Shown here in pieces: positions 1-64,000 of a DNA stretch of 64,000 nt. Source of the stretch: Martelella mediterranea DSM 17316 (GTDB taxonomy: Bacteria > Pseudomonadota > Alphaproteobacteria > Rhizobiales > Rhizobiaceae); assembly GCF_002043005.1 (NCBI RefSeq), contig NZ_CP020330.1:4606001-4670000 (forward strand), given 5' to 3'. A model generated the notes under the pieces. The model was not told the origin of the DNA, made no database searches, and saw only the letters and a program-made list of their open reading frames with translations. The position numbers and the translations under genes are program-made. Position 1 is the first letter of the stretch. Each line of letters begins with the position of its first letter.

Positions 1-1
1 C

Positions 2-358
2 GCACCGCCACGCGCGCCGAACTTCGCCTCGCGCGTCGCAGGCCGCCGCCCGGCCGCTCCGCCTCAAAGCACGCCATCCGCGCCGCGCACCGCTGGCGCC
101 ACCGCGCTCAAGCAGGAGGTCGAGGCCGATATCGCTCCGGCCGCGCGTCCCCGATCGAATCCCGACAATGTCGTGCCGATCATGAAGAAGGTGGCGCTTA
201 CCGAGCTCACCGAAATGACCTGCAAATGGCCGGTCGGCGACCCGACCCAGGACGATTTCTACTTCTGCGGTTGCGATGCAAAGGACAATTCCCCCTATTG
301 CAGCTACCACGCAAAGCTCGCCTACCAGCCTGTCAGCGACCGCCGCCGGGCTGGGTAA
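2..358 (+). CDS. gcrA: GcrA cell cycle regulator, C-terminal part (start lies left of the window)
   Basis: The frame is open from the left edge to a stop at 356-358. It gives about 118 residues: a Pro/Ala/Arg-rich linker and then the conserved GcrA tail, with a TCKWPVGDP segment, a FCGC pair, a PYC-x2-H pair and an AYQPVSDRR end. GcrA is an alphaproteobacterial sigma70-associated regulator that acts at CcrM-methylated promoters in the cell cycle; its N-terminal DNA-binding helix-turn-helix is outside the window. The Cys/His spacing of the tail is what identifies it. An internal ATG at 182 is not the start, because the reading frame and family similarity run through it. Confidence 0.88.
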   Translation, partial: APPRAPNFASRVAGRRPAAPPQSTPSAPRTAGATALKQEVEADIAPAARPRSNPDNVVPIMKKVALTELTEMTCKWPVGDPTQDDFYFCGCDAKDNSPYCSYHAKLAYQPVSDRRRAG

Positions 359-441
359 GCGAAAGTCCTAGCTTTTGACAAGCTGCCGCATAGGACAGCT
401 TGTCAGCGATACTTCAAAGCTCCTCTCGACGTCGCGACTTT

Positions 442-698
442 CAATCTCCCCCCTTGAGGGGCAGCGCTATCGCATATGGCGTAGCAGCTTGCTCCCAATA
501 CTCTCTCCCGCTGGCGGGAGAGATGCCCCGAAAGGGGCAGTGAGGGTGGCGCAGTGCTTCAGATCGTGAGAGCGCTCGCGGGGATAGACTCCCCCCTCAC
601 TGTCGCTGTCGCGACATCTCTCCCCTCCGGGGCGAGAAGATTGGGGGCTATGCGAGAAGGTCATATGCGATAGCGCTGCCCCTCAAGGGGGGAGATTG
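442..698. repeat. Large palindromic intergenic repeat (perfect 37-bp outer arms)
   Basis: Positions 442-478 and 662-698 are perfect 37-bp inverted repeats. Nested inside are smaller dyads: one built on gggagagatgccccgaaa near 510-540 and one on gcgacatctctcccc near 607-630. The whole 359-716 stretch holds no credible gene. The same modules, including atgccccgaaaggggcag and gcgacatctctccc, recur at 57608-57747, so this is a dispersed repeat family. It may also end transcription between the convergent gcrA and the leftward nucleotidyltransferase gene. Confidence 0.85.
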
Positions 699-716
699 TT
701 GGTTTGAGAAACCGGA

Positions 717-1292
717 TCACCCATCCCAGCCGATCACCGTCAGATCCGGCCAGAGCGTCTTCCAGCGCTCAACCTTGTTCTCATACGCCTCGCGGGACAC
801 CTGTGTCTTGTTCGGGCGCACGACGGCGTTGAGGAGATCGGCGAGACCGAAGGGCGCATCGCATTCGAAGCCCTCGCCCGTCGGTCTGATGCCGAAGGCG
901 GTGGCTGTGGTCGGGAAGGTCGTGATCGCCTCCGAGACGCTGTCATATGCTTCGATGTCGAAGCCGAAACGGTCGCCGTACCAGAGATGCACCCGGGCCT
1001 GGTTCTTGACGTCGATCCAGGCAGGCAGAGCGGAAAAAGCCGCGCGGATACGGGCAGCATGGCGGGCTTCCGCCCGTTCCGACAGGTCGGTGGCATCGAA
1101 ATAGACGATATCGATATCCGCGATGCCGTGCGCCGGGTCCATCCCGAACCGGCGGTTCCAGACCGTCTGCGCCAGCGCGCCGGCCACCAGCCAGCAATCC
1201 GGAAGGTCGATCAGGCGCCAGTTTTCAAGAAGCGGCCTGATAAGCGGACTGTCCGATACCGCCGACATGACCTCTGATAGTTCAGCCTTCAT
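717..1292 (-). CDS. Nucleotidyltransferase-like protein (PF06042/DUF925 type)
   Basis: About 191 residues. The N-terminal part has a WLVAGALAQTVWNR segment followed by DIDIVYFD, the G..-DxD arrangement of the nucleotidyltransferase fold. After it come FGFDIEAYDSVSEAI and a C-terminal ENKVERWKTLWP block, typical of this family of uncharacterised predicted nucleotidyltransferases. The ATG at 1292 overlaps the fdhD stop by 11 bases and follows a GGGG stretch, suggesting translational coupling; an in-frame ATG at 1268 is an alternative. It is the last gene of the MocR-fdhD operon. The substrate is unknown. Confidence 0.75.
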   Translation of the reverse strand: MKAELSEVMSAVSDSPLIRPLLENWRLIDLPDCWLVAGALAQTVWNRRFGMDPAHGIADIDIVYFDATDLSERAEARHAARIRAAFSALPAWIDVKNQARVHLWYGDRFGFDIEAYDSVSEAITTFPTTATAFGIRPTGEGFECDAPFGLADLLNAVVRPNKTQVSREAYENKVERWKTLWPDLTVIGWDG

Positions 1293-2094
1293 CGGACCCC
1301 GCTGCGACGATCCGGTCGGCGCCGGTGTAGACGCTGAAGCCGTCGCCGCGCGCCGTGGCAATCAGCGTGACGCCGGCGGCCTCGGCGGTCTCGACGGCAA
1401 GCGCCGTTGGCGCGGAAATCGCGATCAGCACCGGGCTGCCGGCAATCGCCGCCTTCTGCACCATTTCCACCGAGAGCCGGCTGCTGACGACGATCGCACC
1501 CGCGCCTGCATCAATGTCCTCGCGCGCCAGGGCGCCGATCAGCTTGTCGAGCGCGTTATGGCGGCCGACATCCTCGCGCACCGCCAGCATGCCGTCGCCC
1601 GGACGGTAGAAGCCCGCGCCATGCACCGCGCGGGTGGCGGCAAACAGCGGCTGCGCGCGCGACAGCGCCTCCACGGCGGCATCCACCTCGTCGACCTGGA
1701 GGCGAAACTCCGGGGCGGCGATTTTCGGCACATCCCGCACGGCCGCATCGATGCTCTCCAGCCCGCAAAGCCCGCAGCCGACAGGCCCGGCCATGGAGCG
1801 GCGGCGGGCGGCAAGCGCCTCGGAGCGATCCGCCTGCAGCGTAATCTGCACATCGATGCCCTTGTCGAAGGCAACGACATCGACCGCCTCGATCTCCCGA
1901 GCATCCCTGATGATGCCTTCCGTCAGGCTGAAGCCATAGGCGAAATCGATGAGATCTTCGGGCGTCGCCATCATCACCGCATGGGTGGAACCGCCATAGC
2001 TTATCGCCACCGCCATCTCGGCGGCAAGGGGCCGGTCGGCCGCCTCTTCACGGCTTCCATGGGTAAACAGGGGCTTCAGGGGGGCTCCGGCCAT
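1282..2094 (-). CDS. fdhD: Formate dehydrogenase accessory sulfurtransferase FdhD
   Basis: 270 residues, normal FdhD length. The family carries sulfur from the cysteine desulfurase to the molybdenum/tungsten bis-MGD cofactor of formate dehydrogenases. The CGLCG motif near residue 107 holds the two sulfur-carrying cysteines. TPEDLIDFAYGFSLTEGII and the AVHGAGFY, EDVGRHNALDKLIG and VVSSRLSVEMVQKAAIAG blocks are all present. The gene starts 4 bases after the MocR regulator stop and overlaps the next gene. No formate dehydrogenase structural gene is in this window, so its client enzyme lies elsewhere. Confidence 0.93.
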   Translation of the reverse strand: MAGAPLKPLFTHGSREEAADRPLAAEMAVAISYGGSTHAVMMATPEDLIDFAYGFSLTEGIIRDAREIEAVDVVAFDKGIDVQITLQADRSEALAARRRSMAGPVGCGLCGLESIDAAVRDVPKIAAPEFRLQVDEVDAAVEALSRAQPLFAATRAVHGAGFYRPGDGMLAVREDVGRHNALDKLIGALAREDIDAGAGAIVVSSRLSVEMVQKAAIAGSPVLIAISAPTALAVETAEAAGVTLIATARGDGFSVYTGADRIVAAGSDEG

Positions 2095-2098
2095 CGCC

Positions 2099-3487
2099 TT
2101 ACACCATCACCGGTTTGGGAAGCTGCCGCTCGCCCTTCAGGATGGCCGCGACCAGCGCCAACGACGAGGCGAGTTCGAGCTCGCTCGAGGCGGCAAGCGC
2201 CACCCGGATCGCCGGCGGCGCGGCCGCGCGGCCGACATGGAAGCTCGACCCGGCCGCGACAGCAACGCCCCGGCTTTTCGCCCGCTCGACCATCGCCGCC
2301 TCGGTGAGGCCCTCCGGCAGCGGTATCCAGACATGCAGCGCGCCGGGCGTCATCCGGCAGGCGATGCCGGCGAGCGCTTTTTCCGCGATCGCGCGACGGC
2401 GCATCAGCGCCTGGCGCTGCCAGTTGACGAGTTCGATCGCAGTGCCATCGAGGATCCAGCGGCTGGCGATCTCCGCCATAACCGGCGTCGCCACCCAGTT
2501 CGCCGCGAGATAACGGTTGGAAACGGCGGCGGCAAAGCGATCAGGGGCGGCCACGAAGCCGCAGCGCAGCCCCGGGATCGTGTTCTTGGACAGGTCGGTC
2601 ATGTAGACCGTGCGCTCCGGCGCGAAAGCGGCGACCGGCGGCGGGCGGTTTTCGACGAGCGGTCCCAGCACATCGTTTTCGATGATGGCGAGATCGAGCC
2701 TGCGGGCAATCGCCGCAATCGCGCGGCGGCGCGGCGCGCTCATCACTAGCGCCTGCGGACCGGCGGCCGATGGCTGGAGGAAGATCGCCCGCAGACGCTT
2801 CCGGCCGGCAACGGCTTCCAGCGCGGCCGGCACGATGCCCTCGCCATCCACCTCCACGCCTTCGAGATCGATGCCGAGATAGCCGGCGAGCGGTCGCACC
2901 ATCGGGTGCGTCAGCGCCTCCACCGCCAGCGCGCCGCCGGCCGGCACCACGCTCATGAACGCCGCCGTCATCGCATCGCTGGAACCGTTGGTGACCGTGA
3001 TGCCGTGGGCCGGCGCCTTCAGCCCGCAGGCTGCCAGCCAGTTGACGCCGGCCATGCGGTAGCGCTGGAACAGCGCGTTGGGCATCATCGAGAACGCCAG
3101 TTCCGGCGGCATGGTGGCGCCGAGTTCGGCGAAGGCCGCGCGGAACTTGGCAAGGCTGCGGCTCTCGCAAACCGGCTTCAGGATCGAAAGGTCGATGACG
3201 CCGCTGCCGCCCTCGGTGAGATACGGCCGCTCCGGCGCCACCGGTTCCGCCTTGATGTAGGACCCGCGCCCGACCTCGCCGACCACCATGCCGCGCCGCG
3301 TCAACTCCTCATAGGCGCGGCTGATCGTCTGCACCGACACCTTGAGATCGGCCGCCATCTCGCGCTGCGGCGGCAGGCGCATGCCATCGATCAGCAGGCC
3401 GCTGCGCACGGCTGCCGCGATCTGTTCGGCAATGGAGAGATAGGCCGGCCGCTTGATCAGCCGGGGGTTCGGGCGCCATTTTGTCAT
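2099..3487 (-). CDS. MocR-family regulator (GntR winged helix fused to aminotransferase-like domain)
   Basis: About 462 residues. The N-terminal 70 or so form a GntR winged helix (AEQIAAAVRSG, LPPQREMAADLKVS, TISRAYEELTRRG). The rest is a fold-type I aminotransferase domain with a PLP-lysine motif (MTDLSKNTIPGLRCGF). MocR proteins sense PLP or amino-compound ligands and usually control a divergent gene, here probably the aminomutase-like gene at 3699. The ATG at 3487 is chosen; an in-frame TTG at 3505 is possible and neither has a well-spaced ribosome binding site. Its 4-base gap to fdhD implies one transcript. Confidence 0.85.
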   Translation of the reverse strand: MTKWRPNPRLIKRPAYLSIAEQIAAAVRSGLLIDGMRLPPQREMAADLKVSVQTISRAYEELTRRGMVVGEVGRGSYIKAEPVAPERPYLTEGGSGVIDLSILKPVCESRSLAKFRAAFAELGATMPPELAFSMMPNALFQRYRMAGVNWLAACGLKAPAHGITVTNGSSDAMTAAFMSVVPAGGALAVEALTHPMVRPLAGYLGIDLEGVEVDGEGIVPAALEAVAGRKRLRAIFLQPSAAGPQALVMSAPRRRAIAAIARRLDLAIIENDVLGPLVENRPPPVAAFAPERTVYMTDLSKNTIPGLRCGFVAAPDRFAAAVSNRYLAANWVATPVMAEIASRWILDGTAIELVNWQRQALMRRRAIAEKALAGIACRMTPGALHVWIPLPEGLTEAAMVERAKSRGVAVAAGSSFHVGRAAAPPAIRVALAASSELELASSLALVAAILKGERQLPKPVMV

Positions 3488-3698
3488 CTCCGGATGGTGG
3501 GGCAAATCCGAGACAATGACAAGCGCCGGACCGAGAGCGGATTGCGGAAAGGCAACGCCAAAGCCGTGGAATGCTTAACGCTTTCGAAACATCCGACGGG
3601 GTTTGGAAAGGACGCGCGCCGGACCGGACCCACACGGCTTTGCTTGGCGCCGCAAACCGTTTAGAAGGCCCTGAACAAAACCGGCGACCGGGGCGGCC

Positions 3699-4757
3699 AT
3701 GTCCGAGAGCAAAGCGAAAACCGTGATAACCGACACCGATGCGCTGGTGGCGCGCGGGCTCGTGCCGGCGAATGCGGCGGGCGATATCGCGCGGGTTGCC
3801 GAGGATTTCCGCATCCGCATTCCGGCCCATATCCTGTCGGCGATCGACACGCTGGCCGCCGATGATCCGCTGGCGCGCCAGTTCGTGCCGGATGCGCGCG
3901 AGCTTCAAGCCTATGACGGCGAGATGGACGACCCGATCGGCGACGGCGCGTTCGAGCGCGCCAAGGGCGTCACCCACCGCTATCCCGACCGTGTGCTTCT
4001 GAAGCCAACCCACGCCTGCCAGGTCTATTGCCGTTTCTGCTTCCGCCGCGAAACCGTGGGCGAGCCGGAGGCGGCGCTTGACAGGGAGGAGCTTGCGGCG
4101 GCGCTCGACTATATCCGCGCCCATAGCGAAATCTGGGAGGTGATCCTGTCGGGCGGCGATCCGCTGGTGCTTTCCGACCGCAGGCTTGCCGCGCTGATGC
4201 GCTCGCTCGGCGAGATCGACCATGTCGCCGTGATCCGCATCCACACCCGCGCGCCGTTGGTCACGCCCGAGCGCATCACCGACGGTCTGGTCGACGCGCT
4301 GAAGCGGGCCGGCAAGACCGTCAATATCGTCATCCACGTCAATCATCCGCGCGAGCTGACGGAGGCGGTGCGCGGTGGGCTCGCCCGCCTTGCCGATGGC
4401 GGCATTCCACTGTTCGCCCAGACCGTGCTGCTGAAGGGCATCAACGACGACGCCGAAACGCTGGCGGCCCTGTTCAAGGCGCTCCTCGCCAACCGGGTCA
4501 AGCCGTATTACCTGCACCATCTCGACAAGGCCAAGGGCGTCGCCCATTTCGCCGTGCCGATCGCGCGCGGCCAGGCGCTGATGCGGGCGCTGCAAGGCAG
4601 TATCTCGGGGCTCTGCCTGCCGACCTATGTGCTCGATATTCCGGGCGGCCAGGGCAAGGCGCCGATCGGACCTTCCTATCTGGAGGAAATGGGTGCCGAC
4701 GAATACGAGGTCACGGATTACCGGGGAGGAAAACATTCCTATTCCGACTGGCGGTAA
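3699..4757 (+). CDS. Lysine 2,3-aminomutase family radical SAM protein (KamA/EpmB-like)
   Basis: 352 residues. The radical-SAM cluster motif CQVYCRFCFRR (Cys-x3-Cys-x2-Cys) lies near residue 107. The GGQGKAP motif near residue 312 matches the PLP-binding lysine region of KamA. SGGDPL and HTRAP motifs are also present. Family members migrate the amino group of lysine between C2 and C3, on free lysine (KamA) or on lysine destined for elongation factor P (EpmB). No efp or epmA is nearby, so the substrate is uncertain. It is divergent from the MocR gene, with about 210 bases of shared promoter space. Confidence 0.85.
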   Translation: MSESKAKTVITDTDALVARGLVPANAAGDIARVAEDFRIRIPAHILSAIDTLAADDPLARQFVPDARELQAYDGEMDDPIGDGAFERAKGVTHRYPDRVLLKPTHACQVYCRFCFRRETVGEPEAALDREELAAALDYIRAHSEIWEVILSGGDPLVLSDRRLAALMRSLGEIDHVAVIRIHTRAPLVTPERITDGLVDALKRAGKTVNIVIHVNHPRELTEAVRGGLARLADGGIPLFAQTVLLKGINDDAETLAALFKALLANRVKPYYLHHLDKAKGVAHFAVPIARGQALMRALQGSISGLCLPTYVLDIPGGQGKAPIGPSYLEEMGADEYEVTDYRGGKHSYSDWR

Positions 4758-4858
4758 ACGCCAGTCTGGCCGCGCCGGGTGCGTCATCTCCGTTGTGCCT
4801 CGCCCTGAGCGAAGGCCAGGGCGAGGATTGCTTCCTTTGGAGGGACGCTGCGCCGCCC

Positions 4859-6187
4859 TCAGGCGCCGATGGTGCGCGCCTCGATTTCCTCCAGCGTGAT
4901 GCCCTTGGTCTCGGGCGCTGCGGCGATCGCGTAGACGATGCCGACGACGCAGAAGAAGGTGAAGATCGCGAAGGTCCCGACAATGCCGATGCTCGCCAGC
5001 AATTCCGGAAACGTCAGCGCCACCAGGAAGTTGAAGAACCAGTTGGCAATCGAGGCGAGCGCCATGCCGCGCGGACGCAGCCTGAGCGGAAACAGCTCCG
5101 CCATATAGAGCCAGGGCAACGGGCCGAGACTGACGGCGAAAAAGGCGATGAACGTGAAGATGCCGATCATGGCGAGATAGGGGGTTGCCGCGACATCCAT
5201 CATCGTCGCCACGGTCACCAGCGCCATCGACGCCGCGGTTCCGATGAAGCCGAGGATCAGCAGCTTGCGCCGGCCCATGCTTTCCACCAGATACATCGCG
5301 ACCACGGTCAGCGCGACATTGACGACGCCGATGCCGACGGTGGCCAGAAGATCGGTCGTGGTGCCCGAAAATCCGGCATTCTTGAAGATTTCCGGGGCGT
5401 AATAGATGATCGCGTTGATGCCGGAAAGCTGCTGCAGCACGAACACGATCATGGCGAAGCTCGTCACCGGCAGGATGCCGCGCTTCAGGAAGGTGCTCCA
5501 CGCCGGGGTCGCCTCCTCGTCCTTGGCGCTTTCCTGGATCTCGGCGATGATCTCATCGACCTCGGCGGGCGAAGATTCCGGCTGCAGTTTCGCGATGATA
5601 TCGCGCGCCTTGTCGGCATTGGAATTGAGCGTCAGCCAGCGCGGCGTTTCCGGCGACAGCAGGATGCCGATCAGCGCCACGATCGACGGGAACACGCCGA
5701 CGCCGATCATCCAGCGCCAGTCGCCCGAACCGCCAAAGGCCGCGTCCGACATGTAGGAGACCATGATGCCGATGGTGATCATCAACTGGAAGGCGGAGAC
5801 GATGGTGCCGCGAATGCGCGCCGGCGCGACTTCCGCCAGAAACATCGGCGCGGTCATCGCCGAGGCGCCAATGCCGACGCCGATCAACAGGCGGGCAAGG
5901 GTCAGCACATACTGGTTGAAGGCGAGCGCGGAAATCAGCGAGCCGACCAGAAAGATCAGCGCGCCGAGAATCAGCATCGGCTTGCGCCCGTAGCGGTCGG
6001 TGGTGACCATGGCAAGCAGCGTGCCCGCCACCGCGCCGAGCGGCACGGCCGAGGTGATCACCCCCTCCATGAAGGCCGAAACCGTGAAATCCTGCTTGAT
6101 GAACGGCAGAGCCCCGGAAATCACGCCCTGGTCGAAACCGAAGAGCATGCCGAACAGCGCTGCCACAATGACGATGGCGATGAGCAT
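4859..6187 (-). CDS. Sugar-porter family MFS transporter
   Basis: About 442 residues with roughly twelve hydrophobic segments. Signatures of the sugar porter branch are GMLFGFDQGVISGALP at the N-terminus, DRYGRKP in loop 2-3, PESPAE-type central loop acidic segments, ESMGRRKLL in the second half and a C-terminal PETKGITLEEIE. The open frame extends upstream to 6430, but the ATG at 6187 follows a strong GGAGG at ideal spacing and begins with the first membrane helix, so it is used. The longer form would overlap the TPP riboswitch region antisense. The sugar is not predictable. It stands alone, divergent from the thiamine-precursor genes. Confidence 0.9.
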   Translation of the reverse strand: MLIAIVIVAALFGMLFGFDQGVISGALPFIKQDFTVSAFMEGVITSAVPLGAVAGTLLAMVTTDRYGRKPMLILGALIFLVGSLISALAFNQYVLTLARLLIGVGIGASAMTAPMFLAEVAPARIRGTIVSAFQLMITIGIMVSYMSDAAFGGSGDWRWMIGVGVFPSIVALIGILLSPETPRWLTLNSNADKARDIIAKLQPESSPAEVDEIIAEIQESAKDEEATPAWSTFLKRGILPVTSFAMIVFVLQQLSGINAIIYYAPEIFKNAGFSGTTTDLLATVGIGVVNVALTVVAMYLVESMGRRKLLILGFIGTAASMALVTVATMMDVAATPYLAMIGIFTFIAFFAVSLGPLPWLYMAELFPLRLRPRGMALASIANWFFNFLVALTFPELLASIGIVGTFAIFTFFCVVGIVYAIAAAPETKGITLEEIEARTIGA

Positions 6188-6407
6188 GGGTTTTCCTCCG
6201 CTTGGACGGCCGCTGCCGCCTTCCCCTCTTATGACCCTTTTTATGAACCGCCGCTGAAAACCGCAAACGGCCTTATACCAAAAGTTGAAAGTCGAAACGG
6301 CACCCGTTGTCAAATCCTTTTGGACCTTAGCGTTTATATTAGCGGCGTTCCCGACTTCGCCGCCGAGCCCCTTGACCGACGCACGATCGCGCGGCATAGA
6401 GGACGCA

Positions 6408-6492
6408 TCCGAGGGGTGTGTCCGTGACACTGAGATGGCCGATGGCCGAACCCTTGAACCTGATCCGGGTTATGCCGGCGTAGGAACGGAGT
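6408..6492 (+). promoter_or_regulatory. TPP riboswitch (THI element)
   Basis: The core matches the thi-box: a gaggggtg 5' part, acactgaga, then acccttgaacctgatc, followed by gttatgccggcgtagga. These are the conserved pyrimidine- and pyrophosphate-sensing segments in the right order. It lies about 80 bases upstream of a thiamine-precursor permease gene. TPP riboswitches repress thiamine biosynthesis and uptake genes when TPP is plentiful. In Gram-negative bacteria they often act on translation. Here a small cccgg/ccggg hairpin at 6545-6559 sits directly against the ribosome binding site of the next gene. Confidence 0.92.
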
Positions 6493-6569
6493 TTGGTCTT
6501 GAGCGACACGCCCAGAAAATCAGCCTCTATTGACGCCTCCGCTGCCCGGTTCTGCCGGGGAGAGCGGGA

Positions 6570-7325
6570 TTGAAGCGCACCCTTTCGGCGACACTCACCT
6601 TTTGCGCGATCGTGTCCGGGCTTCTTGTGCTCTGGCAGGCGATCATCGTTTTCGGCGAGCTGCCGCGCTATATCCTGCCGCCGCCGCTTGCCGTGCTGGC
6701 GAAGTTCCAGACCGCCCACGCGATGCTGCTAGAAGAGGCGCTGGTGACGCTCAGGGAAATCCTGGCGGGTTTTGCCATGGGCGCGGTCTTCGGCGCGGCG
6801 GCGGCGATTTTCATTGCCGCCTTTCCCCGCATCGGCCGTTTCATCTGGCCCGTTCTGGTGGTGCTGCAATCCTTTCCGGTCTTCGTGATCGCGCCGATGC
6901 TGGTGCTCTGGTTTGGCTTCGGCATCGCCTCCAAGGTGGTGATGACGACCATCATCGTGTTCTTCCCCGTCGCCTCCAGTTTTGCCGACGGGCTGAGGCG
7001 CACCGACCCGGAGATCGTGGCCGCGGCCCTGCTCGATGGCGCGGGGCATTTCGAGATGTTGCGCCACATCCGCCTGCCCCTGGCAATGCCGCATCTGTTT
7101 TCCGGCCTCAGGATCGCGGCCCCGCTCGCGCCGCTCGGCGCGGTGGTGGGCGAATGGGTGGGGTCAGCCGGCGGGCTCGGCTTTCTCATGGTCCAGGCCA
7201 ATGCCCGCATGCAGAGCGAGACCGTGTTCGCCGCCATGCTGATCCTCGCGCTCGAGGCCGTGCTTTTTCGAAAGGCGGTGGATCTCGCCGCCCCCTTCTT
7301 CACCCGCTGGTCGCATGAGGATTGA
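6570..7325 (+). CDS. thiX: ABC transporter permease, probable thiamine-precursor (HMP) uptake, ThiX-like
   Basis: 251 residues with about six membrane helices and the binding-protein-dependent permease loop (ALLDGAGHFEMLRHIRLPLAMPHLFSGLR, close to the EAA consensus). The start is a TTG at 6570, preceded by GGGGAGAG. Position right after a TPP riboswitch and before a THI5/NMT1-type binding protein supports import of hydroxymethylpyrimidine or a related thiamine precursor. The usual third partner, the ATPase ThiZ, is not next to it, which is unusual for this set. Symbol is by analogy. Confidence 0.8.
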   Translation: MKRTLSATLTFCAIVSGLLVLWQAIIVFGELPRYILPPPLAVLAKFQTAHAMLLEEALVTLREILAGFAMGAVFGAAAAIFIAAFPRIGRFIWPVLVVLQSFPVFVIAPMLVLWFGFGIASKVVMTTIIVFFPVASSFADGLRRTDPEIVAAALLDGAGHFEMLRHIRLPLAMPHLFSGLRIAAPLAPLGAVVGEWVGSAGGLGFLMVQANARMQSETVFAAMLILALEAVLFRKAVDLAAPFFTRWSHED

Positions 7326-7355
7326 GCGACCGGCGCAACCGAACAGGAGAATGAC

Positions 7356-8300
7356 ATGCTGAAGAAACTCGCATTCGCCGCCGCTCTCGCCCTGGCTCCC
7401 GGGCTGGCGAGCGCCGCCGATAAGCTCGACGTGATCCTCGAATGGTATGTAAACCCCGACCACGCGCCGCTGGTGATCGCCGCCGAAAACGGCTATTTCG
7501 CCGATGAGGGGCTCGACGTGGAACTGGTGCCGCCATCCGACCCGTCGATGGTGCCGCGCATGGTGGCGACCGGCAAGGTTGATATCGGCATTCACTACCA
7601 GCCCAATCTCTATCTCGATCACGAGGCCGGCATTGATATCGTCCGCTTCGGCACACTGGTCTCGACGCCCCTCAACACGCTGACGGTGCTGAAAGACGGG
7701 CCGATCAAATCCGTCGCCGACCTGAAGGGCAAGAAGATCGGCTTCTCGGTGGCCGGTATCGAGGATGCGGTGGTGGCCACGATGCTTGAAAACGCCGGCC
7801 TCACCAAGGACGACATCACCCTGATCAATGTCAATTTCGCGCTCACGCAATCGCTGCTTTCGCAACAGGTCGACGCGACCATCGGCTCGTTCCGCAATAT
7901 CGAGCTGCCGCAGATGCGGATCGCTGGCCACGAGGGCAAGGCCTTCTTCCCGGAAGAGCATGGCGTGCCGGTCTATGACGAGCTGATCTACGTGACCCGC
8001 AGCGACATGCTTGACGATGACCGGCTGCCACGCTTCCTCGATGCTGTGGAAAAGGCGACGGTCTTCATCGTCAACCATCCAGAGGCGGCATGGGAGAGCT
8101 TTGCCAAGGCCTATCCCGATCTCGACGACGAGCTGAACCGCCAGGCCTTCGCCGAATCGATCGTCCGCTTCGCCAAGCGTCCCGCCGCCTCCGATGCCGA
8201 GCGGTATGAACGTTTCGGCGCGTTCATGGCGGAAAACGGGCTGATCTCCGAAGCGCCGCCGGTCGATGCAATCTCCGTCTCGCTATCGCAGCAAAAATGA
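7356..8300 (+). CDS. thiY: ABC transporter substrate-binding protein, THI5/NMT1-like (ThiY)
   Basis: 314 residues. A Sec signal peptide (KKLAFAAALALAPGLASAA) is followed by the THI5-type core: VILEWYVNPDHAPLVIAAENGYFADEGLDVELVPPSDPS, then KVDIGIHYQPNLYLDHEAG and LKGKKIGFSVAGIEDA. The WYVNPDHAP and early PSDPS segments match periplasmic proteins that bind pyrimidine precursors of thiamine. It lies 30 bases behind the permease, so the two share the riboswitch-controlled transcript. An AGGAG ribosome site precedes the ATG. Confidence 0.88.
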   Translation: MLKKLAFAAALALAPGLASAADKLDVILEWYVNPDHAPLVIAAENGYFADEGLDVELVPPSDPSMVPRMVATGKVDIGIHYQPNLYLDHEAGIDIVRFGTLVSTPLNTLTVLKDGPIKSVADLKGKKIGFSVAGIEDAVVATMLENAGLTKDDITLINVNFALTQSLLSQQVDATIGSFRNIELPQMRIAGHEGKAFFPEEHGVPVYDELIYVTRSDMLDDDRLPRFLDAVEKATVFIVNHPEAAWESFAKAYPDLDDELNRQAFAESIVRFAKRPAASDAERYERFGAFMAENGLISEAPPVDAISVSLSQQK

Positions 8301-8344
8301 ACCGGCCTTAAATCGCCACAAAAGCACATTATAAAGAAGTGAAA

Positions 8345-8383
8345 GAGGCGGCTTGCGGGCCGCCTCGCTGTTTCGGTCTTTTG
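8345..8383 (+). terminator. Probable terminator after the thiXY genes
   Basis: A 7-bp stem, gaggcgg (8345-8351) with ccgcctc (8360-8366), has an 8-base loop. It is followed after a few bases by a T-rich stretch (tttcggtctttt). The T run is interrupted, so termination may be partial. Confidence 0.5.
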
Positions 8384-8453
8384 TGACGACAATTGCGGCG
8401 ATACCGCCATGCAAAGACCGATCTCTACCCCTTTTGCGACAGGAGATCGGATC

Positions 8454-8657
8454 ATGAAACTTGCCGGCCTTGTGCTGGTGGTGGTCGGGCTTGCGGGCCT
8501 CACCATCCGCATCTTGCTCTATCAATATCCCGACGTCGCGGGCACGATCGAGGGCAGCCTTTTGAGCCCGCTTTCGCACCTGACGATCGCCGTCGGCGCG
8601 GGGCTGCTGGCGCTCCACCTCCTCTACCGGGTGCTGCGCCACGTCATGCATTTCTGA
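8454..8657 (+). CDS. Small membrane protein with two helices
   Basis: 67 residues. The ATG at 8454 follows AGGAG at good spacing; upstream in-frame codons from 8409 are probably not translated. Helix 1 is at about residues 3-22 and helix 2 at about 42-62, with a short polar loop (YQYPDVAGT) between. No known family was recognised. It lies after a putative terminator of the thiXY genes and is convergent with the TPR gene, 6 bases apart. Confidence 0.6.
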   Translation: MKLAGLVLVVVGLAGLTIRILLYQYPDVAGTIEGSLLSPLSHLTIAVGAGLLALHLLYRVLRHVMHF

Positions 8658-8663
8658 AGTCCG

Positions 8664-9266
8664 TTAAATCCGCTTGCCGGCACGCTCGTTCAGCGTGCTT
8701 TCCACAAAGGCCGCGACATCGCGGTCGGCGGGATAGAGTTCGAGATACCGCCGCCATACCTCGACCGCCGCCTCTTGCCGCCCGGTCCTGTCGAGGATCG
8801 TCGCCATCAGGCCGAGCGCTCCGAAATCGCGCGGCTCCAGCGACAGCGATGTGCGGATATCGTCCATGGCGCGTTCGAGATCGCCATGGGTGTAATGAAG
8901 CACCGCGCGCTTGCGGTAGGGGGCTGCCTCGTCCGGCCTCAGCGCAATCGCCTCCGACAGGAAATCGAGCGCCGCTGCGCTGCGGCCATTGTTTTCCGAA
9001 TCATCCGACCATTCGATCAGCAGGGAAACCGTGGGGCTTGGCGAGCGGTCGAGATATTCGTCGATCTGGCGGGCAAGGTCGGCCGCCCGTCCGGCATCGC
9101 TTGTGCGTTTCAGCCGGTCGTAAAGCCTGTCAAGCGGGTCGGACTCGACAAGCGCATCCGGCATCGCGGAAACCTGTTCGTCCGCGGCGTTGCCTTGGGC
9201 AAGCGCCGGCAGCGGGCCGGTGGCCAGAGCGGCGAGTATCAGAATGGCGGACATAGAAAAGCGCAT
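8664..9266 (-). CDS. Exported tetratricopeptide-repeat protein
   Basis: 200 residues. A signal peptide (residues 1-24, ending ALAQG) is followed by about three TPR-like helix pairs: the segments GRSAAALDFLSEAIALRPDEAAPYR, HGDLERAMDDIRTSLSLEPRDFGALG and GRQEAAVEVWRRYLELYPADRD. This indicates a periplasmic protein-interaction role; no catalytic motif is seen. Similar small TPR proteins are common in rhizobia without a defined function. Confidence 0.8.
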   Translation of the reverse strand: MRFSMSAILILAALATGPLPALAQGNAADEQVSAMPDALVESDPLDRLYDRLKRTSDAGRAADLARQIDEYLDRSPSPTVSLLIEWSDDSENNGRSAAALDFLSEAIALRPDEAAPYRKRAVLHYTHGDLERAMDDIRTSLSLEPRDFGALGLMATILDRTGRQEAAVEVWRRYLELYPADRDVAAFVESTLNERAGKRI

Positions 9267-9322
9267 GACGGGAATGGTACCCCGTCATGGCGAAAATTCA
9301 AACAGATAATGCGCTGATTTTC

Positions 9323-9448
9323 TCAGCCCTGACGGGCCTTGAAGCGCGGATTCTGCTTGTTGATGATGTATACCCGGCCCTTGCGGCGCACCAGACGGTT
9401 TTCCCGGTGACGGGACTTGAGCGCCTTGAGCGAATTCTTGATCTTCAT
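9323..9448 (-). CDS. rpmJ: 50S ribosomal protein L36 (cysteine-free form)
   Basis: 41 residues, read directly from the minus strand: it begins [18 protein letters not shown] and ends [12 protein letters not shown], with a TGA at 9323-9325. This is the short zinc-independent L36 type: the Cys-x2-Cys...Cys-x4-His zinc ribbon of the other L36 form is missing. L36 binds 23S rRNA near the end of 50S assembly. A leftward single gene, with about 125 bases of possible promoter upstream before purK ends. Confidence 0.93.
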
Positions 9449-9575
9449 GTTTTCGATCCGCTGTTTGTGCCGCTCTCGACTGATCAGTAAAGGCGGTCAG
9501 TATTGATATTCAAAGGCGCGCCTTGAAAAAGCGCGCCCGACAGTGGCCGCTACCTAGCGAATGATCGCCGCCAAG

Positions 9576-10649
9576 TCAACCGTCACGACGCTTTTCCAGA
9601 ACGGTGACATGGCCCATTTTCCGCCCTGCCCGGGTTTCGGCCTTGCCATAGAGATGCACGAGCGCGCCTTCGGTCGTCATCCACTGCGGAATCCGCTCCA
9701 TATCGTCGCCGACGATGTTGTGCATAACGCAATCGCTGTGGCGGACGGGGTCGATCAGCGGCAGGCCGCAAACGGCCCGGATATGCTGCTCGAACTGGGA
9801 GAGAACGCAGGCCGCCTCGGTCCAGTGGCCGGAATTGTGGACGCGCGGCGCGAATTCGTTGGCGATCAGCCTGCCGTCTCGGGCGACGAACAGTTCCAGC
9901 CCCAGCACGCCGACATAATCGAGCCCGATCAGAAGCCGCTCCGCTGCCGCGCGGGCAGCCGCGCCGGTCTGCGAAGACACATTGGCCGGGACGGTGGATG
10001 TCCGCAGAATGCCCTCGCGGTGCACATTTTCGGCCGGGTCGAAGCAAACGATCGTGCCGTCCATGCCGCGCGCCGCAATCACCGAGATCTCGCGGTCGAA
10101 ATCGATCCACTCCTCGAAGATCGCGGGCGCGCCATCAAGCGCTGCAAAAGCGGCCTCCGGGTTATTGTCGCTGCCGTCAAACACCCACTGACCCTTGCCG
10201 TCATAGCCGAAGCGCCGGGTCTTCAACACGCCGCGTCCGCCAAATGTCTCGAGCGCCGCGGCAAGATCCTCGGCCGTATCGACCGCACGGAACCCGGCGG
10301 TGGCGATGTCGCTGTCGTTGAGGAAGGTCTTCTCGGTGAGGCGATCCTGCGAAACGGAAAGCGCGCGCGCCGGCGGGTAGACCGGCCGTTCGCCGGAGAG
10401 AATCGCCGCGCTTTTCTCCGGCACGTTTTCGAATTCATAGGTGATCACTTCACAGGCGCCGGCAAGTTCAAAAAGCGCCGCCTCGTCATCATAGGCCGCC
10501 ACGATATGGCGGTTTGCGACCTGCGCGGCCGGGCAATCTTCCTGCGGTTCCAGAATAACGGTGCGGATCGAAAGCCGGGCGGCCGCCATGGCCAGCATAC
10601 GGCCAAGCTGGCCGCCGCCGATGATACCGATGGTTTTCATGAAACTCAT
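9576..10649 (-). CDS. purK: 5-(carboxyamino)imidazole ribonucleotide synthase PurK
   Basis: 357 residues, usual length. It is an ATP-grasp enzyme of purine biosynthesis that makes N5-CAIR from AIR, bicarbonate and ATP. It shows the N-terminal [34 protein letters not shown] (ATP-grasp loop) and the Glu-rich [14 protein letters not shown] and [14 protein letters not shown] metal-binding blocks. Its ATG overlaps the purE stop (ATGA), so the two are translationally coupled; an in-frame ATG at 10640 is an alternative. Confidence 0.95.
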
Positions 10650-11155
10650 TCGTCCTTGTCGATGGGGTATTCGGCAACGCTTGCCGCCTGGCGCACGCGG
10701 TATTCATCCAGCCGGCCCGCAAGCTCGGGATCGGCAAGCGCCAGAACCGCTGCGGCCAGAAGCGCAGCATTGACCGCGCCGGCCTTGCCGATGGCGAGCG
10801 TTCCGACGGGTATGCCCGCCGGCATCTGCACGATCGACAACAGGCTGTCCTGGCCGGAGAGCGCGCGCGACTGAACAGGTACGCCGAAGACCGGCAGCGG
10901 CGTCAGCGCCGCCATCATGCCCGGCAGATGGGCCGCCCCGCCGGCGCCTGCGATGATGATTTGAAAACCCTCGGCGCGGGCGCTGCGGGCGAACTCATAC
11001 ATGCGGTCCGGCGTGCGGTGGGCGGAGACGATCCGCGCATCGTAATCGATGTCGAGAATATCGAGAATGTCGGCGGCGTTCTTCATCGTTTCCCAGTCGG
11101 ACTGGGACCCCATGACGATGGCGACAGGCGGATTCTTGATCGGGCTCATCGGCAT
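10646..11155 (-). CDS. purE: N5-carboxyaminoimidazole ribonucleotide mutase PurE
   Basis: 169 residues. It converts N5-CAIR to CAIR, the step after PurK. Diagnostic blocks are [12 protein letters not shown] near the N-terminus, [12 protein letters not shown] with the catalytic histidine, [14 protein letters not shown], and [26 protein letters not shown]. Class I (bacterial, PurK-dependent) features agree with the adjacent purK. It is the first gene of the leftward purEK operon. Confidence 0.96.
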
Positions 11156-11409
11156 TCCATTGTTTCAACAAATTCGACGAATGTGGCACGCGCCGACCAT
11201 GCGTCGTTTCGGGCGAAACACGCTCTAGCATCAATCGTTTTCGGTGAAAAGCAAGGCGCCGGGGAGATCACGCGTGCCAGGGGCAAAATGCCCTCACAAA
11301 ATCACATTTCCGCCTTCGACAAACGTCTTCGATCATGGCATGCTGATATTGCACTTTGATGACGAGGCGCCGCATCCGGCGGCGCGAAACCAAAGGAAGG
11401 ACGTGTGCA

Positions 11410-11583
11410 ATGACAGTTCAGACGCATCTTGCCGCACTCGAGGAAAAACATTCCGAACTTGAGAGGAAGCTTCACGACATAATGGCTTCGCCGTCCAGCC
11501 ACGACCAGGAAATCGCATCGATCAAACGCAGGAAACTTCACCTGAAAGACGAGATTGAACGCCTCCATCACTCCGCTACTTAA
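11410..11583 (+). CDS. YdcH-family (DUF465) small coiled-coil protein
   Basis: 57 residues. The sequence (HLAALEEKHSELERKL then EIASIKRRKLHLKDEIERL) is two heptad-patterned helices, the hallmark of the DUF465/YdcH family common in rhizobia, often in tandem copies. The ATG at 11410 is used because the family fold starts there and GGAAGGA lies upstream. A clear intrinsic terminator follows at 11601. The function is unknown. Confidence 0.85.
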   Translation: MTVQTHLAALEEKHSELERKLHDIMASPSSHDQEIASIKRRKLHLKDEIERLHHSAT

Positions 11584-11600
11584 GACACCCCCCTGTCCTC

Positions 11601-11635
11601 AAACGCCCCGGCCCAAAACCGGGGCGTTTTTGTTT
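11601..11635 (+). terminator. Rho-independent terminator after the YdcH-family gene
   Basis: A GC-rich dyad, aacgccccgg ... ccggggcgtt, with a small caaaa loop is followed directly by a T run (tttttgtttt). It sits 18 bases after the stop of the small coiled-coil gene. Confidence 0.9.
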
Positions 11636-11679
11636 TGCGCAACGCGTTTCTGACCGATGGCTCGAAGCCCCCGCTATAT

Positions 11680-12033
11680 TTAAACCCCGTCGTCCTTCTC
11701 CCGCTTCTTCATCACCCCGATCCTGAGCATCACCTCGCGCGGTATGTCGTAGGTCGATTTCAAATGGTGATCGGTGCGAAGTCCCAGATAATCGCGCTGG
11801 ATGAACAGCGCGAAAGCGCGGTCGGCCGCCGCCTGCACCAGTTCGTCACGGTCCTGATTGGAGCCCGGCGTCTCGTCGTGGCGTCTGAGCGCTGCCAGCG
11901 CCTCCTCCAGCCGTCCGCCGATCCGCCCCAACGCCTGCGCCGTTTCCTGCATGATTTCGTATTGCAGGGCGTCCAGATCGGGATCGAGCGGCCTGCTGCT
12001 GGTGCCCGGCAATATCGGTTTCCTGGTGGCCAT
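11680..12033 (-). CDS. Conserved small protein, DUF6665-like
   Basis: 117 residues from the ATG at 12033, which follows AAGGAAA; the longer frame to 12189 has no supporting start signal. Sequence blocks are LDPDLDALQYEIMQETAQALGRIGGRLEEALAAL, then RDELVQAAADRAFALFIQRDYLGLRTDHH and a C-terminal YDIPREVMLRIG. It is a soluble mostly helical protein seen in Rhizobiales genomes; the family name is from memory and no role is known. Confidence 0.65.
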   Translation of the reverse strand: MATRKPILPGTSSRPLDPDLDALQYEIMQETAQALGRIGGRLEEALAALRRHDETPGSNQDRDELVQAAADRAFALFIQRDYLGLRTDHHLKSTYDIPREVMLRIGVMKKREKDDGV

Positions 12034-12187
12034 GATCTTTTCCTTGCGTCTTCCCCGAAGATCGGAAGATGAATGCACGAGGTCAAGGGTTTGAAACCAA
12101 AAGCGGGCCAACCGTAAATGTCCGGCAGACTTGTCATATGGCGTTATAAGACCTATATTTTGCCAAACTGCAATAACGGGATCAAAC

Positions 12188-12601
12188 ATGCCCCATCTGC
12201 AAGTAATCGAAAAAACCGCGCATCAGGCCGCCGCCCCCGAGATTACCGAGGCGGAGGGACAGGCGATGGCGCGGGCGACGGTCAATCTGTTTTCGCGCTG
12301 GCGGGTCAGCGACAGCCAGGCCTGCATCCTGCTGGGCGGGTTGTCGCCGCGCACCTGGGCGCGCTGGAAGGGCGGCGATATCGGGCGCATCCCCCGCGAC
12401 CTCAAGGCCCGGCTTTCCAACCTGATGGGCATTCACAAGGCGCTCCGGATCATCTTCACGGACACGGACCGGGTCTATGGCTGGGTGCGGCGGGAAAACG
12501 CGGCTTTCGGCGGCGCATCGGCGCTTGACGTCATGCTTGGCGGCGAACTGACCGATATCATGCGGGTGCGGCGTTATCTCGACAGCATCCGGGGCGGCTG
12601 A
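12188..12601 (+). CDS. MbcA/ParS/Xre-type antitoxin (RES partner)
   Basis: 137 residues from the ATG at 12188 (an in-frame upstream ATG at 12131 is less likely). An N-terminal helix-turn-helix-like region (VNLFSRWRVSDSQACILLGGLSPRTWARWKGGD) precedes the C-terminal antitoxin domain (RLSNLMGIHKALRIIFTD...YGWVRRENAAFGG...GGELTDIMRVRRYLDSIRGG). The last block, an invading C-terminal tail, is the classic Xre/MbcA signature. Two bases separate its stop from the TTG of the RES toxin. It should neutralise the toxin and repress the shared promoter. Confidence 0.88.
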   Translation: MPHLQVIEKTAHQAAAPEITEAEGQAMARATVNLFSRWRVSDSQACILLGGLSPRTWARWKGGDIGRIPRDLKARLSNLMGIHKALRIIFTDTDRVYGWVRRENAAFGGASALDVMLGGELTDIMRVRRYLDSIRGG

Positions 12602-12603
12602 GC

Positions 12604-13308
12604 TTGACCATGCCCGATATCGTGCGCGTGCGGTGGGCAAAGACCCACCGGATCATCCGTTCGCGTTTCCCGCCGATCGATCTGTTCGAGGATATCGCCG
12701 ATCCGGCCGACTGGGACGCGATCCTGTCGGCCGAGGCCAAGACCAATCCGCGCGTCAGCCAGAGCGTCGGCATGCTCGATCTGGTGCCGCCCGAGCGCCG
12801 TGTTGCCGGAGAAGGCGCGTCATGGGCGATGGCGCCCTTCGTCCACACCTCGACGGACCGGCCGAGCCGGTTCAGTGACGGTTCGTTCGGCGTCTATTAT
12901 GCCGGCGACCGGATCGAGGTCGCGCTGTTCGAGACCATACATCACCATGCCATATTCATGGCGGCCACGAACCAGACTCCCGGCTGGACTTCCGATTTTC
13001 GCGAACTCGTCGGCACGCTCGGCGCCGATCTCCACGATGTCAGCGACCGGACGCGTTTTGCCGAACTCTACGATCCCGACGACTATCGCAGGCCGCAGGC
13101 GCTGGGCGCGGAACTCCACGCGGAAAATGCGAACGGCATACTCTATCGCAGCGTCAGATATCCGGATGGCGCGGCGGTCGCCCTGTTCTGGCCGGATGTC
13201 GCCGGAATACCGGTGCAGGGGCAGCATTTTTCCTATTACTGGGACGGTGCAAACGTTGCCACGGTCAAGAACCTCGGCACCGGCGAGCTATTCGCCGTGG
13301 TCGATTAG
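12604..13308 (+). CDS. RES-domain toxin (NAD+-degrading family)
   Basis: 234 residues; start is TTG at 12604 or ATG at 12610. The RES fold is shown by RPSRFSDGSFGVYYAGDRIEVALFETIHH (Arg, Tyr and Glu of the active site) and the later ILYRSVRYPDGAAVALFWP (Ser block). RES toxins consume NAD+ and stop growth; they are held in check by an Xre-type antitoxin encoded just upstream, exactly as here. The pair looks intact, with full-length domains and no frameshift. Confidence 0.88.
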   Translation: MTMPDIVRVRWAKTHRIIRSRFPPIDLFEDIADPADWDAILSAEAKTNPRVSQSVGMLDLVPPERRVAGEGASWAMAPFVHTSTDRPSRFSDGSFGVYYAGDRIEVALFETIHHHAIFMAATNQTPGWTSDFRELVGTLGADLHDVSDRTRFAELYDPDDYRRPQALGAELHAENANGILYRSVRYPDGAAVALFWPDVAGIPVQGQHFSYYWDGANVATVKNLGTGELFAVVD

Positions 13309-13310
13309 AG

Positions 13311-13411
13311 CGCGTCCAGGAAAAGTGGATACCGGTTCTCCGTCCGGACGCACGTGAAAACAAACAGATAGAGCATTTCCGGTGATCCGGTTTTCAACGG
13401 AAATGCTCTGG
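13311..13411. repeat. Rhizobiales-type intergenic repeat with terminal hairpin
   Basis: The stretch gtccaggaaaagtggatac...gtccggacgc...aaacaaacagatagagc resembles a repeat common between genes in rhizobia. It ends in a dyad, agagcatttccg (13372-13383) with cggaaatgctct (13399-13410), which could serve as a bidirectional terminator for the convergent RES and LysR genes. The right arm covers the last codons of the LysR gene. Confidence 0.6.
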
Positions 13412-14317
13412 CTCCGCTGGCGCCTTTCCGAAGGCATTGATTTCCGTCCAGATCAGGTCCTGCACCGCCGTGTGGCCGCCTGCCAGGCGCACCGCCGCCA
13501 CCGTCAGCAGCGTGTGAGGCAGCACGTCTCGGAGGTCGAAGAGCAGGCCGGCGCGGATCGCGTCCCTGGCAATGCTTTCCGGCACCCAGGCGACGCCGAC
13601 GCCGCTGATCGCGAATTGCAGGGCGGCCAGCGTCAGCGCGGTCTCGACCTTGCGGCGGACGAACTCGCCGCTCGGGACCTGCGGCATCACCTCCTCGTTG
13701 AAAATCCGGCCGAGAAAGGCGTCGCTCGGATAGGCGATCACCGGCAGTTCGCCGCGCGCATAACTGTCGTTCAGCACGCCGAGACCATGGGTGGCGAACA
13801 CCGGGATAAAGGCTTCCGTGCCGAGATTGACCCGTTCGAGATAGTCCTCGGTCTCCGCCGCTGCCTCGGCCACCGACTGGTAGTTCAGCAGAAGATCGGC
13901 CTGCTTGGTCATCAGCAGCGCCAGACACTCGTCGCGATTGGCCGAGCGCAGGCGCACGCTGACGTCGATCGTGTTCGAGAACGCCTCGATGATGCCCGGG
14001 GCTCGCGACGTGGTGATCGCGTGCTGGCTCGCAATCACGATGCGGTTGTTGGCCTCGCGCCCCTGCCGACGCAGTTCGTAAAGCAGGTCCTTCATCTCGG
14101 AGACCAGCCGCTTGATCTCCTCCTGCTGGGCGGAGATCGACGGCTTGAGGCCGACGGGCTTGCGGTCCCGATCGAACAATTCGGCGCCGACATAATCCTC
14201 GATCGCGCGGATACGGCGCGAGAAGGCCGGCTGAGTGACGTTGCGCCGCGCGGCGGCCGCATTGAACGATCCGGTCTCCACCACCGCCAGGATATCCTCG
14301 AGCCATTCAAGCCGCAT
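13394..14317 (-). CDS. LysR-family transcriptional regulator of the sulfonate cluster
   Basis: 307 residues. The N-terminal LysR helix-turn-helix is clear (WLEDILAVVETGSFNAAAARRNVTQPAFSRRIRAIEDYVGAELFDRD). The remaining part is the ligand-binding domain (ANRDECLALLMTKQADLLLNYQ, FAISGVGVAWVPESIARD). It is divergent from the cuyA-like gene with about 110 bases between start codons; a 15-bp dyad (14332-14346) in that gap is a likely binding site. It most likely activates the rightward eight-gene cluster in response to a sulfonate or its product. Confidence 0.88.
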   Translation of the reverse strand: MRLEWLEDILAVVETGSFNAAAARRNVTQPAFSRRIRAIEDYVGAELFDRDRKPVGLKPSISAQQEEIKRLVSEMKDLLYELRRQGREANNRIVIASQHAITTSRAPGIIEAFSNTIDVSVRLRSANRDECLALLMTKQADLLLNYQSVAEAAAETEDYLERVNLGTEAFIPVFATHGLGVLNDSYARGELPVIAYPSDAFLGRIFNEEVMPQVPSGEFVRRKVETALTLAALQFAISGVGVAWVPESIARDAIRAGLLFDLRDVLPHTLLTVAAVRLAGGHTAVQDLIWTEINAFGKAPAEPEHFR

Positions 14318-14331
14318 GAAAGCCTCCTAAT

Positions 14332-14346
14332 ATGCACACCTTGCAT
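14332..14346. promoter_or_regulatory. Candidate LysR binding site
   Basis: The dyad atgca-cacct-tgcat is a 15-bp perfect inverted repeat with a T-N11-A core, in the 112-base gap between the divergent LysR and cuyA-like starts. Two copies of the palindrome ttgatcaa follow at 14368-14375 and 14411-14418, 43 bases apart, possibly further sites on the same DNA face. Confidence 0.5.
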
Positions 14347-14429
14347 TTTATCGCGCGAAAACGGCATTTGATCAACGAAAGGAAATGCGCAAGATTTGAA
14401 ATCACGCAATTTGATCAAGGTTGGTTTCC

Positions 14430-15455
14430 ATGCATCTCGCCCGTTTTCCCCGCGTTCATCTGGCCCACCTGCCAACGCCTCTGGAGCGGCTCGACCGCCT
14501 GACGGCGGAACTCGGCGGCCCCGAAATCTGGATCAAGCGCGACGATTGCACCGGGCTTTCGACCGGCGGCAACAAGACCCGCAAGCTGGAATTCCTGATG
14601 GCCGAAGCCCAGGCGATGAAAGCCGACGTGGTGATGACCCAGGGCGCAACGCAGTCCAACCATGCCCGCCAGACGGCCGCCGCCGCCGCCAAGCTCGGCA
14701 TGGCCTGCCATGTCCTGCTTGAGGACCGCACCGGCTCCAACGACCCGAACTACAATGAAAACGGCAACGTCTTCCTCGACTACCTCCACGGCGCCACCGC
14801 CGAAAAGCGCCCCGGCGGGCTGGACATGAATGCCGAGATGGAAGCTGTCGCCGACGAGATCCGCAAGACCGGCAAGACGGTCTACACCATCCCCGGCGGC
14901 GGCTCGAATGCGACCGGCGCGCTCGGCTATGCCAATTGCGCGCTGGAACTGGTCTATCAGGCCAATGAGCGCGATCTCGCGATCGATCATCTGGTGCACG
15001 CCACCGGCAGCGCCGGCACCCAGGCGGGCCTGATCGTCGGCCTCAAGGCAACCAACGCGCAAATCCCGCTCTTGGGCATCGGCGTGCGCGCGCCGAAGCC
15101 GAAACAGGAGGAAAACGTCTACAAGCTTGCCCTTGCGACCGCCGAAAAGCTCGGCTGCCCGGGCGTCGTCGCCCGCGAGGATGTGGTCGCCAATACCGAT
15201 TATGTCGGCGAGGGCTACGGCATCCCCGCCCCCTCCACGATCGAGGCGATCGAGATGTTCGCCCAGGTCGAAGGCATCCTTCTGGACCCGGTCTATTCGG
15301 GCAAGGGCGCTGCCGGCCTGATCGACCTGATCCGCAAGGGCATGTTCAAGAAAGGTGAAAAGATCGTTTTTCTCCATACCGGCGGTTCGGCAGGATTGTT
15401 TGGCTATACAAGCGCTTTCGCCTTCGATCATACTACCCCCGTCGCCGCCGAATAG
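14430..15455 (+). CDS. cuyA: PLP-dependent L-cysteate sulfo-lyase (CuyA-like) / D-cysteine desulfhydrase family
   Basis: 341 residues from the ATG at 14430, which gives the family N-terminus MHLARFPR; an in-frame TTG at 14421 is possible. The enzyme belongs to the ACC-deaminase/D-cysteine desulfhydrase fold-type II group. The PLP lysine is in the [10 protein letters not shown] motif (about residue 49), with [28 protein letters not shown] and [11 protein letters not shown] phosphate-binding blocks. CuyA splits L-cysteate to pyruvate, ammonia and sulfite. The neighbours (a sulfonate transporter, racemase and HpsN-like dehydrogenase) favour cysteate over D-cysteine. It is the first gene of the rightward cluster. 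Confidence 0.72.
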
Positions 15456-15470
15456 AAGGTCATTTCCTTT

Positions 15471-16673
15471 ATGGCACCGAAACCGTTTGCGGGCACGTTT
15501 ACCCAGCAGGAACCGCTTGGCGAGGCGGCGATTGCCGCTGCTATCCGCGTGCTCGAAAGCGGCAGGCTGCATCGCTACAACACGGTTGCCGGCGAGACCG
15601 CGGAGGCGGCGCTGCTCGAGGCGGAATTCGCCGCCTTTCAGGGCGTGGATTACTGCCTCGCCTGCGCCTCCGGCGGCTATGCCATGCATATCGCGCTGAT
15701 GGCGGCCGGCCTGAAGCACGGCGAGCCGGTGCTGACCAACGGCTTCACGCTGTCGCCGGTGCCCGGCGCGATCGTCAACGCCGGCGGAAAGCCGGTGCTC
15801 GTCGAATGCACGCGCAATCTGGTGATCGACCTTGACGATCTGGAGCAAAAGGCCGCCGGCGCGCGGTTTCTACTGCTCTCCCACATGCGCGGCCATATCG
15901 CCGACATGGACCGGCTGATGGCGATCGCGGACCGTCACGGCCTGACGGTGATCGAGGATTGCGCCCACACGATGGGGGCAGACTGGAACGGCACGAAAAG
16001 CGGCAATTTCGGCCTTGCCGCCTGTTTCAGCACCCAGACCTACAAGCACATGAATTCCGGCGAGGGCGGGTTACTCACTTCCAACGATCCGGATTTCATG
16101 GCCCGCGCCATCATCCTCTCCGGCTCCTACATGCTTTACGAGCGCCATGGCGCGGCGCCCGCCAGGAGCCATTTCGAAAAGGCGCGGCTCGAAACGCCCA
16201 ATTGCTCGGGCCGGATGGACAATCTGCGCGCCGCGATCCTGCGCCCGCAACTCGCCGGACTTGAAAAGAATATCGAGCGCTGGAACGACCGCTATAGCAC
16301 CATCGAGACAGCGCTGAAGTCCTCCGGCCTGTTCCATCTGCCCGAGCGCCCGGCGGCGGAGCATCCCGTCGGCAGTTCCATCCAGTTTCTGGCGGAAGAC
16401 ATCGCGCCTGACGCGGCCCGCGCCTTCGTGGCCAATGCGAAGGCGCTCGGCGTCGAGCTCAAATGGTTCGGCGATGCCGATCCCGTCGCCTTTACCAGCA
16501 ATCATCATAGCTGGCGCTTCATCGCCGATCAGGCGCTGCCCAAGACCGATCGGGTGCTTTCCGGCCTGTTCGACATGCGCATCCCGCTGACCTTCAGCAT
16601 CGATGACTGCGCCCATATCGCCGCGATCATCATCCATTGCGGCGAACAGATGCGCCTCAAGGGGGCTGCGTAA
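15471..16673 (+). CDS. DegT/DnrJ/EryC1/StrS-family PLP aminotransferase
   Basis: 400 residues. Fold-type I features are the GGYAMHIALMAAGLKHGEPVL loop, VIEDCAHTMGADW (Asp contacting the PLP ring), and QTYKHMNSGEGGLL with the Schiff-base lysine. The family usually transaminates ketosugars, but members occur outside sugar clusters. Here it sits 15 bases after the cuyA-like gene and 1 base before the racemase, so a role on a sulfonate amine or keto acid is more likely than in cell-surface sugars. The substrate is unknown. Confidence 0.8.
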   Translation: MAPKPFAGTFTQQEPLGEAAIAAAIRVLESGRLHRYNTVAGETAEAALLEAEFAAFQGVDYCLACASGGYAMHIALMAAGLKHGEPVLTNGFTLSPVPGAIVNAGGKPVLVECTRNLVIDLDDLEQKAAGARFLLLSHMRGHIADMDRLMAIADRHGLTVIEDCAHTMGADWNGTKSGNFGLAACFSTQTYKHMNSGEGGLLTSNDPDFMARAIILSGSYMLYERHGAAPARSHFEKARLETPNCSGRMDNLRAAILRPQLAGLEKNIERWNDRYSTIETALKSSGLFHLPERPAAEHPVGSSIQFLAEDIAPDAARAFVANAKALGVELKWFGDADPVAFTSNHHSWRFIADQALPKTDRVLSGLFDMRIPLTFSIDDCAHIAAIIIHCGEQMRLKGAA

Positions 16674-16674
16674 C

Positions 16675-17370
16675 ATGCGGCGGATCGGGATTATCGGCGG
16701 CATGGGGCCGGAGGCGACGGTGCTTCTGATGAGCCGCATTATTGCCGCCACGCCGGCCAGGGACGATGCCGACCATGTGCCGATGATCGTCGACAACAAC
16801 CCGCAGGTTCCCTCGCGCATCAAGGCGCTGATCGAGGGCGGCGGCGAGGACCCCGGCCCGGTGATTGCCGGCATGGCGCAAAAGATCGAGGCATTCGGGG
16901 CGGAAGCGCTCGCCATGCCCTGCAACACCGCCCATCATTATGCCGAAGAAATCCGCAATGCGGTCGCCATTCCCTTCATCGACATGGTGAGGCTGACGGT
17001 CGACGCGATCAGCTCCGAAACCCGGCCCGGCGCGAAGATCGGCATGCTGGCGTCGCCCGCCCTGCGCATCACCGGGGTTTTCGACAAGGCCTTTACCGGC
17101 ACCGGTCGCATTCCGCTCTATCTTGCCGACGACGGCCCTCTTCTGGAACTGATCCGCCACATCAAGATCCACGGCGCGGATGACAATGCCCGCGCGCAGA
17201 TGACGGTGGCTTCCCGCGCGCTGATCTGCGAAGGCGCGGACATGCTGCTGATTGCTTGTTCGGAATTGTCGCTGGTCTCAGGCGCCGTCGATCCGGCGGC
17301 CCATTCCATTGACACGATCGATCTTCTGGCCGGCGCATGCATCGCCTTTTCAAGCGGGCAGGAGACGTGA
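16675..17370 (+). CDS. Aspartate/glutamate racemase family protein (possible cysteate racemase)
   Basis: 231 residues from the ATG directly after the previous stop (the longer frame from 16603 would lie inside the aminotransferase). It has the aspartate-racemase opening RRIGIIGGMGPEAT, a first catalytic Cys in MPCNTAHHY and a second in LLIACSELSL. The family is PLP-independent and inverts C-alpha using two cysteines. Cysteate is the sulfonate analogue of aspartate, so in this setting D- to L-cysteate conversion feeding CuyA is an attractive but unproven role. Confidence 0.78.
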   Translation: MRRIGIIGGMGPEATVLLMSRIIAATPARDDADHVPMIVDNNPQVPSRIKALIEGGGEDPGPVIAGMAQKIEAFGAEALAMPCNTAHHYAEEIRNAVAIPFIDMVRLTVDAISSETRPGAKIGMLASPALRITGVFDKAFTGTGRIPLYLADDGPLLELIRHIKIHGADDNARAQMTVASRALICEGADMLLIACSELSLVSGAVDPAAHSIDTIDLLAGACIAFSSGQET

Positions 17371-17460
17371 CAGAATAACGGCTGAACCTGCAATGCGGGA
17401 AGCGGTCTCAGCCTCAACAACAATAACAATGCCCGCGCCAAACCAAATCTGGAGAGTGGA

Positions 17461-18447
17461 ATGTTGAAAACTTTGATGACTGGCGTGATCGCAGGCTCGG
17501 TCACCGTGCTGATGTCAGGCGCCGCCTTTGCAGAAACAGTGATTATCGGCCATTTCGGCAACCCGACGCCGATGCAGCTCCTGGCCTCGTCCGACGCCGT
17601 TGAACAGGCGACCGGCTGGGATGTCGAGTGGCGCAAATTTGCCGCCGGCACGGATGTGATCGCTGCCATGGCATCCGGCGACGTGGTTCTGTCCGAGCTT
17701 GGCTCCTCGCCGCTCGCCATTGCCGCCAGCCAGGGCGTGGACCTGCAGATGATCGCGTTTTCGGATGTGATCGGCAAGGCGGAATCCCTGATCGTGGCCA
17801 AGGATTCCGGCATCGAGACGCTGGCCGACCTCAAGGGCAAGCGGATTGCCGTGCCGGTCGGCTCGACCGCGCATTTCTCGCTGATGGGCGCGCTGAAGCA
17901 TGAGGGCATCGCCGAGGGCGACGTCACCATCATGAACATGCCGCCGGATCAGATCGCCGCCGCCTGGGAACAGAACGCCATCGACGCCGCCTGGATCTGG
18001 CAGCCCGTCCAGGCGCAGATTTCCGAAACCGGCACGCTTCTGCTCGGCGCGGACGAAACTGCCGCCTGGGGCTACCCGACCTTCGACGCCTGGGTGGTCA
18101 ACACCGAATTCGGCGAAGAGAACAAGGACCAGATCGTCGCCTTTCTGAAGGAGGTCGACCGGGTCAACAAGGAGTATCTCGCCGATCCCTCGAAATGGAC
18201 CGCCGACAGCGAGCCGGTGAAGACGCTCGCCGAGGCGACCGGCGCCGATCCGTCACAGGTTCCGGGCATTCTCGAAGGCTTCGCCTTCCTGCCGCTGTCG
18301 GAACAGGTTTCCGATACCTGGCTCGGCGGCGCTGCCGAGACCATCAAGGGTACGGCCGAATTCCTGAAGTCCGCGGGCCGCATCGATAACGTCGCCGAAG
18401 ACTACGCGCCCTTCGTCAACGTCGACTACGCCGAAGCCGCGAAATAG
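17461..18447 (+). CDS. Sulfonate/taurine ABC transporter substrate-binding protein (TauA-like)
   Basis: 328 residues with a Sec signal peptide (residues 1-24, ending AAFA). The core follows the TauA/SsuA pattern: VIIGHFGNPTPMQLL, then TGWDVEWRKFAAGTDVIAAMASGDVVLSELGSSPLAIAAS, LKGKRIAVPVGSTAHFSLMGAL and DAAWIWQPVQAQI. It delivers the substrate to the two downstream transporter genes. It lies 90 bases after the racemase gene, with a GGAGAG-type ribosome site. Confidence 0.87.
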   Translation: MLKTLMTGVIAGSVTVLMSGAAFAETVIIGHFGNPTPMQLLASSDAVEQATGWDVEWRKFAAGTDVIAAMASGDVVLSELGSSPLAIAASQGVDLQMIAFSDVIGKAESLIVAKDSGIETLADLKGKRIAVPVGSTAHFSLMGALKHEGIAEGDVTIMNMPPDQIAAAWEQNAIDAAWIWQPVQAQISETGTLLLGADETAAWGYPTFDAWVVNTEFGEENKDQIVAFLKEVDRVNKEYLADPSKWTADSEPVKTLAEATGADPSQVPGILEGFAFLPLSEQVSDTWLGGAAETIKGTAEFLKSAGRIDNVAEDYAPFVNVDYAEAAK

Positions 18448-18510
18448 GCCCGGCAATCTCCACGCAACGCCCCCGGCCCGCAAGGTCCGGGGGCAGATGG
18501 GACCACGATC

Positions 18511-19299
18511 ATGGTGTTGGAAATCAACAGGGCCTCCGTCGTCTATCCCTCCGCCAGCGGAAACGCGCCGGTGGAGGCGCTCCGGGAGATCGACCTTTCG
18601 CTTGGCGAAGGCGATTTCGTCGTGGCGCTCGGCGCTTCGGGTTGCGGAAAATCGACGCTTCTCAATCTCATCGCGGGTTTCCTGTCGCCGACCAGCGGCG
18701 AGATCCTGCTGGACGGCCACAAGGTCGAGGGCCCCGGCGCCGACCGCTCGGTGGTGTTCCAGAAGCACGCGCTGATGCCGTGGCTGACGGTGCGCGAAAA
18801 CGTCGCCTTCGGGCTGAAGCTGCAGGGCCGCCCCAAGGCCGAGCGCGACCAGATCGCCGAAAAATTCATCGCGCTGCTCGGCCTTACGGGCTTCGAGGAT
18901 TCCCCGATCTATGCGCTTTCGGGCGGCATGCAGCAGCGCATCGGCATTGCCCGGGCGCTGACCTGCGACCCGCGCGTGCTGCTGATGGACGAGCCGCTGG
19001 GCGCGCTCGACGCGCTGACGCGCGAAAAGGCCCAGGAACTCATTCTGAAAATCTGGGACAACACCAGAAAGACTGTGTTCTTCATTACCCACAGCGTCGA
19101 GGAAGCGCTCTTCATGGGCACGAAGCTGATCGTGATGTCGCCGCGCCCCGGCCGCATCACCCACCGCTTCGACCTGCCATTTTCACGCCAGTTCATCGAG
19201 GGTGCCAAAGCGCGCGAGGTCAAGGCCTCGCCCGAATTCATCAAACTGCGCGAGGAGGTGCTCTCCATCATCTTCGCCGACGAGGAAGATGCGGCATGA
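18511..19299 (+). CDS. Sulfonate/taurine ABC transporter ATP-binding protein (TauB-like)
   Basis: 262 residues. Walker A is GASGCGKST at residues 41-49, the signature is LSGGMQQRIGIARAL, and Walker B is LLMDEPLGALD. The D-loop and H-loop (FFITHSVEEALF) follow. The SVVFQKHALMPWLTVRENVAFGLKL region is typical of the TauB/SsuB/NrtD branch. Its stop overlaps the permease start (ATGA). Confidence 0.9.
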   Translation: MVLEINRASVVYPSASGNAPVEALREIDLSLGEGDFVVALGASGCGKSTLLNLIAGFLSPTSGEILLDGHKVEGPGADRSVVFQKHALMPWLTVRENVAFGLKLQGRPKAERDQIAEKFIALLGLTGFEDSPIYALSGGMQQRIGIARALTCDPRVLLMDEPLGALDALTREKAQELILKIWDNTRKTVFFITHSVEEALFMGTKLIVMSPRPGRITHRFDLPFSRQFIEGAKAREVKASPEFIKLREEVLSIIFADEEDAA

Positions 19300-20192
19300 G
19301 CGATATCACCAAGACCAAGCCGGCGGAGACAGAAGGTCCCGCGCCGCGCAGGAAAAGCGGCGGCCTCATCGCGCGCCTTGCCAAGGGGCGGGCGACGCGG
19401 CCGGGCGAGACCTACGGCGTGCCGGGCTATGGCGACACGGTGATCCTCAGCTTCGTCACCATCCTCGTCCTGATCGGGATCTGGTGGGCTGTCACCGCGC
19501 TCGGGCTGGTAAAGCCGCTATTCGTACCGTCGCCGGTGGCGATCGTGGCGAAGTTCTTCGACACGATGCAGAACGGTTTCACCGGCACGCCGCTCTACGT
19601 CCATATCCTGATTTCCGCCGCCCGCGTGTTCAGCGCTTTTCTTCTGGCCTGCGTGATTGGCATACCGCTGGGGCTTGCCATGGGCATGAGCCCGCTGGTG
19701 CGTGGCATTTTCGATCCGCCGATCGAATTCTACCGCCCGATCCCGCCGCTTGCCTATCTGCCGCTGATGATCATCTGGTTCGGCATTGGCGAGACCTCCA
19801 AGGTGCTGCTGATCTTCCTGTCGGTGTTCGCGCCGGTGGCGCTCGGCGCCCGTTCCGGGGTCAAATCGGCGGCGATCGAGCAGATCCATGCCGCCTATTC
19901 CTTCGGCGCCAGCCGCTGGAAGGTGATGCGCTACGTGATCCTGCCGTCCGCCCTGCCGGAAATCCTGACCGCCATGCGCATCGGCATCGGCTTCGGCTGG
20001 ACCACGCTGGTGGCCGCCGAAATGGTCGCCGCCACCAAGGGCATCGGCTACATGGTGCTGTCGGCCTCGCAATTCCTGCAGACCCCGACGGTGATCATGG
20101 GCATCATCGTGATCGCGGCCATTGCCTATGCCTTCGACATGCTGATGCGCTTTCTCGAGCGCAGGCTGGTGCCATGGAAGGGCAAGGCTTAA
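19296..20192 (+). CDS. Sulfonate/taurine ABC transporter permease (TauC-like)
   Basis: 298 residues from the ATG at 19296, which overlaps the ATPase stop; a longer frame upstream is inside the ATPase gene. About six membrane helices follow a basic 45-residue N-terminal tail. The permease consensus loop is SFGASRWKVMRYVILPSALPEILTAMRIGIGFGWTTLVAAEM. It forms the membrane channel of the cluster's importer together with the two genes before it. Confidence 0.9.
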   Translation: MSDITKTKPAETEGPAPRRKSGGLIARLAKGRATRPGETYGVPGYGDTVILSFVTILVLIGIWWAVTALGLVKPLFVPSPVAIVAKFFDTMQNGFTGTPLYVHILISAARVFSAFLLACVIGIPLGLAMGMSPLVRGIFDPPIEFYRPIPPLAYLPLMIIWFGIGETSKVLLIFLSVFAPVALGARSGVKSAAIEQIHAAYSFGASRWKVMRYVILPSALPEILTAMRIGIGFGWTTLVAAEMVAATKGIGYMVLSASQFLQTPTVIMGIIVIAAIAYAFDMLMRFLERRLVPWKGKA

Positions 20193-20247
20193 AGCCCCCT
20201 GCCCTGTTTCCGTTTCCTGCAATATCCCGATGTGAAGGGGGTGTTTC

Positions 20248-21555
20248 GTGCCGCGTACATATCTGAAGAAGGCGCTCAAGACCGCTGAAAGCGATGCCGC
20301 CGCCGTGACCGGGATCGTCCAGACCATCCTCGACGAGATCGAGGCGGGCGGCGAGGAAGCGGCAAAAGCCTATGCCGAGAAGTTTGACCGCTATGACGGC
20401 AATATCGTCGTCACCCGCGCGGAGATCGAGGCTGCGGCCGCCAGCCTGCCGCAGAAGCTTAAGGACGATATCCGCTTTGCCCACGACAATATCCGCCGGT
20501 TCGCGGAGGCCCAGAAGGCGACGTTGAGCGAGACCGAAATCGAGATCGCGCCCGGCTTCTTCGCCGGCCAGAAGATCATCCCATGCCAGGCCGCCGGCTG
20601 CTATGTGCCGGGCGGGCGCTACAGCCATGTCGCCTCGGCGATCATGACGGTGACGACGGCCAGGGTCGCAGGCTGCCAGCATATCGCGGTCGCCTCGCCG
20701 CCCCGGCCGGAAACCGGCGTCCATCCCGCCATTCTCTACACCGCCGATCTTTGCGGCGCAGACAGCATCCTCGCCATGGGCGGCGTGCAGGGCGTAGCGT
20801 CGATGGCCTTCGGCCTGTTCGGCCAGCCGAAGGCCGATATTCTGGTCGGCCCCGGAAACCAGTTCGTGGCGGAAGCCAAGCGCATCCTGTTCGGCCGCGT
20901 CGGCATCGACATGTTCGCCGGTCCGACCGACAGTCTGGTGATTGCCGACGCCAGCGCCGATCCCGAAATCGTCGCCGCCGATCTCGTCGGCCAGGCCGAG
21001 CACGGCTATAATTCCCCTGTCTGGCTGGTGACCGACAGCGGCGCGCTTGCCGAGAAGGTGATGGCGCTCGCGCCCGGCCTCATCGACAGCCTGCCCGAGC
21101 CGAACCGGGCAAGCGCGGAAGCGGCCTGGCGCGACTATGCCGAGGTGATTGTCTGCGACACAATCGAGGAGGTTGCCGCGACCGCCGATGACTACGCGCC
21201 GGAACATCTGAGCGTGCAGGCCGAGAACCTCGACTGGTGGCTTGCCCGGCTGAAATGCTACGGCTCGCTGTTCCTCGGCGAGGAGACCACCGTGGCCTAT
21301 GGCGACAAGGCCGCCGGCACCAATCATGTGCTGCCCACCTCCGGCGCCGCGCGCTATACCGGCGGGCTTTCGGTGCACAAGTTCCTGAAGGTGGTGACCT
21401 GGCAGCGTTCAAGCCGGGACGCCTCGAAGCCGGTGGCGCTCGCCACCGCGCGGATTTCGCGGCTTGAGGGCATGGAAGGCCACGCCCGCACCGCCGACAT
21501 CCGACTGGCGAAATATTTCCCCGGCGAGAATTTCGACCTCGCGGCGGTCGAGTGA
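20248..21555 (+). CDS. Histidinol dehydrogenase family protein, HpsN (sulfopropanediol dehydrogenase)-like
   Basis: 435 residues from a GTG after GAAGGGGG. Core HisD features: AGCYVPGGRYSHVASAIMT, AMGGVQGVASMAFGLFG, VGPGNQFVAEAKR, AGPTDSLVIAD, the metal-site QAEHGYNSPVWLVT and GTNHVLPTSGAARYTGGLSVHKFLK. The wording of these blocks is closer to HpsN, which oxidises dihydroxypropanesulfonate to sulfolactate, than to histidine-pathway HisD, and no his genes are nearby. HisD-type enzymes oxidise an alcohol to an acid with two NAD+. In this cluster a sulfonated alcohol or amino alcohol is the likely substrate. Confidence 0.8.
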   Translation: MPRTYLKKALKTAESDAAAVTGIVQTILDEIEAGGEEAAKAYAEKFDRYDGNIVVTRAEIEAAAASLPQKLKDDIRFAHDNIRRFAEAQKATLSETEIEIAPGFFAGQKIIPCQAAGCYVPGGRYSHVASAIMTVTTARVAGCQHIAVASPPRPETGVHPAILYTADLCGADSILAMGGVQGVASMAFGLFGQPKADILVGPGNQFVAEAKRILFGRVGIDMFAGPTDSLVIADASADPEIVAADLVGQAEHGYNSPVWLVTDSGALAEKVMALAPGLIDSLPEPNRASAEAAWRDYAEVIVCDTIEEVAATADDYAPEHLSVQAENLDWWLARLKCYGSLFLGEETTVAYGDKAAGTNHVLPTSGAARYTGGLSVHKFLKVVTWQRSSRDASKPVALATARISRLEGMEGHARTADIRLAKYFPGENFDLAAVE

Positions 21556-22352
21556 AGGTGGCGGGGCCGCTCATCTGCCGGGACGAGGGCGAAGGCCCGG
21601 AGCTGGTGCTGGTCCATGGCTATCTTGGCGGCGCGGGCATGTGGGACGGCCAGTTCGCGGCCTTTGCCGGACGCTTCCGCTGCATCGCGCCAAACCTTGC
21701 CGGCTTCGGCGCGAGCAGCCATCTCGAAGCGCCCGAAAGCATCGATGGCCACGCCCGGCTGGTGTTCGAGACGCTGGATGCTCTCGGCGTCGAACGCTTC
21801 CGCCTGCTTGGCCATTCCATGGGCGGCATGGTGGTCCAGCAGATGGCGGCGATGGCGCCGGAGCGGATCGAAAAGCTCGTTCTCTATGGCACGGGACCGG
21901 TGGGCGTTCTGCCGAACCGCTTCGAGACGATCGAAACCTCCCGCCGGCGCATACGATCCGACGGCCTCGAAGCGACCGCCGCCCGCATCGCCGCGACATG
22001 GTTCATGAAGGGCGCCGACGCGGAAGGTTATGCAATCTGCGTCGCCGAAGGGGCGCGCGCCAGCCTTCAGGCGGCACTCGCCAGCCTCACCGCCTGGGAG
22101 CATTGGGACGGCACCGCGGCGCTTCCACATTTCCCGATGCCGACGCTCGTCGTCTGGGGCGATGGCGACCGCTCCTATGGCTGGAGCCAGCCGGAGACGC
22201 TCTGGAAAAACATCCCCGGCTGCCGCCTCGCCGTCGTGCCCGGCGCGGCGCATAACGTGCACATGGAGAAGCCGGAGATTTTCAATATGATCGTTGCGGA
22301 TTTTCTGTCCGACGACAGTTGCCCGGCATGGACGCCTGGCCCTTTTCGCTAA
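21552..22352 (+). CDS. Alpha/beta hydrolase at the end of the sulfonate cluster
   Basis: 266 residues from a GTG that overlaps the previous stop (GTGA), so it is coupled to the HpsN-like gene. Catalytic triad candidates are Ser in GHSMGGM, Asp in VVWGDGDRSYGW and His in GAAHNVHME; the oxyanion region is LVHGYLGGAGMW. No signal peptide. It may release the sulfonate from an ester, lactone or amide, but the substrate is unknown. The last four bases overlap the convergent TolC-like gene. Confidence 0.85.
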   Translation: MKVAGPLICRDEGEGPELVLVHGYLGGAGMWDGQFAAFAGRFRCIAPNLAGFGASSHLEAPESIDGHARLVFETLDALGVERFRLLGHSMGGMVVQQMAAMAPERIEKLVLYGTGPVGVLPNRFETIETSRRRIRSDGLEATAARIAATWFMKGADAEGYAICVAEGARASLQAALASLTAWEHWDGTAALPHFPMPTLVVWGDGDRSYGWSQPETLWKNIPGCRLAVVPGAAHNVHMEKPEIFNMIVADFLSDDSCPAWTPGPFR

Positions 22353-23860
22353 CCCGCCTCGGGAAAAAGTGTCTTACTTCCGATCGCATTTGTTACCGGA
22401 AGCGGCTGGGGTTGCGAGGGTTCTTCCGCTTTTTCCGACGGAGCCGCCTCCTCCTCACCGACATCGACGCCGAAACTGTCGATGGGATAGCCGTACAGCG
22501 TCACATTGGAGAGGCCGAGAGCGGAGCGGAGCGTGCCGCCGGTGAGATGGCATTGCAACAGCGCGATGTCGAGGTCGCGCTCGCTGTCGCTGCGCTCGAT
22601 CAGGGCGTTGTAGTAATCCTCCTCCGCATCCAGCAGGTCATTGAGGTTGCGGGTGCCGAGATCGAAATACTGGCTGCGATAAAGCGCCCGGGTCTGATCG
22701 AGCAATTTCGTCTGGGTGTTCGCGGATGCAATCAACTGACGGGCGTTGGTCATGGCGGTTCCGGCGTCAAGCGCATCGAGCGAGGCGGTCTGGCGCACCT
22801 TGTCGAGGCGCGCCTTCGCGGCGGCAAGAGCGTCCTCGGCCGCCCTTCTCGCCGCTTCGATCGCGCCCCCCTGCCACAGCGTCGGCAGCACGTTGAAATT
22901 GATGCCCACCCTGAACCCCTCGTCATAAAGCGGCTGGCGGCCATAGGCCTCGGCCGAGACGCCGGGCAGGCGCGCCTTTTGGGCGTCTTCATATTCAAGC
23001 TGGGCCTGGGCGATTTCCAGATGCGCCAGCGCCACGTCCGGAAGCGTATCGGGCACCGTCGGCGCCGGCGTGCAGGCTCCTGGGACCTTCTCCAAGTCCA
23101 CATTGAGATCGATGGCGAAGGGCCCCGAATATTCACGAAGCTGATTGGCGGCCCGGTCGCGCTCGGATTGCATTTCGAGCAGATCGTGACGCGCTTTCTC
23201 GAGGCTGTTTTGCGCCGCCAGCACATCCGGCTGGGTGGTAGCGCCCGCCGATGCGCGCTGGCCGATCAGATTGCTCAACTCGCCGAGCCGCTTGACCCGT
23301 TCCTGGTCTATTTTGACATTGTTGCGGTAGCGGCTGAATTCGGCGTAGGCGGTCAGCACGTCCATCAGCACCTGATCGGCATTGGCCTGAAACTCCAGCA
23401 CGGCTTCCTGTGCGGAAAGGTCGGCGCGCGCCACCTCGCGGTCTGTTCTGCCGAAATCGAACAGCAACTGGTTGGCTGAAAGCACGAAGGACGGATCGTC
23501 GGCATCGCCGACGCCACCGGTCACGCCGCCGCTGACCGTCGGCAGGTAGCCACCCTTGGCGACATCGATATTGCCGGTTGCCTCGCGAATCGTAGCGGCG
23601 CTCTCGATCATCGCCGGGCTCTGGTAAAGCGCCACCTGCACCAGACCGTCAATGCTCTGGCCGGCCGCCGTCAGGTCCGCAGGCTTGTCGATTTCCGGCC
23701 GATCCTGCTGGATCGATCCGGTCCTGTCTTCGAATGATACGGAGGGTCGTCCAGCTCCACTTGTCGAGCAACCGGCAACGCCACCGGCCACGCCGACGCA
23801 AAGTGCGAGCAACAGACGCCGTGCGGCAGGAGCCGCACAGTGCATAATATATTGTGTCAC
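22349..23860 (-). CDS. TolC-family outer membrane channel of the type I secretion locus
   Basis: 503 residues. A lipoprotein-like signal sequence (LLLALCVGVAGGVAGC) is followed by two TolC-type halves rich in long coiled coils: QSIDGLVQVALYQSPAMIESAATIREATGNIDVAKGGYLPTVS, the segments around NQLLFDFGRTDREV and GASAGATTQPDVLAAQNSLEKARHDLLEMQSERDRAANQ, and a second half with EAARRAAEDALAAAKARLDKVRQ and RSQYFDLGTRNLNDLLDAEEDYYNALIERSDSERDLDIALLQ. It should form the outer membrane exit for the adhesin exported by the neighbouring HlyD and ABC proteins. It is the last gene of the leftward locus. Confidence 0.88.
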   Translation of the reverse strand: MTQYIMHCAAPAARRLLLALCVGVAGGVAGCSTSGAGRPSVSFEDRTGSIQQDRPEIDKPADLTAAGQSIDGLVQVALYQSPAMIESAATIREATGNIDVAKGGYLPTVSGGVTGGVGDADDPSFVLSANQLLFDFGRTDREVARADLSAQEAVLEFQANADQVLMDVLTAYAEFSRYRNNVKIDQERVKRLGELSNLIGQRASAGATTQPDVLAAQNSLEKARHDLLEMQSERDRAANQLREYSGPFAIDLNVDLEKVPGACTPAPTVPDTLPDVALAHLEIAQAQLEYEDAQKARLPGVSAEAYGRQPLYDEGFRVGINFNVLPTLWQGGAIEAARRAAEDALAAAKARLDKVRQTASLDALDAGTAMTNARQLIASANTQTKLLDQTRALYRSQYFDLGTRNLNDLLDAEEDYYNALIERSDSERDLDIALLQCHLTGGTLRSALGLSNVTLYGYPIDSFGVDVGEEEAAPSEKAEEPSQPQPLPVTNAIGSKTLFPEAG

Positions 23861-24013
23861 CGCGTTTCCATGCTATGCGGTCTTGAGAAAGCGCCCAAAA
23901 CCGGCCTCCCAGGACTGCTTTGTTCCCGAGCGGACAACGCACGCACAGATTGCTGCGGGAGAAGAACGAATCAGTTATGAATCAACATAACCGATTGATT
24001 CGTTATCCACAAC

Positions 24014-24418
24014 TTAGTTGCGACCGATCACGAGGTCTCGGCATTGCGGGCGACGCCATACGGTTTCTTCAACCGCGTTGCCATTGCCGAACAGGACCTT
24101 GTACTGGCAGACGATCTCGCCGTCCTCCGCCGTGACGAATTTGAGATTGTAATCCCACGCCTTGCCATTCTTGGCCATGCTTACGGGCTGGCCGAGCAGA
24201 GAGGCAACGTCGTTCCGCGAAGCGCCGAGCTGGATCTCGCGGACACGATCGACGGTGACGGGCTTGCCGGGGCGGACAAAATAGGCGTCGAGTTCGGTCA
24301 GCGCCGGCGACACGCTGTCAAACCGCATGTTCGGGTTATGGACATTCAGCATGCCCGCGCTGGCGGCACCGGCGGACAGAACGCCCGTGAGGACGGCGAT
24401 GGATATGGTCTTCAGCAT
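24014..24418 (-). CDS. Small exported protein with BamE/SmpA-like domain
   Basis: 134 residues from the ATG at 24418 (GGAGAG upstream). A signal peptide (residues 1-21) is followed by TVDRVREIQLGASRNDVASLLGQPVSMAKNGKAWDYNLKF and a C-terminal CQYKVLFGNGNAVEETVWRRPQC. The LGxSRxxVxxLLGxP pattern is that of BamE/SmpA/OmlA-type beta-alpha domains in the periplasm, often attached to the outer membrane; here there is no lipobox. It lies between the HlyD gene and the TolC gene, so it may help assemble or anchor the secreted surface protein. Confidence 0.7.
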   Translation of the reverse strand: MLKTISIAVLTGVLSAGAASAGMLNVHNPNMRFDSVSPALTELDAYFVRPGKPVTVDRVREIQLGASRNDVASLLGQPVSMAKNGKAWDYNLKFVTAEDGEIVCQYKVLFGNGNAVEETVWRRPQCRDLVIGRN

Positions 24419-24474
24419 TTCTCTCTCCTTCAGTTTCATTGACATCATTTCGCCCTGTCGGGCCTTTCATGCGA

Positions 24475-25656
24475 TCAGCGCTCCCTGAGAGCCTCCCGGC
24501 CCCGATTGAGCGGCTTGATGAGATAGTCCCAGACGGTCTTTTCGCCCGTCTTGATATCGACGGTCGCGATCATGCCGGGGGAAATGGGAAACCGCTTGCC
24601 GGCCGCATTCACCAGCGCATCGGAGGCGGTGCGGATATAGACCCGGTAATAGAGGTTTTCCGGATTGATCTCGTCGCGGATCGTGTCCGGCGAGATGTTC
24701 TCGACCGTGCCGTCAAGTCCGCCGTAGACCGAGTAATCATAGGCGGTGATTTTCACCAGCGCGTCCTGGCCGGGGTGAATGAAGGCGATATCGCGCGGGG
24801 AAACCCGGGCCTCGATCAGGAGCTGATCGTTGAGCGGCACGATCGTCATGACCGCGCCGTTCGGCGAAATCACGCCGCCGATCGTCGTCACCGCCACGTC
24901 CTTGATCACGCCATGGACCGGGGAGCGGATCGTGGTGTGGGAAATCGTGTCCTCCAGCCCGTTGAGCGTGGACAGCAACGACTGCACCTCGGCCTGCGCC
25001 TCGGCCAGCTTCTCGCCGGTCTCGATGACGTATTTGGAGCGCATGTCGTCCATTCTGAGCTTGATGTCGCCCCGGTCGCGCTTGAGCTTGATCAGTTCGA
25101 CCTTGCTCGCCGCCCCGGTCGCGAGCAGCGGCGTTGTCAGGCGAAGCTGCTCCTCGAGCAGCGCCATGTCGGCTTCCATATCGGCGATGGATTCATGGTA
25201 GCTTTCCGTCCGGGCCGTAAACAGCGCCTGCTCCGAGGCTCTGAGCTCGGGATAGTCGTCGAGCGCCGCCGGAAAGGTCACGGCCTCCGCGCCCGTGACT
25301 TCCGCCTGCAGCCGGGCCGCCTGGGCCAGCGAAGCGCGGTAGCGCGCCGCCGTCTCGTCATATTCGGACTTGGCGCGGGTCGGATCGAGCCGCGCCAGCA
25401 CCTGACCCTTGTCGACGATCTCGCCGGCGCTGACATCGAGTTCGGCCAGAATGCCGCCGTCGAAGGACTGGATCACCTGTTCATGCGAGAGCGGCACCAC
25501 CGTACCGGGTCCCGACGACACCTCCTCCACGGAGAAGAAGTATGCCCAGACGAAGAAGGCGGCGAGGATCAGGAATAGCACCAGCACGACCCTGTTCGCG
25601 CCGCTGGCGGAAATATCGTCGCCCTCGATAAGGCTGTCATAGGAAGCGGCGCTCAT
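24475..25656 (-). CDS. HlyD-family type I secretion periplasmic adaptor
   Basis: 393 residues. One N-terminal membrane helix (about 24-45, VVLVLFLILAAFFVWAYFF) is followed by a biotinyl-lipoyl half (VVPLSHEQVIQSFDGGILAELDVSAGEIVDKGQVLARLDPT), a long coiled-coil hairpin and the second lipoyl half (IRSPVHGVIKDVAVTTIGGVI). The C-terminal beta domain ends in SPGMIATVDIKTGEKTVWDYLIKPL, the HlyD family signature. It links the inner membrane ABC protein to TolC. Its ATG overlaps the ABC gene stop. Confidence 0.92.
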   Translation of the reverse strand: MSAASYDSLIEGDDISASGANRVVLVLFLILAAFFVWAYFFSVEEVSSGPGTVVPLSHEQVIQSFDGGILAELDVSAGEIVDKGQVLARLDPTRAKSEYDETAARYRASLAQAARLQAEVTGAEAVTFPAALDDYPELRASEQALFTARTESYHESIADMEADMALLEEQLRLTTPLLATGAASKVELIKLKRDRGDIKLRMDDMRSKYVIETGEKLAEAQAEVQSLLSTLNGLEDTISHTTIRSPVHGVIKDVAVTTIGGVISPNGAVMTIVPLNDQLLIEARVSPRDIAFIHPGQDALVKITAYDYSVYGGLDGTVENISPDTIRDEINPENLYYRVYIRTASDALVNAAGKRFPISPGMIATVDIKTGEKTVWDYLIKPLNRGREALRER

Positions 25657-27839
25657 TGGACCTTTACCTCGCGCTTCCCGGCGGCCAGAGCCTCGCCCTT
25701 GCGCAGGCGCGTCAGAATCGTGTCGCGCGGTCCGTCCATGATGATCTTGCCGTTGGACACGACCAGCAGCCGGTCCACCAGCGCCAGGATCGACGGCTTG
25801 TGGGTGGCGACCACCAGCGTGGTTTCCCCTGCCAGTTCCGAAAGCGCGGAAAGCACTTTCTGCTCCGCGGTCTCATCAAGCGCGGCCGTCGGCTCGTCGA
25901 GCAGGATCACGGAGGGTTCGCGCAACAGCAGGCGCGACAGGATGATGGCCTGGCGCTGGCCGCCGGAAAGGCCGATACCGCCTTCCTGGATCTGCCGGTC
26001 GAGCCCCTCGGGCATGGCGCGGATGAATTCCCACGCGCCGGTGCGCTCAAGGGCGGCAATCAGTTCCTCGTCGCGGGCATTGGGCGCGCCGAGGCAGAGA
26101 TTTTCCCGGATCGTGCCGTAGAACAGCCGGGCATTCTGGCCGGCAAGGCCGATATGACGGCGCAGATCGGCCGGATCGACATGGGTAATGTTGACGCCAT
26201 CGACCAGAACCGTGCCCGAGCGCGCTTCCATCAGCCCCGAAAGCCCCTGCAGCAGGGTCGACTTGCCGGCGCCGTTGCGGCCGATAATGCCGACCTTGGA
26301 GCCCGCCGCGATCTTCAGACGCTCGACGGTGAGCACCGGCTCCTTTTCATAGGCAAAGACCGCATTCGCGAACTGAAATTCGCCCTTGATCACCGGCTTG
26401 TGGATGCGCTTGGCGTTTTCGGGATGATCGACCGGCAGCGTCATGATCTTGTCGAGGCTTTCGCCGGCGATCTTGGCCTGCTGCCAACGGTTGAGGATCT
26501 GCGCCACGCCGGCGAGCGGCGCCAGCATGCGGGTCGACAGCATGGCGGCGGCAACCAGCGCGCCGGTCGTCATGTCGCCGAACATCACCGCCGGCGCGCC
26601 GGCCGCGACCACGGCGATATAGACCATGCCCTGCACGGTCTGCGTCCAGTTGCCGAGCGTGCCGACGAGATCGCGCAGCTTCATGCCGCTGTCGGCGTTG
26701 ACGGCGTTGTAATGGTTCCAGTGGTTCTGGAACCGATCCTCGGCCTGCAGCAGCTTGATGTCGTCGAGCCCCTGAACGGCCTCGACAAGCATGGCGTTGC
26801 GCAGCGCGGATTCGCGCATATTGGCCTTGGCCAGCGCCCTGAGCCGGCCCTGAGCCAGAACGCCAGGCAGGATTAGAAGCAGCACGGCCACCGCCGGAAC
26901 CCAGACCAGGTTGCCCGCAACCCACCAGAAGATGAGGCAGAACAGCAGAAAGAACGGGATATCCGCGATCGCCGAGACGGCCGACGAGGTCATCATCTCG
27001 CGCACGTGTTCGAGTTCGCGAAGCTGCGCGATGAAGGTGCCGGTCGCCTGCGGGCGGGCGCTGTTCTTCACGCGCAGCGCATGACCGAAGACCTTGTCGG
27101 ATATGCGCAGATCGGCCCGTTTGCCAATCACATCGGTGATCTTCATGCGCATCTGGCGCATGACAAAGGCGAATATCACCGCGATGAGCGCGCCGCCGCC
27201 GAGCACGAACAGCGTCGGATAGGATTGCGCCGGCACCACGCGGTCATAGACCTGCATGGAGAAGATGACGCTGGCGAGCGCGAGGATATTGGCCGCAAGC
27301 GAGGCCAGCATGATGAACACATAGGGCCTGAGATCGGCAAGGACGATCGATCTCATCCAGTGTTTGCGGAACGGCTCGATATAATTGTCGATCCGCCCAT
27401 CCGGCATGCCGCCGGCCGGCCGGATCACCGCCACCAGTTCGACCCTGTCCCGGATCCCGGCAATCTTGATATCCGATGTCAGCCCGCCATCGCCGGAAAA
27501 GCCGAGCGTCAGCCGGTCGCCATTGCGCCGGGTGGCGACGGCAACCTCGCCATCCTTCAAAACCAGCACGACCGGCAGCCGCATATCGTTGATCTTGCGA
27601 AGATCGGTGCTGATGAAGCGGATCGCAAGCCCGGCCTGGCGGGCAAGCTTGCCGAAACTTCTCTTGCGGTCGCCGCTGTTATCCCAGGCATCGGCGAGCC
27701 GAAGCTGCTCGGGCGAGCAGTCGATCCGGTAATGGCCGGCAACCGTCAGCAGGGCCTCGATCCAGCGGGCCGAAACGGTACCGGTCGAAAGCTCGATCTC
27801 TTCGCCGCTCTCGCGATTTCTGTTGATGTGGATATTCAT
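25653..27839 (-). CDS. Type I secretion ABC transporter (LapB-like, with degenerate C39 domain)
   Basis: 728 residues. An N-terminal C39-peptidase-like domain of about 150 residues lacks the catalytic Cys at its expected first position. Next comes a six-helix membrane domain (about 165-480) and the nucleotide-binding domain: Walker A GRNGAGKST (about 518), GLSGGQRQAIILSR signature, Walker B VILLDEPTAALD (about 645). It is of the LapB/HlyB type that exports large RTX or Ig-repeat adhesins with uncleaved C-terminal signals. It directly follows the adhesin gene in the same direction. Confidence 0.92.
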   Translation of the reverse strand: MNIHINRNRESGEEIELSTGTVSARWIEALLTVAGHYRIDCSPEQLRLADAWDNSGDRKRSFGKLARQAGLAIRFISTDLRKINDMRLPVVLVLKDGEVAVATRRNGDRLTLGFSGDGGLTSDIKIAGIRDRVELVAVIRPAGGMPDGRIDNYIEPFRKHWMRSIVLADLRPYVFIMLASLAANILALASVIFSMQVYDRVVPAQSYPTLFVLGGGALIAVIFAFVMRQMRMKITDVIGKRADLRISDKVFGHALRVKNSARPQATGTFIAQLRELEHVREMMTSSAVSAIADIPFFLLFCLIFWWVAGNLVWVPAVAVLLLILPGVLAQGRLRALAKANMRESALRNAMLVEAVQGLDDIKLLQAEDRFQNHWNHYNAVNADSGMKLRDLVGTLGNWTQTVQGMVYIAVVAAGAPAVMFGDMTTGALVAAAMLSTRMLAPLAGVAQILNRWQQAKIAGESLDKIMTLPVDHPENAKRIHKPVIKGEFQFANAVFAYEKEPVLTVERLKIAAGSKVGIIGRNGAGKSTLLQGLSGLMEARSGTVLVDGVNITHVDPADLRRHIGLAGQNARLFYGTIRENLCLGAPNARDEELIAALERTGAWEFIRAMPEGLDRQIQEGGIGLSGGQRQAIILSRLLLREPSVILLDEPTAALDETAEQKVLSALSELAGETTLVVATHKPSILALVDRLLVVSNGKIIMDGPRDTILTRLRKGEALAAGKREVKVQ

Positions 27840-27928
27840 GGCTGCGCCAGACTTATTGCAAAAAGGGGTCCAGCAGCCGGGGCAGAGCCCCGGCTGTCAA
27901 TCGTGCTTCATGGGCACAGATGGGGGGC

Positions 27929-30900
27929 TCAGCCCACCATCATGGCGTGATCTTCCAGCTCGTTGAGATCGATGTTGGGTGTGCCCGGATCGCTGAAGTC
28001 CTGCGGATCATTTGCCGCCGCGCTATCCGCGTGCTTTTCCTCGGGCAGATAGGCCTCGAGGCTTTCGACATTGTCCTCATAGACAAGGTCGGCCACGTTG
28101 ATATCGTCATCGACGGCCGGATGATCGCCGCTGGCGTCATCGTCCTCGGCCGAGGCTTCGTCGATCGATGCAAGGCCCAGCGTTTCCGCGTGGAACGCGC
28201 CTTGACCCGCTGCCTCGCCGCTGTCTTCCGCACTGTCGGTCTCGATCGCCATGCGCGCGGCAGATGATGTGGCGCCGGCGTTCTCCTCATGCACGTCGAT
28301 CTTCAGCGAGGCTTCGCTGGTGTCACCGCTGTCATCGGTGAGCACGTAGCGGAAGTTTTCCTCGCCCATGCCCGTGTCGGGCCCGGCCGTATAGGTCCAG
28401 TCGCCGGTTTCGAAGTCGAAGACGAGCCTGCCGCCCTGATCGGTTTCCACGTTGAGGATCGAGCCGTTGCCTACCGCATCGCCATGACTGTCGGAGATCC
28501 CGTTCAGATCATAGGTGTAGGTCTCGCCATCGACATCGATCGAGAGGATGCGGCCGCCATCGATGCCGAGAAGATCGTCATCCGCGGTACCGGCGATGCC
28601 ATCGGCGCCGTTCAGCACATTGCCGGAGACATCCACTTCCTTGAGGACATCGAGCAATTCGTCCACGAGGTCGTCGAAGTTGCCCACCTGGACGACATGG
28701 TTGTCGCCATCGGCCTCATCGACATCCTGCAGCCGGGGCACCGTGACGCCCTGGCCGATGCCGACCGTCTGGACGTCGATTTGGTTGTTTGCAACGAAAT
28801 CGTTCCATGCAGTCTGGGTAGCGCTCTGCAACGAATGCTCGATATTGCCGTTGCCGTCGGTTTCATACTGACGGGTCGGCTCGCCATCGCTCATGAAGTA
28901 GACGCGATTATTGTAACCGTCGATAGGCTGATAGGACTCCATCGTCTCGTTGACGGCCGCCGTGTAGTTGGTCTGGCCGCTATAGGGACGCTGTGAATCC
29001 CAGGCATCGACCTGCGCCGCGAATTCGGCATAGCTGCTGAAGGATACCGTCGAACTGGCGTCCGAAGAAAACGCCACGAGCTGGATCTGTACATCGCCCG
29101 TCGTGCCTTCGAAGAAGGCCTGACCGGCAGCTTTGACGGCCTCCAGCATTTGGTGGGCTTCGGTGTTGTCCACACTCCCGCTGAAATCGAGAACGAAGGC
29201 GATGTTGAAGTTCTCGTCGCTGATGAAGTCATCGCCGGCAAGCTGCAGGCTGATATCGTCCTCGTATGCGAGCGGAGCATTGCGCTCAAATGCCTGGGTA
29301 TCCGTACCCTCAGAGCCGAGATTGCCGACCTTGTCGGTATAGCTCTCGTCGGCAACCGTGACGGTCAGGTCACCCCCGGCCTTTTCAGGCGTCACCCTAG
29401 CGGTCCAGGTATGACCGTCAACTTGCTGCAGGTTCGACAGCGTACCGTTGTTGACGCTGATGTCGGAGGCGTCGAAACCGTCGACGTCTTCGGAGAAAGT
29501 AAAGGTGACGTCACCGCCCAGACCGTTATCGTCGATATCGATATCGACCACGACGGAGGGGCCGTCGACGTCGAAGGTCTCGGTGTCGGCGCCTTCCGAG
29601 CCCTCATTACCGGCCGTGTCGGTGTAGGAACCGTCGGTGACGGTGGCCGTGACTTCGCCATTGCCGGTGGGCGTGATGGTTGCGGTCCAGACCTGGTTGC
29701 CGTCGCCATCGGTCGACCACGTGCCATCCGTGCCGAGATCGGCATTTTCCAGCTCAAGATCGGCTGCCGGATCGAAGCTGTCGCGATCGGTATCCGGCGA
29801 GAAGGTCAGCACCAGCGTGCCGTCCTGGCCGTTATCGGTGATCTCGACGCCGACCGTCGGCGCGGTGCGGTCGAAGGCTTCGCTGTCGGAGCCCTGCGTA
29901 CCGGGGTTGCCGGCAAGGTCGGTATAGGAGCCGTTGCCGACGGCAACAGTGACATCGCCGGTGGCGGTCGGGGTGACCGTTGCCGTCCAGGTGGTGTCGT
30001 TGACCTTGGTGAGGTTGGAGAGCGTGCCGTTGCCAACGCTGACATCGCTGCCATCGAAGCCGGTGACCGCTTCCGAGAAGGTGAAGGTCACATTGCCGGT
30101 TTGGCCGTTGTTCTCGATATCGACCACGACGGACGGGCCGTCGACGTCGAAGGTCTCGGTGTCGGTGCCTTCCGAGCCAACATTACCAGCCGTGTCGGTG
30201 TAGGAACCGTCGGTGACGGTGGCCGTGACTTCGCCATTGCCGGTGGGCGTGATGGTCGCCGTCCAGACCTGGTTGCCGTCGGCATCGGTCGACCACGTGC
30301 CGTCCGTGCCGAGATCGGCATTTTCCAGCTCAAGATCGGCTGCCGGATCGAAGCTGTCGCGATCGGTATCCGGCGAGAAGGTCAGCACCAGCGTGCCGTC
30401 CTGGCCGTTATCGGTGATCTCGACGCCGACCGTCGGCGCGGTGCGGTCGAAGGCTTCGCTGTCGGAGCCCTGCGTACCGGGGTTGCCGGCAAGGTCGGTA
30501 TAGGAGCCGTTGCCGACGGCAACAGTGACATCGCCGGTGGCGGTCGGGGTGACCGTTGCCGTCCAGGTGGTGTCGTTGACCTTGGTGAGGTTGGAGAGCG
30601 TGCCGTTGCCAACGCTGACATCGCTGCCATCGAAGCCGGTGACCGCTTCCGAGAAGGTGAAGGTCACATTGCCGGTTTGGCCGTTGTTCTCGATATCGAC
30701 CACGACGGACGGGCCGTCGACGTCGAAGGTCTCGGTGTCGGTGCCTTCCGAGCCAACATTACCAGCCGTGTCGGTGTAGGAACCGTCGGTGACGGTGGCC
30801 GTGACTTCGCCATTGCCGGTGGGCGTGATGGTCGCCGTCCAGACCTGGTTGCCGTCGGCATCGGTCGACCACGTGCCGTCCGTGCCGAGATCGGCATTTT

Positions 30901-32584
30901 CCAGCTCAAGATCGGCTGCCGGATCGAAGCTGTCGCGATCGGTATCCGGCGAGAAGGTCAGCACCAGCGTGCCGTCCTGGCCGTTATCGGTGATCTCGAC
31001 GCCGACCGTCGGCGCGGTGCGGTCGAAGGCTTCGCTGTCGGAGCCCTGCGTACCGGGGTTGCCGGCAAGGTCGGTATAGGAGCCGTTGCCGACGGCAACA
31101 GTGACATCGCCGGTGGCGGTCGGGGTGACCGTTGCCGTCCAGGTGGTGTCGTTGACCTTGGTGAGGTTGGAGAGCGTGCCGTTGCCAACGGTCACGTCGC
31201 TGCCATCGAAGCCGGTGACCGCTTCCGAGAAGGTGAAGGTCACATTGCCGGTTTGGCCGTTGTTCTCGATATCGACCACGACGGACGGGCCGTCGACGTC
31301 GAAGGTCTCGGTGTCGGTGCCTTCCGAGCCCTCATTACCGGCCGTGTCGGTGTAGGAACCGTCGGTGACGGTGGCCGTGACTTCGCCATTGCCGGTGGGC
31401 GTGATGGTTGCGGTCCAGACCTGGTTGCCGTCGCCATCGGTCGACCACGTGCCATCCGTGCCGAGATCGGCATTTTCCAGCTCAAGATCGGCTGCCGGAT
31501 CGAAGCTGTCGCGATCGGTATCCGGCGAGAAGGTCAGCACCAGCGTGCCGTCCTGGCCGTTATCGGTGATCTCGACGCCGACCGTCGGCGCGGTGCGGTC
31601 GAAGGCTTCGGCGTCGGAGCCCTGCGTACCGGGGTTGCCGGCAAGGTCGGTATAGGAGCCGTCGCCGACGGCAACCGTGACATCGCCGGTGGCGGTCGGG
31701 GCGACCGTCGCTGTCCAGGTGGTGTCGTTGACCTTGGTGAGGTTCGAGAGCGTGCCATTGCCAACGCTGACATCGGACGCATCGAAACCGGTGACCGCTT
31801 CCGAGAAGGTGAAGGTCACATTGCCAGTCTGGCCGTTGTTTTCGATATCCACAACGACCGAGGGGTCTGTCAGGTCCAGATTTGTGGTGTCTGAATCGGA
31901 AATCGGGTTGCCGTTTTCGTCCTCGACCGGGTTGCCATTCTCGTCAGTAACAGTTCCAATCACCTCAACATCACCCTCGGCAATGTTGTCGCGCGGAATT
32001 TCATACGACCAGTTTCCGTTCTCATCGACCGGAATGGGCTCGGACGTGACAATGTTGCCGTTTTCGTCCGGGTAGGAAACGACAATGTAGTCGCCCGTGC
32101 TGCTACCGCTGACCGTCACGCGGTCGCCGGCCGGGTCGTCAGTGATATCCTGTACGTCGACCACCGGGAATACGGGCGCGGCATCGTCGTCGTCTCCGCC
32201 CCCGGCAAAGGCCAGGCCGCCGGCCCCGGCGGCGGCAAGTCCGCCCAGCGCCGCGAACGGGAATGGCGCCACACCATCAGCGCCGATCTCGGCGAAGGCG
32301 AAGTCGCTCCACGGACCGGAATACTGCCCCCACCATGCAATGCCGTCATCGTCGACAAGGATCAGTTCACTGCGCTCGTCATCGAAATCGATGAAGAAGT
32401 CGCCGATAACGATTGTCTCCCCGGCGGCCGTGACGATCAGGAGATCGTTGCCGTTCTGTTCGAACGAAACAACGCTTTCCGGCGCGATGGGAAGCTTGAC
32501 TACAGACGCCTCGTCAAGCTGCAGACCGGTTACGGGCTGACGATGCTGGGAGCCGTCGCTCTTGTCGATAATGATTGCATCCAT
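27929..32584 (-). CDS. BapA-like Ig-repeat surface protein with VWA domain (probable type I secretion cargo)
   Basis: 1551 residues from the ATG at 32584, preceded by GAGGAG. N-terminal about 140 residues resemble the BapA-prefix domain (VVSFEQNGNDLLIVTAAGE...). Then come about nine bacterial Ig-like domains of about 96 residues in alternating A/B types. A von Willebrand A domain follows at about residues 1127-1330, with MIDAS motif DFSGS and FMSDGEP. The rest is a VCBS-like region (YRYVLTDDSGD type) and a strongly acidic tail. No GGxGxD calcium nonapeptides are seen. Predicted extracellular adhesion or biofilm protein. Neighbouring export genes in the same direction support secretion. Confidence 0.85.
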   Translation of the reverse strand: MDAIIIDKSDGSQHRQPVTGLQLDEASVVKLPIAPESVVSFEQNGNDLLIVTAAGETIVIGDFFIDFDDERSELILVDDDGIAWWGQYSGPWSDFAFAEIGADGVAPFPFAALGGLAAAGAGGLAFAGGGDDDDAAPVFPVVDVQDITDDPAGDRVTVSGSSTGDYIVVSYPDENGNIVTSEPIPVDENGNWSYEIPRDNIAEGDVEVIGTVTDENGNPVEDENGNPISDSDTTNLDLTDPSVVVDIENNGQTGNVTFTFSEAVTGFDASDVSVGNGTLSNLTKVNDTTWTATVAPTATGDVTVAVGDGSYTDLAGNPGTQGSDAEAFDRTAPTVGVEITDNGQDGTLVLTFSPDTDRDSFDPAADLELENADLGTDGTWSTDGDGNQVWTATITPTGNGEVTATVTDGSYTDTAGNEGSEGTDTETFDVDGPSVVVDIENNGQTGNVTFTFSEAVTGFDGSDVTVGNGTLSNLTKVNDTTWTATVTPTATGDVTVAVGNGSYTDLAGNPGTQGSDSEAFDRTAPTVGVEITDNGQDGTLVLTFSPDTDRDSFDPAADLELENADLGTDGTWSTDADGNQVWTATITPTGNGEVTATVTDGSYTDTAGNVGSEGTDTETFDVDGPSVVVDIENNGQTGNVTFTFSEAVTGFDGSDVSVGNGTLSNLTKVNDTTWTATVTPTATGDVTVAVGNGSYTDLAGNPGTQGSDSEAFDRTAPTVGVEITDNGQDGTLVLTFSPDTDRDSFDPAADLELENADLGTDGTWSTDADGNQVWTATITPTGNGEVTATVTDGSYTDTAGNVGSEGTDTETFDVDGPSVVVDIENNGQTGNVTFTFSEAVTGFDGSDVSVGNGTLSNLTKVNDTTWTATVTPTATGDVTVAVGNGSYTDLAGNPGTQGSDSEAFDRTAPTVGVEITDNGQDGTLVLTFSPDTDRDSFDPAADLELENADLGTDGTWSTDGDGNQVWTATITPTGNGEVTATVTDGSYTDTAGNEGSEGADTETFDVDGPSVVVDIDIDDNGLGGDVTFTFSEDVDGFDASDISVNNGTLSNLQQVDGHTWTARVTPEKAGGDLTVTVADESYTDKVGNLGSEGTDTQAFERNAPLAYEDDISLQLAGDDFISDENFNIAFVLDFSGSVDNTEAHQMLEAVKAAGQAFFEGTTGDVQIQLVAFSSDASSTVSFSSYAEFAAQVDAWDSQRPYSGQTNYTAAVNETMESYQPIDGYNNRVYFMSDGEPTRQYETDGNGNIEHSLQSATQTAWNDFVANNQIDVQTVGIGQGVTVPRLQDVDEADGDNHVVQVGNFDDLVDELLDVLKEVDVSGNVLNGADGIAGTADDDLLGIDGGRILSIDVDGETYTYDLNGISDSHGDAVGNGSILNVETDQGGRLVFDFETGDWTYTAGPDTGMGEENFRYVLTDDSGDTSEASLKIDVHEENAGATSSAARMAIETDSAEDSGEAAGQGAFHAETLGLASIDEASAEDDDASGDHPAVDDDINVADLVYEDNVESLEAYLPEEKHADSAAANDPQDFSDPGTPNIDLNELEDHAMMVG
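29561..31865 (-). repeat. Four near-identical 576-bp tandem repeats inside the adhesin gene
   Basis: The unit is 576 bp (192 codons: one A-type plus one B-type Ig domain). Copies recur at a 576-base period, visible as identical blocks near 30213/30789 and 29934/30510. The two central copies are almost identical base for base, while the first and last have scattered changes. This pattern points to recent tandem duplication or gene conversion. Copy number may vary between strains or be miscounted in short-read assemblies. Confidence 0.9.
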
Positions 32585-33189
32585 GGGAGTACTCCTCAAA
32601 AAACTCATTGAATGACAGCGCTACCACACTCTCACGGTGCAAAGACGCTTGCTCATCGGCGCACTGCTTCGCTATGTTGGGGACCCGTGTAGTGGATTGT
32701 TAACTACCACTTTAACGGAGGTCAGTAGCGCATACTTGCGTCGTCTGCAAGCCGTGTAAGTCATTTTTTCTGAACCGGAGATGAATTTTCGTATTTTTCA
32801 TAAAGTAATGTTTTTACATATATAATCGCGCGATCTTGAGGTCACGGGATGTGAAATAGCTCGAAGCGCGGCCGATTCCCACTGTAAATCCAATCAGATG
32901 ATTGAATCCAATATTACAGAAACATGACAATCAGGGCGAGCTTGAAACCAGCCAGGGCAAGCGCATTTTATGGTTGCATGCGATAGTTTTCCACAAGTTT
33001 TCTCTTTTTCTTATTCGTCCTTAGGTTGTGAATCATAAAACGGCCGGACGACAGCTATCGCTGCGCAAGCGGCGAGCGCTGCCGTGTCCATTCGGACGGC
33101 CGTCCTTCCTTCTAAAACTCAATGGAAACTTAGCGTTGACTTACGTCCTGGCCATCTTCGATAACGCCGGAACCCGTCATTTTGACTTT
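32585..33189. other. Long low-GC intergenic region upstream of the adhesin gene
   Basis: About 600 bases with no convincing gene. The part from about 32690 to 33010 is visibly A+T rich (for example gtttttacatatataat near 32810) against a GC-rich background. It should contain the promoter of the leftward adhesin-secretion locus and the 3' end of the leftward M48 gene. No riboswitch, small RNA or clear operator was recognised by eye. Confidence 0.6.
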
Positions 33190-33978
33190 TCATTCCGCAA
33201 CTTCGGGCTGATAGCTGGCCGTCAGCGCCTCGGCCCGCTCAATACGGTCCGAGGGCAAGGGATGGGAAGTGTTGTAAGAACGCCTTGCGCCAGGCGGCGC
33301 GTCCATGGACTGCATGGTTTTCAGGAAACGCACCAGCGCCGCGGGGTCGTATTCAGCCTCGGCCAGCAATTGGATGGCCATCGCGTCGGCTTCCAGTTCC
33401 TGTTGCCGGGAAAGGTCCGCGACTTGCGCGCTGGCGTCGGCGAGAAGCGCACGCACGCGATCACTGTCCGGCAGGGCCGCGGCAATGTCCGCGCTGGAGA
33501 TGGCCGCCTGCCTCCCAAGGCGGGCGCGGGCTTCCGCGTGACCGGACAGGATATGGGCCATCTCGTGCGCGACGACGGCCGCGATCTCGCTCTCATCATC
33601 GGTCAGCGCGAGTAGCCCCCGCGTCAGATAGATATATCCGCCCGGCGCGATATAGGCATCGGGTATCGGCGAGTTCAGCACAAGGATGGTCATCGGCCTT
33701 CCGCCGGCGGCCTCAGATAGTCTCTTACCGATTTCAGCCAGTTCCCGCGAAACCTCGGGGTTACTGTACAGCCCGCCGGATTCTTGCACCAGGCGACGGC
33801 GAAAGGCGTCCGCCTCGCTTTGCTCCCGCGGCGCCGGCCCAGGGTTGACGGCCTGGCATCCGGCAAGGCCGGACAGAACCATCATGATGACGATGCCGCC
33901 GGCGCGGCATGAAAGAAAACCCGTGAAGGCCCGCGCCCAGCAGGCCGATTTATGTCTGTTCTTCATTCCGATGCGCAT
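33190..33978 (-). CDS. M48-family metalloprotease lipoprotein
   Basis: 262 residues; the start is ATG at 33978, or an in-frame ATG at 33966. A lipoprotein signal ends in VLSGLAGC (lipobox near residue 41). The zinc-binding motif HEMAH is near residue 138, followed by a more distant ELEADAMAIQLL glutamate region, as in BepA-like/Oma1-like M48 proteases. It should act in the periplasm at the inner leaflet of the outer membrane, on misfolded envelope proteins. Its position next to the adhesin gene may be coincidental. Confidence 0.85.
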   Translation of the reverse strand: MRIGMKNRHKSACWARAFTGFLSCRAGGIVIMMVLSGLAGCQAVNPGPAPREQSEADAFRRRLVQESGGLYSNPEVSRELAEIGKRLSEAAGGRPMTILVLNSPIPDAYIAPGGYIYLTRGLLALTDDESEIAAVVAHEMAHILSGHAEARARLGRQAAISSADIAAALPDSDRVRALLADASAQVADLSRQQELEADAMAIQLLAEAEYDPAALVRFLKTMQSMDAPPGARRSYNTSHPLPSDRIERAEALTASYQPEVAE

Positions 33979-34145
33979 TCCCCGCGAAAACCCGTACTGT
34001 ATTCACGCGTGCCGCATCATGCATAACGAAGTTTCAATCCAGCCTGTAACACAACGTGATACTTTTGAATTACAGTAAAGATTGACGGGAAGCCGGTTCT
34101 GAGGGCGAGCGCGGCAACGGCGCGGCCTGTACTCTTGGCCAGCTT

Positions 34146-34462
34146 ACGGCGTTCGAACAGGTTCTCGTCCCGACGCCCATGCCCGGCGATAGCGTCGTTC
34201 TGGACAATCTGCCTGCCCTTAAGTCGCGGTCGTGCGCGAAGCCATTGAGGAGGCAGGGGGCAAGTTTGCGTTTCCTTCCGCCCTATTCCCCCGACCTCAA
34301 CTCAAGCGAAATGGCCTTTTCCAAACTCAGGGCTGCCTTCAGGCCGTTGCCTGTCGGACCGTCGCCATCCCCTGGGAAAGGATCGGCGAAGCAATCCAAA
34401 CGCTCTCCTCGTCTGGATGCAAGAATTACTTCGAAGGCGCCGGATATGAACCTGTTCAATGA
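34146..34462 (+). pseudogene. IS630-family transposase remnant
   Basis: Pieces of the IS630 DDE catalytic half appear in two alternating reading frames: FEQVLVPTPMPGDSVVLDN, then VREAIEEAGGKF, then LPPYSPDLNSSEMAFSKLRAAF, then RTVAIPWERIGEAIQ and YFEGAGYEPVQ before the stop. At least three frameshifts are needed to join them, and the N-terminal half is missing. The PPYSPDLN block is diagnostic of IS630 transposases. This marks the region as an old insertion site. Confidence 0.8.
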
Positions 34463-34529
34463 GTTAGAGCGTCCTTTCTGCGTCCCATAGGACGCACAAC
34501 GCTCCAAGGGACCGGATGCTGAAAGAACA

Positions 34530-34958
34530 CTATTCTGCGCTCAGGGTTTCCTGGCATACTTGCGAAAACGCGTGTTTCTTGTTTTTCAGGCAGCTCTTGA
34601 TTGTGAATGGGTTCAACCCGCCGCATACGTCTCTCATTTCTGACTGGCACATACTGGCGGTGACCCAAAAAGCCTGGCAAACGGGAGACAGTTTCGAACT
34701 GTTCTCCTCGACACAGGCCGATATGGCATCAGGCGTAAGCCGCCACGGCCGTAGACAAACGGAGCGGATTTCCGCTCCGCACGCTTGTTTGACCGCAGCC
34801 GAGGGCGCGGCGGCCATGGCGGCCTGTAGCGAGATGAGCACGCTCAAGGCCGTGATGAACGCTAGGCTCCAAGTAAAACGACGGCCTGCAATTGGCGCAG
34901 TTGTCGCATTCTGCTTAAAGCTGATGTTTGGTTGGAACCGCCCTTCGTGTTGGCTCAT
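34530..34958 (-). CDS. Exported cysteine-rich small protein
   Basis: 142 residues from the ATG at 34958, preceded by AGGAGA. A basic N-terminal tail and a signal/anchor helix (RRFTWSLAFITALSVLISLQAAMAA) precede a domain with a regular cysteine spacing: CGAEIRSVC, ISACVEENSSKLSPVCQAF, CQSEMRDVCGG and IKSCLKNKKHAFSQVC. The pattern of Cys-x6-Cys and Lx-x-x-C pairs resembles the cysteine-rich-repeat (GLG1-like) family found in some rhizobial exported proteins. Function unknown. Confidence 0.65.
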   Translation of the reverse strand: MSQHEGRFQPNISFKQNATTAPIAGRRFTWSLAFITALSVLISLQAAMAAAPSAAVKQACGAEIRSVCLRPWRLTPDAISACVEENSSKLSPVCQAFWVTASMCQSEMRDVCGGLNPFTIKSCLKNKKHAFSQVCQETLSAE

Positions 34959-35128
34959 GGGGGTCAATCTCCTGGTTATCCTGAAGGCGTCGATCGGGAA
35001 TTCGCACGGACCGAAGAGGATGGATTGCCGTCGTATTGCAGGTCGTCGAAGCTGAAGAGTTCGTTTGCCTCGGCAACTGGCCTCGAACAGCAAGAGCAAG
35101 GCTCCGTTCGCGCGGCGGCTGGAAGGCA

Positions 35129-36031
35129 TCAGTGCGTCGCGAGCGGTTTGGGTTTCTTTTCGGTCCATTCCGGTGGCAGCCCGTAATTGGCCGCGATGGC
35201 GCCCAACACCCCGGGCGCTCGGCCAAAGGCGTCACAAGCGGGGTATTTGGGTTTTCCGCCCAGCCAGGATTGCACGCCGTGCCTCGTTGGAAGGGAAATG
35301 TCCCACATCTTTGGCTCCTTGCCAGCGATGAGCATTTCGGAAAAGTCACTCGCGAACTTTGATGCGAGGCCATAGGCGTCGCCCACCTCCGAAACGCGAG
35401 GATTGTCCTGGATCGCGTTTGCCCCGCGCGCCCAGACGATCGCCGCGCGCTGGACGCCGCCGCTGTCAACCGCCTCCGATTCAACTGCCAGCCCACCCAG
35501 GCCGATGGGCAGGCGTGGCACGCCGACGAAGGGAACATCGCTAGGTATGGCGAATCCGCCGCCCACGGTCACGACGGTTGCAATTCCCGCCGCCGTCTTG
35601 TTTGTCGGAACAACGTTGGTGATGACGGACCGGATCGTGATATCCGCCGGCTGGCCGGCTGGAACCATCTGATATTTTTCGCTCAGCGCGACGCAGAGTG
35701 CCCGATCCAGTGCATTGGACACCATTGAACGGTCGGCCCGCGCTTTGACACGGGATGCAGCGCCGAATGCGTATGTGGTCGGCACGATGCTGGCCGTCTT
35801 CGCCGCTGCTAGACCTTTGCCATCCACGTAAATTCGCTTCTTTGACAGCTTTCCCTTGGGAGCACCGAGATTGCTGTAGGAGGTCAGTGTTCCAGCGTCC
35901 TTCAGAGGCACCGAGGCACATCCGGATATCGCAACAATCACCGGCAAGGCCAGGCTGAGAACTCTCAATGGGAATCGTCGCGGAGGAGCGGCAAATCCCC
36001 GGAACGCGAAAATTGATGGATTGTTGGTCAC
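35129..36031 (-). CDS. DUF3313-family lipoprotein
   Basis: 300 residues. A lipoprotein signal ends in VIVAISGCAS (lipobox near residue 38). The mature part has the DUF3313 order: GTLTSYSNLGAPKGKLSKKRIYVD, RSMVSNALDRALCVALSEKYQMV, DITIRSVITNVVPTNKTAAG and a C-terminal FASDFSEMLIAG. Members are outer membrane lipoproteins of unknown role. It lies about 170 bases upstream of the cysteine-rich gene, same strand. Confidence 0.8.
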   Translation of the reverse strand: MTNNPSIFAFRGFAAPPRRFPLRVLSLALPVIVAISGCASVPLKDAGTLTSYSNLGAPKGKLSKKRIYVDGKGLAAAKTASIVPTTYAFGAASRVKARADRSMVSNALDRALCVALSEKYQMVPAGQPADITIRSVITNVVPTNKTAAGIATVVTVGGGFAIPSDVPFVGVPRLPIGLGGLAVESEAVDSGGVQRAAIVWARGANAIQDNPRVSEVGDAYGLASKFASDFSEMLIAGKEPKMWDISLPTRHGVQSWLGGKPKYPACDAFGRAPGVLGAIAANYGLPPEWTEKKPKPLATH

Positions 36032-36202
36032 GCTTTATAGCCTCCGTCACCGATGTTGGAGGGACGGTGCGAGCTTGGGATTGCCGCAACATTACAGACT
36101 GCTCTAAGGAAGGACGATTTTGCCGTTGGCATGAATGTACGGAAGCTCAAGGCACCCTTTGCTTCGGGATGCGGTCTCCACCGAATGATGCTCTAAGGCC
36201 AG

Positions 36203-36420
36203 TCAGGCCTCTCGCAAGACGAATGCCAGGATGCTGGCAATCCCAAGCGCGAAAGTTGCCGCCGCAAGGTTGTGCTCTTGCCCGCTCCGTTGGGACCGAG
36301 GAAGCCGGTAATGACGCCCGGTTCCGCGGTGAATGACAGATCCTTCACCACCAGCTTTTTCCCGTATCTCTTGGTAAGTCGATGCGCTCTGATGCCGGCT
36401 GCGGTTCCTTTGTCGAGAGG
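36203..36420 (-). pseudogene. Fused fragments of an ABC transporter (ATPase start and permease end)
   Basis: The minus strand reads [23 protein letters not shown], then [14 protein letters not shown], an intact ABC ATPase N-terminus with Walker A. Directly after the Walker A threonines the reading switches frame to [16 protein letters not shown] and a stop, which looks like a hydrophobic membrane-protein end. No Walker B, signature or transmembrane part in between. A large internal deletion is the simplest reading. Identity of the second fragment is uncertain. Confidence 0.6.
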
Positions 36421-36534
36421 CTGGTTGGTATGACGCGTCTCCCCGTCCGCGAGAGGAAGAATTGCATGCGATTGGATGGCCGGCGCCATTCCGCGCATCG
36501 GGGACCGGCAGCGCCCAATGATGCTCATTCCGGC

Positions 36535-36738
36535 CTACCCCAGGACATAGACGTAGGCATAGGCGAAGGCGCATTCGGGGTTGCTTTGCGCCCTCGCGGG
36601 TTGCAAGCTACCACCAAAGGCTTTCGAGACCGGGGCGGCGGCAATGGTCGCCAACGAGGCGGCGAGCAGTGCGCGGCGCGTCAATGGGAATTGTCCGTGT
36701 CTTTGCACGGCGATGGGATATTGGTGATCGTCAATCAT
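36535..36738 (-). pseudogene. Truncated gene for an exported protein (Tat-like signal only)
   Basis: About 67 residues starting MIDDHQYPIAVQRH, then a twin-arginine-type signal LTRRALLAASLATIAAAPVSKAFG and a short unrelated tail. The mature domain is missing. It sits between the ABC fragment and the crotonase gene, in a region of decayed genes. The parental family cannot be named. Confidence 0.45.
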
Positions 36739-36819
36739 GCTCACTCCGGGAAAAATGTGCCCTGCCGAGCAGACAAAGCGGGCAGCTTCGACTACTTGGC
36801 AGAACAACCCGATGACTGG

Positions 36820-37668
36820 TCAAAAGGGATTGCGGGGCTCGGCCAACAGCGCCGGATCCGGTACAACCGATTGGCTCGCGACGTTGGCCAGCATCTGGTG
36901 CGCCATGTGGAAACCGAAGTCTTCGGAGATCGCCTTCTTCCAGTGTCGCGACAGGATGTTGTGGGTCGCCCAGCGCGTGTAGCGCGGCCGTTTCATCATG
37001 TAGCGGGCGAGGTCCCAGGCCCTTTCGAGAAGCTCGTCCCGGGGAAATATCTCGTTGACGAGACCGCGTTCGAGGGCCATTGGCGCCGGAATGGATTTCG
37101 CTGCGTAGATATAATACGCGGCGCGCTTTGGCCCCATCAGGGCTTGCAGCGCCATGCCCTGCCCGTCGCCCGGAGGACTTCCCAACCAGAAGTGTGGATC
37201 CATGAAGTCTGCATCCGGCGCTGAAAAGGTGACGTCGGACAAAAGCGCGAACTCCGTATGGACGCCGGGGCCGTTGACGGCCGCGATGGTGGGCATGTCG
37301 ATGCTGTAGATGAAGTTTTCGATGTGCTTCCACCCGTCCATCATCCGTTGAAAGATGTGATCCGGATCCAGTTCCGACGCCGGTTTCGGGTTGAGCCCTT
37401 TCGGATCGCCCATCATCCATTGGTCGCCCGTGCCGGTCAGGATCAGCACCTGGTTCTCGGGATCATTGCCGACATCCTGCCAGACGCGGGCCCAGGCGTT
37501 GTGGGCGGCGTGGGTATGTCTGTAGGGGCCGTCGTCGGTGTGCATGCGCAACTCGATGATGCCGCCCTCGCGTCGCATCCTGAAGAAGCGCTCGTAGCGC
37601 TTCGCATAGTCATCGAACGATGTTGGTGCGGCATAGCCCGTCCATTCCGCGCTCGGATCCCAGGTCAT
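36820..37668 (-). CDS. Crotonase-family enzyme resembling 6-oxocamphor hydrolase
   Basis: 282 residues from the ATG at 37668 (GAGG upstream), not the longer frame to 37761. The crotonase fold is shown by QVLILTGTGDQWM, PTIAAVNGPGVHTEFALLSDVTFSAPDADFMDPHF and GDGQGMALQALMGPKRAAYYIYAAKSIPAPMALERGLVNEIF. The paired His residues in HAAHNAWARVW and VHTEFALLSD, and LRMHTDDGPYRHTHAAHN, resemble beta-diketone hydrolases of the OCH type, which cleave C-C bonds, more than enoyl-CoA hydratases. It is isolated among decayed genes and its substrate is unknown. Confidence 0.7.
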   Translation of the reverse strand: MTWDPSAEWTGYAAPTSFDDYAKRYERFFRMRREGGIIELRMHTDDGPYRHTHAAHNAWARVWQDVGNDPENQVLILTGTGDQWMMGDPKGLNPKPASELDPDHIFQRMMDGWKHIENFIYSIDMPTIAAVNGPGVHTEFALLSDVTFSAPDADFMDPHFWLGSPPGDGQGMALQALMGPKRAAYYIYAAKSIPAPMALERGLVNEIFPRDELLERAWDLARYMMKRPRYTRWATHNILSRHWKKAISEDFGFHMAHQMLANVASQSVVPDPALLAEPRNPF

Positions 37669-37897
37669 GGACACAGCCTCCGGGAACGGGCGATAAAAAC
37701 TGCGATTGAGATGCGCGCGAGGACCTCGGCTGGCAATGAAGCCCGCCAGCCGCTCGCCCACGATGTGCGATTGTCGTTTGTCATAAAGCTTGCTCTCGTT
37801 TCAACACCGCCGCAGGCTGCAACGGTCGCTCGCGAGCAACAATGGAACGCAAGAATTGCGTGGACATTACACGCCGCGCCGCGAATGCCCTTCGTGC

Positions 37898-39238
37898 TCA
37901 AAGCCGCATTGTCACCTTGGTGCCGTAGGAGCCGCTTTCGATACTGGCATGCCCGCCATGTTTTTCGACGATTTGCTTTACCAGGCTCAATCCAAGGCCT
38001 GCCCCGCGGCTGTTCGGGACCACGCGGTAGAACGGCTCGAACACCAGGTCCTGCTGATCTGCCGGGATGCCCAGCCCTTCGTCGCTCACGCTGATTTCGC
38101 CGTCCGCCAAAGCGGAAACCGTGATCGTCCCATAGCCGCCGGCGTGCTCGATGGCGTTGCGGATGAGGTTGCCGATCGCGCGACGCAGGGCCGAGCTATC
38201 GCCTTTGCGCTCGACGCACTCTGCCTCGCCATGAAACGACATCTCGTAACCTGCCGCGATTGCAAGCGGCGCGAGATCCGCCACCGCCGTGCGCGCGATA
38301 TCGACGAGATCCACCGTTTCGTCGAGATCGATCGTCTGGTTGCCGCGTTCGAAATCGAGGAGTTGTTCCGCCATATCCGCCAGGCGCGCGACATCATCCA
38401 GCAATCGCCGGCGCTCCGGCCCTTCGGACAGACCCTCGATGCGCGTCTGCACGATCGCGATCGGCGTCCTTAGTTCATGCGCCGCGTCGATCAAAAAGCG
38501 CTGGCGTTTTCGGAACTCATTCTCGATCCGGTCGAGCGCGCCGTTGAATGCTATGACCAGAGGAGCAACCTCTTTGGGGATGCCAGCCACGGGAAGACGG
38601 TCCCCATGCCGGTGGGGTTCAATTTGCGACGCCATGTCAGCAACGTCGCTGACGCGCGCGATTGCATGCCCGACGATGCGGGGAACCGCGAGAAAGATGG
38701 CCGGCAGCGCAATTGCGAGCAACGAGAGGTAGATCGGATAGGCCTCTTTGAAGATCGTGAAAACAGGCCACCCTTTGCCGGCGATGCCGCCGAAGAGAAT
38801 CCTGACTTCCCCGATCGGCGTCTCGACGTCCTCGATCGAAGCGATTTCACGCACACCGCTTGCTCCGCGAATATCGGCCGAATGAAACAGGCTCACCAGC
38901 GGAGAAATGGCGGCATAGTTTGCGGGAACAGTTCCGCGGGAGAGAGAGGCCCCGTCGGTTGTGGCGGCCACGAACCAAAGCCTGTCGTTCCGTTCCATCA
39001 ACAATCGAAGCGCCGGCGTTTCTCTGAGTGCGAGCGTGCCATGACGATCGCGCTCAATCGCTCCCGCCACGGCGGATTTGACCTCCTGCTCCATGGCGAC
39101 ATTGGGCGAAAGAACCATCGTGCCATAGACGCAAAGCCCGAGGATGACCCCAGCAATGACGACCGAAATCACGAGACTGAGCTGCCAGCTCAATCGCCAC
39201 CGGAGCGAGGGATTGGATTGGCGTCCGGGGCGCATCAT
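37898..39238 (-). CDS. Sensor histidine kinase
   Basis: 446 residues. Two membrane helices (about 20-42 and 165-190) flank a 120-residue periplasmic sensor. A HAMP-like stretch precedes the H-box FLIDAAHELRTPIAI with the phospho-acceptor histidine near 250. The N-box LGNLIRNAIEHAG, G1 VSDEGLGIP and G2 GAGLGLSLVKQI complete the kinase core. Its ATG overlaps the regulator stop. No clear ligand is suggested by the neighbours. Confidence 0.92.
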   Translation of the reverse strand: MMRPGRQSNPSLRWRLSWQLSLVISVVIAGVILGLCVYGTMVLSPNVAMEQEVKSAVAGAIERDRHGTLALRETPALRLLMERNDRLWFVAATTDGASLSRGTVPANYAAISPLVSLFHSADIRGASGVREIASIEDVETPIGEVRILFGGIAGKGWPVFTIFKEAYPIYLSLLAIALPAIFLAVPRIVGHAIARVSDVADMASQIEPHRHGDRLPVAGIPKEVAPLVIAFNGALDRIENEFRKRQRFLIDAAHELRTPIAIVQTRIEGLSEGPERRRLLDDVARLADMAEQLLDFERGNQTIDLDETVDLVDIARTAVADLAPLAIAAGYEMSFHGEAECVERKGDSSALRRAIGNLIRNAIEHAGGYGTITVSALADGEISVSDEGLGIPADQQDLVFEPFYRVVPNSRGAGLGLSLVKQIVEKHGGHASIESGSYGTKVTMRL

Positions 39239-39906
39239 TCCTCCCTCAGAAGATAGCCGACACCGCGGATATTGTGGATCGTTACCCCCGCCTCGGCGTC
39301 CGCCAGCCGCTTTCGCAGCCTCGAAATATGGGCATCAAGAGCGTTGGATTGTATTTCCTCCTCGTAGTTATAGACCGCGACCTCGAGCGTGGAACGGAGG
39401 ACGGTCTTTCCCTTCCGCCTGGCAAGCGCCTGAAGGACCAGAAGTTCACGCCTGGGAAGATCGAGCGGCACGGTGCCAGACGTGACATCGAGATTCAGCG
39501 GATCGATCTGCAATCGCCCCACCCGGATAGTCTGTTCCTCCAGGGTTGGCGGACGTCGCAGCAGGGCGCGCACCCGCGCCATCAGTTCTTCGATGAGAAA
39601 CGGCTTTCCAAGATAATCGTCCGCGCCGAGGTCCAGCCCCTCGACACGCTCCATCGGCTCATTTCTGGCGGTCAGCACGATGACGGGCGTATCAACCCCG
39701 GCCCGCCTCAGCTTCGGAATGAATGTCAGGCCCTCGCCATCCGGCAAGCGCCGGTCCAGCAGAATGGCGTCGTATGTGTTTTGACGTGTAAGCTCAAATG
39801 CATCCGCAAGATACACGGTATGGTCGATGACAATGCCGTGTCTGCTCAGCGCAGCCGACAGCGCAGTTGCCAACTCCCGTTCATCTTCAATCAGCAGGAG
39901 CCTCAT
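39235..39906 (-). CDS. OmpR-family response regulator
   Basis: 223 residues from the ATG at 39906, which begins the receiver domain (RLLLIEDERELATALS); the longer frame to 40062 is not supported. The phospho-acceptor Asp lies in AILLDRRLPDGEG (about 51) and the conserved Lys in YLGKPF. The C-terminal winged helix (RRELLVLQALARRKGKTVLR, SNALDAHISRLRKRL, GVGYLL) is complete. It is paired with the sensor kinase downstream by a 4-base overlap. Confidence 0.93.
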   Translation of the reverse strand: MRLLLIEDERELATALSAALSRHGIVIDHTVYLADAFELTRQNTYDAILLDRRLPDGEGLTFIPKLRRAGVDTPVIVLTARNEPMERVEGLDLGADDYLGKPFLIEELMARVRALLRRPPTLEEQTIRVGRLQIDPLNLDVTSGTVPLDLPRRELLVLQALARRKGKTVLRSTLEVAVYNYEEEIQSNALDAHISRLRKRLADAEAGVTIHNIRGVGYLLREE

Positions 39907-40098
39907 CGCTTCTCCGTGTTTTCTGCAGGCAGCAGTCTTTCCTACCAAGATTGCAACAGCATTACGGGGATACAAGGGTTGAACGCTTCGGGGGGCAAGC
40001 CTTGGCCGAACGCTGGGACCGGACGACAGGTCCATGGCGGACAAATCATTCCGGCGGCGCAATCGTCCGCCCCCGGAAATCGGCTTTTAAGCCTCTGT

Positions 40099-41052
40099 CT
40101 ATTTGCTGTCGATCCGTGCCTGAGAGCCGGTTTCAGTCTCGCTCTTTATCGTGCTCCAGGCCGGATCATCCGGATAGAGCGCGGTTCTGAGATAGGCCCA
40201 GGTGATGCGCTGGATGGCGGCAACGCGTTCAGGGCTTTCGTCCGATGTTTCCGCCGCGTCATAGCCCGATATGCCGCCGAAAATGTGTCCGGCATCCCGC
40301 ACGGTCAGCAGCGACTTGGGGGCCGGAGCAAGCCGGTAGGCGTCGGCCCGCCAGTCCGCGCGCTCGGAGAACATCGGGTTGATGTCCTTGTCGCCCGTCA
40401 CGACCAGGCAAGGCGTCGTCATGAAGCTGAAGTCGCTGTTGACCAGGGCCGGATAGCGTTCGGCTATTGTCGCGGACGCATCGCTTCCGCTGCCCGGCGG
40501 CGAGAACAGGACGGCCGCCTTTATTCGTGGCTCGGAGAGGTCCACGTCTTCACCATTTGCGGGATCCTTCACGCGCATGCCGGCCAGCATGGCGACGGTG
40601 TGACCGCCCAGGGAATGCCCCACCGCGGCGATGCGGTTCCTGTCGATACGTCCCGCAAGGCCGGGGACGGCGGTTTCGATCTCATCGAGATGATCGATGA
40701 TGAAGCTCATATCCCTCGGGCGCGATTTCCAGAACAACGGCCCCTCGGGACCGCTCGTATCGAGGCCGAGTGTCTTGGAATTCTGGTGCGTTGGAATGAT
40801 CACCACAAAGCCGTGGGAGGCATAAAAGTCGACCAGCGGGCCATAGCCTCGCATCGAGGCGATGAAATTGGACGAGCCGTGGCCGTGAGACAGCAGGAGC
40901 ACCGGCAGTTTGTCGCCCGTCGCCGGGACAACGACCCGCATTTCGAGCGGCGCCTGTCGACCCGGGACCTCGAACGTCACCGGACTGAAGGAAAGGATGG
41001 GTGTCGCCATCGGTACCGGTGGCCTGTCCGGTTTTACGGTTGGTTCGGACAT
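40099..41052 (-). CDS. Alpha/beta hydrolase of the chlorophyllase/dienelactone-hydrolase type
   Basis: 317 residues from the ATG at 41052, preceded by GGAG; an ATG at 41067 is the less likely alternative. The fold is shown by VLLLSHGHGSSNFIASM near residue 55, the nucleophile GHSLGGHT, an Asp in CLVVTGDKDINPM and a His in DAGHIFGG. Such enzymes hydrolyse esters; some act on polyesters. No signal peptide is visible. It lies 49 bases downstream of the SDR gene, same strand. Confidence 0.82.
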   Translation of the reverse strand: MSEPTVKPDRPPVPMATPILSFSPVTFEVPGRQAPLEMRVVVPATGDKLPVLLLSHGHGSSNFIASMRGYGPLVDFYASHGFVVIIPTHQNSKTLGLDTSGPEGPLFWKSRPRDMSFIIDHLDEIETAVPGLAGRIDRNRIAAVGHSLGGHTVAMLAGMRVKDPANGEDVDLSEPRIKAAVLFSPPGSGSDASATIAERYPALVNSDFSFMTTPCLVVTGDKDINPMFSERADWRADAYRLAPAPKSLLTVRDAGHIFGGISGYDAAETSDESPERVAAIQRITWAYLRTALYPDDPAWSTIKSETETGSQARIDSK

Positions 41053-41101
41053 GATCTTGGTCTCCATTCGCGGGATGATGTTTCAGGGGGCAGGCCTTCG
41101 T

Positions 41102-41980
41102 TCAGACCGAGTCCAGTATGTCCTGGATGAGTCCGGCCTTCTGCAGGGGTTGCCATTGCAGGTTCTGCCTTGTCAGGTGACTGGATGCGGGAACGTCCAT
41201 GCGCGCGATCCGGTCGAGCCAGCCGAAGTGGCCAGCCGAGTCTTCTTCGGAAAGCGACCTCACCGGCACATCCAGCCGTTTGCCGATCGCTTCGGCGACG
41301 TCGCGGACTGTCACGCCTTCTTCGCTCACAGCATGATAGCGCTCGCCACTCACACCATTGTCGAGGACAAGACCGTAAAGCCGGGCGGCATCGAGCCGGT
41401 GAACCGCCGGCCAGCGGTTTTGTCCGTCGCCGACATAGGCCGAGACGCCGTGATTGCGCGCATGATCCATCAGATAGGAGGCAAATCCCTGCCGATTGCG
41501 GTCGTGGACCTGCGGCATCCTGATCACCGACACGCTGACGCCGCTGTCTGTCAGCGCCATCGCCACCTGCTCCGACACGCGTGGCATGCCATGGGCACCG
41601 GCCGGCAGGATGTCGGTCTCGGTCGAAACCCGTCCCATCAAGGGCGGCAGGCCTGATGTGACGATGAACCTTTTGCCCGATCCGGCAAGGGCGCCGCCCA
41701 TCGCCTCGATCGCGATGCGGTCCATCTCGCAGTTGTCCGCCATGCGTGAGAAATCATGATCGAAGGCCGTGTGGATGACAGCGTCCGCCTGCTCCGCGCC
41801 CCGGCGCAGGCTCTCCAGATCACGCAGATCGCCTTTCAGGACATCACAACCCGCTTGCCGCAAGACTTCGGCAGACGGTTCCGACCGCGCCAGTCCCAAG
41901 ACTTGGTGTCCCTCGTCGAGCAGGTTGGCCACGATCGCCGAACCGATGAACCCGGTCGCGCCGGTTAGAAAAATGCGCAT
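41102..41980 (-). CDS. NAD-dependent epimerase/SDR-family oxidoreductase
   Basis: 292 residues. The Rossmann motif LTGATGFIGSAIVANLLDEGHQVLGLAR opens the protein. DAVIHTAFDHD and later GVSVSVIRMPQVHD are typical of extended SDR reductases. The usual Tyr-x3-Lys catalytic pair is not obvious. It is divergent from a TetR gene whose probable operator, at 42069, lies in the gap, and has a GAGGG ribosome site. Probably TetR-controlled with the hydrolase downstream. Confidence 0.85.
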   Translation of the reverse strand: MRIFLTGATGFIGSAIVANLLDEGHQVLGLARSEPSAEVLRQAGCDVLKGDLRDLESLRRGAEQADAVIHTAFDHDFSRMADNCEMDRIAIEAMGGALAGSGKRFIVTSGLPPLMGRVSTETDILPAGAHGMPRVSEQVAMALTDSGVSVSVIRMPQVHDRNRQGFASYLMDHARNHGVSAYVGDGQNRWPAVHRLDAARLYGLVLDNGVSGERYHAVSEEGVTVRDVAEAIGKRLDVPVRSLSEEDSAGHFGWLDRIARMDVPASSHLTRQNLQWQPLQKAGLIQDILDSV

Positions 41981-42068
41981 TTCATATCCCTCAAATAAGT
42001 CCCCTGGTTTCTCTGCTGGCTTTTTGAAGCCCGACGGCGTATTAAGCGGAACAGTCTTCCGTCTATAT

Positions 42069-42085
42069 ACGGAACATTGTTCCGT
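42069..42085. promoter_or_regulatory. Palindromic operator between SDR and TetR genes
   Basis: acggaacattgttccgt is a 17-bp palindrome with one central base. A second imperfect copy, cggaacagtcttccgt, lies at about 42047-42062. Both are in the gap of the divergent SDR and TetR genes, 35 bases before the TetR start. This is the layout of a self-regulating TetR repressor controlling the SDR promoter. Confidence 0.75.
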
Positions 42086-42119
42086 TTAACAAGCGTCTAT
42101 TGGAGATTTTCTGGAATCC

Positions 42120-42734
42120 ATGGCTGGCAGATCGTCGGAACGGAGCGTGCGCGCAGATGCGCAGCGCAATATCGAGACACTGGTGCGCACCGCACGCGAC
42201 GTGTTCGCCACGTCGGGGGTCGAGGCGCCGATGCGCGAGATCGCGGAAAAGGCGGGTGTCGGTGTCGGGACCATCTACCGCAACTTTCCGCAGCGTTCCG
42301 ATCTGATTGCAGCGGTTTTTCGCAGTGAGGTCGACGCCTGCGCGGACGCCGCGGCCTCTCTCGCGGAAGCCTATCCTCCCGCAGAAGCGCTCGAACGCTG
42401 GATGCAGCGCTATGTCGACTTCATTGTCGCCAAGCGCGGACTGGCCGCCGCGCTCCATTCGGGCGACCCGGCGTTCGAAGCGTTGCCGGCCTATTTCGAC
42501 AGCCGGTTCGAGCCTGCGCTGCAAAGATTGCTCGATGCCGCCGTCGCCGCCGGAGAAATACGTCCCGACGCAGACCCGTATGATCTCCTGCGCGCGGTCG
42601 CGAGCCTGTGCATGCCGTCAAGCGACGGCAATCCAGCAGCCGCGCGCCGGCTGGTCGCGCTGTTGGTGGACGGGCTGCGTTATCGCGCGGCCGGTCAGCA
42701 GGGCGCTGCTGGTCCCTCACACGAGCCCGACTAG
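42120..42734 (+). CDS. TetR-family transcriptional regulator
   Basis: 204 residues. The N-terminal helix-turn-helix is clear (VRTARDVFATSGVEAPMREIAEKAGVGVGTIYRNFPQRSDLIAAVF). The ligand domain (EALERWMQRYVDFIVAKRGLAAALHSG) is of the TetR C-terminal type 33-like group. It is divergent from the SDR gene and probably binds the palindrome at 42069. Confidence 0.9.
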   Translation: MAGRSSERSVRADAQRNIETLVRTARDVFATSGVEAPMREIAEKAGVGVGTIYRNFPQRSDLIAAVFRSEVDACADAAASLAEAYPPAEALERWMQRYVDFIVAKRGLAAALHSGDPAFEALPAYFDSRFEPALQRLLDAAVAAGEIRPDADPYDLLRAVASLCMPSSDGNPAAARRLVALLVDGLRYRAAGQQGAAGPSHEPD

Positions 42735-42760
42735 TCGCCGGGCAAATCTTCTCAGGCAGC

Positions 42761-43339
42761 CTAGGCGCGCTGGTTTCCCGGAACCCCGCCGGGCCGCCGC
42801 AAGAGAATGGCGTCCGATATGATGTCGAACAGATGATCCGCCCGCGGGACGAGCGGAGGCTGGTCGGCAAGCCACGCCAGAGCGCTGATCAGGGCGAAGA
42901 GATCATTGCCATCCATGTCCAGCCGCGCCAGCCCGCTCGCCTGCGCCCGCTTCAGAAGCCCCGCCCCCGCCTGGCGCAGATCGACACATGAGGAATGCAG
43001 GGCGGAATTTTCGTCAGCGATCGCGGCCACCATCGGCGCGATGACGCCCTTGTAGTTGTGCGTCACCGCAATCGCCTCGCGCACCCATATCAACAGCGCT
43101 TCGTCGGCCTCTTCGCACTGTGCCAGCTCGCCCGCCCGCACGCTCAACGCATCGAAGCTTGTGCGGAGCAAGGCCTCCAGCAGGGCCTCGCGCGTGGGAA
43201 AGTGGCGGTGCAGCGTTCCATCGCCAACGCCAGCCTTGCGGGCAATGTCACGCAGCGACGCATCCGCGCCGTCCCCGGAAAGAAGGTCGCGGGCGACAGC
43301 GAGGATGTGATCGTAATTCTTTCGGGCGTCTGATCTCAT
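42761..43339 (-). CDS. TetR-family transcriptional regulator
   Basis: 192 residues from the ATG at 43339 (SDARKNYDHILAVARDLLSGDGADASLRDIARKAGVGDGTLHRHFPTREALLEALL); the long frame to 43747 runs through a promoter and is not used. It lies 135 bases from the convergent-side end of the leftward alcohol-dehydrogenase-like gene. A 34-bp palindrome at 43357-43390 lies just upstream of its start. A truncated copy of this gene and operator recurs at 45861-46025. Confidence 0.88.
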   Translation of the reverse strand: MRSDARKNYDHILAVARDLLSGDGADASLRDIARKAGVGDGTLHRHFPTREALLEALLRTSFDALSVRAGELAQCEEADEALLIWVREAIAVTHNYKGVIAPMVAAIADENSALHSSCVDLRQAGAGLLKRAQASGLARLDMDGNDLFALISALAWLADQPPLVPRADHLFDIISDAILLRRPGGVPGNQRA

Positions 43340-43356
43340 GATGTCACTTAACAGGT

Positions 43357-43390
43357 GGAGCTCCACCCCGCCTAAACGGGGCAATGCTCC
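43357..43390. promoter_or_regulatory. 34-bp palindromic operator (copy 1) upstream of a TetR gene
   Basis: The element has outer arms ggagc...gctcc and a core ccccgcctaaacgggg (43366-43381). An overlapping dyad, ggtggagctccacc, lies at 43354-43367. It is 29/34 identical to the element at 45992-46025, and lies 17 bases upstream of the TetR ATG at 43339, so autoregulation is likely. Confidence 0.72.
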
Positions 43391-43473
43391 AGCTGTAGCA
43401 CGCTTGCCTTGCGAGAACAAAGCGGTGCCGAATGGCTGTAGAACGCTTCCACCGGAATGGCGGCTCTCCGGTC

Positions 43474-44409
43474 CTACCCCATGGGAGCAATCACCAGCTT
43501 TCCCTTGGGGTTGCCGGTCTTTTCGAGCGCAATAATGGCCGGGATCGCTTCCGACAGCGGCACGACGCGACCGATCACCGGCGCCAACTTGCCTTGCCCG
43601 GCCGCTTCGGAAATGCCCGCGAAGCTTTCGGGGGTTGGATTGGCGAACACGATGTGATGACGCGGTGAAAACAGGCAGCCGACCATCTTGGCGGGCGTCG
43701 GGACGATGTGCAGCGATAGGCCGCTCTTCTTGAGCATCGCGCCGCACTGGCGCAGCGACAGCGCGCCAGCAGTATCGAAGATGACATCGAACCGGCGTTT
43801 ATAGGCCCCGATATCGAAGGCGTTGTAGTCGATCACCTCGCTTACGCCCAGCGCCTGAGCCTCCTCGCGCCCGGACGCACGACAACTGCCAGTGACGATT
43901 GCCCCTTGCATGCGTGCGATCTGCACCGCCGACCGTCCCACACCGCCCAGACACCCGGTGATCAGGACGGACTGACCGGCTCTCAGTTTAGCCTTTGCGA
44001 TCAGTGCGATCCAGGCTGCTGAACCGACGACCGTCAGGGTCGCCGCCTGCTCGAACGTTAGATTCAATGGCTTCAGCGTAACCGCTTTTGCGTCCGCCAC
44101 GACATAATCCGCGAAAGCGCCGGCTTGCCGGATGGTCGTTGCGCCAAAGACTTCGTCGCCTTGCCTGAATTGATCGACGCCGGGGCCCACGGCTTCGACC
44201 ACACCGGAAAAGTCATGACCCAGGCCGCGCGGAAAGTGTGAACCGGACAAAATTTTCATTTCTCCGCGCCGGATCTTCCAGTCCATCGGGTTGACGGACG
44301 CGGCCCTGACCTGAACCAGAATCTGGCCGCGTCCGGGTTTCGGCTGATCCACATCGGCGAGCGTAAGCTCTTCCGGCTTGCCATACCTGAAATACTGGAT
44401 GCGCTTCAT
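43474..44409 (-). CDS. Quinone-oxidoreductase-like medium-chain reductase (MDR family)
   Basis: 311 residues. Opens IQYFRYGKPEELTLADVDQPKPGRGQILVQVRAASVNPMDWKIRRG, has FPRGLGHDFSGVVEAVGPGV, the nucleotide motif ITGCLGGVGRSAVQIARMQGA and EVIDYNAFDI. This is the zinc-independent NAD(P)H-dependent branch (quinone oxidoreductase/enoyl reductase-like). It lies upstream of the TetR gene in the same direction and may be controlled by it. Confidence 0.88.
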   Translation of the reverse strand: MKRIQYFRYGKPEELTLADVDQPKPGRGQILVQVRAASVNPMDWKIRRGEMKILSGSHFPRGLGHDFSGVVEAVGPGVDQFRQGDEVFGATTIRQAGAFADYVVADAKAVTLKPLNLTFEQAATLTVVGSAAWIALIAKAKLRAGQSVLITGCLGGVGRSAVQIARMQGAIVTGSCRASGREEAQALGVSEVIDYNAFDIGAYKRRFDVIFDTAGALSLRQCGAMLKKSGLSLHIVPTPAKMVGCLFSPRHHIVFANPTPESFAGISEAAGQGKLAPVIGRVVPLSEAIPAIIALEKTGNPKGKLVIAPMG

Positions 44410-44467
44410 GACTGGTACCCGTCGGTTTGCTCAGCGCTCATATCAGTTCGCAGCGTGAAACCCATCA

Positions 44468-44836
44468 TCAGCCCGCCCACCAAACCCAGATAAAGGCCGC
44501 CCCAAGCACCGCTTCCGCGATGACCGAACGAAAGATGCCCGCACTGACGCGCCGAGCCAGGAATTCGAATAATCCCAGACCTGCCAACAGCAGGGCCGTT
44601 CCGCCGATGACCAGACACACCGCTGAGCGGATTTCCGAAGGGCCGGCTGTTCGCCCGAGGAAAAATATCAGGGCGAGGCCAAGATACATCAGGCCCATCC
44701 GGCGAAACAGAATGAGCGCTCCGGCCGTGCTTTCGAGCCCCCACTCCTTGAGCACGCTCCCGCCGAAAAAGACAAATCGGATACCGAGAGCGCAACAGGC
44801 GAACATCATCACGAGCGCCAATATCCCAAAGGTCAA
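44468..44836 (-). CDS. Small membrane protein with four helices
   Basis: 122 residues from a TTG at 44836 that follows GGAGA. Hydrophobic segments cover about residues 1-22, 44-62, 71-90 and 100-120. No family was recognised. It lies 58 bases before the oxidoreductase start, same direction, and could be cotranscribed with it. Another frame here (44406-44882) has no membrane or domain pattern and is judged a shadow. Confidence 0.55.
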   Translation of the reverse strand: MTFGILALVMMFACCALGIRFVFFGGSVLKEWGLESTAGALILFRRMGLMYLGLALIFFLGRTAGPSEIRSAVCLVIGGTALLLAGLGLFEFLARRVSAGIFRSVIAEAVLGAAFIWVWWAG

Positions 44837-44943
44837 AGCCGATCTCCCTGCGCAAGTGTTCGCTGAACCGCAAAAGCATCATAGGCCGTCGACTTCAGAC
44901 GAACTATGCGCCAAAATCCTGCTTTTGTTGGAGATCATCCAGA

Positions 44944-45864
44944 ATGGATCCGCTGTCCGATATCATCTCCTTCCTGCGACTGCGAAGCTATCTCGTGGGC
45001 GGCTTCGAGGCCGGCGGGAGTTGGTCGATCGGCTTTGACGCCCATGAGGCCGTCAAATGCTATGCCGTCACCGCCGGCGCGTGCTGGATTGCTGTGGAAG
45101 GCGGGGGCGAGCCTGTGCTTCTGCAGAAGGGCGATTGCTTCATGTTGCCACGCGGCCAGCCGTTTCAGATCGCCAGTGACCTGAGCCTGCCGCCCGAGGA
45201 CTGGCGGCGCTACTTTCTCGGCGCTGAAGAAGGCACGCTGGTGAAACTCAACGACGGATCAGACGTGACGGTGCTCGGCGGCCATTTTGCGCTTGCGGGC
45301 CCGCAGGCCGAGATTTTACTCGGCATGCTGCCGCCAATCGTCCATCTGCGCGGCGAGGCTGAAACGCTGCGCTGGGCCTTCGAGCGGATGCGGCAGGAAC
45401 TGACCGATCTCAAACCGGGTGGCATCCTCATCGCACAGCAACTCGCCTCGATGATCTTCATCCAGGCGCTCCGTCTCTACCTCAACGAGAACAAGGGGAC
45501 CGGCTGGCTGTTCGCGTTATCGGACCAGCGCGTGGGGGCGGCCATCAAGGCGATCCATCGGGAACCGTCGCGGCGCTGGACGGTGGAAACGCTTGCCACT
45601 GAGGCCGGCATGTCGCGCGCCAGCTTTGCGGCGCGGTTCCGGCAGTTGGTCGGCGAAAGCCCGATCGAATATCTCACGCGCTGGCGGATGCTCCTCGCCG
45701 GACGCCGTCTGGAGCATGGCGAAGCCATCGGCGCGATTGCCCATGCCCTCGGCTATGAATCGGAAAGCGCGTTCAGAACCGCCTTCAAACGCGTGACGGG
45801 CACGACGCCCCGCCATCACGCGCGTTCGTCGGGACAGAATGGCGCCGCGCGTTTCCTCGCCTAG
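44944..45864 (+). CDS. AraC-family regulator with cupin-type N-terminal domain
   Basis: 306 residues. N-terminal sensor of the AraC-binding cupin type (GGEPVLLQKGDCFMLPRGQPFQIASD). Two C-terminal helix-turn-helix motifs: RRWTVETLATEAGMSRASFAARFRQLVGESPIEYLTRWRMLLA and GEAIGAIAHALGYESESAFRTAFKRVTGTTPRHH. It lies between two oxidoreductase genes and is likely to control one of them; its own stop overlaps the TetR remnant on the other strand. Confidence 0.92.
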   Translation: MDPLSDIISFLRLRSYLVGGFEAGGSWSIGFDAHEAVKCYAVTAGACWIAVEGGGEPVLLQKGDCFMLPRGQPFQIASDLSLPPEDWRRYFLGAEEGTLVKLNDGSDVTVLGGHFALAGPQAEILLGMLPPIVHLRGEAETLRWAFERMRQELTDLKPGGILIAQQLASMIFIQALRLYLNENKGTGWLFALSDQRVGAAIKAIHREPSRRWTVETLATEAGMSRASFAARFRQLVGESPIEYLTRWRMLLAGRRLEHGEAIGAIAHALGYESESAFRTAFKRVTGTTPRHHARSSGQNGAARFLA

Positions 45865-45974
45865 CGCCACGTCGTTGTAGATGCGGCGCGAGGCGTGTCG
45901 ACACACTCCCCGGAAACAGGATCGCGGGGGACAGCGAGGACGCGGTCGTCGTTCTTGCGGCCGTCTGATTTCAC
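45861..45974 (-). pseudogene. Truncated TetR gene (duplicate of the regulator at 42761-43339)
   Basis: Reading leftward from a GTG at 45974: VKSDGRKNDDRVLAVPRD, then it diverges and stops. This matches the intact regulator's MRSDARKNYDHILAVARD start. The DNA similarity also extends upstream through the promoter and its 34-bp palindrome, up to about 46075. The helix-turn-helix and ligand domain are gone; AraC coding sequence begins at its end. It is a remnant of a second TetR gene once divergent from the oxidoreductase at 46082. Confidence 0.75.
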
Positions 45975-45991
45975 AATAACGCTTGACAAAT

Positions 45992-46025
45992 GGAGCGCCG
46001 CCCCGTTTAAACGGGGCAACGCTCC
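45992..46025. promoter_or_regulatory. 34-bp palindromic operator (copy 2) upstream of an oxidoreductase gene
   Basis: Same 34-base architecture as 43357-43390 (29/34 identical): arms ggagc...gctcc around ccccgtttaaacgggg. A related half-site, gcggggcagtgctcc, lies at 46033-46047. The element is 57 bases upstream of the oxidoreductase start at 46082, so the surviving TetR regulator could act here in trans. Confidence 0.72.
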
Positions 46026-46081
46026 ACATAATGCGGGGCAGTGCTCCATCTGCAGCGCATTTGCCTTGAAAGGACAAAACC

Positions 46082-47098
46082 ATGTCGAATGAAACAATGA
46101 AAGCCGTCCGGATCCACGCCTTCGGCGGCCCGGATGTTCTGCAATACGAAGATGCGCCGAAACCCGCGCTTCAGCCGGGCGAAGTCCTGGTGCGCGTCCA
46201 CGCCATCGGGATCAATCCTCCCGACTGGTACCTGCGTGACGGCTACAGGGCGCTTCCGCCGGAATGGCGGCCGCAGGTCGACTTTCCGCTCATTCTGGGC
46301 ACCGACATCTCAGGGGTGGTCGAGGCGGTCGCCGATGATGTCGAAGGCTTTTCCGCCGGCGATGAAGTCTATTCCATGGTGCGGTTTTTCAGCGTCGGGG
46401 AAAGCAAGGCCTATGCGGAATATGTCAGCGTGCCGGCGTCCGAGCTTGCGAAGAAGCCCGCCGGCATCGATCACATTCATGCCGCCGCCGCACCCATGTC
46501 GCTGCTCACCGCCTGGCAGTTCATGGTGGCGCTTGGCCACAGCGAACCGAACCCGCTGCAGCCAGGCCCGCATCAGCCGGTTCCGCTCGAGGGCAAGACC
46601 GTGCTGGTGAACGGGGCCGCGGGCGGCGTCGGGCATTTCGCGGTACAGGTGGCGAAGCTGAAGGGCGCACATGTGACTGCGGTTGCCTCAGGCGGACATG
46701 AGGCCATTTTGCGCGTCCTCGGCGCCGACGAATTCATCGACTACACCAAAACGCCTGCCGAGGACGTGGCCCGCGACCTCGATCTCGTCGTCGATGCGGT
46801 GGGTGGTCCGACAACGGGCCGTTTTCTCAAGACCCTGAAGCGCGGAGGCGCCCTGTTTCCGGTCTACCCGCTTGGGTTTGCGGATACCGAAGAGGCCGAA
46901 AAACGGGGCATCACCGTGTCCGCAACCCAGGTCCGTTCCAGCGGAGCGCAACTGGCGGAACTCGCCCGCCTGCTCGATGACGGGACAATCCGCGCCGTCA
47001 TCGACAGCACCTATCCGCTTGCCGAGGCGCGCCAGGCGCATGAACGGGCCGCCGAGGGCCATATCCAGGGAAAGATCGTGCTGACCGTCGGCCTGTGA
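46082..47098 (+). CDS. NADP-dependent medium-chain oxidoreductase (MDR family)
   Basis: 338 residues. Opens KAVRIHAFGGPDVLQYEDAPKPALQPGEVLVRVHAIGINPPDWYLR, then FPLILGTDISGVVEAVADDV, the nucleotide-binding VNGAAGGVGHFAVQVAKLKGAHVTAV and DEFIDYTKT. Zinc ligands are absent, as in quinone oxidoreductases. An AAAGGA ribosome site precedes the ATG. It follows the operator at 45992 and is cotranscribed with a small monooxygenase gene. Confidence 0.9.
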   Translation: MSNETMKAVRIHAFGGPDVLQYEDAPKPALQPGEVLVRVHAIGINPPDWYLRDGYRALPPEWRPQVDFPLILGTDISGVVEAVADDVEGFSAGDEVYSMVRFFSVGESKAYAEYVSVPASELAKKPAGIDHIHAAAAPMSLLTAWQFMVALGHSEPNPLQPGPHQPVPLEGKTVLVNGAAGGVGHFAVQVAKLKGAHVTAVASGGHEAILRVLGADEFIDYTKTPAEDVARDLDLVVDAVGGPTTGRFLKTLKRGGALFPVYPLGFADTEEAEKRGITVSATQVRSSGAQLAELARLLDDGTIRAVIDSTYPLAEARQAHERAAEGHIQGKIVLTVGL

Positions 47099-47114
47099 AC
47101 GGGAGGAGACCGAC

Positions 47115-47414
47115 ATGCTCATGCTCATGGGTTACATCCACATCGATCCGCCGGACATCGACGCATTCGTCCGCGACGTTCAGGCGATCAGTCTCAGCAC
47201 GAAGGCCGAAGAGGGCTGCCTGTTCTACGGCATCACCCTGGATGACAGGCCAACGGGACGCTTCCTGGTGGCAGAGCGCTGGCGGGATGAGGCAGCGCTG
47301 ACGGCCCATCTCGCAAGGGCGGAAACGCTTGCATTCCTGAAGACCTGGGGCGACCGGATGAAAGGCGACCTTCAGACCTACGCGGTGATGGAGGAAAGGC
47401 CCGGTTTCGACTGA
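47115..47414 (+). CDS. Antibiotic biosynthesis monooxygenase (ABM/YgiN-like) protein
   Basis: 99 residues, a single dimeric ferredoxin-like ABM domain: GYIHIDPPDIDAFVRDV, EEGCLFYGITLDDRPTGRFLVAERWRDEAALTAHL, then KGDLQTYAVMEE. Such proteins act as quinol monooxygenases or simply bind reactive aromatic compounds. It is 16 bases behind the oxidoreductase gene. The two may protect against quinones or similar electrophiles. Confidence 0.85.
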   Translation: MLMLMGYIHIDPPDIDAFVRDVQAISLSTKAEEGCLFYGITLDDRPTGRFLVAERWRDEAALTAHLARAETLAFLKTWGDRMKGDLQTYAVMEERPGFD

Positions 47415-47593
47415 ACCGGGGGACCAAGCCGATGCCCGCGCCCGCATGTGGCGCGGCATTCCAATGCGGGCCGGCTGTCAACGCCAGTCCCGCCTGCCGC
47501 CACCGCCGGGTGGATCAGCGCAAGCCGTTTTATTGTCTCAACAGCACAAAGCGCATTGGGGCGTCATCCCCAATTCCCTCGGATGGGCCTGAA

Positions 47594-49159
<1,566 letters not shown>

Positions 49160-49198
49160 GGCTGGGGCCTTCCTGTCGGTGAAAGCTAAAAACCGGCC

Positions 49199-49831
49199 TT
49201 ATAGGGGAATCGCGCCCGTTTCAATGGCGGTTTCCAGCCGATCGATGGCGGCAGCCAGTTTTTCATCGATTATGTGCAGATATTGCGTCCAGTCATCGAC
49301 ATGCTTCAGTTCGGCCTTGCCATCGGAAATCCCGCGCAGGGCGACGAGCGGCAGGTTGAAAACATGGCAGGCGCGCAGCAGCGCGAAGGTTTCCATGTCC
49401 ACCATATCGGCGTCGATGGCATCATAGGCGGCGCCCGACACGATATTGCCGCCGGTGGAAAGCCGCGCCTGGGGCAGGCCGGGAATGGTGAAGGGCAGCG
49501 TAACCTCCGCCGGCAGGTCGAGGAACGGCGTGCGGCCTTTTTCGAAACCGAGCGGCGAGGCATCCATGTCGCGATAGGAGACCGAGGAGGCCTGATAGAT
49601 TTGGGTCTGCTCCAGCGTGGCCGAGCCAGCCGAGCCGAGCGAAACCACCAGATCGGGCGCGGCGTCGGCGTGTTCCAGCATGGCAAGCGTCCTGGTCAGT
49701 CGCACCGCCGCCTCCACCGGGCCGATGCCGGTCATCAGCGGCGCGATCCGGGCCTTGAGACGCGCGCCATATTCGGCCGATGCGGCCATGACGAACAGCA
49801 CGTTTTTGCCGGCGATCAGTTCGACCCGCAT
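49199..49831 (-). CDS. 5'-methylthioadenosine/S-adenosylhomocysteine nucleosidase-like protein
   Basis: 210 residues. Phosphorylase-superfamily features: VVSLGSAGSATLEQTQIYQASSVSYRDMDASPLGF, VDMETFALLRACH (the ribose-binding Met-Glu) and a LVALRGISDGK segment with the catalytic Asp. It salvages MTA or SAH, or a related nucleoside. Its ATG shares a base with the thioesterase stop, so they are coupled. Confidence 0.82.
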   Translation of the reverse strand: MRVELIAGKNVLFVMAASAEYGARLKARIAPLMTGIGPVEAAVRLTRTLAMLEHADAAPDLVVSLGSAGSATLEQTQIYQASSVSYRDMDASPLGFEKGRTPFLDLPAEVTLPFTIPGLPQARLSTGGNIVSGAAYDAIDADMVDMETFALLRACHVFNLPLVALRGISDGKAELKHVDDWTQYLHIIDEKLAAAIDRLETAIETGAIPL

Positions 49832-50280
49832 CAGCCTTCAAAGCCTTCCCGGTCGCGCAGAACCATGCATGTGCCGGACATCGAGGCGATCAGCTTGGCG
49901 GGGCCGTCGCCGATCGCATAGCCCCTGCCATCGGTGACAATGATGTTGGTGCCGGGCTTGGTGACCTCGCCGCGAAACAGGAACCGGCCGCCCCTGCCCG
50001 GCGACATCAGATTGACCTTGAACTCGATGGTGAGCAGCGAGGCGTCGGTATCGATCATGGTATAGGCGGCATAGGTGCAGGCGGTCTCGAGCCCGGTCGC
50101 GATCACGCCGGCATGGAGGATGCCATGCTGCTGGGTGAGCTTGGCATCGAAGGGCAGCTCGATCTCGACGACGCCGTGGCTGATGCGGGTCAACTCCGCG
50201 CCGAGCATTTCCATCGCGCCCTGGCTCGCAAAACTGTTCACGATCCGCGCGTGAAAATCGCCATGTTCGAATTCTGCCAA
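49831..50280 (-). CDS. PaaI-family hotdog thioesterase
   Basis: 149 residues from a TTG at 50280 with an AAGG upstream; an in-frame ATG at 50211 (MEMLG) would give a shorter protein. The hotdog core is QHGILHAGVIATGLETACTYAAYTM and LLTIEFKVNLMSPGRGGRFLFRGEV. Members hydrolyse acyl-CoA thioesters. The long frame upstream to 50727 is not used. Confidence 0.82.
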   Translation of the reverse strand: MAEFEHGDFHARIVNSFASQGAMEMLGAELTRISHGVVEIELPFDAKLTQQHGILHAGVIATGLETACTYAAYTMIDTDASLLTIEFKVNLMSPGRGGRFLFRGEVTKPGTNIIVTDGRGYAIGDGPAKLIASMSGTCMVLRDREGFEG

Positions 50281-50357
50281 TGCTTTGCCTTTACCGGAAA
50301 CCGCCTTGCCAATGGGGCAAACCTGCCACGCCGCAGCGTTTCCGACAAGCGGCAAGC

Positions 50358-50816
50358 TCAGTTGAGGTAAATAAGCGCGGCGTTGAGCAGCGTGGCGAAG
50401 GCGACCCAGAGGGCGTAGGGGGCGAACAGGGCGGCCGAGAGGCGATCGGTATGGCGCGTGGCGCCGATGAAGGCGAGGATGGCGAGCAGCAGCACCAATA
50501 TGATGATCAGCGCCGGGACCATCATCTGCAGGCCGAAGAAGACCGGCATCCAGGCGATGTTCAGCACGAACTGCACGACCCAGAGGCCAAATGCTCTGGG
50601 ATACTCTTCGCGGCGCAGAAAACTGCGGGCGCCGGCCCAGCCGATGAAGACATAAAGCACCGTCCAGACGGGCCCGAACAGCCAGTCCGGCGGGTTGAAG
50701 GGCGGTTTGGCGAGCGACGCATACCATTCGCCCGGCATGTTGAGGAAGCCGGCCAAGAGACCGGCGGCAAGAACGCCGATGATGAAGAGCGCGTGAATGG
50801 CTTTGCTGTTTTTCAT
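50358..50816 (-). CDS. tspO: TspO/MBR family protein
   Basis: 152 residues from the ATG at 50816. Five membrane helices, and the Trp-rich signature PPFNPPDWLFGPVWTVLYVFIGWAGARS. LNIAWMPVFFGLQ and the C-terminal PYALWVAFATLLNAALIY are conserved. The family binds porphyrins and related ligands and modulates tetrapyrrole handling and photosynthesis-gene expression in alphaproteobacteria. Confidence 0.93.
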   Translation of the reverse strand: MKNSKAIHALFIIGVLAAGLLAGFLNMPGEWYASLAKPPFNPPDWLFGPVWTVLYVFIGWAGARSFLRREEYPRAFGLWVVQFVLNIAWMPVFFGLQMMVPALIIILVLLLAILAFIGATRHTDRLSAALFAPYALWVAFATLLNAALIYLN

Positions 50817-50835
50817 GAGCGGATAGATAGCGTTG

Positions 50836-51924
50836 CTAGACCGAATTGCCAATGAGGCGCACCGCATGCTGATCGAATGCGACATCATGGCGCGCGCCGG
50901 CGAACAGGCCGTCATAGGTGCCGACGGCGAAACCATGCGCGGCGTCGGCTATGCCGGCGGCGTTTTCGAGTTTTCCGGTCGAGACCAGCCGGCCGGTCGC
51001 CTCCTCCAGCGTCACCACCAGCCCCCTGGGCGAGGTCAGGCCGATCAGCCCGTCGCGGGGGTTGGCGGCGATCGCGCCGACATAATTGCCGAGACTGATC
51101 GTGACATCCTCCGGCAGCGGCTTGAAAGACAGCGCCTCACCGGGGGCGATATGGCCCACAAGCGGCGGCGTCTCGTTGCGCGGGCCCTCGAACTGGCAGG
51201 CAAACCAGATGCGGCCTTCTCCCCCCAGTGCCAGATGCCGCGTCGAAAGCTGGCTGAGGGCTGCGGGCAGCGCGTGTTTTTCGACAAGCGCGCCGCTTTC
51301 CGCATCGATAAGCGCCAGCGACGGTTCCATGTGATCGAGGTTCAGCTTGGTGCGGCCGAAATCGGGATGGGTTTCGATCCCGCCATTGGCGGCGATCAGA
51401 AAACGGCCATCGGGGGTCACGGAGAGATCGTGCGGGCCGATGCCATAGGTCGGATATTCGCCGATGCGGATATAGTTCTGGCGGGCATCATAGATGCCGA
51501 TCACGCCGCGCCGGTTGTCGAAATCATTCTCGCTGGCATAGAGAAACCGGCCATCCGGAGAGAATGCGCCATGCCCGTAGAAATGCCGGTCGGGGATCGC
51601 GTTGATGATGGTCTCCGCGCCCGAGGGCGGCAACACCAGAATGAAGGTTCCGGGCCTGCGGGCGAATGCCGCCACTGCGCCCGTGGCGGGCGAAACGGTG
51701 AGACCGTGGATCCGGTCCGGCAGCGCGATCCGCGAAATGAACGCGCCGTCTTCCGCCATCAGCGCCAGCGCGAACCGGCCGTCCGGCATTTTGATGCCCG
51801 TTGCATAGACCGCATCGGCGCGCTCCAAAGCGAAGACGGCGGGCGCGGAAAGCCCGGCCAGAAACAAGCTGCCGGCGGCCTTGACGAAACTGCGGCGGTC
51901 GATCAGGGCCGAACGGGCGGACAT
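50836..51924 (-). CDS. DUF1513-family protein of the imelysin cluster
   Basis: 362 residues from the ATG at 51924, which gives a twin-arginine signal (DRRSFVKAAGSLFLAG). A beta-propeller-like repeat pattern follows (HGLTVSPATGAVAAFARRPG, HGAFSPDGRFLYASENDFDNRRGVIGIYDA, GPHDLSVTPDGRFLIAANGG). The family is always seen with imelysin and di-heme genes. It lies 2 bases after the imelysin gene, so it is the last of the operon. Function unknown. Confidence 0.85.
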   Translation of the reverse strand: MSARSALIDRRSFVKAAGSLFLAGLSAPAVFALERADAVYATGIKMPDGRFALALMAEDGAFISRIALPDRIHGLTVSPATGAVAAFARRPGTFILVLPPSGAETIINAIPDRHFYGHGAFSPDGRFLYASENDFDNRRGVIGIYDARQNYIRIGEYPTYGIGPHDLSVTPDGRFLIAANGGIETHPDFGRTKLNLDHMEPSLALIDAESGALVEKHALPAALSQLSTRHLALGGEGRIWFACQFEGPRNETPPLVGHIAPGEALSFKPLPEDVTISLGNYVGAIAANPRDGLIGLTSPRGLVVTLEEATGRLVSTGKLENAAGIADAAHGFAVGTYDGLFAGARHDVAFDQHAVRLIGNSV

Positions 51925-51925
51925 G

Positions 51926-52999
51926 TCAGTCTCCGTCGGAGAAGGAGAAACCGGCGCCGAGACCGATCGCCCCGCCGTAATTGTCATTCAGCCGCAGGAT
52001 CACGTCCTTGAGGTTCAGGATGATGTAATCGAGTTTGGCGCGCTGATCGGGGTCGTTGAGGACAACCTCGATATCGGGGTTCATGCTTTCCACCACGCCA
52101 TCGAGCGAGGAAAACAGGAAGTTGATCGAGGACACGATCGAGCGGACGTCCTCGTCCAGCAGGTCCGCCATGCCGGCATCGTTCATCAGCGCTTGCAGTG
52201 CATCGAGATTGGCGAGCACCGAGGGCCATGTATTCTCGGAGCGCCAGTAGATCGCGCGGGTGGCGAAATTCGGCCCGTCCTCGCCTCGGTAGAAATATTC
52301 GATGCGCTGGTCGCGCACCGTCTCCGCGCCGTGGACCAGAATGCCGAGCAGCGCCGTCAGCGCCTCGTCATCGGTGCGAAACAGCGGATTGTCGGGGCCG
52401 GGATGCTTCCAGGCATCGGCGACGCCATCCTCCGCCTCCCAGGCGGCCGTCAGTTCGCCGGCGACGCGATCCATGTTGGTGGCAATCGCCTCGCCATAGC
52501 GGCAGCGATAGCTGTCGGGTGCTTCGAACATGGTTTCATATTGCGTGCCATAAAGCACGAATTCGAGCGCCAGCAGCCCCTGCATCGCCACGCTCTTCTG
52601 CGGCAGATAGTCGGGATCGAGCACGCTTTCATCTTTCTCGATGATCGCCGCCTGCACCTGTTTCAGGCCGATGCTCTTGCGGTCCGGGTAATAGAGGATG
52701 CGCTCGAAACGATGATCCTCCAGCACCGGGCCGGTGCGCACGATCTCGATCGCGGACCATGCCGCGACCGTTTCGTCGAAGGCCGCCGTTGCAGCCTGAT
52801 AGCTGGTCTCGTCCGGTGCGGCGCAAAAGGCCTCGACAGCTTCCGACAATGTCCCGGTGGCGGCCGCGAAATTCTGGTAGCCGGGGCGGATGAAACCATC
52901 CACCGCCTGTTCCAGCACGCCGGGCACGGCGTCGCGGTTCATGGCAGCGGCGCTGCCGGCGGAAAGAATGACGAGGGTTGCGGCAAGAAACTGTTTCAC
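51926..52999 (-). CDS. Imelysin-family periplasmic protein
   Basis: 357 residues from a GTG at 52999 that overlaps the upstream stop; this start gives a Sec signal (FLAATLVILSAGSAAA). The imelysin fold shows in FIRPGYQNFAAATGTLSEAVEAFC, QGLLALEFVLYG (the family helix of GxHxxE type, here without His) and ENTWPSVLANLDALQALMNDAGM. Located between the di-heme and DUF1513 genes. Imelysin proteins are periplasmic and linked to iron acquisition; catalysis is not established. Confidence 0.83.
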   Translation of the reverse strand: MKQFLAATLVILSAGSAAAMNRDAVPGVLEQAVDGFIRPGYQNFAAATGTLSEAVEAFCAAPDETSYQAATAAFDETVAAWSAIEIVRTGPVLEDHRFERILYYPDRKSIGLKQVQAAIIEKDESVLDPDYLPQKSVAMQGLLALEFVLYGTQYETMFEAPDSYRCRYGEAIATNMDRVAGELTAAWEAEDGVADAWKHPGPDNPLFRTDDEALTALLGILVHGAETVRDQRIEYFYRGEDGPNFATRAIYWRSENTWPSVLANLDALQALMNDAGMADLLDEDVRSIVSSINFLFSSLDGVVESMNPDIEVVLNDPDQRAKLDYIILNLKDVILRLNDNYGGAIGLGAGFSFSDGD

Positions 53000-54525
53000 A
53001 GCGACTCCAGGAATTTGATCAGCGCGTCGCGATCCTCTTGCGACGCATTGGCGAAATTGTCGCGCGCGGTCTCGGCTTCTCCGCCATGCCACAGGATCGC
53101 CTCGGTGCGGTTGCGGGCGCGTCCGTCATGCAGGAAGAAGGAATGGTCGTTGACCACTTCCGTCAGCCCGTTGCCCCAGAGTGGCGCGGTGCGCCATTCG
53201 CGGCCGTTCGCCATCGCCACCTGCTGGCCGTCGGCAAGCCCCTCGCCCATGTCATGCAGCAGGAAATCGGAATAGGGCCAGATCAGCTGGAAGCGATGGG
53301 CCGGGTTTTCCGCATTGCGGCTGGTGACGAATTTGGGGTTGTGGCAGGCGGTGCAGCCGGCCTCGTAGAACACCTGCTTGCCGCGCAGCACGTCCACGTC
53401 ATCGACATCGCGGCGTGCGGGAACGGCGAGATTTTCGGCATAGAAGGTGATCAGTTCCATCACCGGATCGGGCGCTTCGGTATCGCCGAGGCGCGGCTGC
53501 ACGCCGGTGGGCATGGCGAGGCACGCGGCTTCCGCCTCGGAGCAATCACCATAAGGGTTCGGCGCATGCGGCGAGGAGACGCCGATATCGCCGCTCATCG
53601 CACCGACGGACTGATCGTGGATCGTCGCGTTCTGCGCCTTCCAGCCGAAACGGCCAAGCTTGACCTCGCCGGTCACGGTATCGCTGACGATGTTGGGGCG
53701 GCCCGAAACCCCGTCGCCATCGGCATCGTCCGGGTCTGCCAGGCCGAGAATATCGGCGGGCTCGATCGCCTGCACCAGACCAAGGCCGATCATCGGGTTG
53801 GCAATGCGTGGCGAGAGCGTGGTGTCCTCGCCAAGCGGGCCGTAGGCGAGGTCCGCCACGCCATAGGTGGGGTGGCGCAGCGAAACCGTGCAGCCATCGC
53901 CGAGCGTGACGTCTTCTTCCCGGTAATCGATCGTCATCCGCCCTTCGGCGGAAAGGCCCGGCACGGCGAAATCCTGAAGCTGGCCGCCATAGACCGCGTC
54001 GGGGAAATTGATGGTCTCGTAATTGTCGATGCGCGCCTGCTCCTCCGGCGTGCGGGCGACCCGCGCAAGGCGCAGGAACATCGAGGTCGCATCGCTGTCA
54101 CCTTCCGGCGGATGGCCGCGGCCATCCTTCAGATGACAGCTCTGGCAGGAGCGGGCGTTGAACAGCGGCCCGAGCCCGTCGGACGCCTGGGTGGAGGACG
54201 GTGACGACACCCAGAACTTGCGGAACAGCGCATTGCCGAGCTTGAAGGTTTCCTCCTCGGCGAAGGTGATGTTGGCGGAGGAGTGCGAGAAGCTGTCGCG
54301 GTTGACGTTCGCCGTGCTGGTCGCGGCGCCGCCCTGCATGATCTCGAAGGCTTCCGGCTTGGAAAAGTCGTCTGTCGGCTGCGTGACCTTCTCGACCCGG
54401 GCCTTGTCCTTCGCGTCAAGATCGGCGCGTTCGGCGGGCGGGGTCCAGTCGGCGGCGAAGGTCGTCGTAAAACACAAAGAAGCGGCCAGAGCCGCTGTCG
54501 TCATTGCAGGAATATGCCGTTTCAT
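52996..54525 (-). CDS. Di-heme oxidoreductase family protein (DHOR, DUF1111)
   Basis: About 509 residues from the ATG at 54525 (or 54528). A Sec signal (residues 1-24) is followed by two c-type haem sites: CQSCH near 130 and CTACH near 392. DHOR blocks are FNARSCQSCHLKDGRGHPPEG, FGWKAQNATIHDQS and HDMGEGLADG with RTAPLWGNGLT. It is a periplasmic redox protein of unknown substrate. It is downstream of the first imelysin gene across a repeat-bearing gap and overlaps the next gene. Confidence 0.87.
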   Translation of the reverse strand: MKRHIPAMTTAALAASLCFTTTFAADWTPPAERADLDAKDKARVEKVTQPTDDFSKPEAFEIMQGGAATSTANVNRDSFSHSSANITFAEEETFKLGNALFRKFWVSSPSSTQASDGLGPLFNARSCQSCHLKDGRGHPPEGDSDATSMFLRLARVARTPEEQARIDNYETINFPDAVYGGQLQDFAVPGLSAEGRMTIDYREEDVTLGDGCTVSLRHPTYGVADLAYGPLGEDTTLSPRIANPMIGLGLVQAIEPADILGLADPDDADGDGVSGRPNIVSDTVTGEVKLGRFGWKAQNATIHDQSVGAMSGDIGVSSPHAPNPYGDCSEAEAACLAMPTGVQPRLGDTEAPDPVMELITFYAENLAVPARRDVDDVDVLRGKQVFYEAGCTACHNPKFVTSRNAENPAHRFQLIWPYSDFLLHDMGEGLADGQQVAMANGREWRTAPLWGNGLTEVVNDHSFFLHDGRARNRTEAILWHGGEAETARDNFANASQEDRDALIKFLESL

Positions 54526-54636
54526 CATGCCATCACGGTCGTTCCGGCCGTCCTTTTTTGTTGTTTCAGGGCGAACATCCTCGCCTTCGTCGGACCGGCG
54601 CTCGCGCTTCAGCACCCGCCCCACCTTTTCTCTCGG

Positions 54637-54783
54637 CGTCATCCTCGGGCTTGACCCGAGGATCCAAGCACCCATCCGCGCGACTGGCGCGAACGGAAAT
54701 TCGTGTGGCGTCCCTATTCTGCTACCCGAAACGCTGCTCGCGTCCAACGTGATTAGATCCTCGGGTCAAGCCCGAGGATGACG
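54637..54783. repeat. Pair of inverted 28-bp repeats in the imelysin operon gap
   Basis: Positions 54637-54665 and 54756-54783 are inverted copies of each other, each itself a dyad on tcctcgggcttgacccgag. This is a common intergenic element of alphaproteobacteria. The 315-base gap between the imelysin and di-heme genes holds nothing else recognisable. Confidence 0.85.
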
Positions 54784-54846
54784 CAGCATAGGGTGCAGGC
54801 GCGGCGTTCACCGCCAAGCGATATGAAGCCGCACCCATTTCCGCTC

Positions 54847-56130
54847 CTACTGGAACACGGCTTCCGGCGCGTCAAGGCTGTCGGAGCCTTCGAGCTCGAT
54901 CTGGCCGAGATCGAGCGCGGCGATCGCGCGTTCGATGGACGGCGTCTGGTCGATCAGGCCGTCGATTGCGGCCTGAACCACGGCGTTGCCCTCGTCATTG
55001 CCTTCGCCGATCATCTGGTCGTAGGCCTCGACGGTTTCCGCGCGGGTGGCCATCGCTTCCATCGCCTCGACGGTCGCAAGCAGCTTCGCCTTCAGCTCCT
55101 CGTCCAGCGCCGGGTCCTTCTCAGCCACCAGGTCGGAGACCGATGCGCCAGTCATTTCCGTGCCGTCGACCCGCGTGTAGTCGCCGGTATAGGCCTGAAG
55201 AATGCCGATCGCGTCGTTCAGATGCGAGGCATGGGTGTTGTCGGAGAAGCAATCATGCTCTTCTTCCGGATCGTGCAAAAGCAGGCCGAGCTTCATGCGC
55301 TCGCCGGCAAGCTCGCCGTAGGAGAGCGAGCCCATGCCCGTCAGGATCGCGGCGATGCCGGTGGTCGGGTTTTCGGTGACATAGGCGTAAGCCTCGCCGC
55401 CCTGTTCCCAGGCCGCGACAATGTCTTCAAGGTCGGAAATCAGAAGTTCGGAGGCCGCCGTCAGATAGGCCGCGCGGCGATCGCAATTGCCGTTGGTGCA
55501 ATCATCGCCGGAAAGATAATCGGTGTAGGAGCGCTGGCCCGCACCGGCATCCGTGCCGTTCAGGTCCTGGCCCCAGAGCAGGAATTCGATGGCGTGGTAG
55601 CCGGTCGCGACATTGGCCTCGATCTCGCCGGCTTCATGCAGCGTGTTGGCGAGCAGATCGGGCGTGATCTCGGTGGCGTCGACCGTCTCGCCGTTGATCT
55701 TGATCTCGGGATTGGCGATGACATTGGCGGTGTAGAGCGAGTTTTCGTCGCTTTCCATGCCGTAGGAGGCATCGACATAGTCGATCAGACCTTCATCCAG
55801 CGGCCATGCATTGACCTTGCCTTCCCAGTCATCGACGGTCGGGTTGCCGAAACGATAGACCTCGGTCTGCTGGTAGGGGATGCGCGCCGCGATCCAGGCT
55901 TCCTTGGCGGCGTTCTGGGTCTCTTCGCTCGGGTTTGCGACGAACGCCTGAATGGCCTCGTCCAGCGCCTTCGCCGTCGTCAGCGAATCCTGGTATTTCG
56001 CAAGCGCGACATCGGCATAGTGCTTGACCACCGCCTCGGGCGTGACGTCAGCGGCAAAAGCCGGGGCTGCGAGCATGGTCGAGGCGGCAAAGCCCGCCAG
56101 AAGGGCGCGCGTACGGATCGTGTGCATCAT
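54847..56130 (-). CDS. Imelysin-family iron-linked protein, IrpA-like
   Basis: About 427 residues from the ATG at 56130 (or 56127), preceded by GGAGAGG. A Sec signal (ending PAFA) is followed by the imelysin domain; the GYHAIEFLLWGQDLNG motif near residue 180 carries the family His and Glu. ASLP-type blocks EAWIAARIPYQQTEVYRFGNPTVDDWEG and EEEHDCFSDNTHASHLNDAIGI match IrpA. A possible TTGACA -35 element lies near 56190. It is the first gene of the cluster; the iron link is from family knowledge. Confidence 0.86.
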   Translation of the reverse strand: MMHTIRTRALLAGFAASTMLAAPAFAADVTPEAVVKHYADVALAKYQDSLTTAKALDEAIQAFVANPSEETQNAAKEAWIAARIPYQQTEVYRFGNPTVDDWEGKVNAWPLDEGLIDYVDASYGMESDENSLYTANVIANPEIKINGETVDATEITPDLLANTLHEAGEIEANVATGYHAIEFLLWGQDLNGTDAGAGQRSYTDYLSGDDCTNGNCDRRAAYLTAASELLISDLEDIVAAWEQGGEAYAYVTENPTTGIAAILTGMGSLSYGELAGERMKLGLLLHDPEEEHDCFSDNTHASHLNDAIGILQAYTGDYTRVDGTEMTGASVSDLVAEKDPALDEELKAKLLATVEAMEAMATRAETVEAYDQMIGEGNDEGNAVVQAAIDGLIDQTPSIERAIAALDLGQIELEGSDSLDAPEAVFQ

Positions 56131-56262
56131 GGGGTCCCTCTCCTTCAATGACACTGTGAGTGCTGCCTACATGAAGGAAAAAGAAACTTGTGTCAAATAA
56201 TCCAGTTATAGAAAATCGCGCGCCGCCCGCGCGCTGCGTACTGGCTTGCGCATCGTCAATTT

Positions 56263-57555
56263 TCAGCCTGTCCAGCCCTGTTTGCGCAGCACCGCGCAGA
56301 AGAAACCGTCGGTCCCGGTCGAGGCCGGCGTCAGCGTCGCGAACCGTCCATCGGTGAAATGCGGCTGCTTTGGCGATGACGGGAAGCGTTCCTGCCAGAG
56401 CGCCGCGATATCGAGAGCTTCGAAATCGGCCCGTCCTTCGAGGAAGGCAGCAATCCGGGCCTGGTTTTCGGCCGGAAGCAGCGAGCAGGTGACATAGACC
56501 AGCAATCCGCCGGGCTTGACGAAACGGGAGGCCGCGGCCAGCACCGCGTCCTGCTGCGCCATGCGCTCCTCGAGGTTCTTTTCCGACAGCCGCCATTTGA
56601 TATCGGGCCGGCGCCGCCACGTGCCGGTACCCGTGCAGGGCGCATCGATCAGCACGCGATCGAAGCTCAGTCCCTCCAGCGCGGCGGCATCGTCATGGAC
56701 CTGGACATTGCGGGTGCCGGCGCGACGCAGACGCTCGATGATCGGCGCAAGCCTTGTACGGTCGGCATCATAGGCGTGCACCTGGCCGGCATTGTCCATG
56801 TCGGCTGCAAGCGCCAGTGTCTTGCCGCCGCCGCCGGCGCAATAATCCAGCACCTGCTGGCCGGCATGGGCGTCCACGAGCCGGGCCACGATCTGCGAGC
56901 CTTCGTCCTGCACCTCGAACCAGCCTTTCTGGAAGGCGAGTTCGGCGGTGACGTTCGGCAGCCGGTCGCCGCCGCTTCCGGGCGGAATGCGCAGGCCCTG
57001 CGGCGCGATCGCGGTCAGATCGGCCCCTGCCCGCGACAGCGCTTTCTTCACCTTCTCGCGGTCCGCCTTCAGCGTGTTGACGCGCAGATCGAGCGATGGC
57101 CGGAGGTTCAACGCCTCGGCCTCGGCCAGCCAGTCATCGCCGAAATTTTCCTTGAAGGCCGGGAGAATCCATTCCGGGAGGTCGGCGCGGACATGATCCG
57201 GGGCATCCGCAAGGTTGCCGCTGGCAAAGGCGGCGAGCGCGCTCTCGGAAAGAGGCTCCGGCGCGAACTTGTCGCCGTCGAGCCTTTCGGCAAGGCTTTC
57301 GGGGGTAAAACCCCATTGGCGGAACAACACCGCATGGGCGAGCGCCGCCGGGCTGTCATCATCCATCAGAAAGGCGTGCGACAGCTTCAGCCGGAGCGCG
57401 TCATAGACGATATTGCCGATCGCCGCCCGGTCGCCGGAGCCTGCAAAGCGATGCGCCGTGCCCCAGTCCTTCAGCGCGTTGGCGATGGGACGCTTGCGCT
57501 CCTCCACCTCGGAAAGAACCTCGATCGCGCCCTGAAGGCGTCCGCCAATGCGCAT
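56263..57555 (-). CDS. rsmB: RsmB/NOP-family RNA cytosine methyltransferase
   Basis: 430 residues. Catalytic Cys in DAPCTGTGTWRRRPD near 300 and the second Cys in VTCSLLPAENQ near 352 define the m5C methyltransferase family. The SAM site is QVLDYCAGGGGKTLALAADM. An N-terminal RNA-binding (NusB-like) portion is present, RsmB being the 16S rRNA member. The gene name is by family similarity. Confidence 0.83.
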   Translation of the reverse strand: MRIGGRLQGAIEVLSEVEERKRPIANALKDWGTAHRFAGSGDRAAIGNIVYDALRLKLSHAFLMDDDSPAALAHAVLFRQWGFTPESLAERLDGDKFAPEPLSESALAAFASGNLADAPDHVRADLPEWILPAFKENFGDDWLAEAEALNLRPSLDLRVNTLKADREKVKKALSRAGADLTAIAPQGLRIPPGSGGDRLPNVTAELAFQKGWFEVQDEGSQIVARLVDAHAGQQVLDYCAGGGGKTLALAADMDNAGQVHAYDADRTRLAPIIERLRRAGTRNVQVHDDAAALEGLSFDRVLIDAPCTGTGTWRRRPDIKWRLSEKNLEERMAQQDAVLAAASRFVKPGGLLVYVTCSLLPAENQARIAAFLEGRADFEALDIAALWQERFPSSPKQPHFTDGRFATLTPASTGTDGFFCAVLRKQGWTG

Positions 57556-57607
57556 GTGTTATGCTCCCTTGGATGAGGTTTGGTGAAGGCGTAGACCACG
57601 CGCCCTC

Positions 57608-57747
57608 CAATCTCCCCCCTTGAGGGGGAGATGCCCCGAAAGGGGCAGAGAGGGGTGAACCGCAAGCCGCTGAACTCCGAGTCCGTTGTTCCGCCCCATA
57701 CCCCTCTCTGTCGCTTCGCGACATCTCTCCCTCAAGGGGAGAGATTG
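57608..57747. repeat. Palindromic intergenic repeat, same family as 442-698
   Basis: Outer arms begin caatctccccc and end gagattg; inside are atgccccgaaaggggcag and gcgacatctctccc as in the copy at 442-698. It lies between rsmB and ubiB in the 253-base gap, which holds no other visible feature. Confidence 0.85.
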
Positions 57748-57809
57748 AAGGGGGCTATGCGGCGCTCGCTGGCTTTCACCTGCCAACGCGCCCTCAACAC
57801 CAACAGCCA

Positions 57810-59396
57810 TCAAAACACCGCCACCGAAGCCACCACGGCGAGGTACACCAGCACCGCCGCAATCAGCCACAGCGCCACGCGGCCCGAGCGGGTGTGGCGC
57901 GCTTCGGCGCGGCCGATGGCCTCGGAGGTGCGCTCGTCGAAACGCAGGCCGTTTTCGCTCATGGCGACGACCTCGTTGTGGAATTTCTCGGTCTTGTCGG
58001 CGATGTCCGGGATGGCCTCGGCGATCTTCAGCACCGCCTGCATGCCCTCGCGCATATCGGTCAGCACCCGGCGGGGGCCGAGATTGTGTTCGATCCATTT
58101 CGACACGACCGGCTCGGACGCCTTCCACATGTTGAAATGCGGATCGAGCATGCGCGACACGCCCTCGACCACGACCATGGTCTTCTGCAGGTTGATGAGC
58201 TGCGTCTGCGTGGTCATGTCGAAGATTTCGGTGATCTCGAACAACAGCGTCAGAAGCTTGCCCATCGAGATGGTCTCCGCCGACTGGCCATGGATCGGTT
58301 CGCCGATGGCGCGGATCGCCTGCGCGAACGAGGCCTTGTTGTGGTGCGACGGCACGTATCCCGCCTCGAAATGGGCCTCGGCCACGCGCATGTAATCGCG
58401 GGTGATGAAGCCGTAGAGGATTTCGGCGAGCACCCGCCGCTCCTTCTTTCCGAGTCGCCCGACAATGCCCATGTCGACGGCGACGATCAGGCCATCCTTG
58501 TCGACGAACAGATTGCCGGGATGCATGTCGGCGTGGAAGAAGCCATCGCGCAGCGTGTGGCGCAGGAAGGACTGGATCAGCGTTACCGCCAGCTTCTCGA
58601 GGTCATGGCCCGCGGCCTTCAGCCCCGCGACATCCGACATCTTGACGCCGTCGATCCATTCCATGGTGACAACGTCGCGGCCGGTGCGCTCCCAGTCGAC
58701 CGCAGGCAGGCGGAAGCCCTCGTCATGGGCGGTGTTTTCCGTCATCTCCGAGATCGCGGCCGCTTCCAGCCGCAGATCCATCTCGATCTTGGTGGTCTGT
58801 TCCAGCGTGCGGGTGACATCGACGGGCCTGAGCCGCCGGCTGGAGCGGATGAACCGCTCCTGCATGCGCGCGACCAGATACATCGCGCCGAGATCCTCGT
58901 TGAACCGGTGGCGGATACCGGGGCGGATCACCTTGACGGCGACCTTTTTCTCGCCCTCGGGCGTCGCGATCCTCGCCGGATGCACCTGCGCGATCGAGGC
59001 CGCGGCGATCGGATCGCCGAATTCGGTGTAGAGCTCATCGACAGAACGGCCGAGCGAGCCGCGAATGGTCGCCTTGGAGGCTTCGACCGGGAAGAACGGC
59101 ATCCGGTCCTGCAACTGCGCCAGATCCTCGGCAAATCCGGCACCGACGACATCCGGCCGGGTTGCCAGGAACTGGCCCATCTTCACATAGGAGGGGCCGA
59201 GCCGCGAGATCGCCTTGCCGAGCCTGTCGGAGCGCGCCTTCTTGCGCGCGCCGGGCCGGGCGAAGGGCACCAGCAAGGCCTTCACCAACCGGGCATAGGG
59301 CGGCAGGCCTTCCGATGGCAGCGCGTTGATCACGCCCTCGCGGGCCAGCACCCAGCCGACGCCGAGAAGATTGAAGTAGGATCGAAGCGCGCCCAT
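57810..59396 (-). CDS. ubiB: Ubiquinone biosynthesis kinase-like protein UbiB
   Basis: 528 residues. Motifs of the ABC1/ADCK/UbiB kinase-like family are the KxGQ region YVKMGQFLATRPDVVG, IAAASIAQVHPARI, KVIRPGIRHRF and HADMHPGNLFVDKDG...AVDMGIVGR (catalytic loop and metal site). Two membrane helices end the protein. It supports ubiquinone biosynthesis. Ten bases downstream of ubiE, same direction. Confidence 0.93.
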   Translation of the reverse strand: MGALRSYFNLLGVGWVLAREGVINALPSEGLPPYARLVKALLVPFARPGARKKARSDRLGKAISRLGPSYVKMGQFLATRPDVVGAGFAEDLAQLQDRMPFFPVEASKATIRGSLGRSVDELYTEFGDPIAAASIAQVHPARIATPEGEKKVAVKVIRPGIRHRFNEDLGAMYLVARMQERFIRSSRRLRPVDVTRTLEQTTKIEMDLRLEAAAISEMTENTAHDEGFRLPAVDWERTGRDVVTMEWIDGVKMSDVAGLKAAGHDLEKLAVTLIQSFLRHTLRDGFFHADMHPGNLFVDKDGLIVAVDMGIVGRLGKKERRVLAEILYGFITRDYMRVAEAHFEAGYVPSHHNKASFAQAIRAIGEPIHGQSAETISMGKLLTLLFEITEIFDMTTQTQLINLQKTMVVVEGVSRMLDPHFNMWKASEPVVSKWIEHNLGPRRVLTDMREGMQAVLKIAEAIPDIADKTEKFHNEVVAMSENGLRFDERTSEAIGRAEARHTRSGRVALWLIAAVLVYLAVVASVAVF

Positions 59397-59405
59397 GATG
59401 AATGC

Positions 59406-60182
59406 CTAAAGTTTCCAGCCGGAATGAAGGGCAGCAATACCGCCGGAATAATTGGTGAACTTGACCCGCGAGAAGCCGGCGCGCTCGATCATCTTGGCAA
59501 AATCCTTCTGGTTCGGAAATTTGCGGATCGATTCGACCAGATAGCGGTAGGGTTCGCCATCGCCCGCGATCGCCTTGCCGACGCGCGGAATGGCGTGGAA
59601 CGACCACAGATCATAGACCTTGTCGAGGATCGGGGCCTCGACCTCGGAAAATTCCAGCACCAGCAGCCGGCCGCCGCGCTTCAGCACCCGGTAGGCTTCC
59701 GAAAGCGCCTTGTCGATATGCGGCACATTGCGGATGCCGAAGGCGATCGTATAGGCGTCAAACGTCTTGTCCGGAAACGGCAGGTCCTCGGCATTGGCCT
59801 CGACGAAGGTGAGGTTTTCGGCAATGCCCTTCTTCTGGGCCCGCTCTTCGCCGACGGCAAGCATCGAGCCGTTGATGTCGAGCACCGTGGCGCGGGCGAG
59901 CCCCTTCGACGCATCGACGATGCGGAAGGCGATATCGCCCGTGCCGCCGGCGACGTCGAGCACGTGATAATCGGGATCGGCGGGCGGGTTCAGCGCGCCG
60001 ACCATGCCGGCCTTCCAGGCCCGGTGGAGGCCCGCCGACATCACATCGTTCATGATGTCGTAGCGCTTGGCGACCTTGTGGAAGACATCGTTGACCAGAG
60101 GCTGCTTGTCGCCATCGGCGACATTCTTGAAGCCGAAGGAGGTCTCCATGCCGCCATTGGCGGTGGTCCGGCTATCCGTCAT
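59406..60182 (-). CDS. ubiE: Ubiquinone/menaquinone C-methyltransferase UbiE
   Basis: 258 residues from the ATG at 60182, preceded by GAGG. SAM site [15 protein letters not shown], plus the UbiE blocks [31 protein letters not shown] and [12 protein letters not shown]...[12 protein letters not shown]. It methylates the demethoxy-quinone ring in ubiquinone biosynthesis. It is divergent from mutM. Confidence 0.95.
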
Positions 60183-60355
60183 CTTACGCACCTCACGCTT
60201 GAAAATCTTCCGTCTGCCCGTTTCGGCTTTGTCAGCACGCGCTGAATCGCTATATCAGACCCAATATTGGCTCTGCTGCAGCGATACACAACAGACACCG
60301 TTGCGGCTATAAACCGAAACCCGCAAAAGCGAAACGCCAAAGGCTTAAAAACATC

Positions 60356-61243
60356 ATGCCGGAACTGCCGGAAGTCGAAACCGTGCGCCGCGGGCTGGCC
60401 CCCGCCATGGAAGGCCGGATCATCGAGAAGCTGGAACTGCGCCGGGCCGATCTCCGGTTTCCGTTCCCGCAGGATTTCGCCGAAGCCGTCAAGGGCAGAC
60501 GAATTGTCGCGCTCGGCCGGCGGGCGAAATATCTGCTGATCGACCTCGATGACGGCATGACCATCGTCGCCCATCTCGGCATGTCCGGGTCCTACCGGGT
60601 GGAAGACGGAAGCGCATCCGCAACGCCCGGCGACTTTCACCTGCCGCGCAACGCCGCCGCCATCCACGACCATGTCGTCTTCCATCTGAGCGATGGCCGG
60701 GCCCGCGTGATCTACAACGACCCGCGCCGCTTCGGCTTCATGAAGCTCGTCGCGCGCGCCGGGCTCGAGGCGGATGCGAGCTTCAAGGGCCTCGGCCCGG
60801 AGCCGACCGGCAACAGCCTGGACGCCGATTATCTGGCAACCCGCTTTGCCGGCAAGACCCAGAGCCTGAAGGCCGCCCTGCTCGACCAGCGCAATATCGC
60901 AGGCCTCGGCAATATCTATGTCTGCGAGGCGCTGTGGCGGGCGCGGCTGTCGCCGTTCCGCGCCGCCGGCCATCTGGTGACGCCCGCGGGAAAGCCGCGC
61001 GACGGGCTGAGACGGCTCGTGCCGGCGATCCGCGATGTGATCGCCGAGGCCATCGAGGCCGGCGGCTCGACGCTTCGGGACCATCGCAAGACCGACGGCA
61101 CGCTCGGCTATTTCCAGCATTCCTTCTCCGTCTACGACCGCACCGGCGCGCCCTGCCGGCACGAAGGTTGCGACGGCACCATCGCCCGCGCCGTCCAGAC
61201 CGGCCGCTCCACCTTCTATTGCCCGGCCTGCCAAAAGGGTTAG
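60356..61243 (+). CDS. mutM: Formamidopyrimidine-DNA glycosylase MutM
   Basis: 295 residues. N-terminal catalytic [13 protein letters not shown] (Pro2, Glu3), [30 protein letters not shown] helix-two-turn-helix, and a zinc finger near the end (CRHEGCDG...FYCPACQ). It removes 8-oxoguanine and formamidopyrimidine from DNA. It ends 9 bases before the convergent poxB stop. Confidence 0.97.
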
Positions 61244-61252
61244 CCGTCCCGC

Positions 61253-62965
61253 CTACTTCAGGAAATTGCTTCTGAGCAGGGACACCACTTCCTTCATCCG
61301 GCCATCGAACACCGCCTTGACGCCGAACATCGCGGTGGAGGCGACCTGGGAGACCTCGACCTTGGGCGGCATGACCAGTTCCATGCGGTTGACCTTGACG
61401 TCGAGCAACGCCGGGCCGGGGGCGGCAAGCCAGGCGTCCATCGCCGATCCGAGCTGCTCCGCATTGTCCGCGTGGAAGCCGGTAATGCCGCAGGCCTCGG
61501 CAACCCTTGAGAAATCCGGATTTTCAAGCGTGGTGAAATGGTCGACTAGTCCCTCGACGCGCTGCTCCATCTCGACAAAGCCGAGCGAGGAATTGTTGAA
61601 CACCAGGAGTTTTATCGGCACGTCTTCCTGAACCAGCGTCAGGAGATCGCCCATCAGCATCGACAGTCCGCCATCGCCGCACATGGCGATCACCTGCCGG
61701 TCGGGATAGGCGAGCTTGGCGCCGATCGCCTGCGGCATCGCGCTTGCCATCGTGCCGTGCAGCAGGCTGTTGAGAAACCGGCGGCTGCCATTGGCCTTGA
61801 GATGCCGCAGCATCCACACCATCGGCGTGCCGACATCGGAGATGAAGATTGCATCGCTGGCCGCCTTGGCGTTCAGAATATTGGCGACGAATTGCGGATG
61901 GATCAGGCTCGGGTCGGGTTCATCGCCCGCCTCCTCATAGTCGGCCAGGTCCTCCTGCCATTCCTTGAGATGGTGGTTGAGATGCTTCTCGTCGGATTTT
62001 TCCCGCACCTTGGACAACAACGCCTCCAGCGTCGTGCGGGCATCGCCGACAAGGCCCAGATGGATCGGCGCGCGCCGGCCAAGATGCGTGGGATCGATAT
62101 CGATCTGCACGATCTTGCGATCGGGATAGAACTGGGTATAGGCGAAATCACAGCCGACCGAGATCACCAGATCCGCCTTTTCCAGCGCGTTCAACCCGGC
62201 GCGGTTGCCGAGAATGCCGTTGACGCCGACGTTGAAGGGGTTGCCGGGCTCCAGCCATTCCTTGGCGCGGGTGGTGTGGACCATCGGCGCCTTGACCTTG
62301 CGGCAGAGCGCCACTACCGCCTCGCGGGCATCGCGCGCGCCGATGCCGGCATAGATTGTTACGCGTTTCGCCTGATCGACCAGTTCCGCGAGCTCGGCCA
62401 GTTCCTCATCATTCGGGCGCGCTACGGGCCGGGGCCGGTGGACCCGCCAGTCAGCCGAATCGGCATCGCTTTCCTGAAACATATCGCCGCTGACGATAAC
62501 CACCGCCACGCCGCCCTTGGTAAGCGCCGCCTGCGCCGCCATCGCGACGATCCGCCGCGCCTGGGCGGGATGCGAGATATGCTCGCAGAAAACCGAATGC
62601 TGCTCGTAGATCTTCTTCTGATCGACATCCTGCGGAAAATCGAAGCCCTTTTGCGGACGGTCGACCTCCGAGGCGATCAGCAGCACCGGCGCGCCGTTGC
62701 GATGGCTTTCATAGATGCCGTTGACGAAATGCAGCGAACCGGGGCCACAGGTGCCGGCGCAGACCGCGAGTTCGCCCGTCATGTATGCCTCGCCGCCCGC
62801 GGCAAAGGCGCCCGCCTCCTCATGCCGGACGTGGACCCACCGAAGATCGGACCGGGACACGGCGTCGGTGAAATGGTTGATGGTATCGCCGGGTATGCCG
62901 TAAATGCGCCTGGCGCCCGCTTTTTCCAGCGTGTCGACGACAATCTCTGCTACGGTTTTGGACAT
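61253..62965 (-). CDS. poxB: Pyruvate dehydrogenase (quinone)/pyruvate oxidase PoxB-type
   Basis: 570 residues. Thiamine-diphosphate enzyme: VDTLEKAGARRIYGIPGDTINHFTDAV and HVRHEEAGAFAAGGEAYMTG at the N-terminus, and the ThDP motif GDGGLSMLMGD...VFNNSSLGFVEMEQ near 435. The family oxidises pyruvate to acetate and CO2 and passes electrons to quinone. The C-terminal tail lacks clear lipid-binding features, so oxidase versus quinone specificity is not certain. Confidence 0.85.
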   Translation of the reverse strand: MSKTVAEIVVDTLEKAGARRIYGIPGDTINHFTDAVSRSDLRWVHVRHEEAGAFAAGGEAYMTGELAVCAGTCGPGSLHFVNGIYESHRNGAPVLLIASEVDRPQKGFDFPQDVDQKKIYEQHSVFCEHISHPAQARRIVAMAAQAALTKGGVAVVIVSGDMFQESDADSADWRVHRPRPVARPNDEELAELAELVDQAKRVTIYAGIGARDAREAVVALCRKVKAPMVHTTRAKEWLEPGNPFNVGVNGILGNRAGLNALEKADLVISVGCDFAYTQFYPDRKIVQIDIDPTHLGRRAPIHLGLVGDARTTLEALLSKVREKSDEKHLNHHLKEWQEDLADYEEAGDEPDPSLIHPQFVANILNAKAASDAIFISDVGTPMVWMLRHLKANGSRRFLNSLLHGTMASAMPQAIGAKLAYPDRQVIAMCGDGGLSMLMGDLLTLVQEDVPIKLLVFNNSSLGFVEMEQRVEGLVDHFTTLENPDFSRVAEACGITGFHADNAEQLGSAMDAWLAAPGPALLDVKVNRMELVMPPKVEVSQVASTAMFGVKAVFDGRMKEVVSLLRSNFLK

Positions 62966-63123
62966 GTGAGCGCTCCTTTCGCGGTTTTCTCCCGTTTTTC
63001 TGCGCGAACGCCGTCAGACGGCGTCTAAGGGTAAACGCACCGCTGGCGAAAATGAGCCCGGAAAAAAGCCGTATGCGCGTCTTTGTCGCCCCCTCGCCTG
63101 CGGAGCGGCCGCAGGCGGCCTCC

Positions 63124-64000
63124 TCACCTTTTACCGATCGGATGCAGCGCCGCGCCATTCTCCTCGAACGCGGAGATATTGCCGATCGTGGTGCGGGCGA
63201 TATTGAAAAGCGCCTCCTGGGTGAAGAAGCCCTGATGGCCCGTAATCAAGACATTGGGGAAGGTCAGAAGGCGGGCGAAGATATCGTCGCGGATGACCGT
63301 GGAGGACAGGTCGCGGAAGAACAGGTCGTCTTCCTCCTCATAGACATCGAGGGCGAGCGCGCCGATTCGCCCCGATTTCAGACCTTCGATCACAGCGAGC
63401 GTATCCACCACCCCGCCACGGCTGGTGTTGACCAGCATGCGGCAGCGCCTCATCGAAGCGATTGCGTCCTCATCGATGAAATGGCGGGTTTCCGGCGTCA
63501 GCGGGCAGTGCAGCGTGAGGATTTCCGATTTTTCGAGAAGCTCCTGCTTGTCCACATAACGCGCGCCGAGCGCCATCGCCTCGTCATTGGGAAACGGATC
63601 GAAGGCCAGGATTTCGCAACCGAAGCCTGAAAAGGCGCGGATGACATTGCGGCCGATGCCGCCCGTGCCGACCACGCCGATCGTCTTGCCGTGAAGGTCG
63701 AAGCCGAGCAGGCCGTTGAGCGCGAAATTGCCCTCCCGCACCCGGTTATAGGCGCGGTGGATCTTGCGGTTCAGCGTCAGCACCAGCGCCAGCGTGTGTT
63801 CGGCGATCGCATAGGGTGAATAGGACGGCACCCGGGCGGCGGCGATACCGAGCCGGTCGGCAGCGGCGAGATCGAGCCGGTTGAAGCCGGCGCACCGGAG
63901 CGCCACCAATTCGACGCCCACATCCTTCAGGACCGAAAGCGCCGATGCCCCGAGATCATCGTTGACGAAGGCGCAGATCGCCTTCGAGCCGGCGGCAAGC
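63124..64000 (-). CDS. D-lactate dehydrogenase (2-hydroxyacid dehydrogenase), start cut by the window edge
   Basis: The frame is open to the right edge; 265 residues lie after the first in-window GTG, and further family sequence continues upstream of it (AGSKAICAFVNDDLGASA). LALRCAGFNRLD and the D-isomer-specific signature with GVVGTGGIGRNVIRAF (NAD), LHCPLTPETRHFID, NTSRGGVVDT and ITGHQGFFTQEAL (catalytic His) are complete. It reduces pyruvate to D-lactate. The 158-base gap to poxB holds no other gene; both act on pyruvate. Confidence 0.88.
   Translation of the reverse strand, partial: LAAGSKAICAFVNDDLGASALSVLKDVGVELVALRCAGFNRLDLAAADRLGIAAARVPSYSPYAIAEHTLALVLTLNRKIHRAYNRVREGNFALNGLLGFDLHGKTIGVVGTGGIGRNVIRAFSGFGCEILAFDPFPNDEAMALGARYVDKQELLEKSEILTLHCPLTPETRHFIDEDAIASMRRCRMLVNTSRGGVVDTLAVIEGLKSGRIGALALDVYEEEDDLFFRDLSSTVIRDDIFARLLTFPNVLITGHQGFFTQEALFNIARTTIGNISAFEENGAALHPIGKR

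Follow-up and report, generated by a model that had tools for sequence, protein, structure and literature searches.

A candidate LysR-controlled operon in Martelella mediterranea for a 2-amino-alcohol sulfonate, most likely cysteinolate

Background

According to PMC8703288, marine algae contain cysteinolic acid at levels comparable to those of DMSP and DHPS, and their bacteria may feed on it. Algae have been reported with both D- and L-labelled forms of cysteinolate. In the literature searched, from which subscription papers and preprints fell outside the scope, we found no bacterial genes for its use.

The closest described pathway is the CuyA branch of DHPS catabolism in Ruegeria pomeroyi and Roseovarius nubinhibens, which combines HpsNOP, SlcD and CuyA (PMC11382572). 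The operon studied here has in common with it oxidation by HpsN and desulfonation through CuyB and CuyA to pyruvate, ammonium and sulfite. However, it lacks HpsO, HpsP and SlcD, and it holds a DegT-family aminotransferase and a taurine-type ABC importer.

HpsN (sulfopropanediol 3-dehydrogenase; structures 8wwe and 8v35) has the same fold as histidinol dehydrogenase (HisD), which oxidises a 2-amino alcohol, the chemistry that we propose for the enzyme of this operon. In published work, the C2 amino group (HisD) or hydroxyl group (HpsN) occupies the same Zn site, and L-cysteate bound in CpHpsN is product-like. The HpsN enzymes assayed so far are described there as R-selective. CpHpsN has zero activity on L-histidinol, while RpHpsN oxidises it 691-fold less well than R-DHPS and a SAR11 HpsN 2.2-fold less.

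Architecture of the locus

We analysed 64,000 nucleotides of contig NZ_CP020330.1 of M. mediterranea DSM 17316 (the window). All nine genes lie where the sequence-only reading had placed them, eight of them co-directional and one, coding for a LysR-type regulator, divergent:

13394..14317, minus strand: LysR-type regulator, divergent from the operon (PF00126/PF03466)
14430..15455, plus strand: CuyA, PLP-dependent D-cysteate sulfo-lyase (NF052482, 554 bits, cut-off 450)
15471..16673, plus strand: DegT-family aminotransferase (PF01041, 189 bits)
16675..17370, plus strand: CuyB, cysteate racemase (NF052483, 278 bits, cut-off 190)
17461..18447, plus strand: TauA-like substrate-binding protein (TIGR01729, 308 bits, cut-off 304)
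18511..19299, plus strand: TauB-like ATPase (PRK11248, 328 bits, below the cut-off of 357)
19296..20192, plus strand: TauC-like permease (PRK10160, 322 bits, below the cut-off of 342)
20248..21555, plus strand: HpsN-family Zn/NAD dehydrogenase (PF00815, HisD/HpsN, 449 bits; nearest structure 8wwe)
21552..22352, plus strand: alpha/beta hydrolase (PF00561, Abhydrolase_1, 105 bits)

The eight plus-strand genes (14430-22352) form the operon, neighbours overlapping by up to 4 bases or lying at most 90 bases apart. Likely start codons include ATG at 14430 for CuyA and ATG at 16675 for CuyB, 1 base after the DegT stop. Relatives of the LysR protein (27-89% identical) are present in 17 of the 22 other loci that combine HpsN, DegT and Cuy genes.

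The PLP lysine of CuyA is kept in all 38 aligned rows, and both catalytic cysteines of CuyB in 44/44. PMC11382572 gives D-cysteate as the CuyA substrate and CuyB as its supplier, and the NCBIfam model agrees; an older title in a reference list still calls CuyA an L-cysteate sulpho-lyase. The racemase had previously been read as making L-cysteate for CuyA, and this direction has to be reversed.

The ABC proteins are of the taurine type, not the SsuABC type, and among solved structures the TauA-like protein comes closest to the taurine-binding protein 6ssy (216 bits). The importer resembles TauABC in its three subunits, with TauA above its family cut-off. It differs in that TauB and TauC fall below theirs and the operon carries no taurine enzymes.

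The dehydrogenase belongs to the HpsN family

The sequence-only reading left this protein between HisD and HpsN. Comparison with solved structures settles the matter in favour of HpsN: it scores 657 bits against the R-DHPS dehydrogenase 8wwe, 529 against CpHpsN (238 of 429 aligned residues identical) and 249 against the best HisD. An identity as HisD was ruled out by these scores, by the presence of H126 and by a separate HisD gene in the genome, although the window protein also passes the NCBIfam hisD model (TIGR00069, 445 bits against a cut-off of 244).

H126 of the GRY[A/S]H motif and K353 occur in every one of the 101 HpsN rows grouped, that of the window among them; the HisD encoded elsewhere in the genome carries Tyr at both positions. 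Catalytic E318, H319 and D352 and zinc ligands Q248, H251 and H411 are likewise present in 101/101 rows, but HisD has them too, so they are not diagnostic. One further HpsN match (L160, 34%) proved to be HisD and was excluded from the residue table and counts. The window protein shares the zinc, sulfonate-contact and catalytic residues of HpsN and probably its chemistry. Its genomic partners differ, however, and C2 of its substrate may carry an amine or keto group, not a hydroxyl.

None of the HpsN positions tabulated separates amine from hydroxyl substrates. Ser226 of CpHpsN is Thr in the window protein and in the 68 DHPS-operon rows. The residue after K353 is Ala in 68/68 DHPS rows and in the window, varies in DegT-operon rows, and is Thr both in CpHpsN, a proven DHPS enzyme, and in half of the basal rows. 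In a tree built with every second DHPS row (34/68), the window HpsN falls inside the DHPS-HpsN clade, adjoining Oricola/Hoeflea enzymes from hpsNOP operons. Phylogeny upholds the HpsN identity, but the placement speaks against cysteinolate, as does the failure of the tabulated residues to set the protein apart. Also against cysteinolate are the R-selectivity of the assayed enzymes and the inactivity of CpHpsN on L-histidinol; in its favour are the Zn-site chemistry shared by HisD and HpsN, the product-like binding of L-cysteate to CpHpsN, the oxidation of L-histidinol by RpHpsN and a SAR11 HpsN, and the abundance of cysteinolic acid in algae.

HpsN and DegT travel together

We find the same module in alpha-, beta- and gammaproteobacteria. 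Eight plasmids from other genera keep the order cuyA-degT-cuyB...hpsN, and in six of these tauABC sits at the equivalent place. Martelella limonii keeps this order too, so the grouping is not due to chance.

DegT, which had been left aside earlier, turns out to be closely tied to HpsN. Among CuyB loci drawn without regard to HpsN (20 fetched plus the window, out of 23 places above the cut-off), DegT accompanied HpsN in 4/4 cases (3/3 excluding the window), and 16 of the 21 had neither gene within the fetched stretch. One could argue from the latter that cysteate alone seems to require neither, and hence that this is a plain cysteate operon in which HpsN and DegT perform unrelated tasks. We regard this as very improbable: the same count shows the two genes as a joint addition (p 0.0008, window counted), and gene order is conserved between genera.

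The PLP lysine of DegT is present in 58/58 aligned rows (a simple motif regex alone matched 49/54 loci). Its nearest solved relatives, at about 105 bits, are chiefly sugar aminotransferases, and in the literature searched we found nothing linking DegT to cysteate. We propose that it acts on cysteinolate and/or on the cysteate-sulfopyruvate pair. One locus (L182) holds a possible HpsN-DegT fusion in a single open frame at a contig edge; the best 120 of 7717 protein matches included no proteins of fusion length, and the fusion is unproven. In Limibaculum, HpsN adjoins CuyA-CuyB in a genome with no DegT match. This would be a bare oxidation route, and it speaks for cysteinolate. M. alba has neither a DegT match nor a CuyB above the cut-off.

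Comparison with DHPS operons

Locus gene content was taken from a tblastn map, with identity thresholds for marker genes chosen after baseline identities were known. The DegT loci come from 10/10 plasmids and from 40 of 54 further genomes with a match in the order draw; the 68 DHPS-type loci (HpsN with HpsO/HpsP) belong to the top 80 in a set of at least 575 HpsN loci. The genes that we take to be HpsO, HpsP, SuyA, SuyB, SlcD and Ldh2 were labelled by us from operon place and size; on those scanned, NCBIfam identified just broad dehydrogenase or dehydratase families. A presumed SuyB query (L007:2228-3748) was discarded as an unlinked UxaA-like protein.

None of the 23 loci with HpsN, DegT and CuyA/B contains HpsO or HpsP. 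The following p-values overstate the contrasts, the loci being akin to one another and the two groups coming from different queries: a sulfolactate-route gene occurs in 1/23 of these loci (SlcD-like, L041) versus 47/68 DHPS-type loci (Fisher p 4e-8), TauA or ProX of a taurine- or betaine-type importer in 19/23 versus 0/68 (p 5e-16), and genes for N-demethylation (including MttB-like) or betaine uptake (ProX) in 16/58 DegT loci versus 1/68 (p 2e-5). An importer of this kind fits a zwitterion rather than DHPS, which is an anion, and the last contrast points to amine substrates. Because HpsO/HpsP are absent, sulfolactate-route genes hardly occur and the importer is of another type, the HpsN product is likely cysteate rather than sulfolactate. 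The substrate would therefore be a 2-amino-alcohol sulfonate, best cysteinolate; as in the earlier reading, cysteinolate fits the genomic context better than DHPS.

The principal alternative is that the operon serves DHPS by a CuyA-type route. Here HpsN would yield R-sulfolactate, an unlinked dehydrogenase sulfopyruvate and DegT L-cysteate, followed by CuyB and CuyA; DegT and CuyB would then be the aminotransferase and racemase that PMC11382572, where this route is already proposed, calls unknown in R. pomeroyi. It would account for DegT accompanying HpsN and for the clade of the window HpsN, and L041, which unites DegT, CuyA, HpsN and the SlcD-like gene, looks like a DHPS-to-cysteate cluster. 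On the other hand, 22 of the 23 loci have no sulfolactate-route gene above threshold, an Ldh-family gene of L152, some 6 kb upstream of cuyA, falling just short (43%, threshold 45). The importer is unlike that of DHPS operons, and in L183, where HpsN-DegT stands alongside ComDE, DegT would be left idle.

The M. mediterranea genome (completeness 100) also lacks recognised ComE (best 43 bits, cut-off 221), HpsP (best 33%) and SuyB (best 33%, whereas hpsNOP-linked SuyB is 64-91% identical to the query). Two candidates, L236 and L237, were dismissed at 32-33% to hpsNOP-adjoining SuyB. The best SlcD-like match reaches 39%, compared with 60-69% in other loci. Ldh2-type dehydrogenases (best 38%; hpsNOP-linked ones 46-60%) are ambiguous. 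They could oxidise sulfolactate, which, like the L041 cluster and the L152 gene, counts against cysteinolate. Taken together, we consider the DHPS route unlikely.

It is also conceivable, but rather improbable, that the substrate is an N-methylated, acylated or esterified derivative of cysteinolate, on which the hydrolase or, in relatives, FAD/GcvT or MttB-like demethylases act first, with the pathway then running as for cysteinolate itself. The hydrolase gene overlaps that of HpsN by 4 bases, and its product might free cysteinolate from an ester or an amide. The 16 of 58 DegT loci counted above are adjoined by demethylase, MttB-like or ProX genes, and in P. seriniphilus an FAD oxidoreductase, ETF, FolD, PurU and ABC genes stand in line with cuyA-degT-cuyB-hisD. 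However, the window operon has no demethylase, and hydrolase relatives (55-79%) occur in just 7 other loci (L005, L015, L146, L147, L148, L152 and L158). To our knowledge, no sulfonate betaines of such a type are known as natural products.

A proposed route through cysteate

Family membership, active-site residues, conserved linkage and the lack of a recognisable sulfolactate route are observed, and the reactions of CuyA and CuyB and the action of HpsN on R-DHPS are known from the literature. On this basis we somewhat favour, over all other readings, an operon under LysR control whose products take up a three-carbon 2-amino-alcohol sulfonate, most likely cysteinolate, and remove its sulfonate group; the substrate, the order of steps, the DegT reaction and the regulation are the parts that we infer. 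At the level of sequence, the idea of a self-contained sulfonate pathway via cysteate in one operon is supported.

In the cysteinolate route, TauABC would import the zwitterion. HpsN would then make L-cysteate by oxidising CH2OH to the carboxylate, a four-electron step with NAD+ and Zn. CuyB would convert the L-cysteate to D-cysteate, which CuyA would cleave to pyruvate, ammonium and sulfite. DegT would move the amino group, either between cysteate and sulfopyruvate or from cysteinolate, whose 2-keto form HpsN would turn into sulfopyruvate for re-amination to cysteate. The sequence-only reading saw no gap in such a route, but because HpsN is R-selective, oxidation as the first step needs L(R)-cysteinolate. 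DegT would moreover be superfluous in that order, yet it accompanies HpsN.

Since DegT tracks HpsN, a transamination-first order is possible, and we put it forward tentatively. DegT would convert either hand of cysteinolate to prochiral 2-oxo-3-hydroxypropanesulfonate, which HpsN would oxidise directly to sulfopyruvate; we found no report of such an oxidation by the HpsN family in the literature searched. Re-amination of sulfopyruvate would then yield L-cysteate, the starting point for CuyB and CuyA; in L183 (HpsN-DegT-ComDE), sulfopyruvate would be decarboxylated instead. If this is true, DegT-HpsN is a portable two-gene entry module that bypasses the R-selectivity of HpsN, which would account for the linkage of the two genes and for the possible fusion in L182.

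Implications

The module would supply a gene marker for cysteinolate use, namely degT beside hpsN and cuyAB. Its DegT and CuyB are candidates for the two enzymes, an aminotransferase and a racemase, that PMC11382572 calls unknown. Finally, it serves as a warning that hpsN by itself may not mark the use of DHPS.

The operon and its dehydrogenase

The host genome (5.69 Mb, 4 contigs; completeness 100, contamination 0.84) has Martelella limonii as its nearest named relative by HpsN among the matches listed (92%). The following features were considered:

12131-13308, + strand: RES-domain protein (PF08808) just upstream of the LysR gene; with the preceding ORF, by eye an Xre/ParS-type antitoxin, it likely forms a toxin-antitoxin pair
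13394-14317, - strand: divergent LysR gene
14430-22352, + strand: eight genes, namely CuyA (D-cysteate sulfo-lyase), DegT aminotransferase, CuyB (cysteate racemase), TauA, TauB, TauC, HpsN and an alpha/beta hydrolase
22349-27839, - strand, convergent with the operon: ORFs resembling, by eye, a type I secretion system (outer-membrane channel, HlyD-like adaptor and ABC exporter)

The sequence-only reading had named the operon genes correctly. Adjacent genes of the eight overlap by up to 4 bases or stand up to 90 bases apart. In a profile search of the window proteins, CuyA and CuyB exceeded their NCBIfam cut-offs and TauA its family cut-off, with TauB and TauC a little below theirs.

The seventh gene, first described as HisD/HpsN-like, is annotated hisD in 9 of 10 plasmid records (the tenth does not list it) and scores 445 bits against the hisD model TIGR00069 (cut-off 244). 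It is not the cell's HisD, which is encoded elsewhere in the genome (564 bits to PF00815). Among solved structures, its product matches the R-dihydroxypropanesulfonate (R-DHPS) dehydrogenase 8wwe at 657 bits, CpHpsN 8v35 at 529 and the best HisD at 249. The GRYSH motif with its sulfonate-contacting histidine, K353, catalytic E318, H319 and D352, and zinc ligands Q248, H251 and H411 are all retained, following the residue assignments of PMC11382572. Two further HisD-family proteins of the genome (L002 and L004, contig C4; 41 and 45% identity to the window HpsN) have K353 and lack the HpsN histidine.

All nine genes occur in unchanged order in M. limonii. The order cuyA-degT-cuyB-tauABC-hpsN recurs on plasmids of Ancylobacter, Shinella, Paracoccus alcaliphilus, Ensifer and two Mesorhizobium; tauABC does not intervene on those of Leisingera and P. 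seriniphilus, and the module is rearranged on those of Polaromonas and of Pseudomonas sp. MPC6, where a TRAP transporter accompanies it. DegT was found at E <= 1e-80 in 55/397 genomes of an order-level draw, this one included, and CuyB over cut-off in 22/385 of a class-level draw.

Comparison with DHPS operons

Marker genes, named by operon place and size, were located by tblastn across fetched homologous loci. Among 68 loci with HpsN and HpsO/P and without DegT or CuyA (from the best 80 of at least 575 HpsN loci), 47 carried a sulfolactate-route marker (SuyB 24, ComE 22, SlcD-like 15, Ldh2-like 9), a lower bound because of contig ends. In the 23 HpsN+DegT+CuyA/B loci, such a marker passed the threshold in L041 alone, with an Ldh-family gene in L152 at 43%, below the chosen threshold of 45; HpsO/P was found in none of the fetched stretches. 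L041 (48-6770, a gammaproteobacterial contig) resembles a DHPS-to-cysteate variant of the module: its DegT-CuyA genes are divergent to HpsN and to an SlcD-like gene. Elsewhere, L165 (DegT and Cuy, no HpsN) carries a SuyB, and the nine HpsN+DegT loci lacking CuyA/B include two with HpsO/P and two with ComE (L028 has both).

TauA or ProX importers accompany 19/23 module loci versus 0/68 DHPS loci, TRAP genes 4/23 versus 39/68, and a YeiH-type gene (annotated putative sulfate exporter) 10/23 versus 12/68. By tblastn and family scans, FAD/GcvT demethylases, MttB-like proteins or ProX lie near DegT in 16/58 loci versus 1/68 DHPS loci. These importers and neighbours point to a zwitterionic amine as substrate. 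The groups of loci stem from separate queries and include related strains, so significance values for these contrasts serve as guides only. In seven loci (L149, L150, L153, L167, L176, L192, L213) demethylase, MttB-like and/or ProX genes adjoin degT with hpsN or cuyAB, and such neighbours hint at N-methylated amino-sulfonates as substrates.

If HpsN yielded sulfolactate here, the genes that we searched for in the genome would offer no recognised further step: ComE is best matched at 43 bits (cut-off 221), HpsP and SuyB at 33% each, and no SlcD-like protein exceeds 39%. Ldh2-like proteins reach 38% (46-60% among DHPS operons), a small opening for a sulfolactate dehydrogenase. Two Xsc genes over cut-off presumably serve taurine use. 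If HpsN yields cysteate, the next enzymes, CuyB and CuyA, adjoin it in the operon.

The DegT aminotransferase

In a draw of 21 CuyB loci, blind to HpsN and DegT, HpsN occurred in four, all with DegT (3/3 without the window), DegT alone in one and neither in 16 (p 0.0008). DegT thus seems tied to the HpsN step rather than to cysteate use per se. In Limibaculum, HpsN accompanies CuyA-CuyB, and DegT gave no match; M. alba has LysR-CuyA-TauABC-HpsN-hydrolase, its draft genome showing no DegT match and no CuyB over cut-off. DegT pairs with HpsN beside ComDE in L183 (ComE is absent from the stretches of its near relatives L184 and L189) and beside Pta and alanine dehydrogenase in L157; it stands with Xsc and Pta on the 3-kb contig L156, and beside TauABC adjoining hpsNOP-comDE-slcD in L028. 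The 21 loci with DegT but neither HpsN nor CuyA/B probably reflect further uses of the family. At a contig edge, L182 (4022-5524, - strand) holds an HpsN C-terminus and DegT in one open frame, possibly a natural fusion.

Substrate and route

A quick-method tree of 78 rows (SH-aLRT support only, several long branches flagged) placed the Martelella enzymes inside the DHPS-HpsN clade and adjoining Oricola and Hoeflea, with support of 97 at the six-row group and 99 at Martelella. At least for Martelella, the occupant of the HpsN slot therefore seems to derive from the DHPS side, which weakens the idea of a special cysteinolate enzyme. Of 22 HpsN+DegT+Cuy rows, five fall inside the 49-row clade holding the DHPS rows and 17 outside, some in a deep group containing the ComDE pairing; the tree suggests that either kind of HpsN can fill this role.

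The excerpted text of PMC11382572 reports R-DHPS favoured 10^6-fold, L-histidinol not oxidised and L-cysteate binding as a mimic of the product. That of PMC11131964 describes RpHpsN converting R-DHPS to sulfolactate and oxidising L-histidinol 691-fold less well, and a SAR11 HpsN for which this difference is just 2.2-fold. A C2 amine could thus occupy the HpsN-family zinc and a sulfonate its pocket, and cysteinolate would unite both. We reckon from the CIP rules that L(R)-cysteinolate and L(R)-cysteate are arranged like R-DHPS, in which case L-cysteinolate would be accepted by an R-selective HpsN. Both forms appear in the titles of works on algae cited by PMC8703288: an L-form (Wickberg 1957) and D-cysteinolic acid (Ito 1963).

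The proposed sulfonate pathway is plausible and now refined, with the order of CuyB and CuyA corrected and DegT added; gene context makes DHPS a less likely substrate, with cysteinolate as the candidate. DegT might exchange cysteate and sulfopyruvate, or might deaminate cysteinolate to the 2-keto compound which the excerpt of PMC11131964 reports in algae alongside cysteinolic acid. If DegT deaminates cysteinolate first, HpsN could yield sulfopyruvate directly, and the stereochemical obstacle would vanish.
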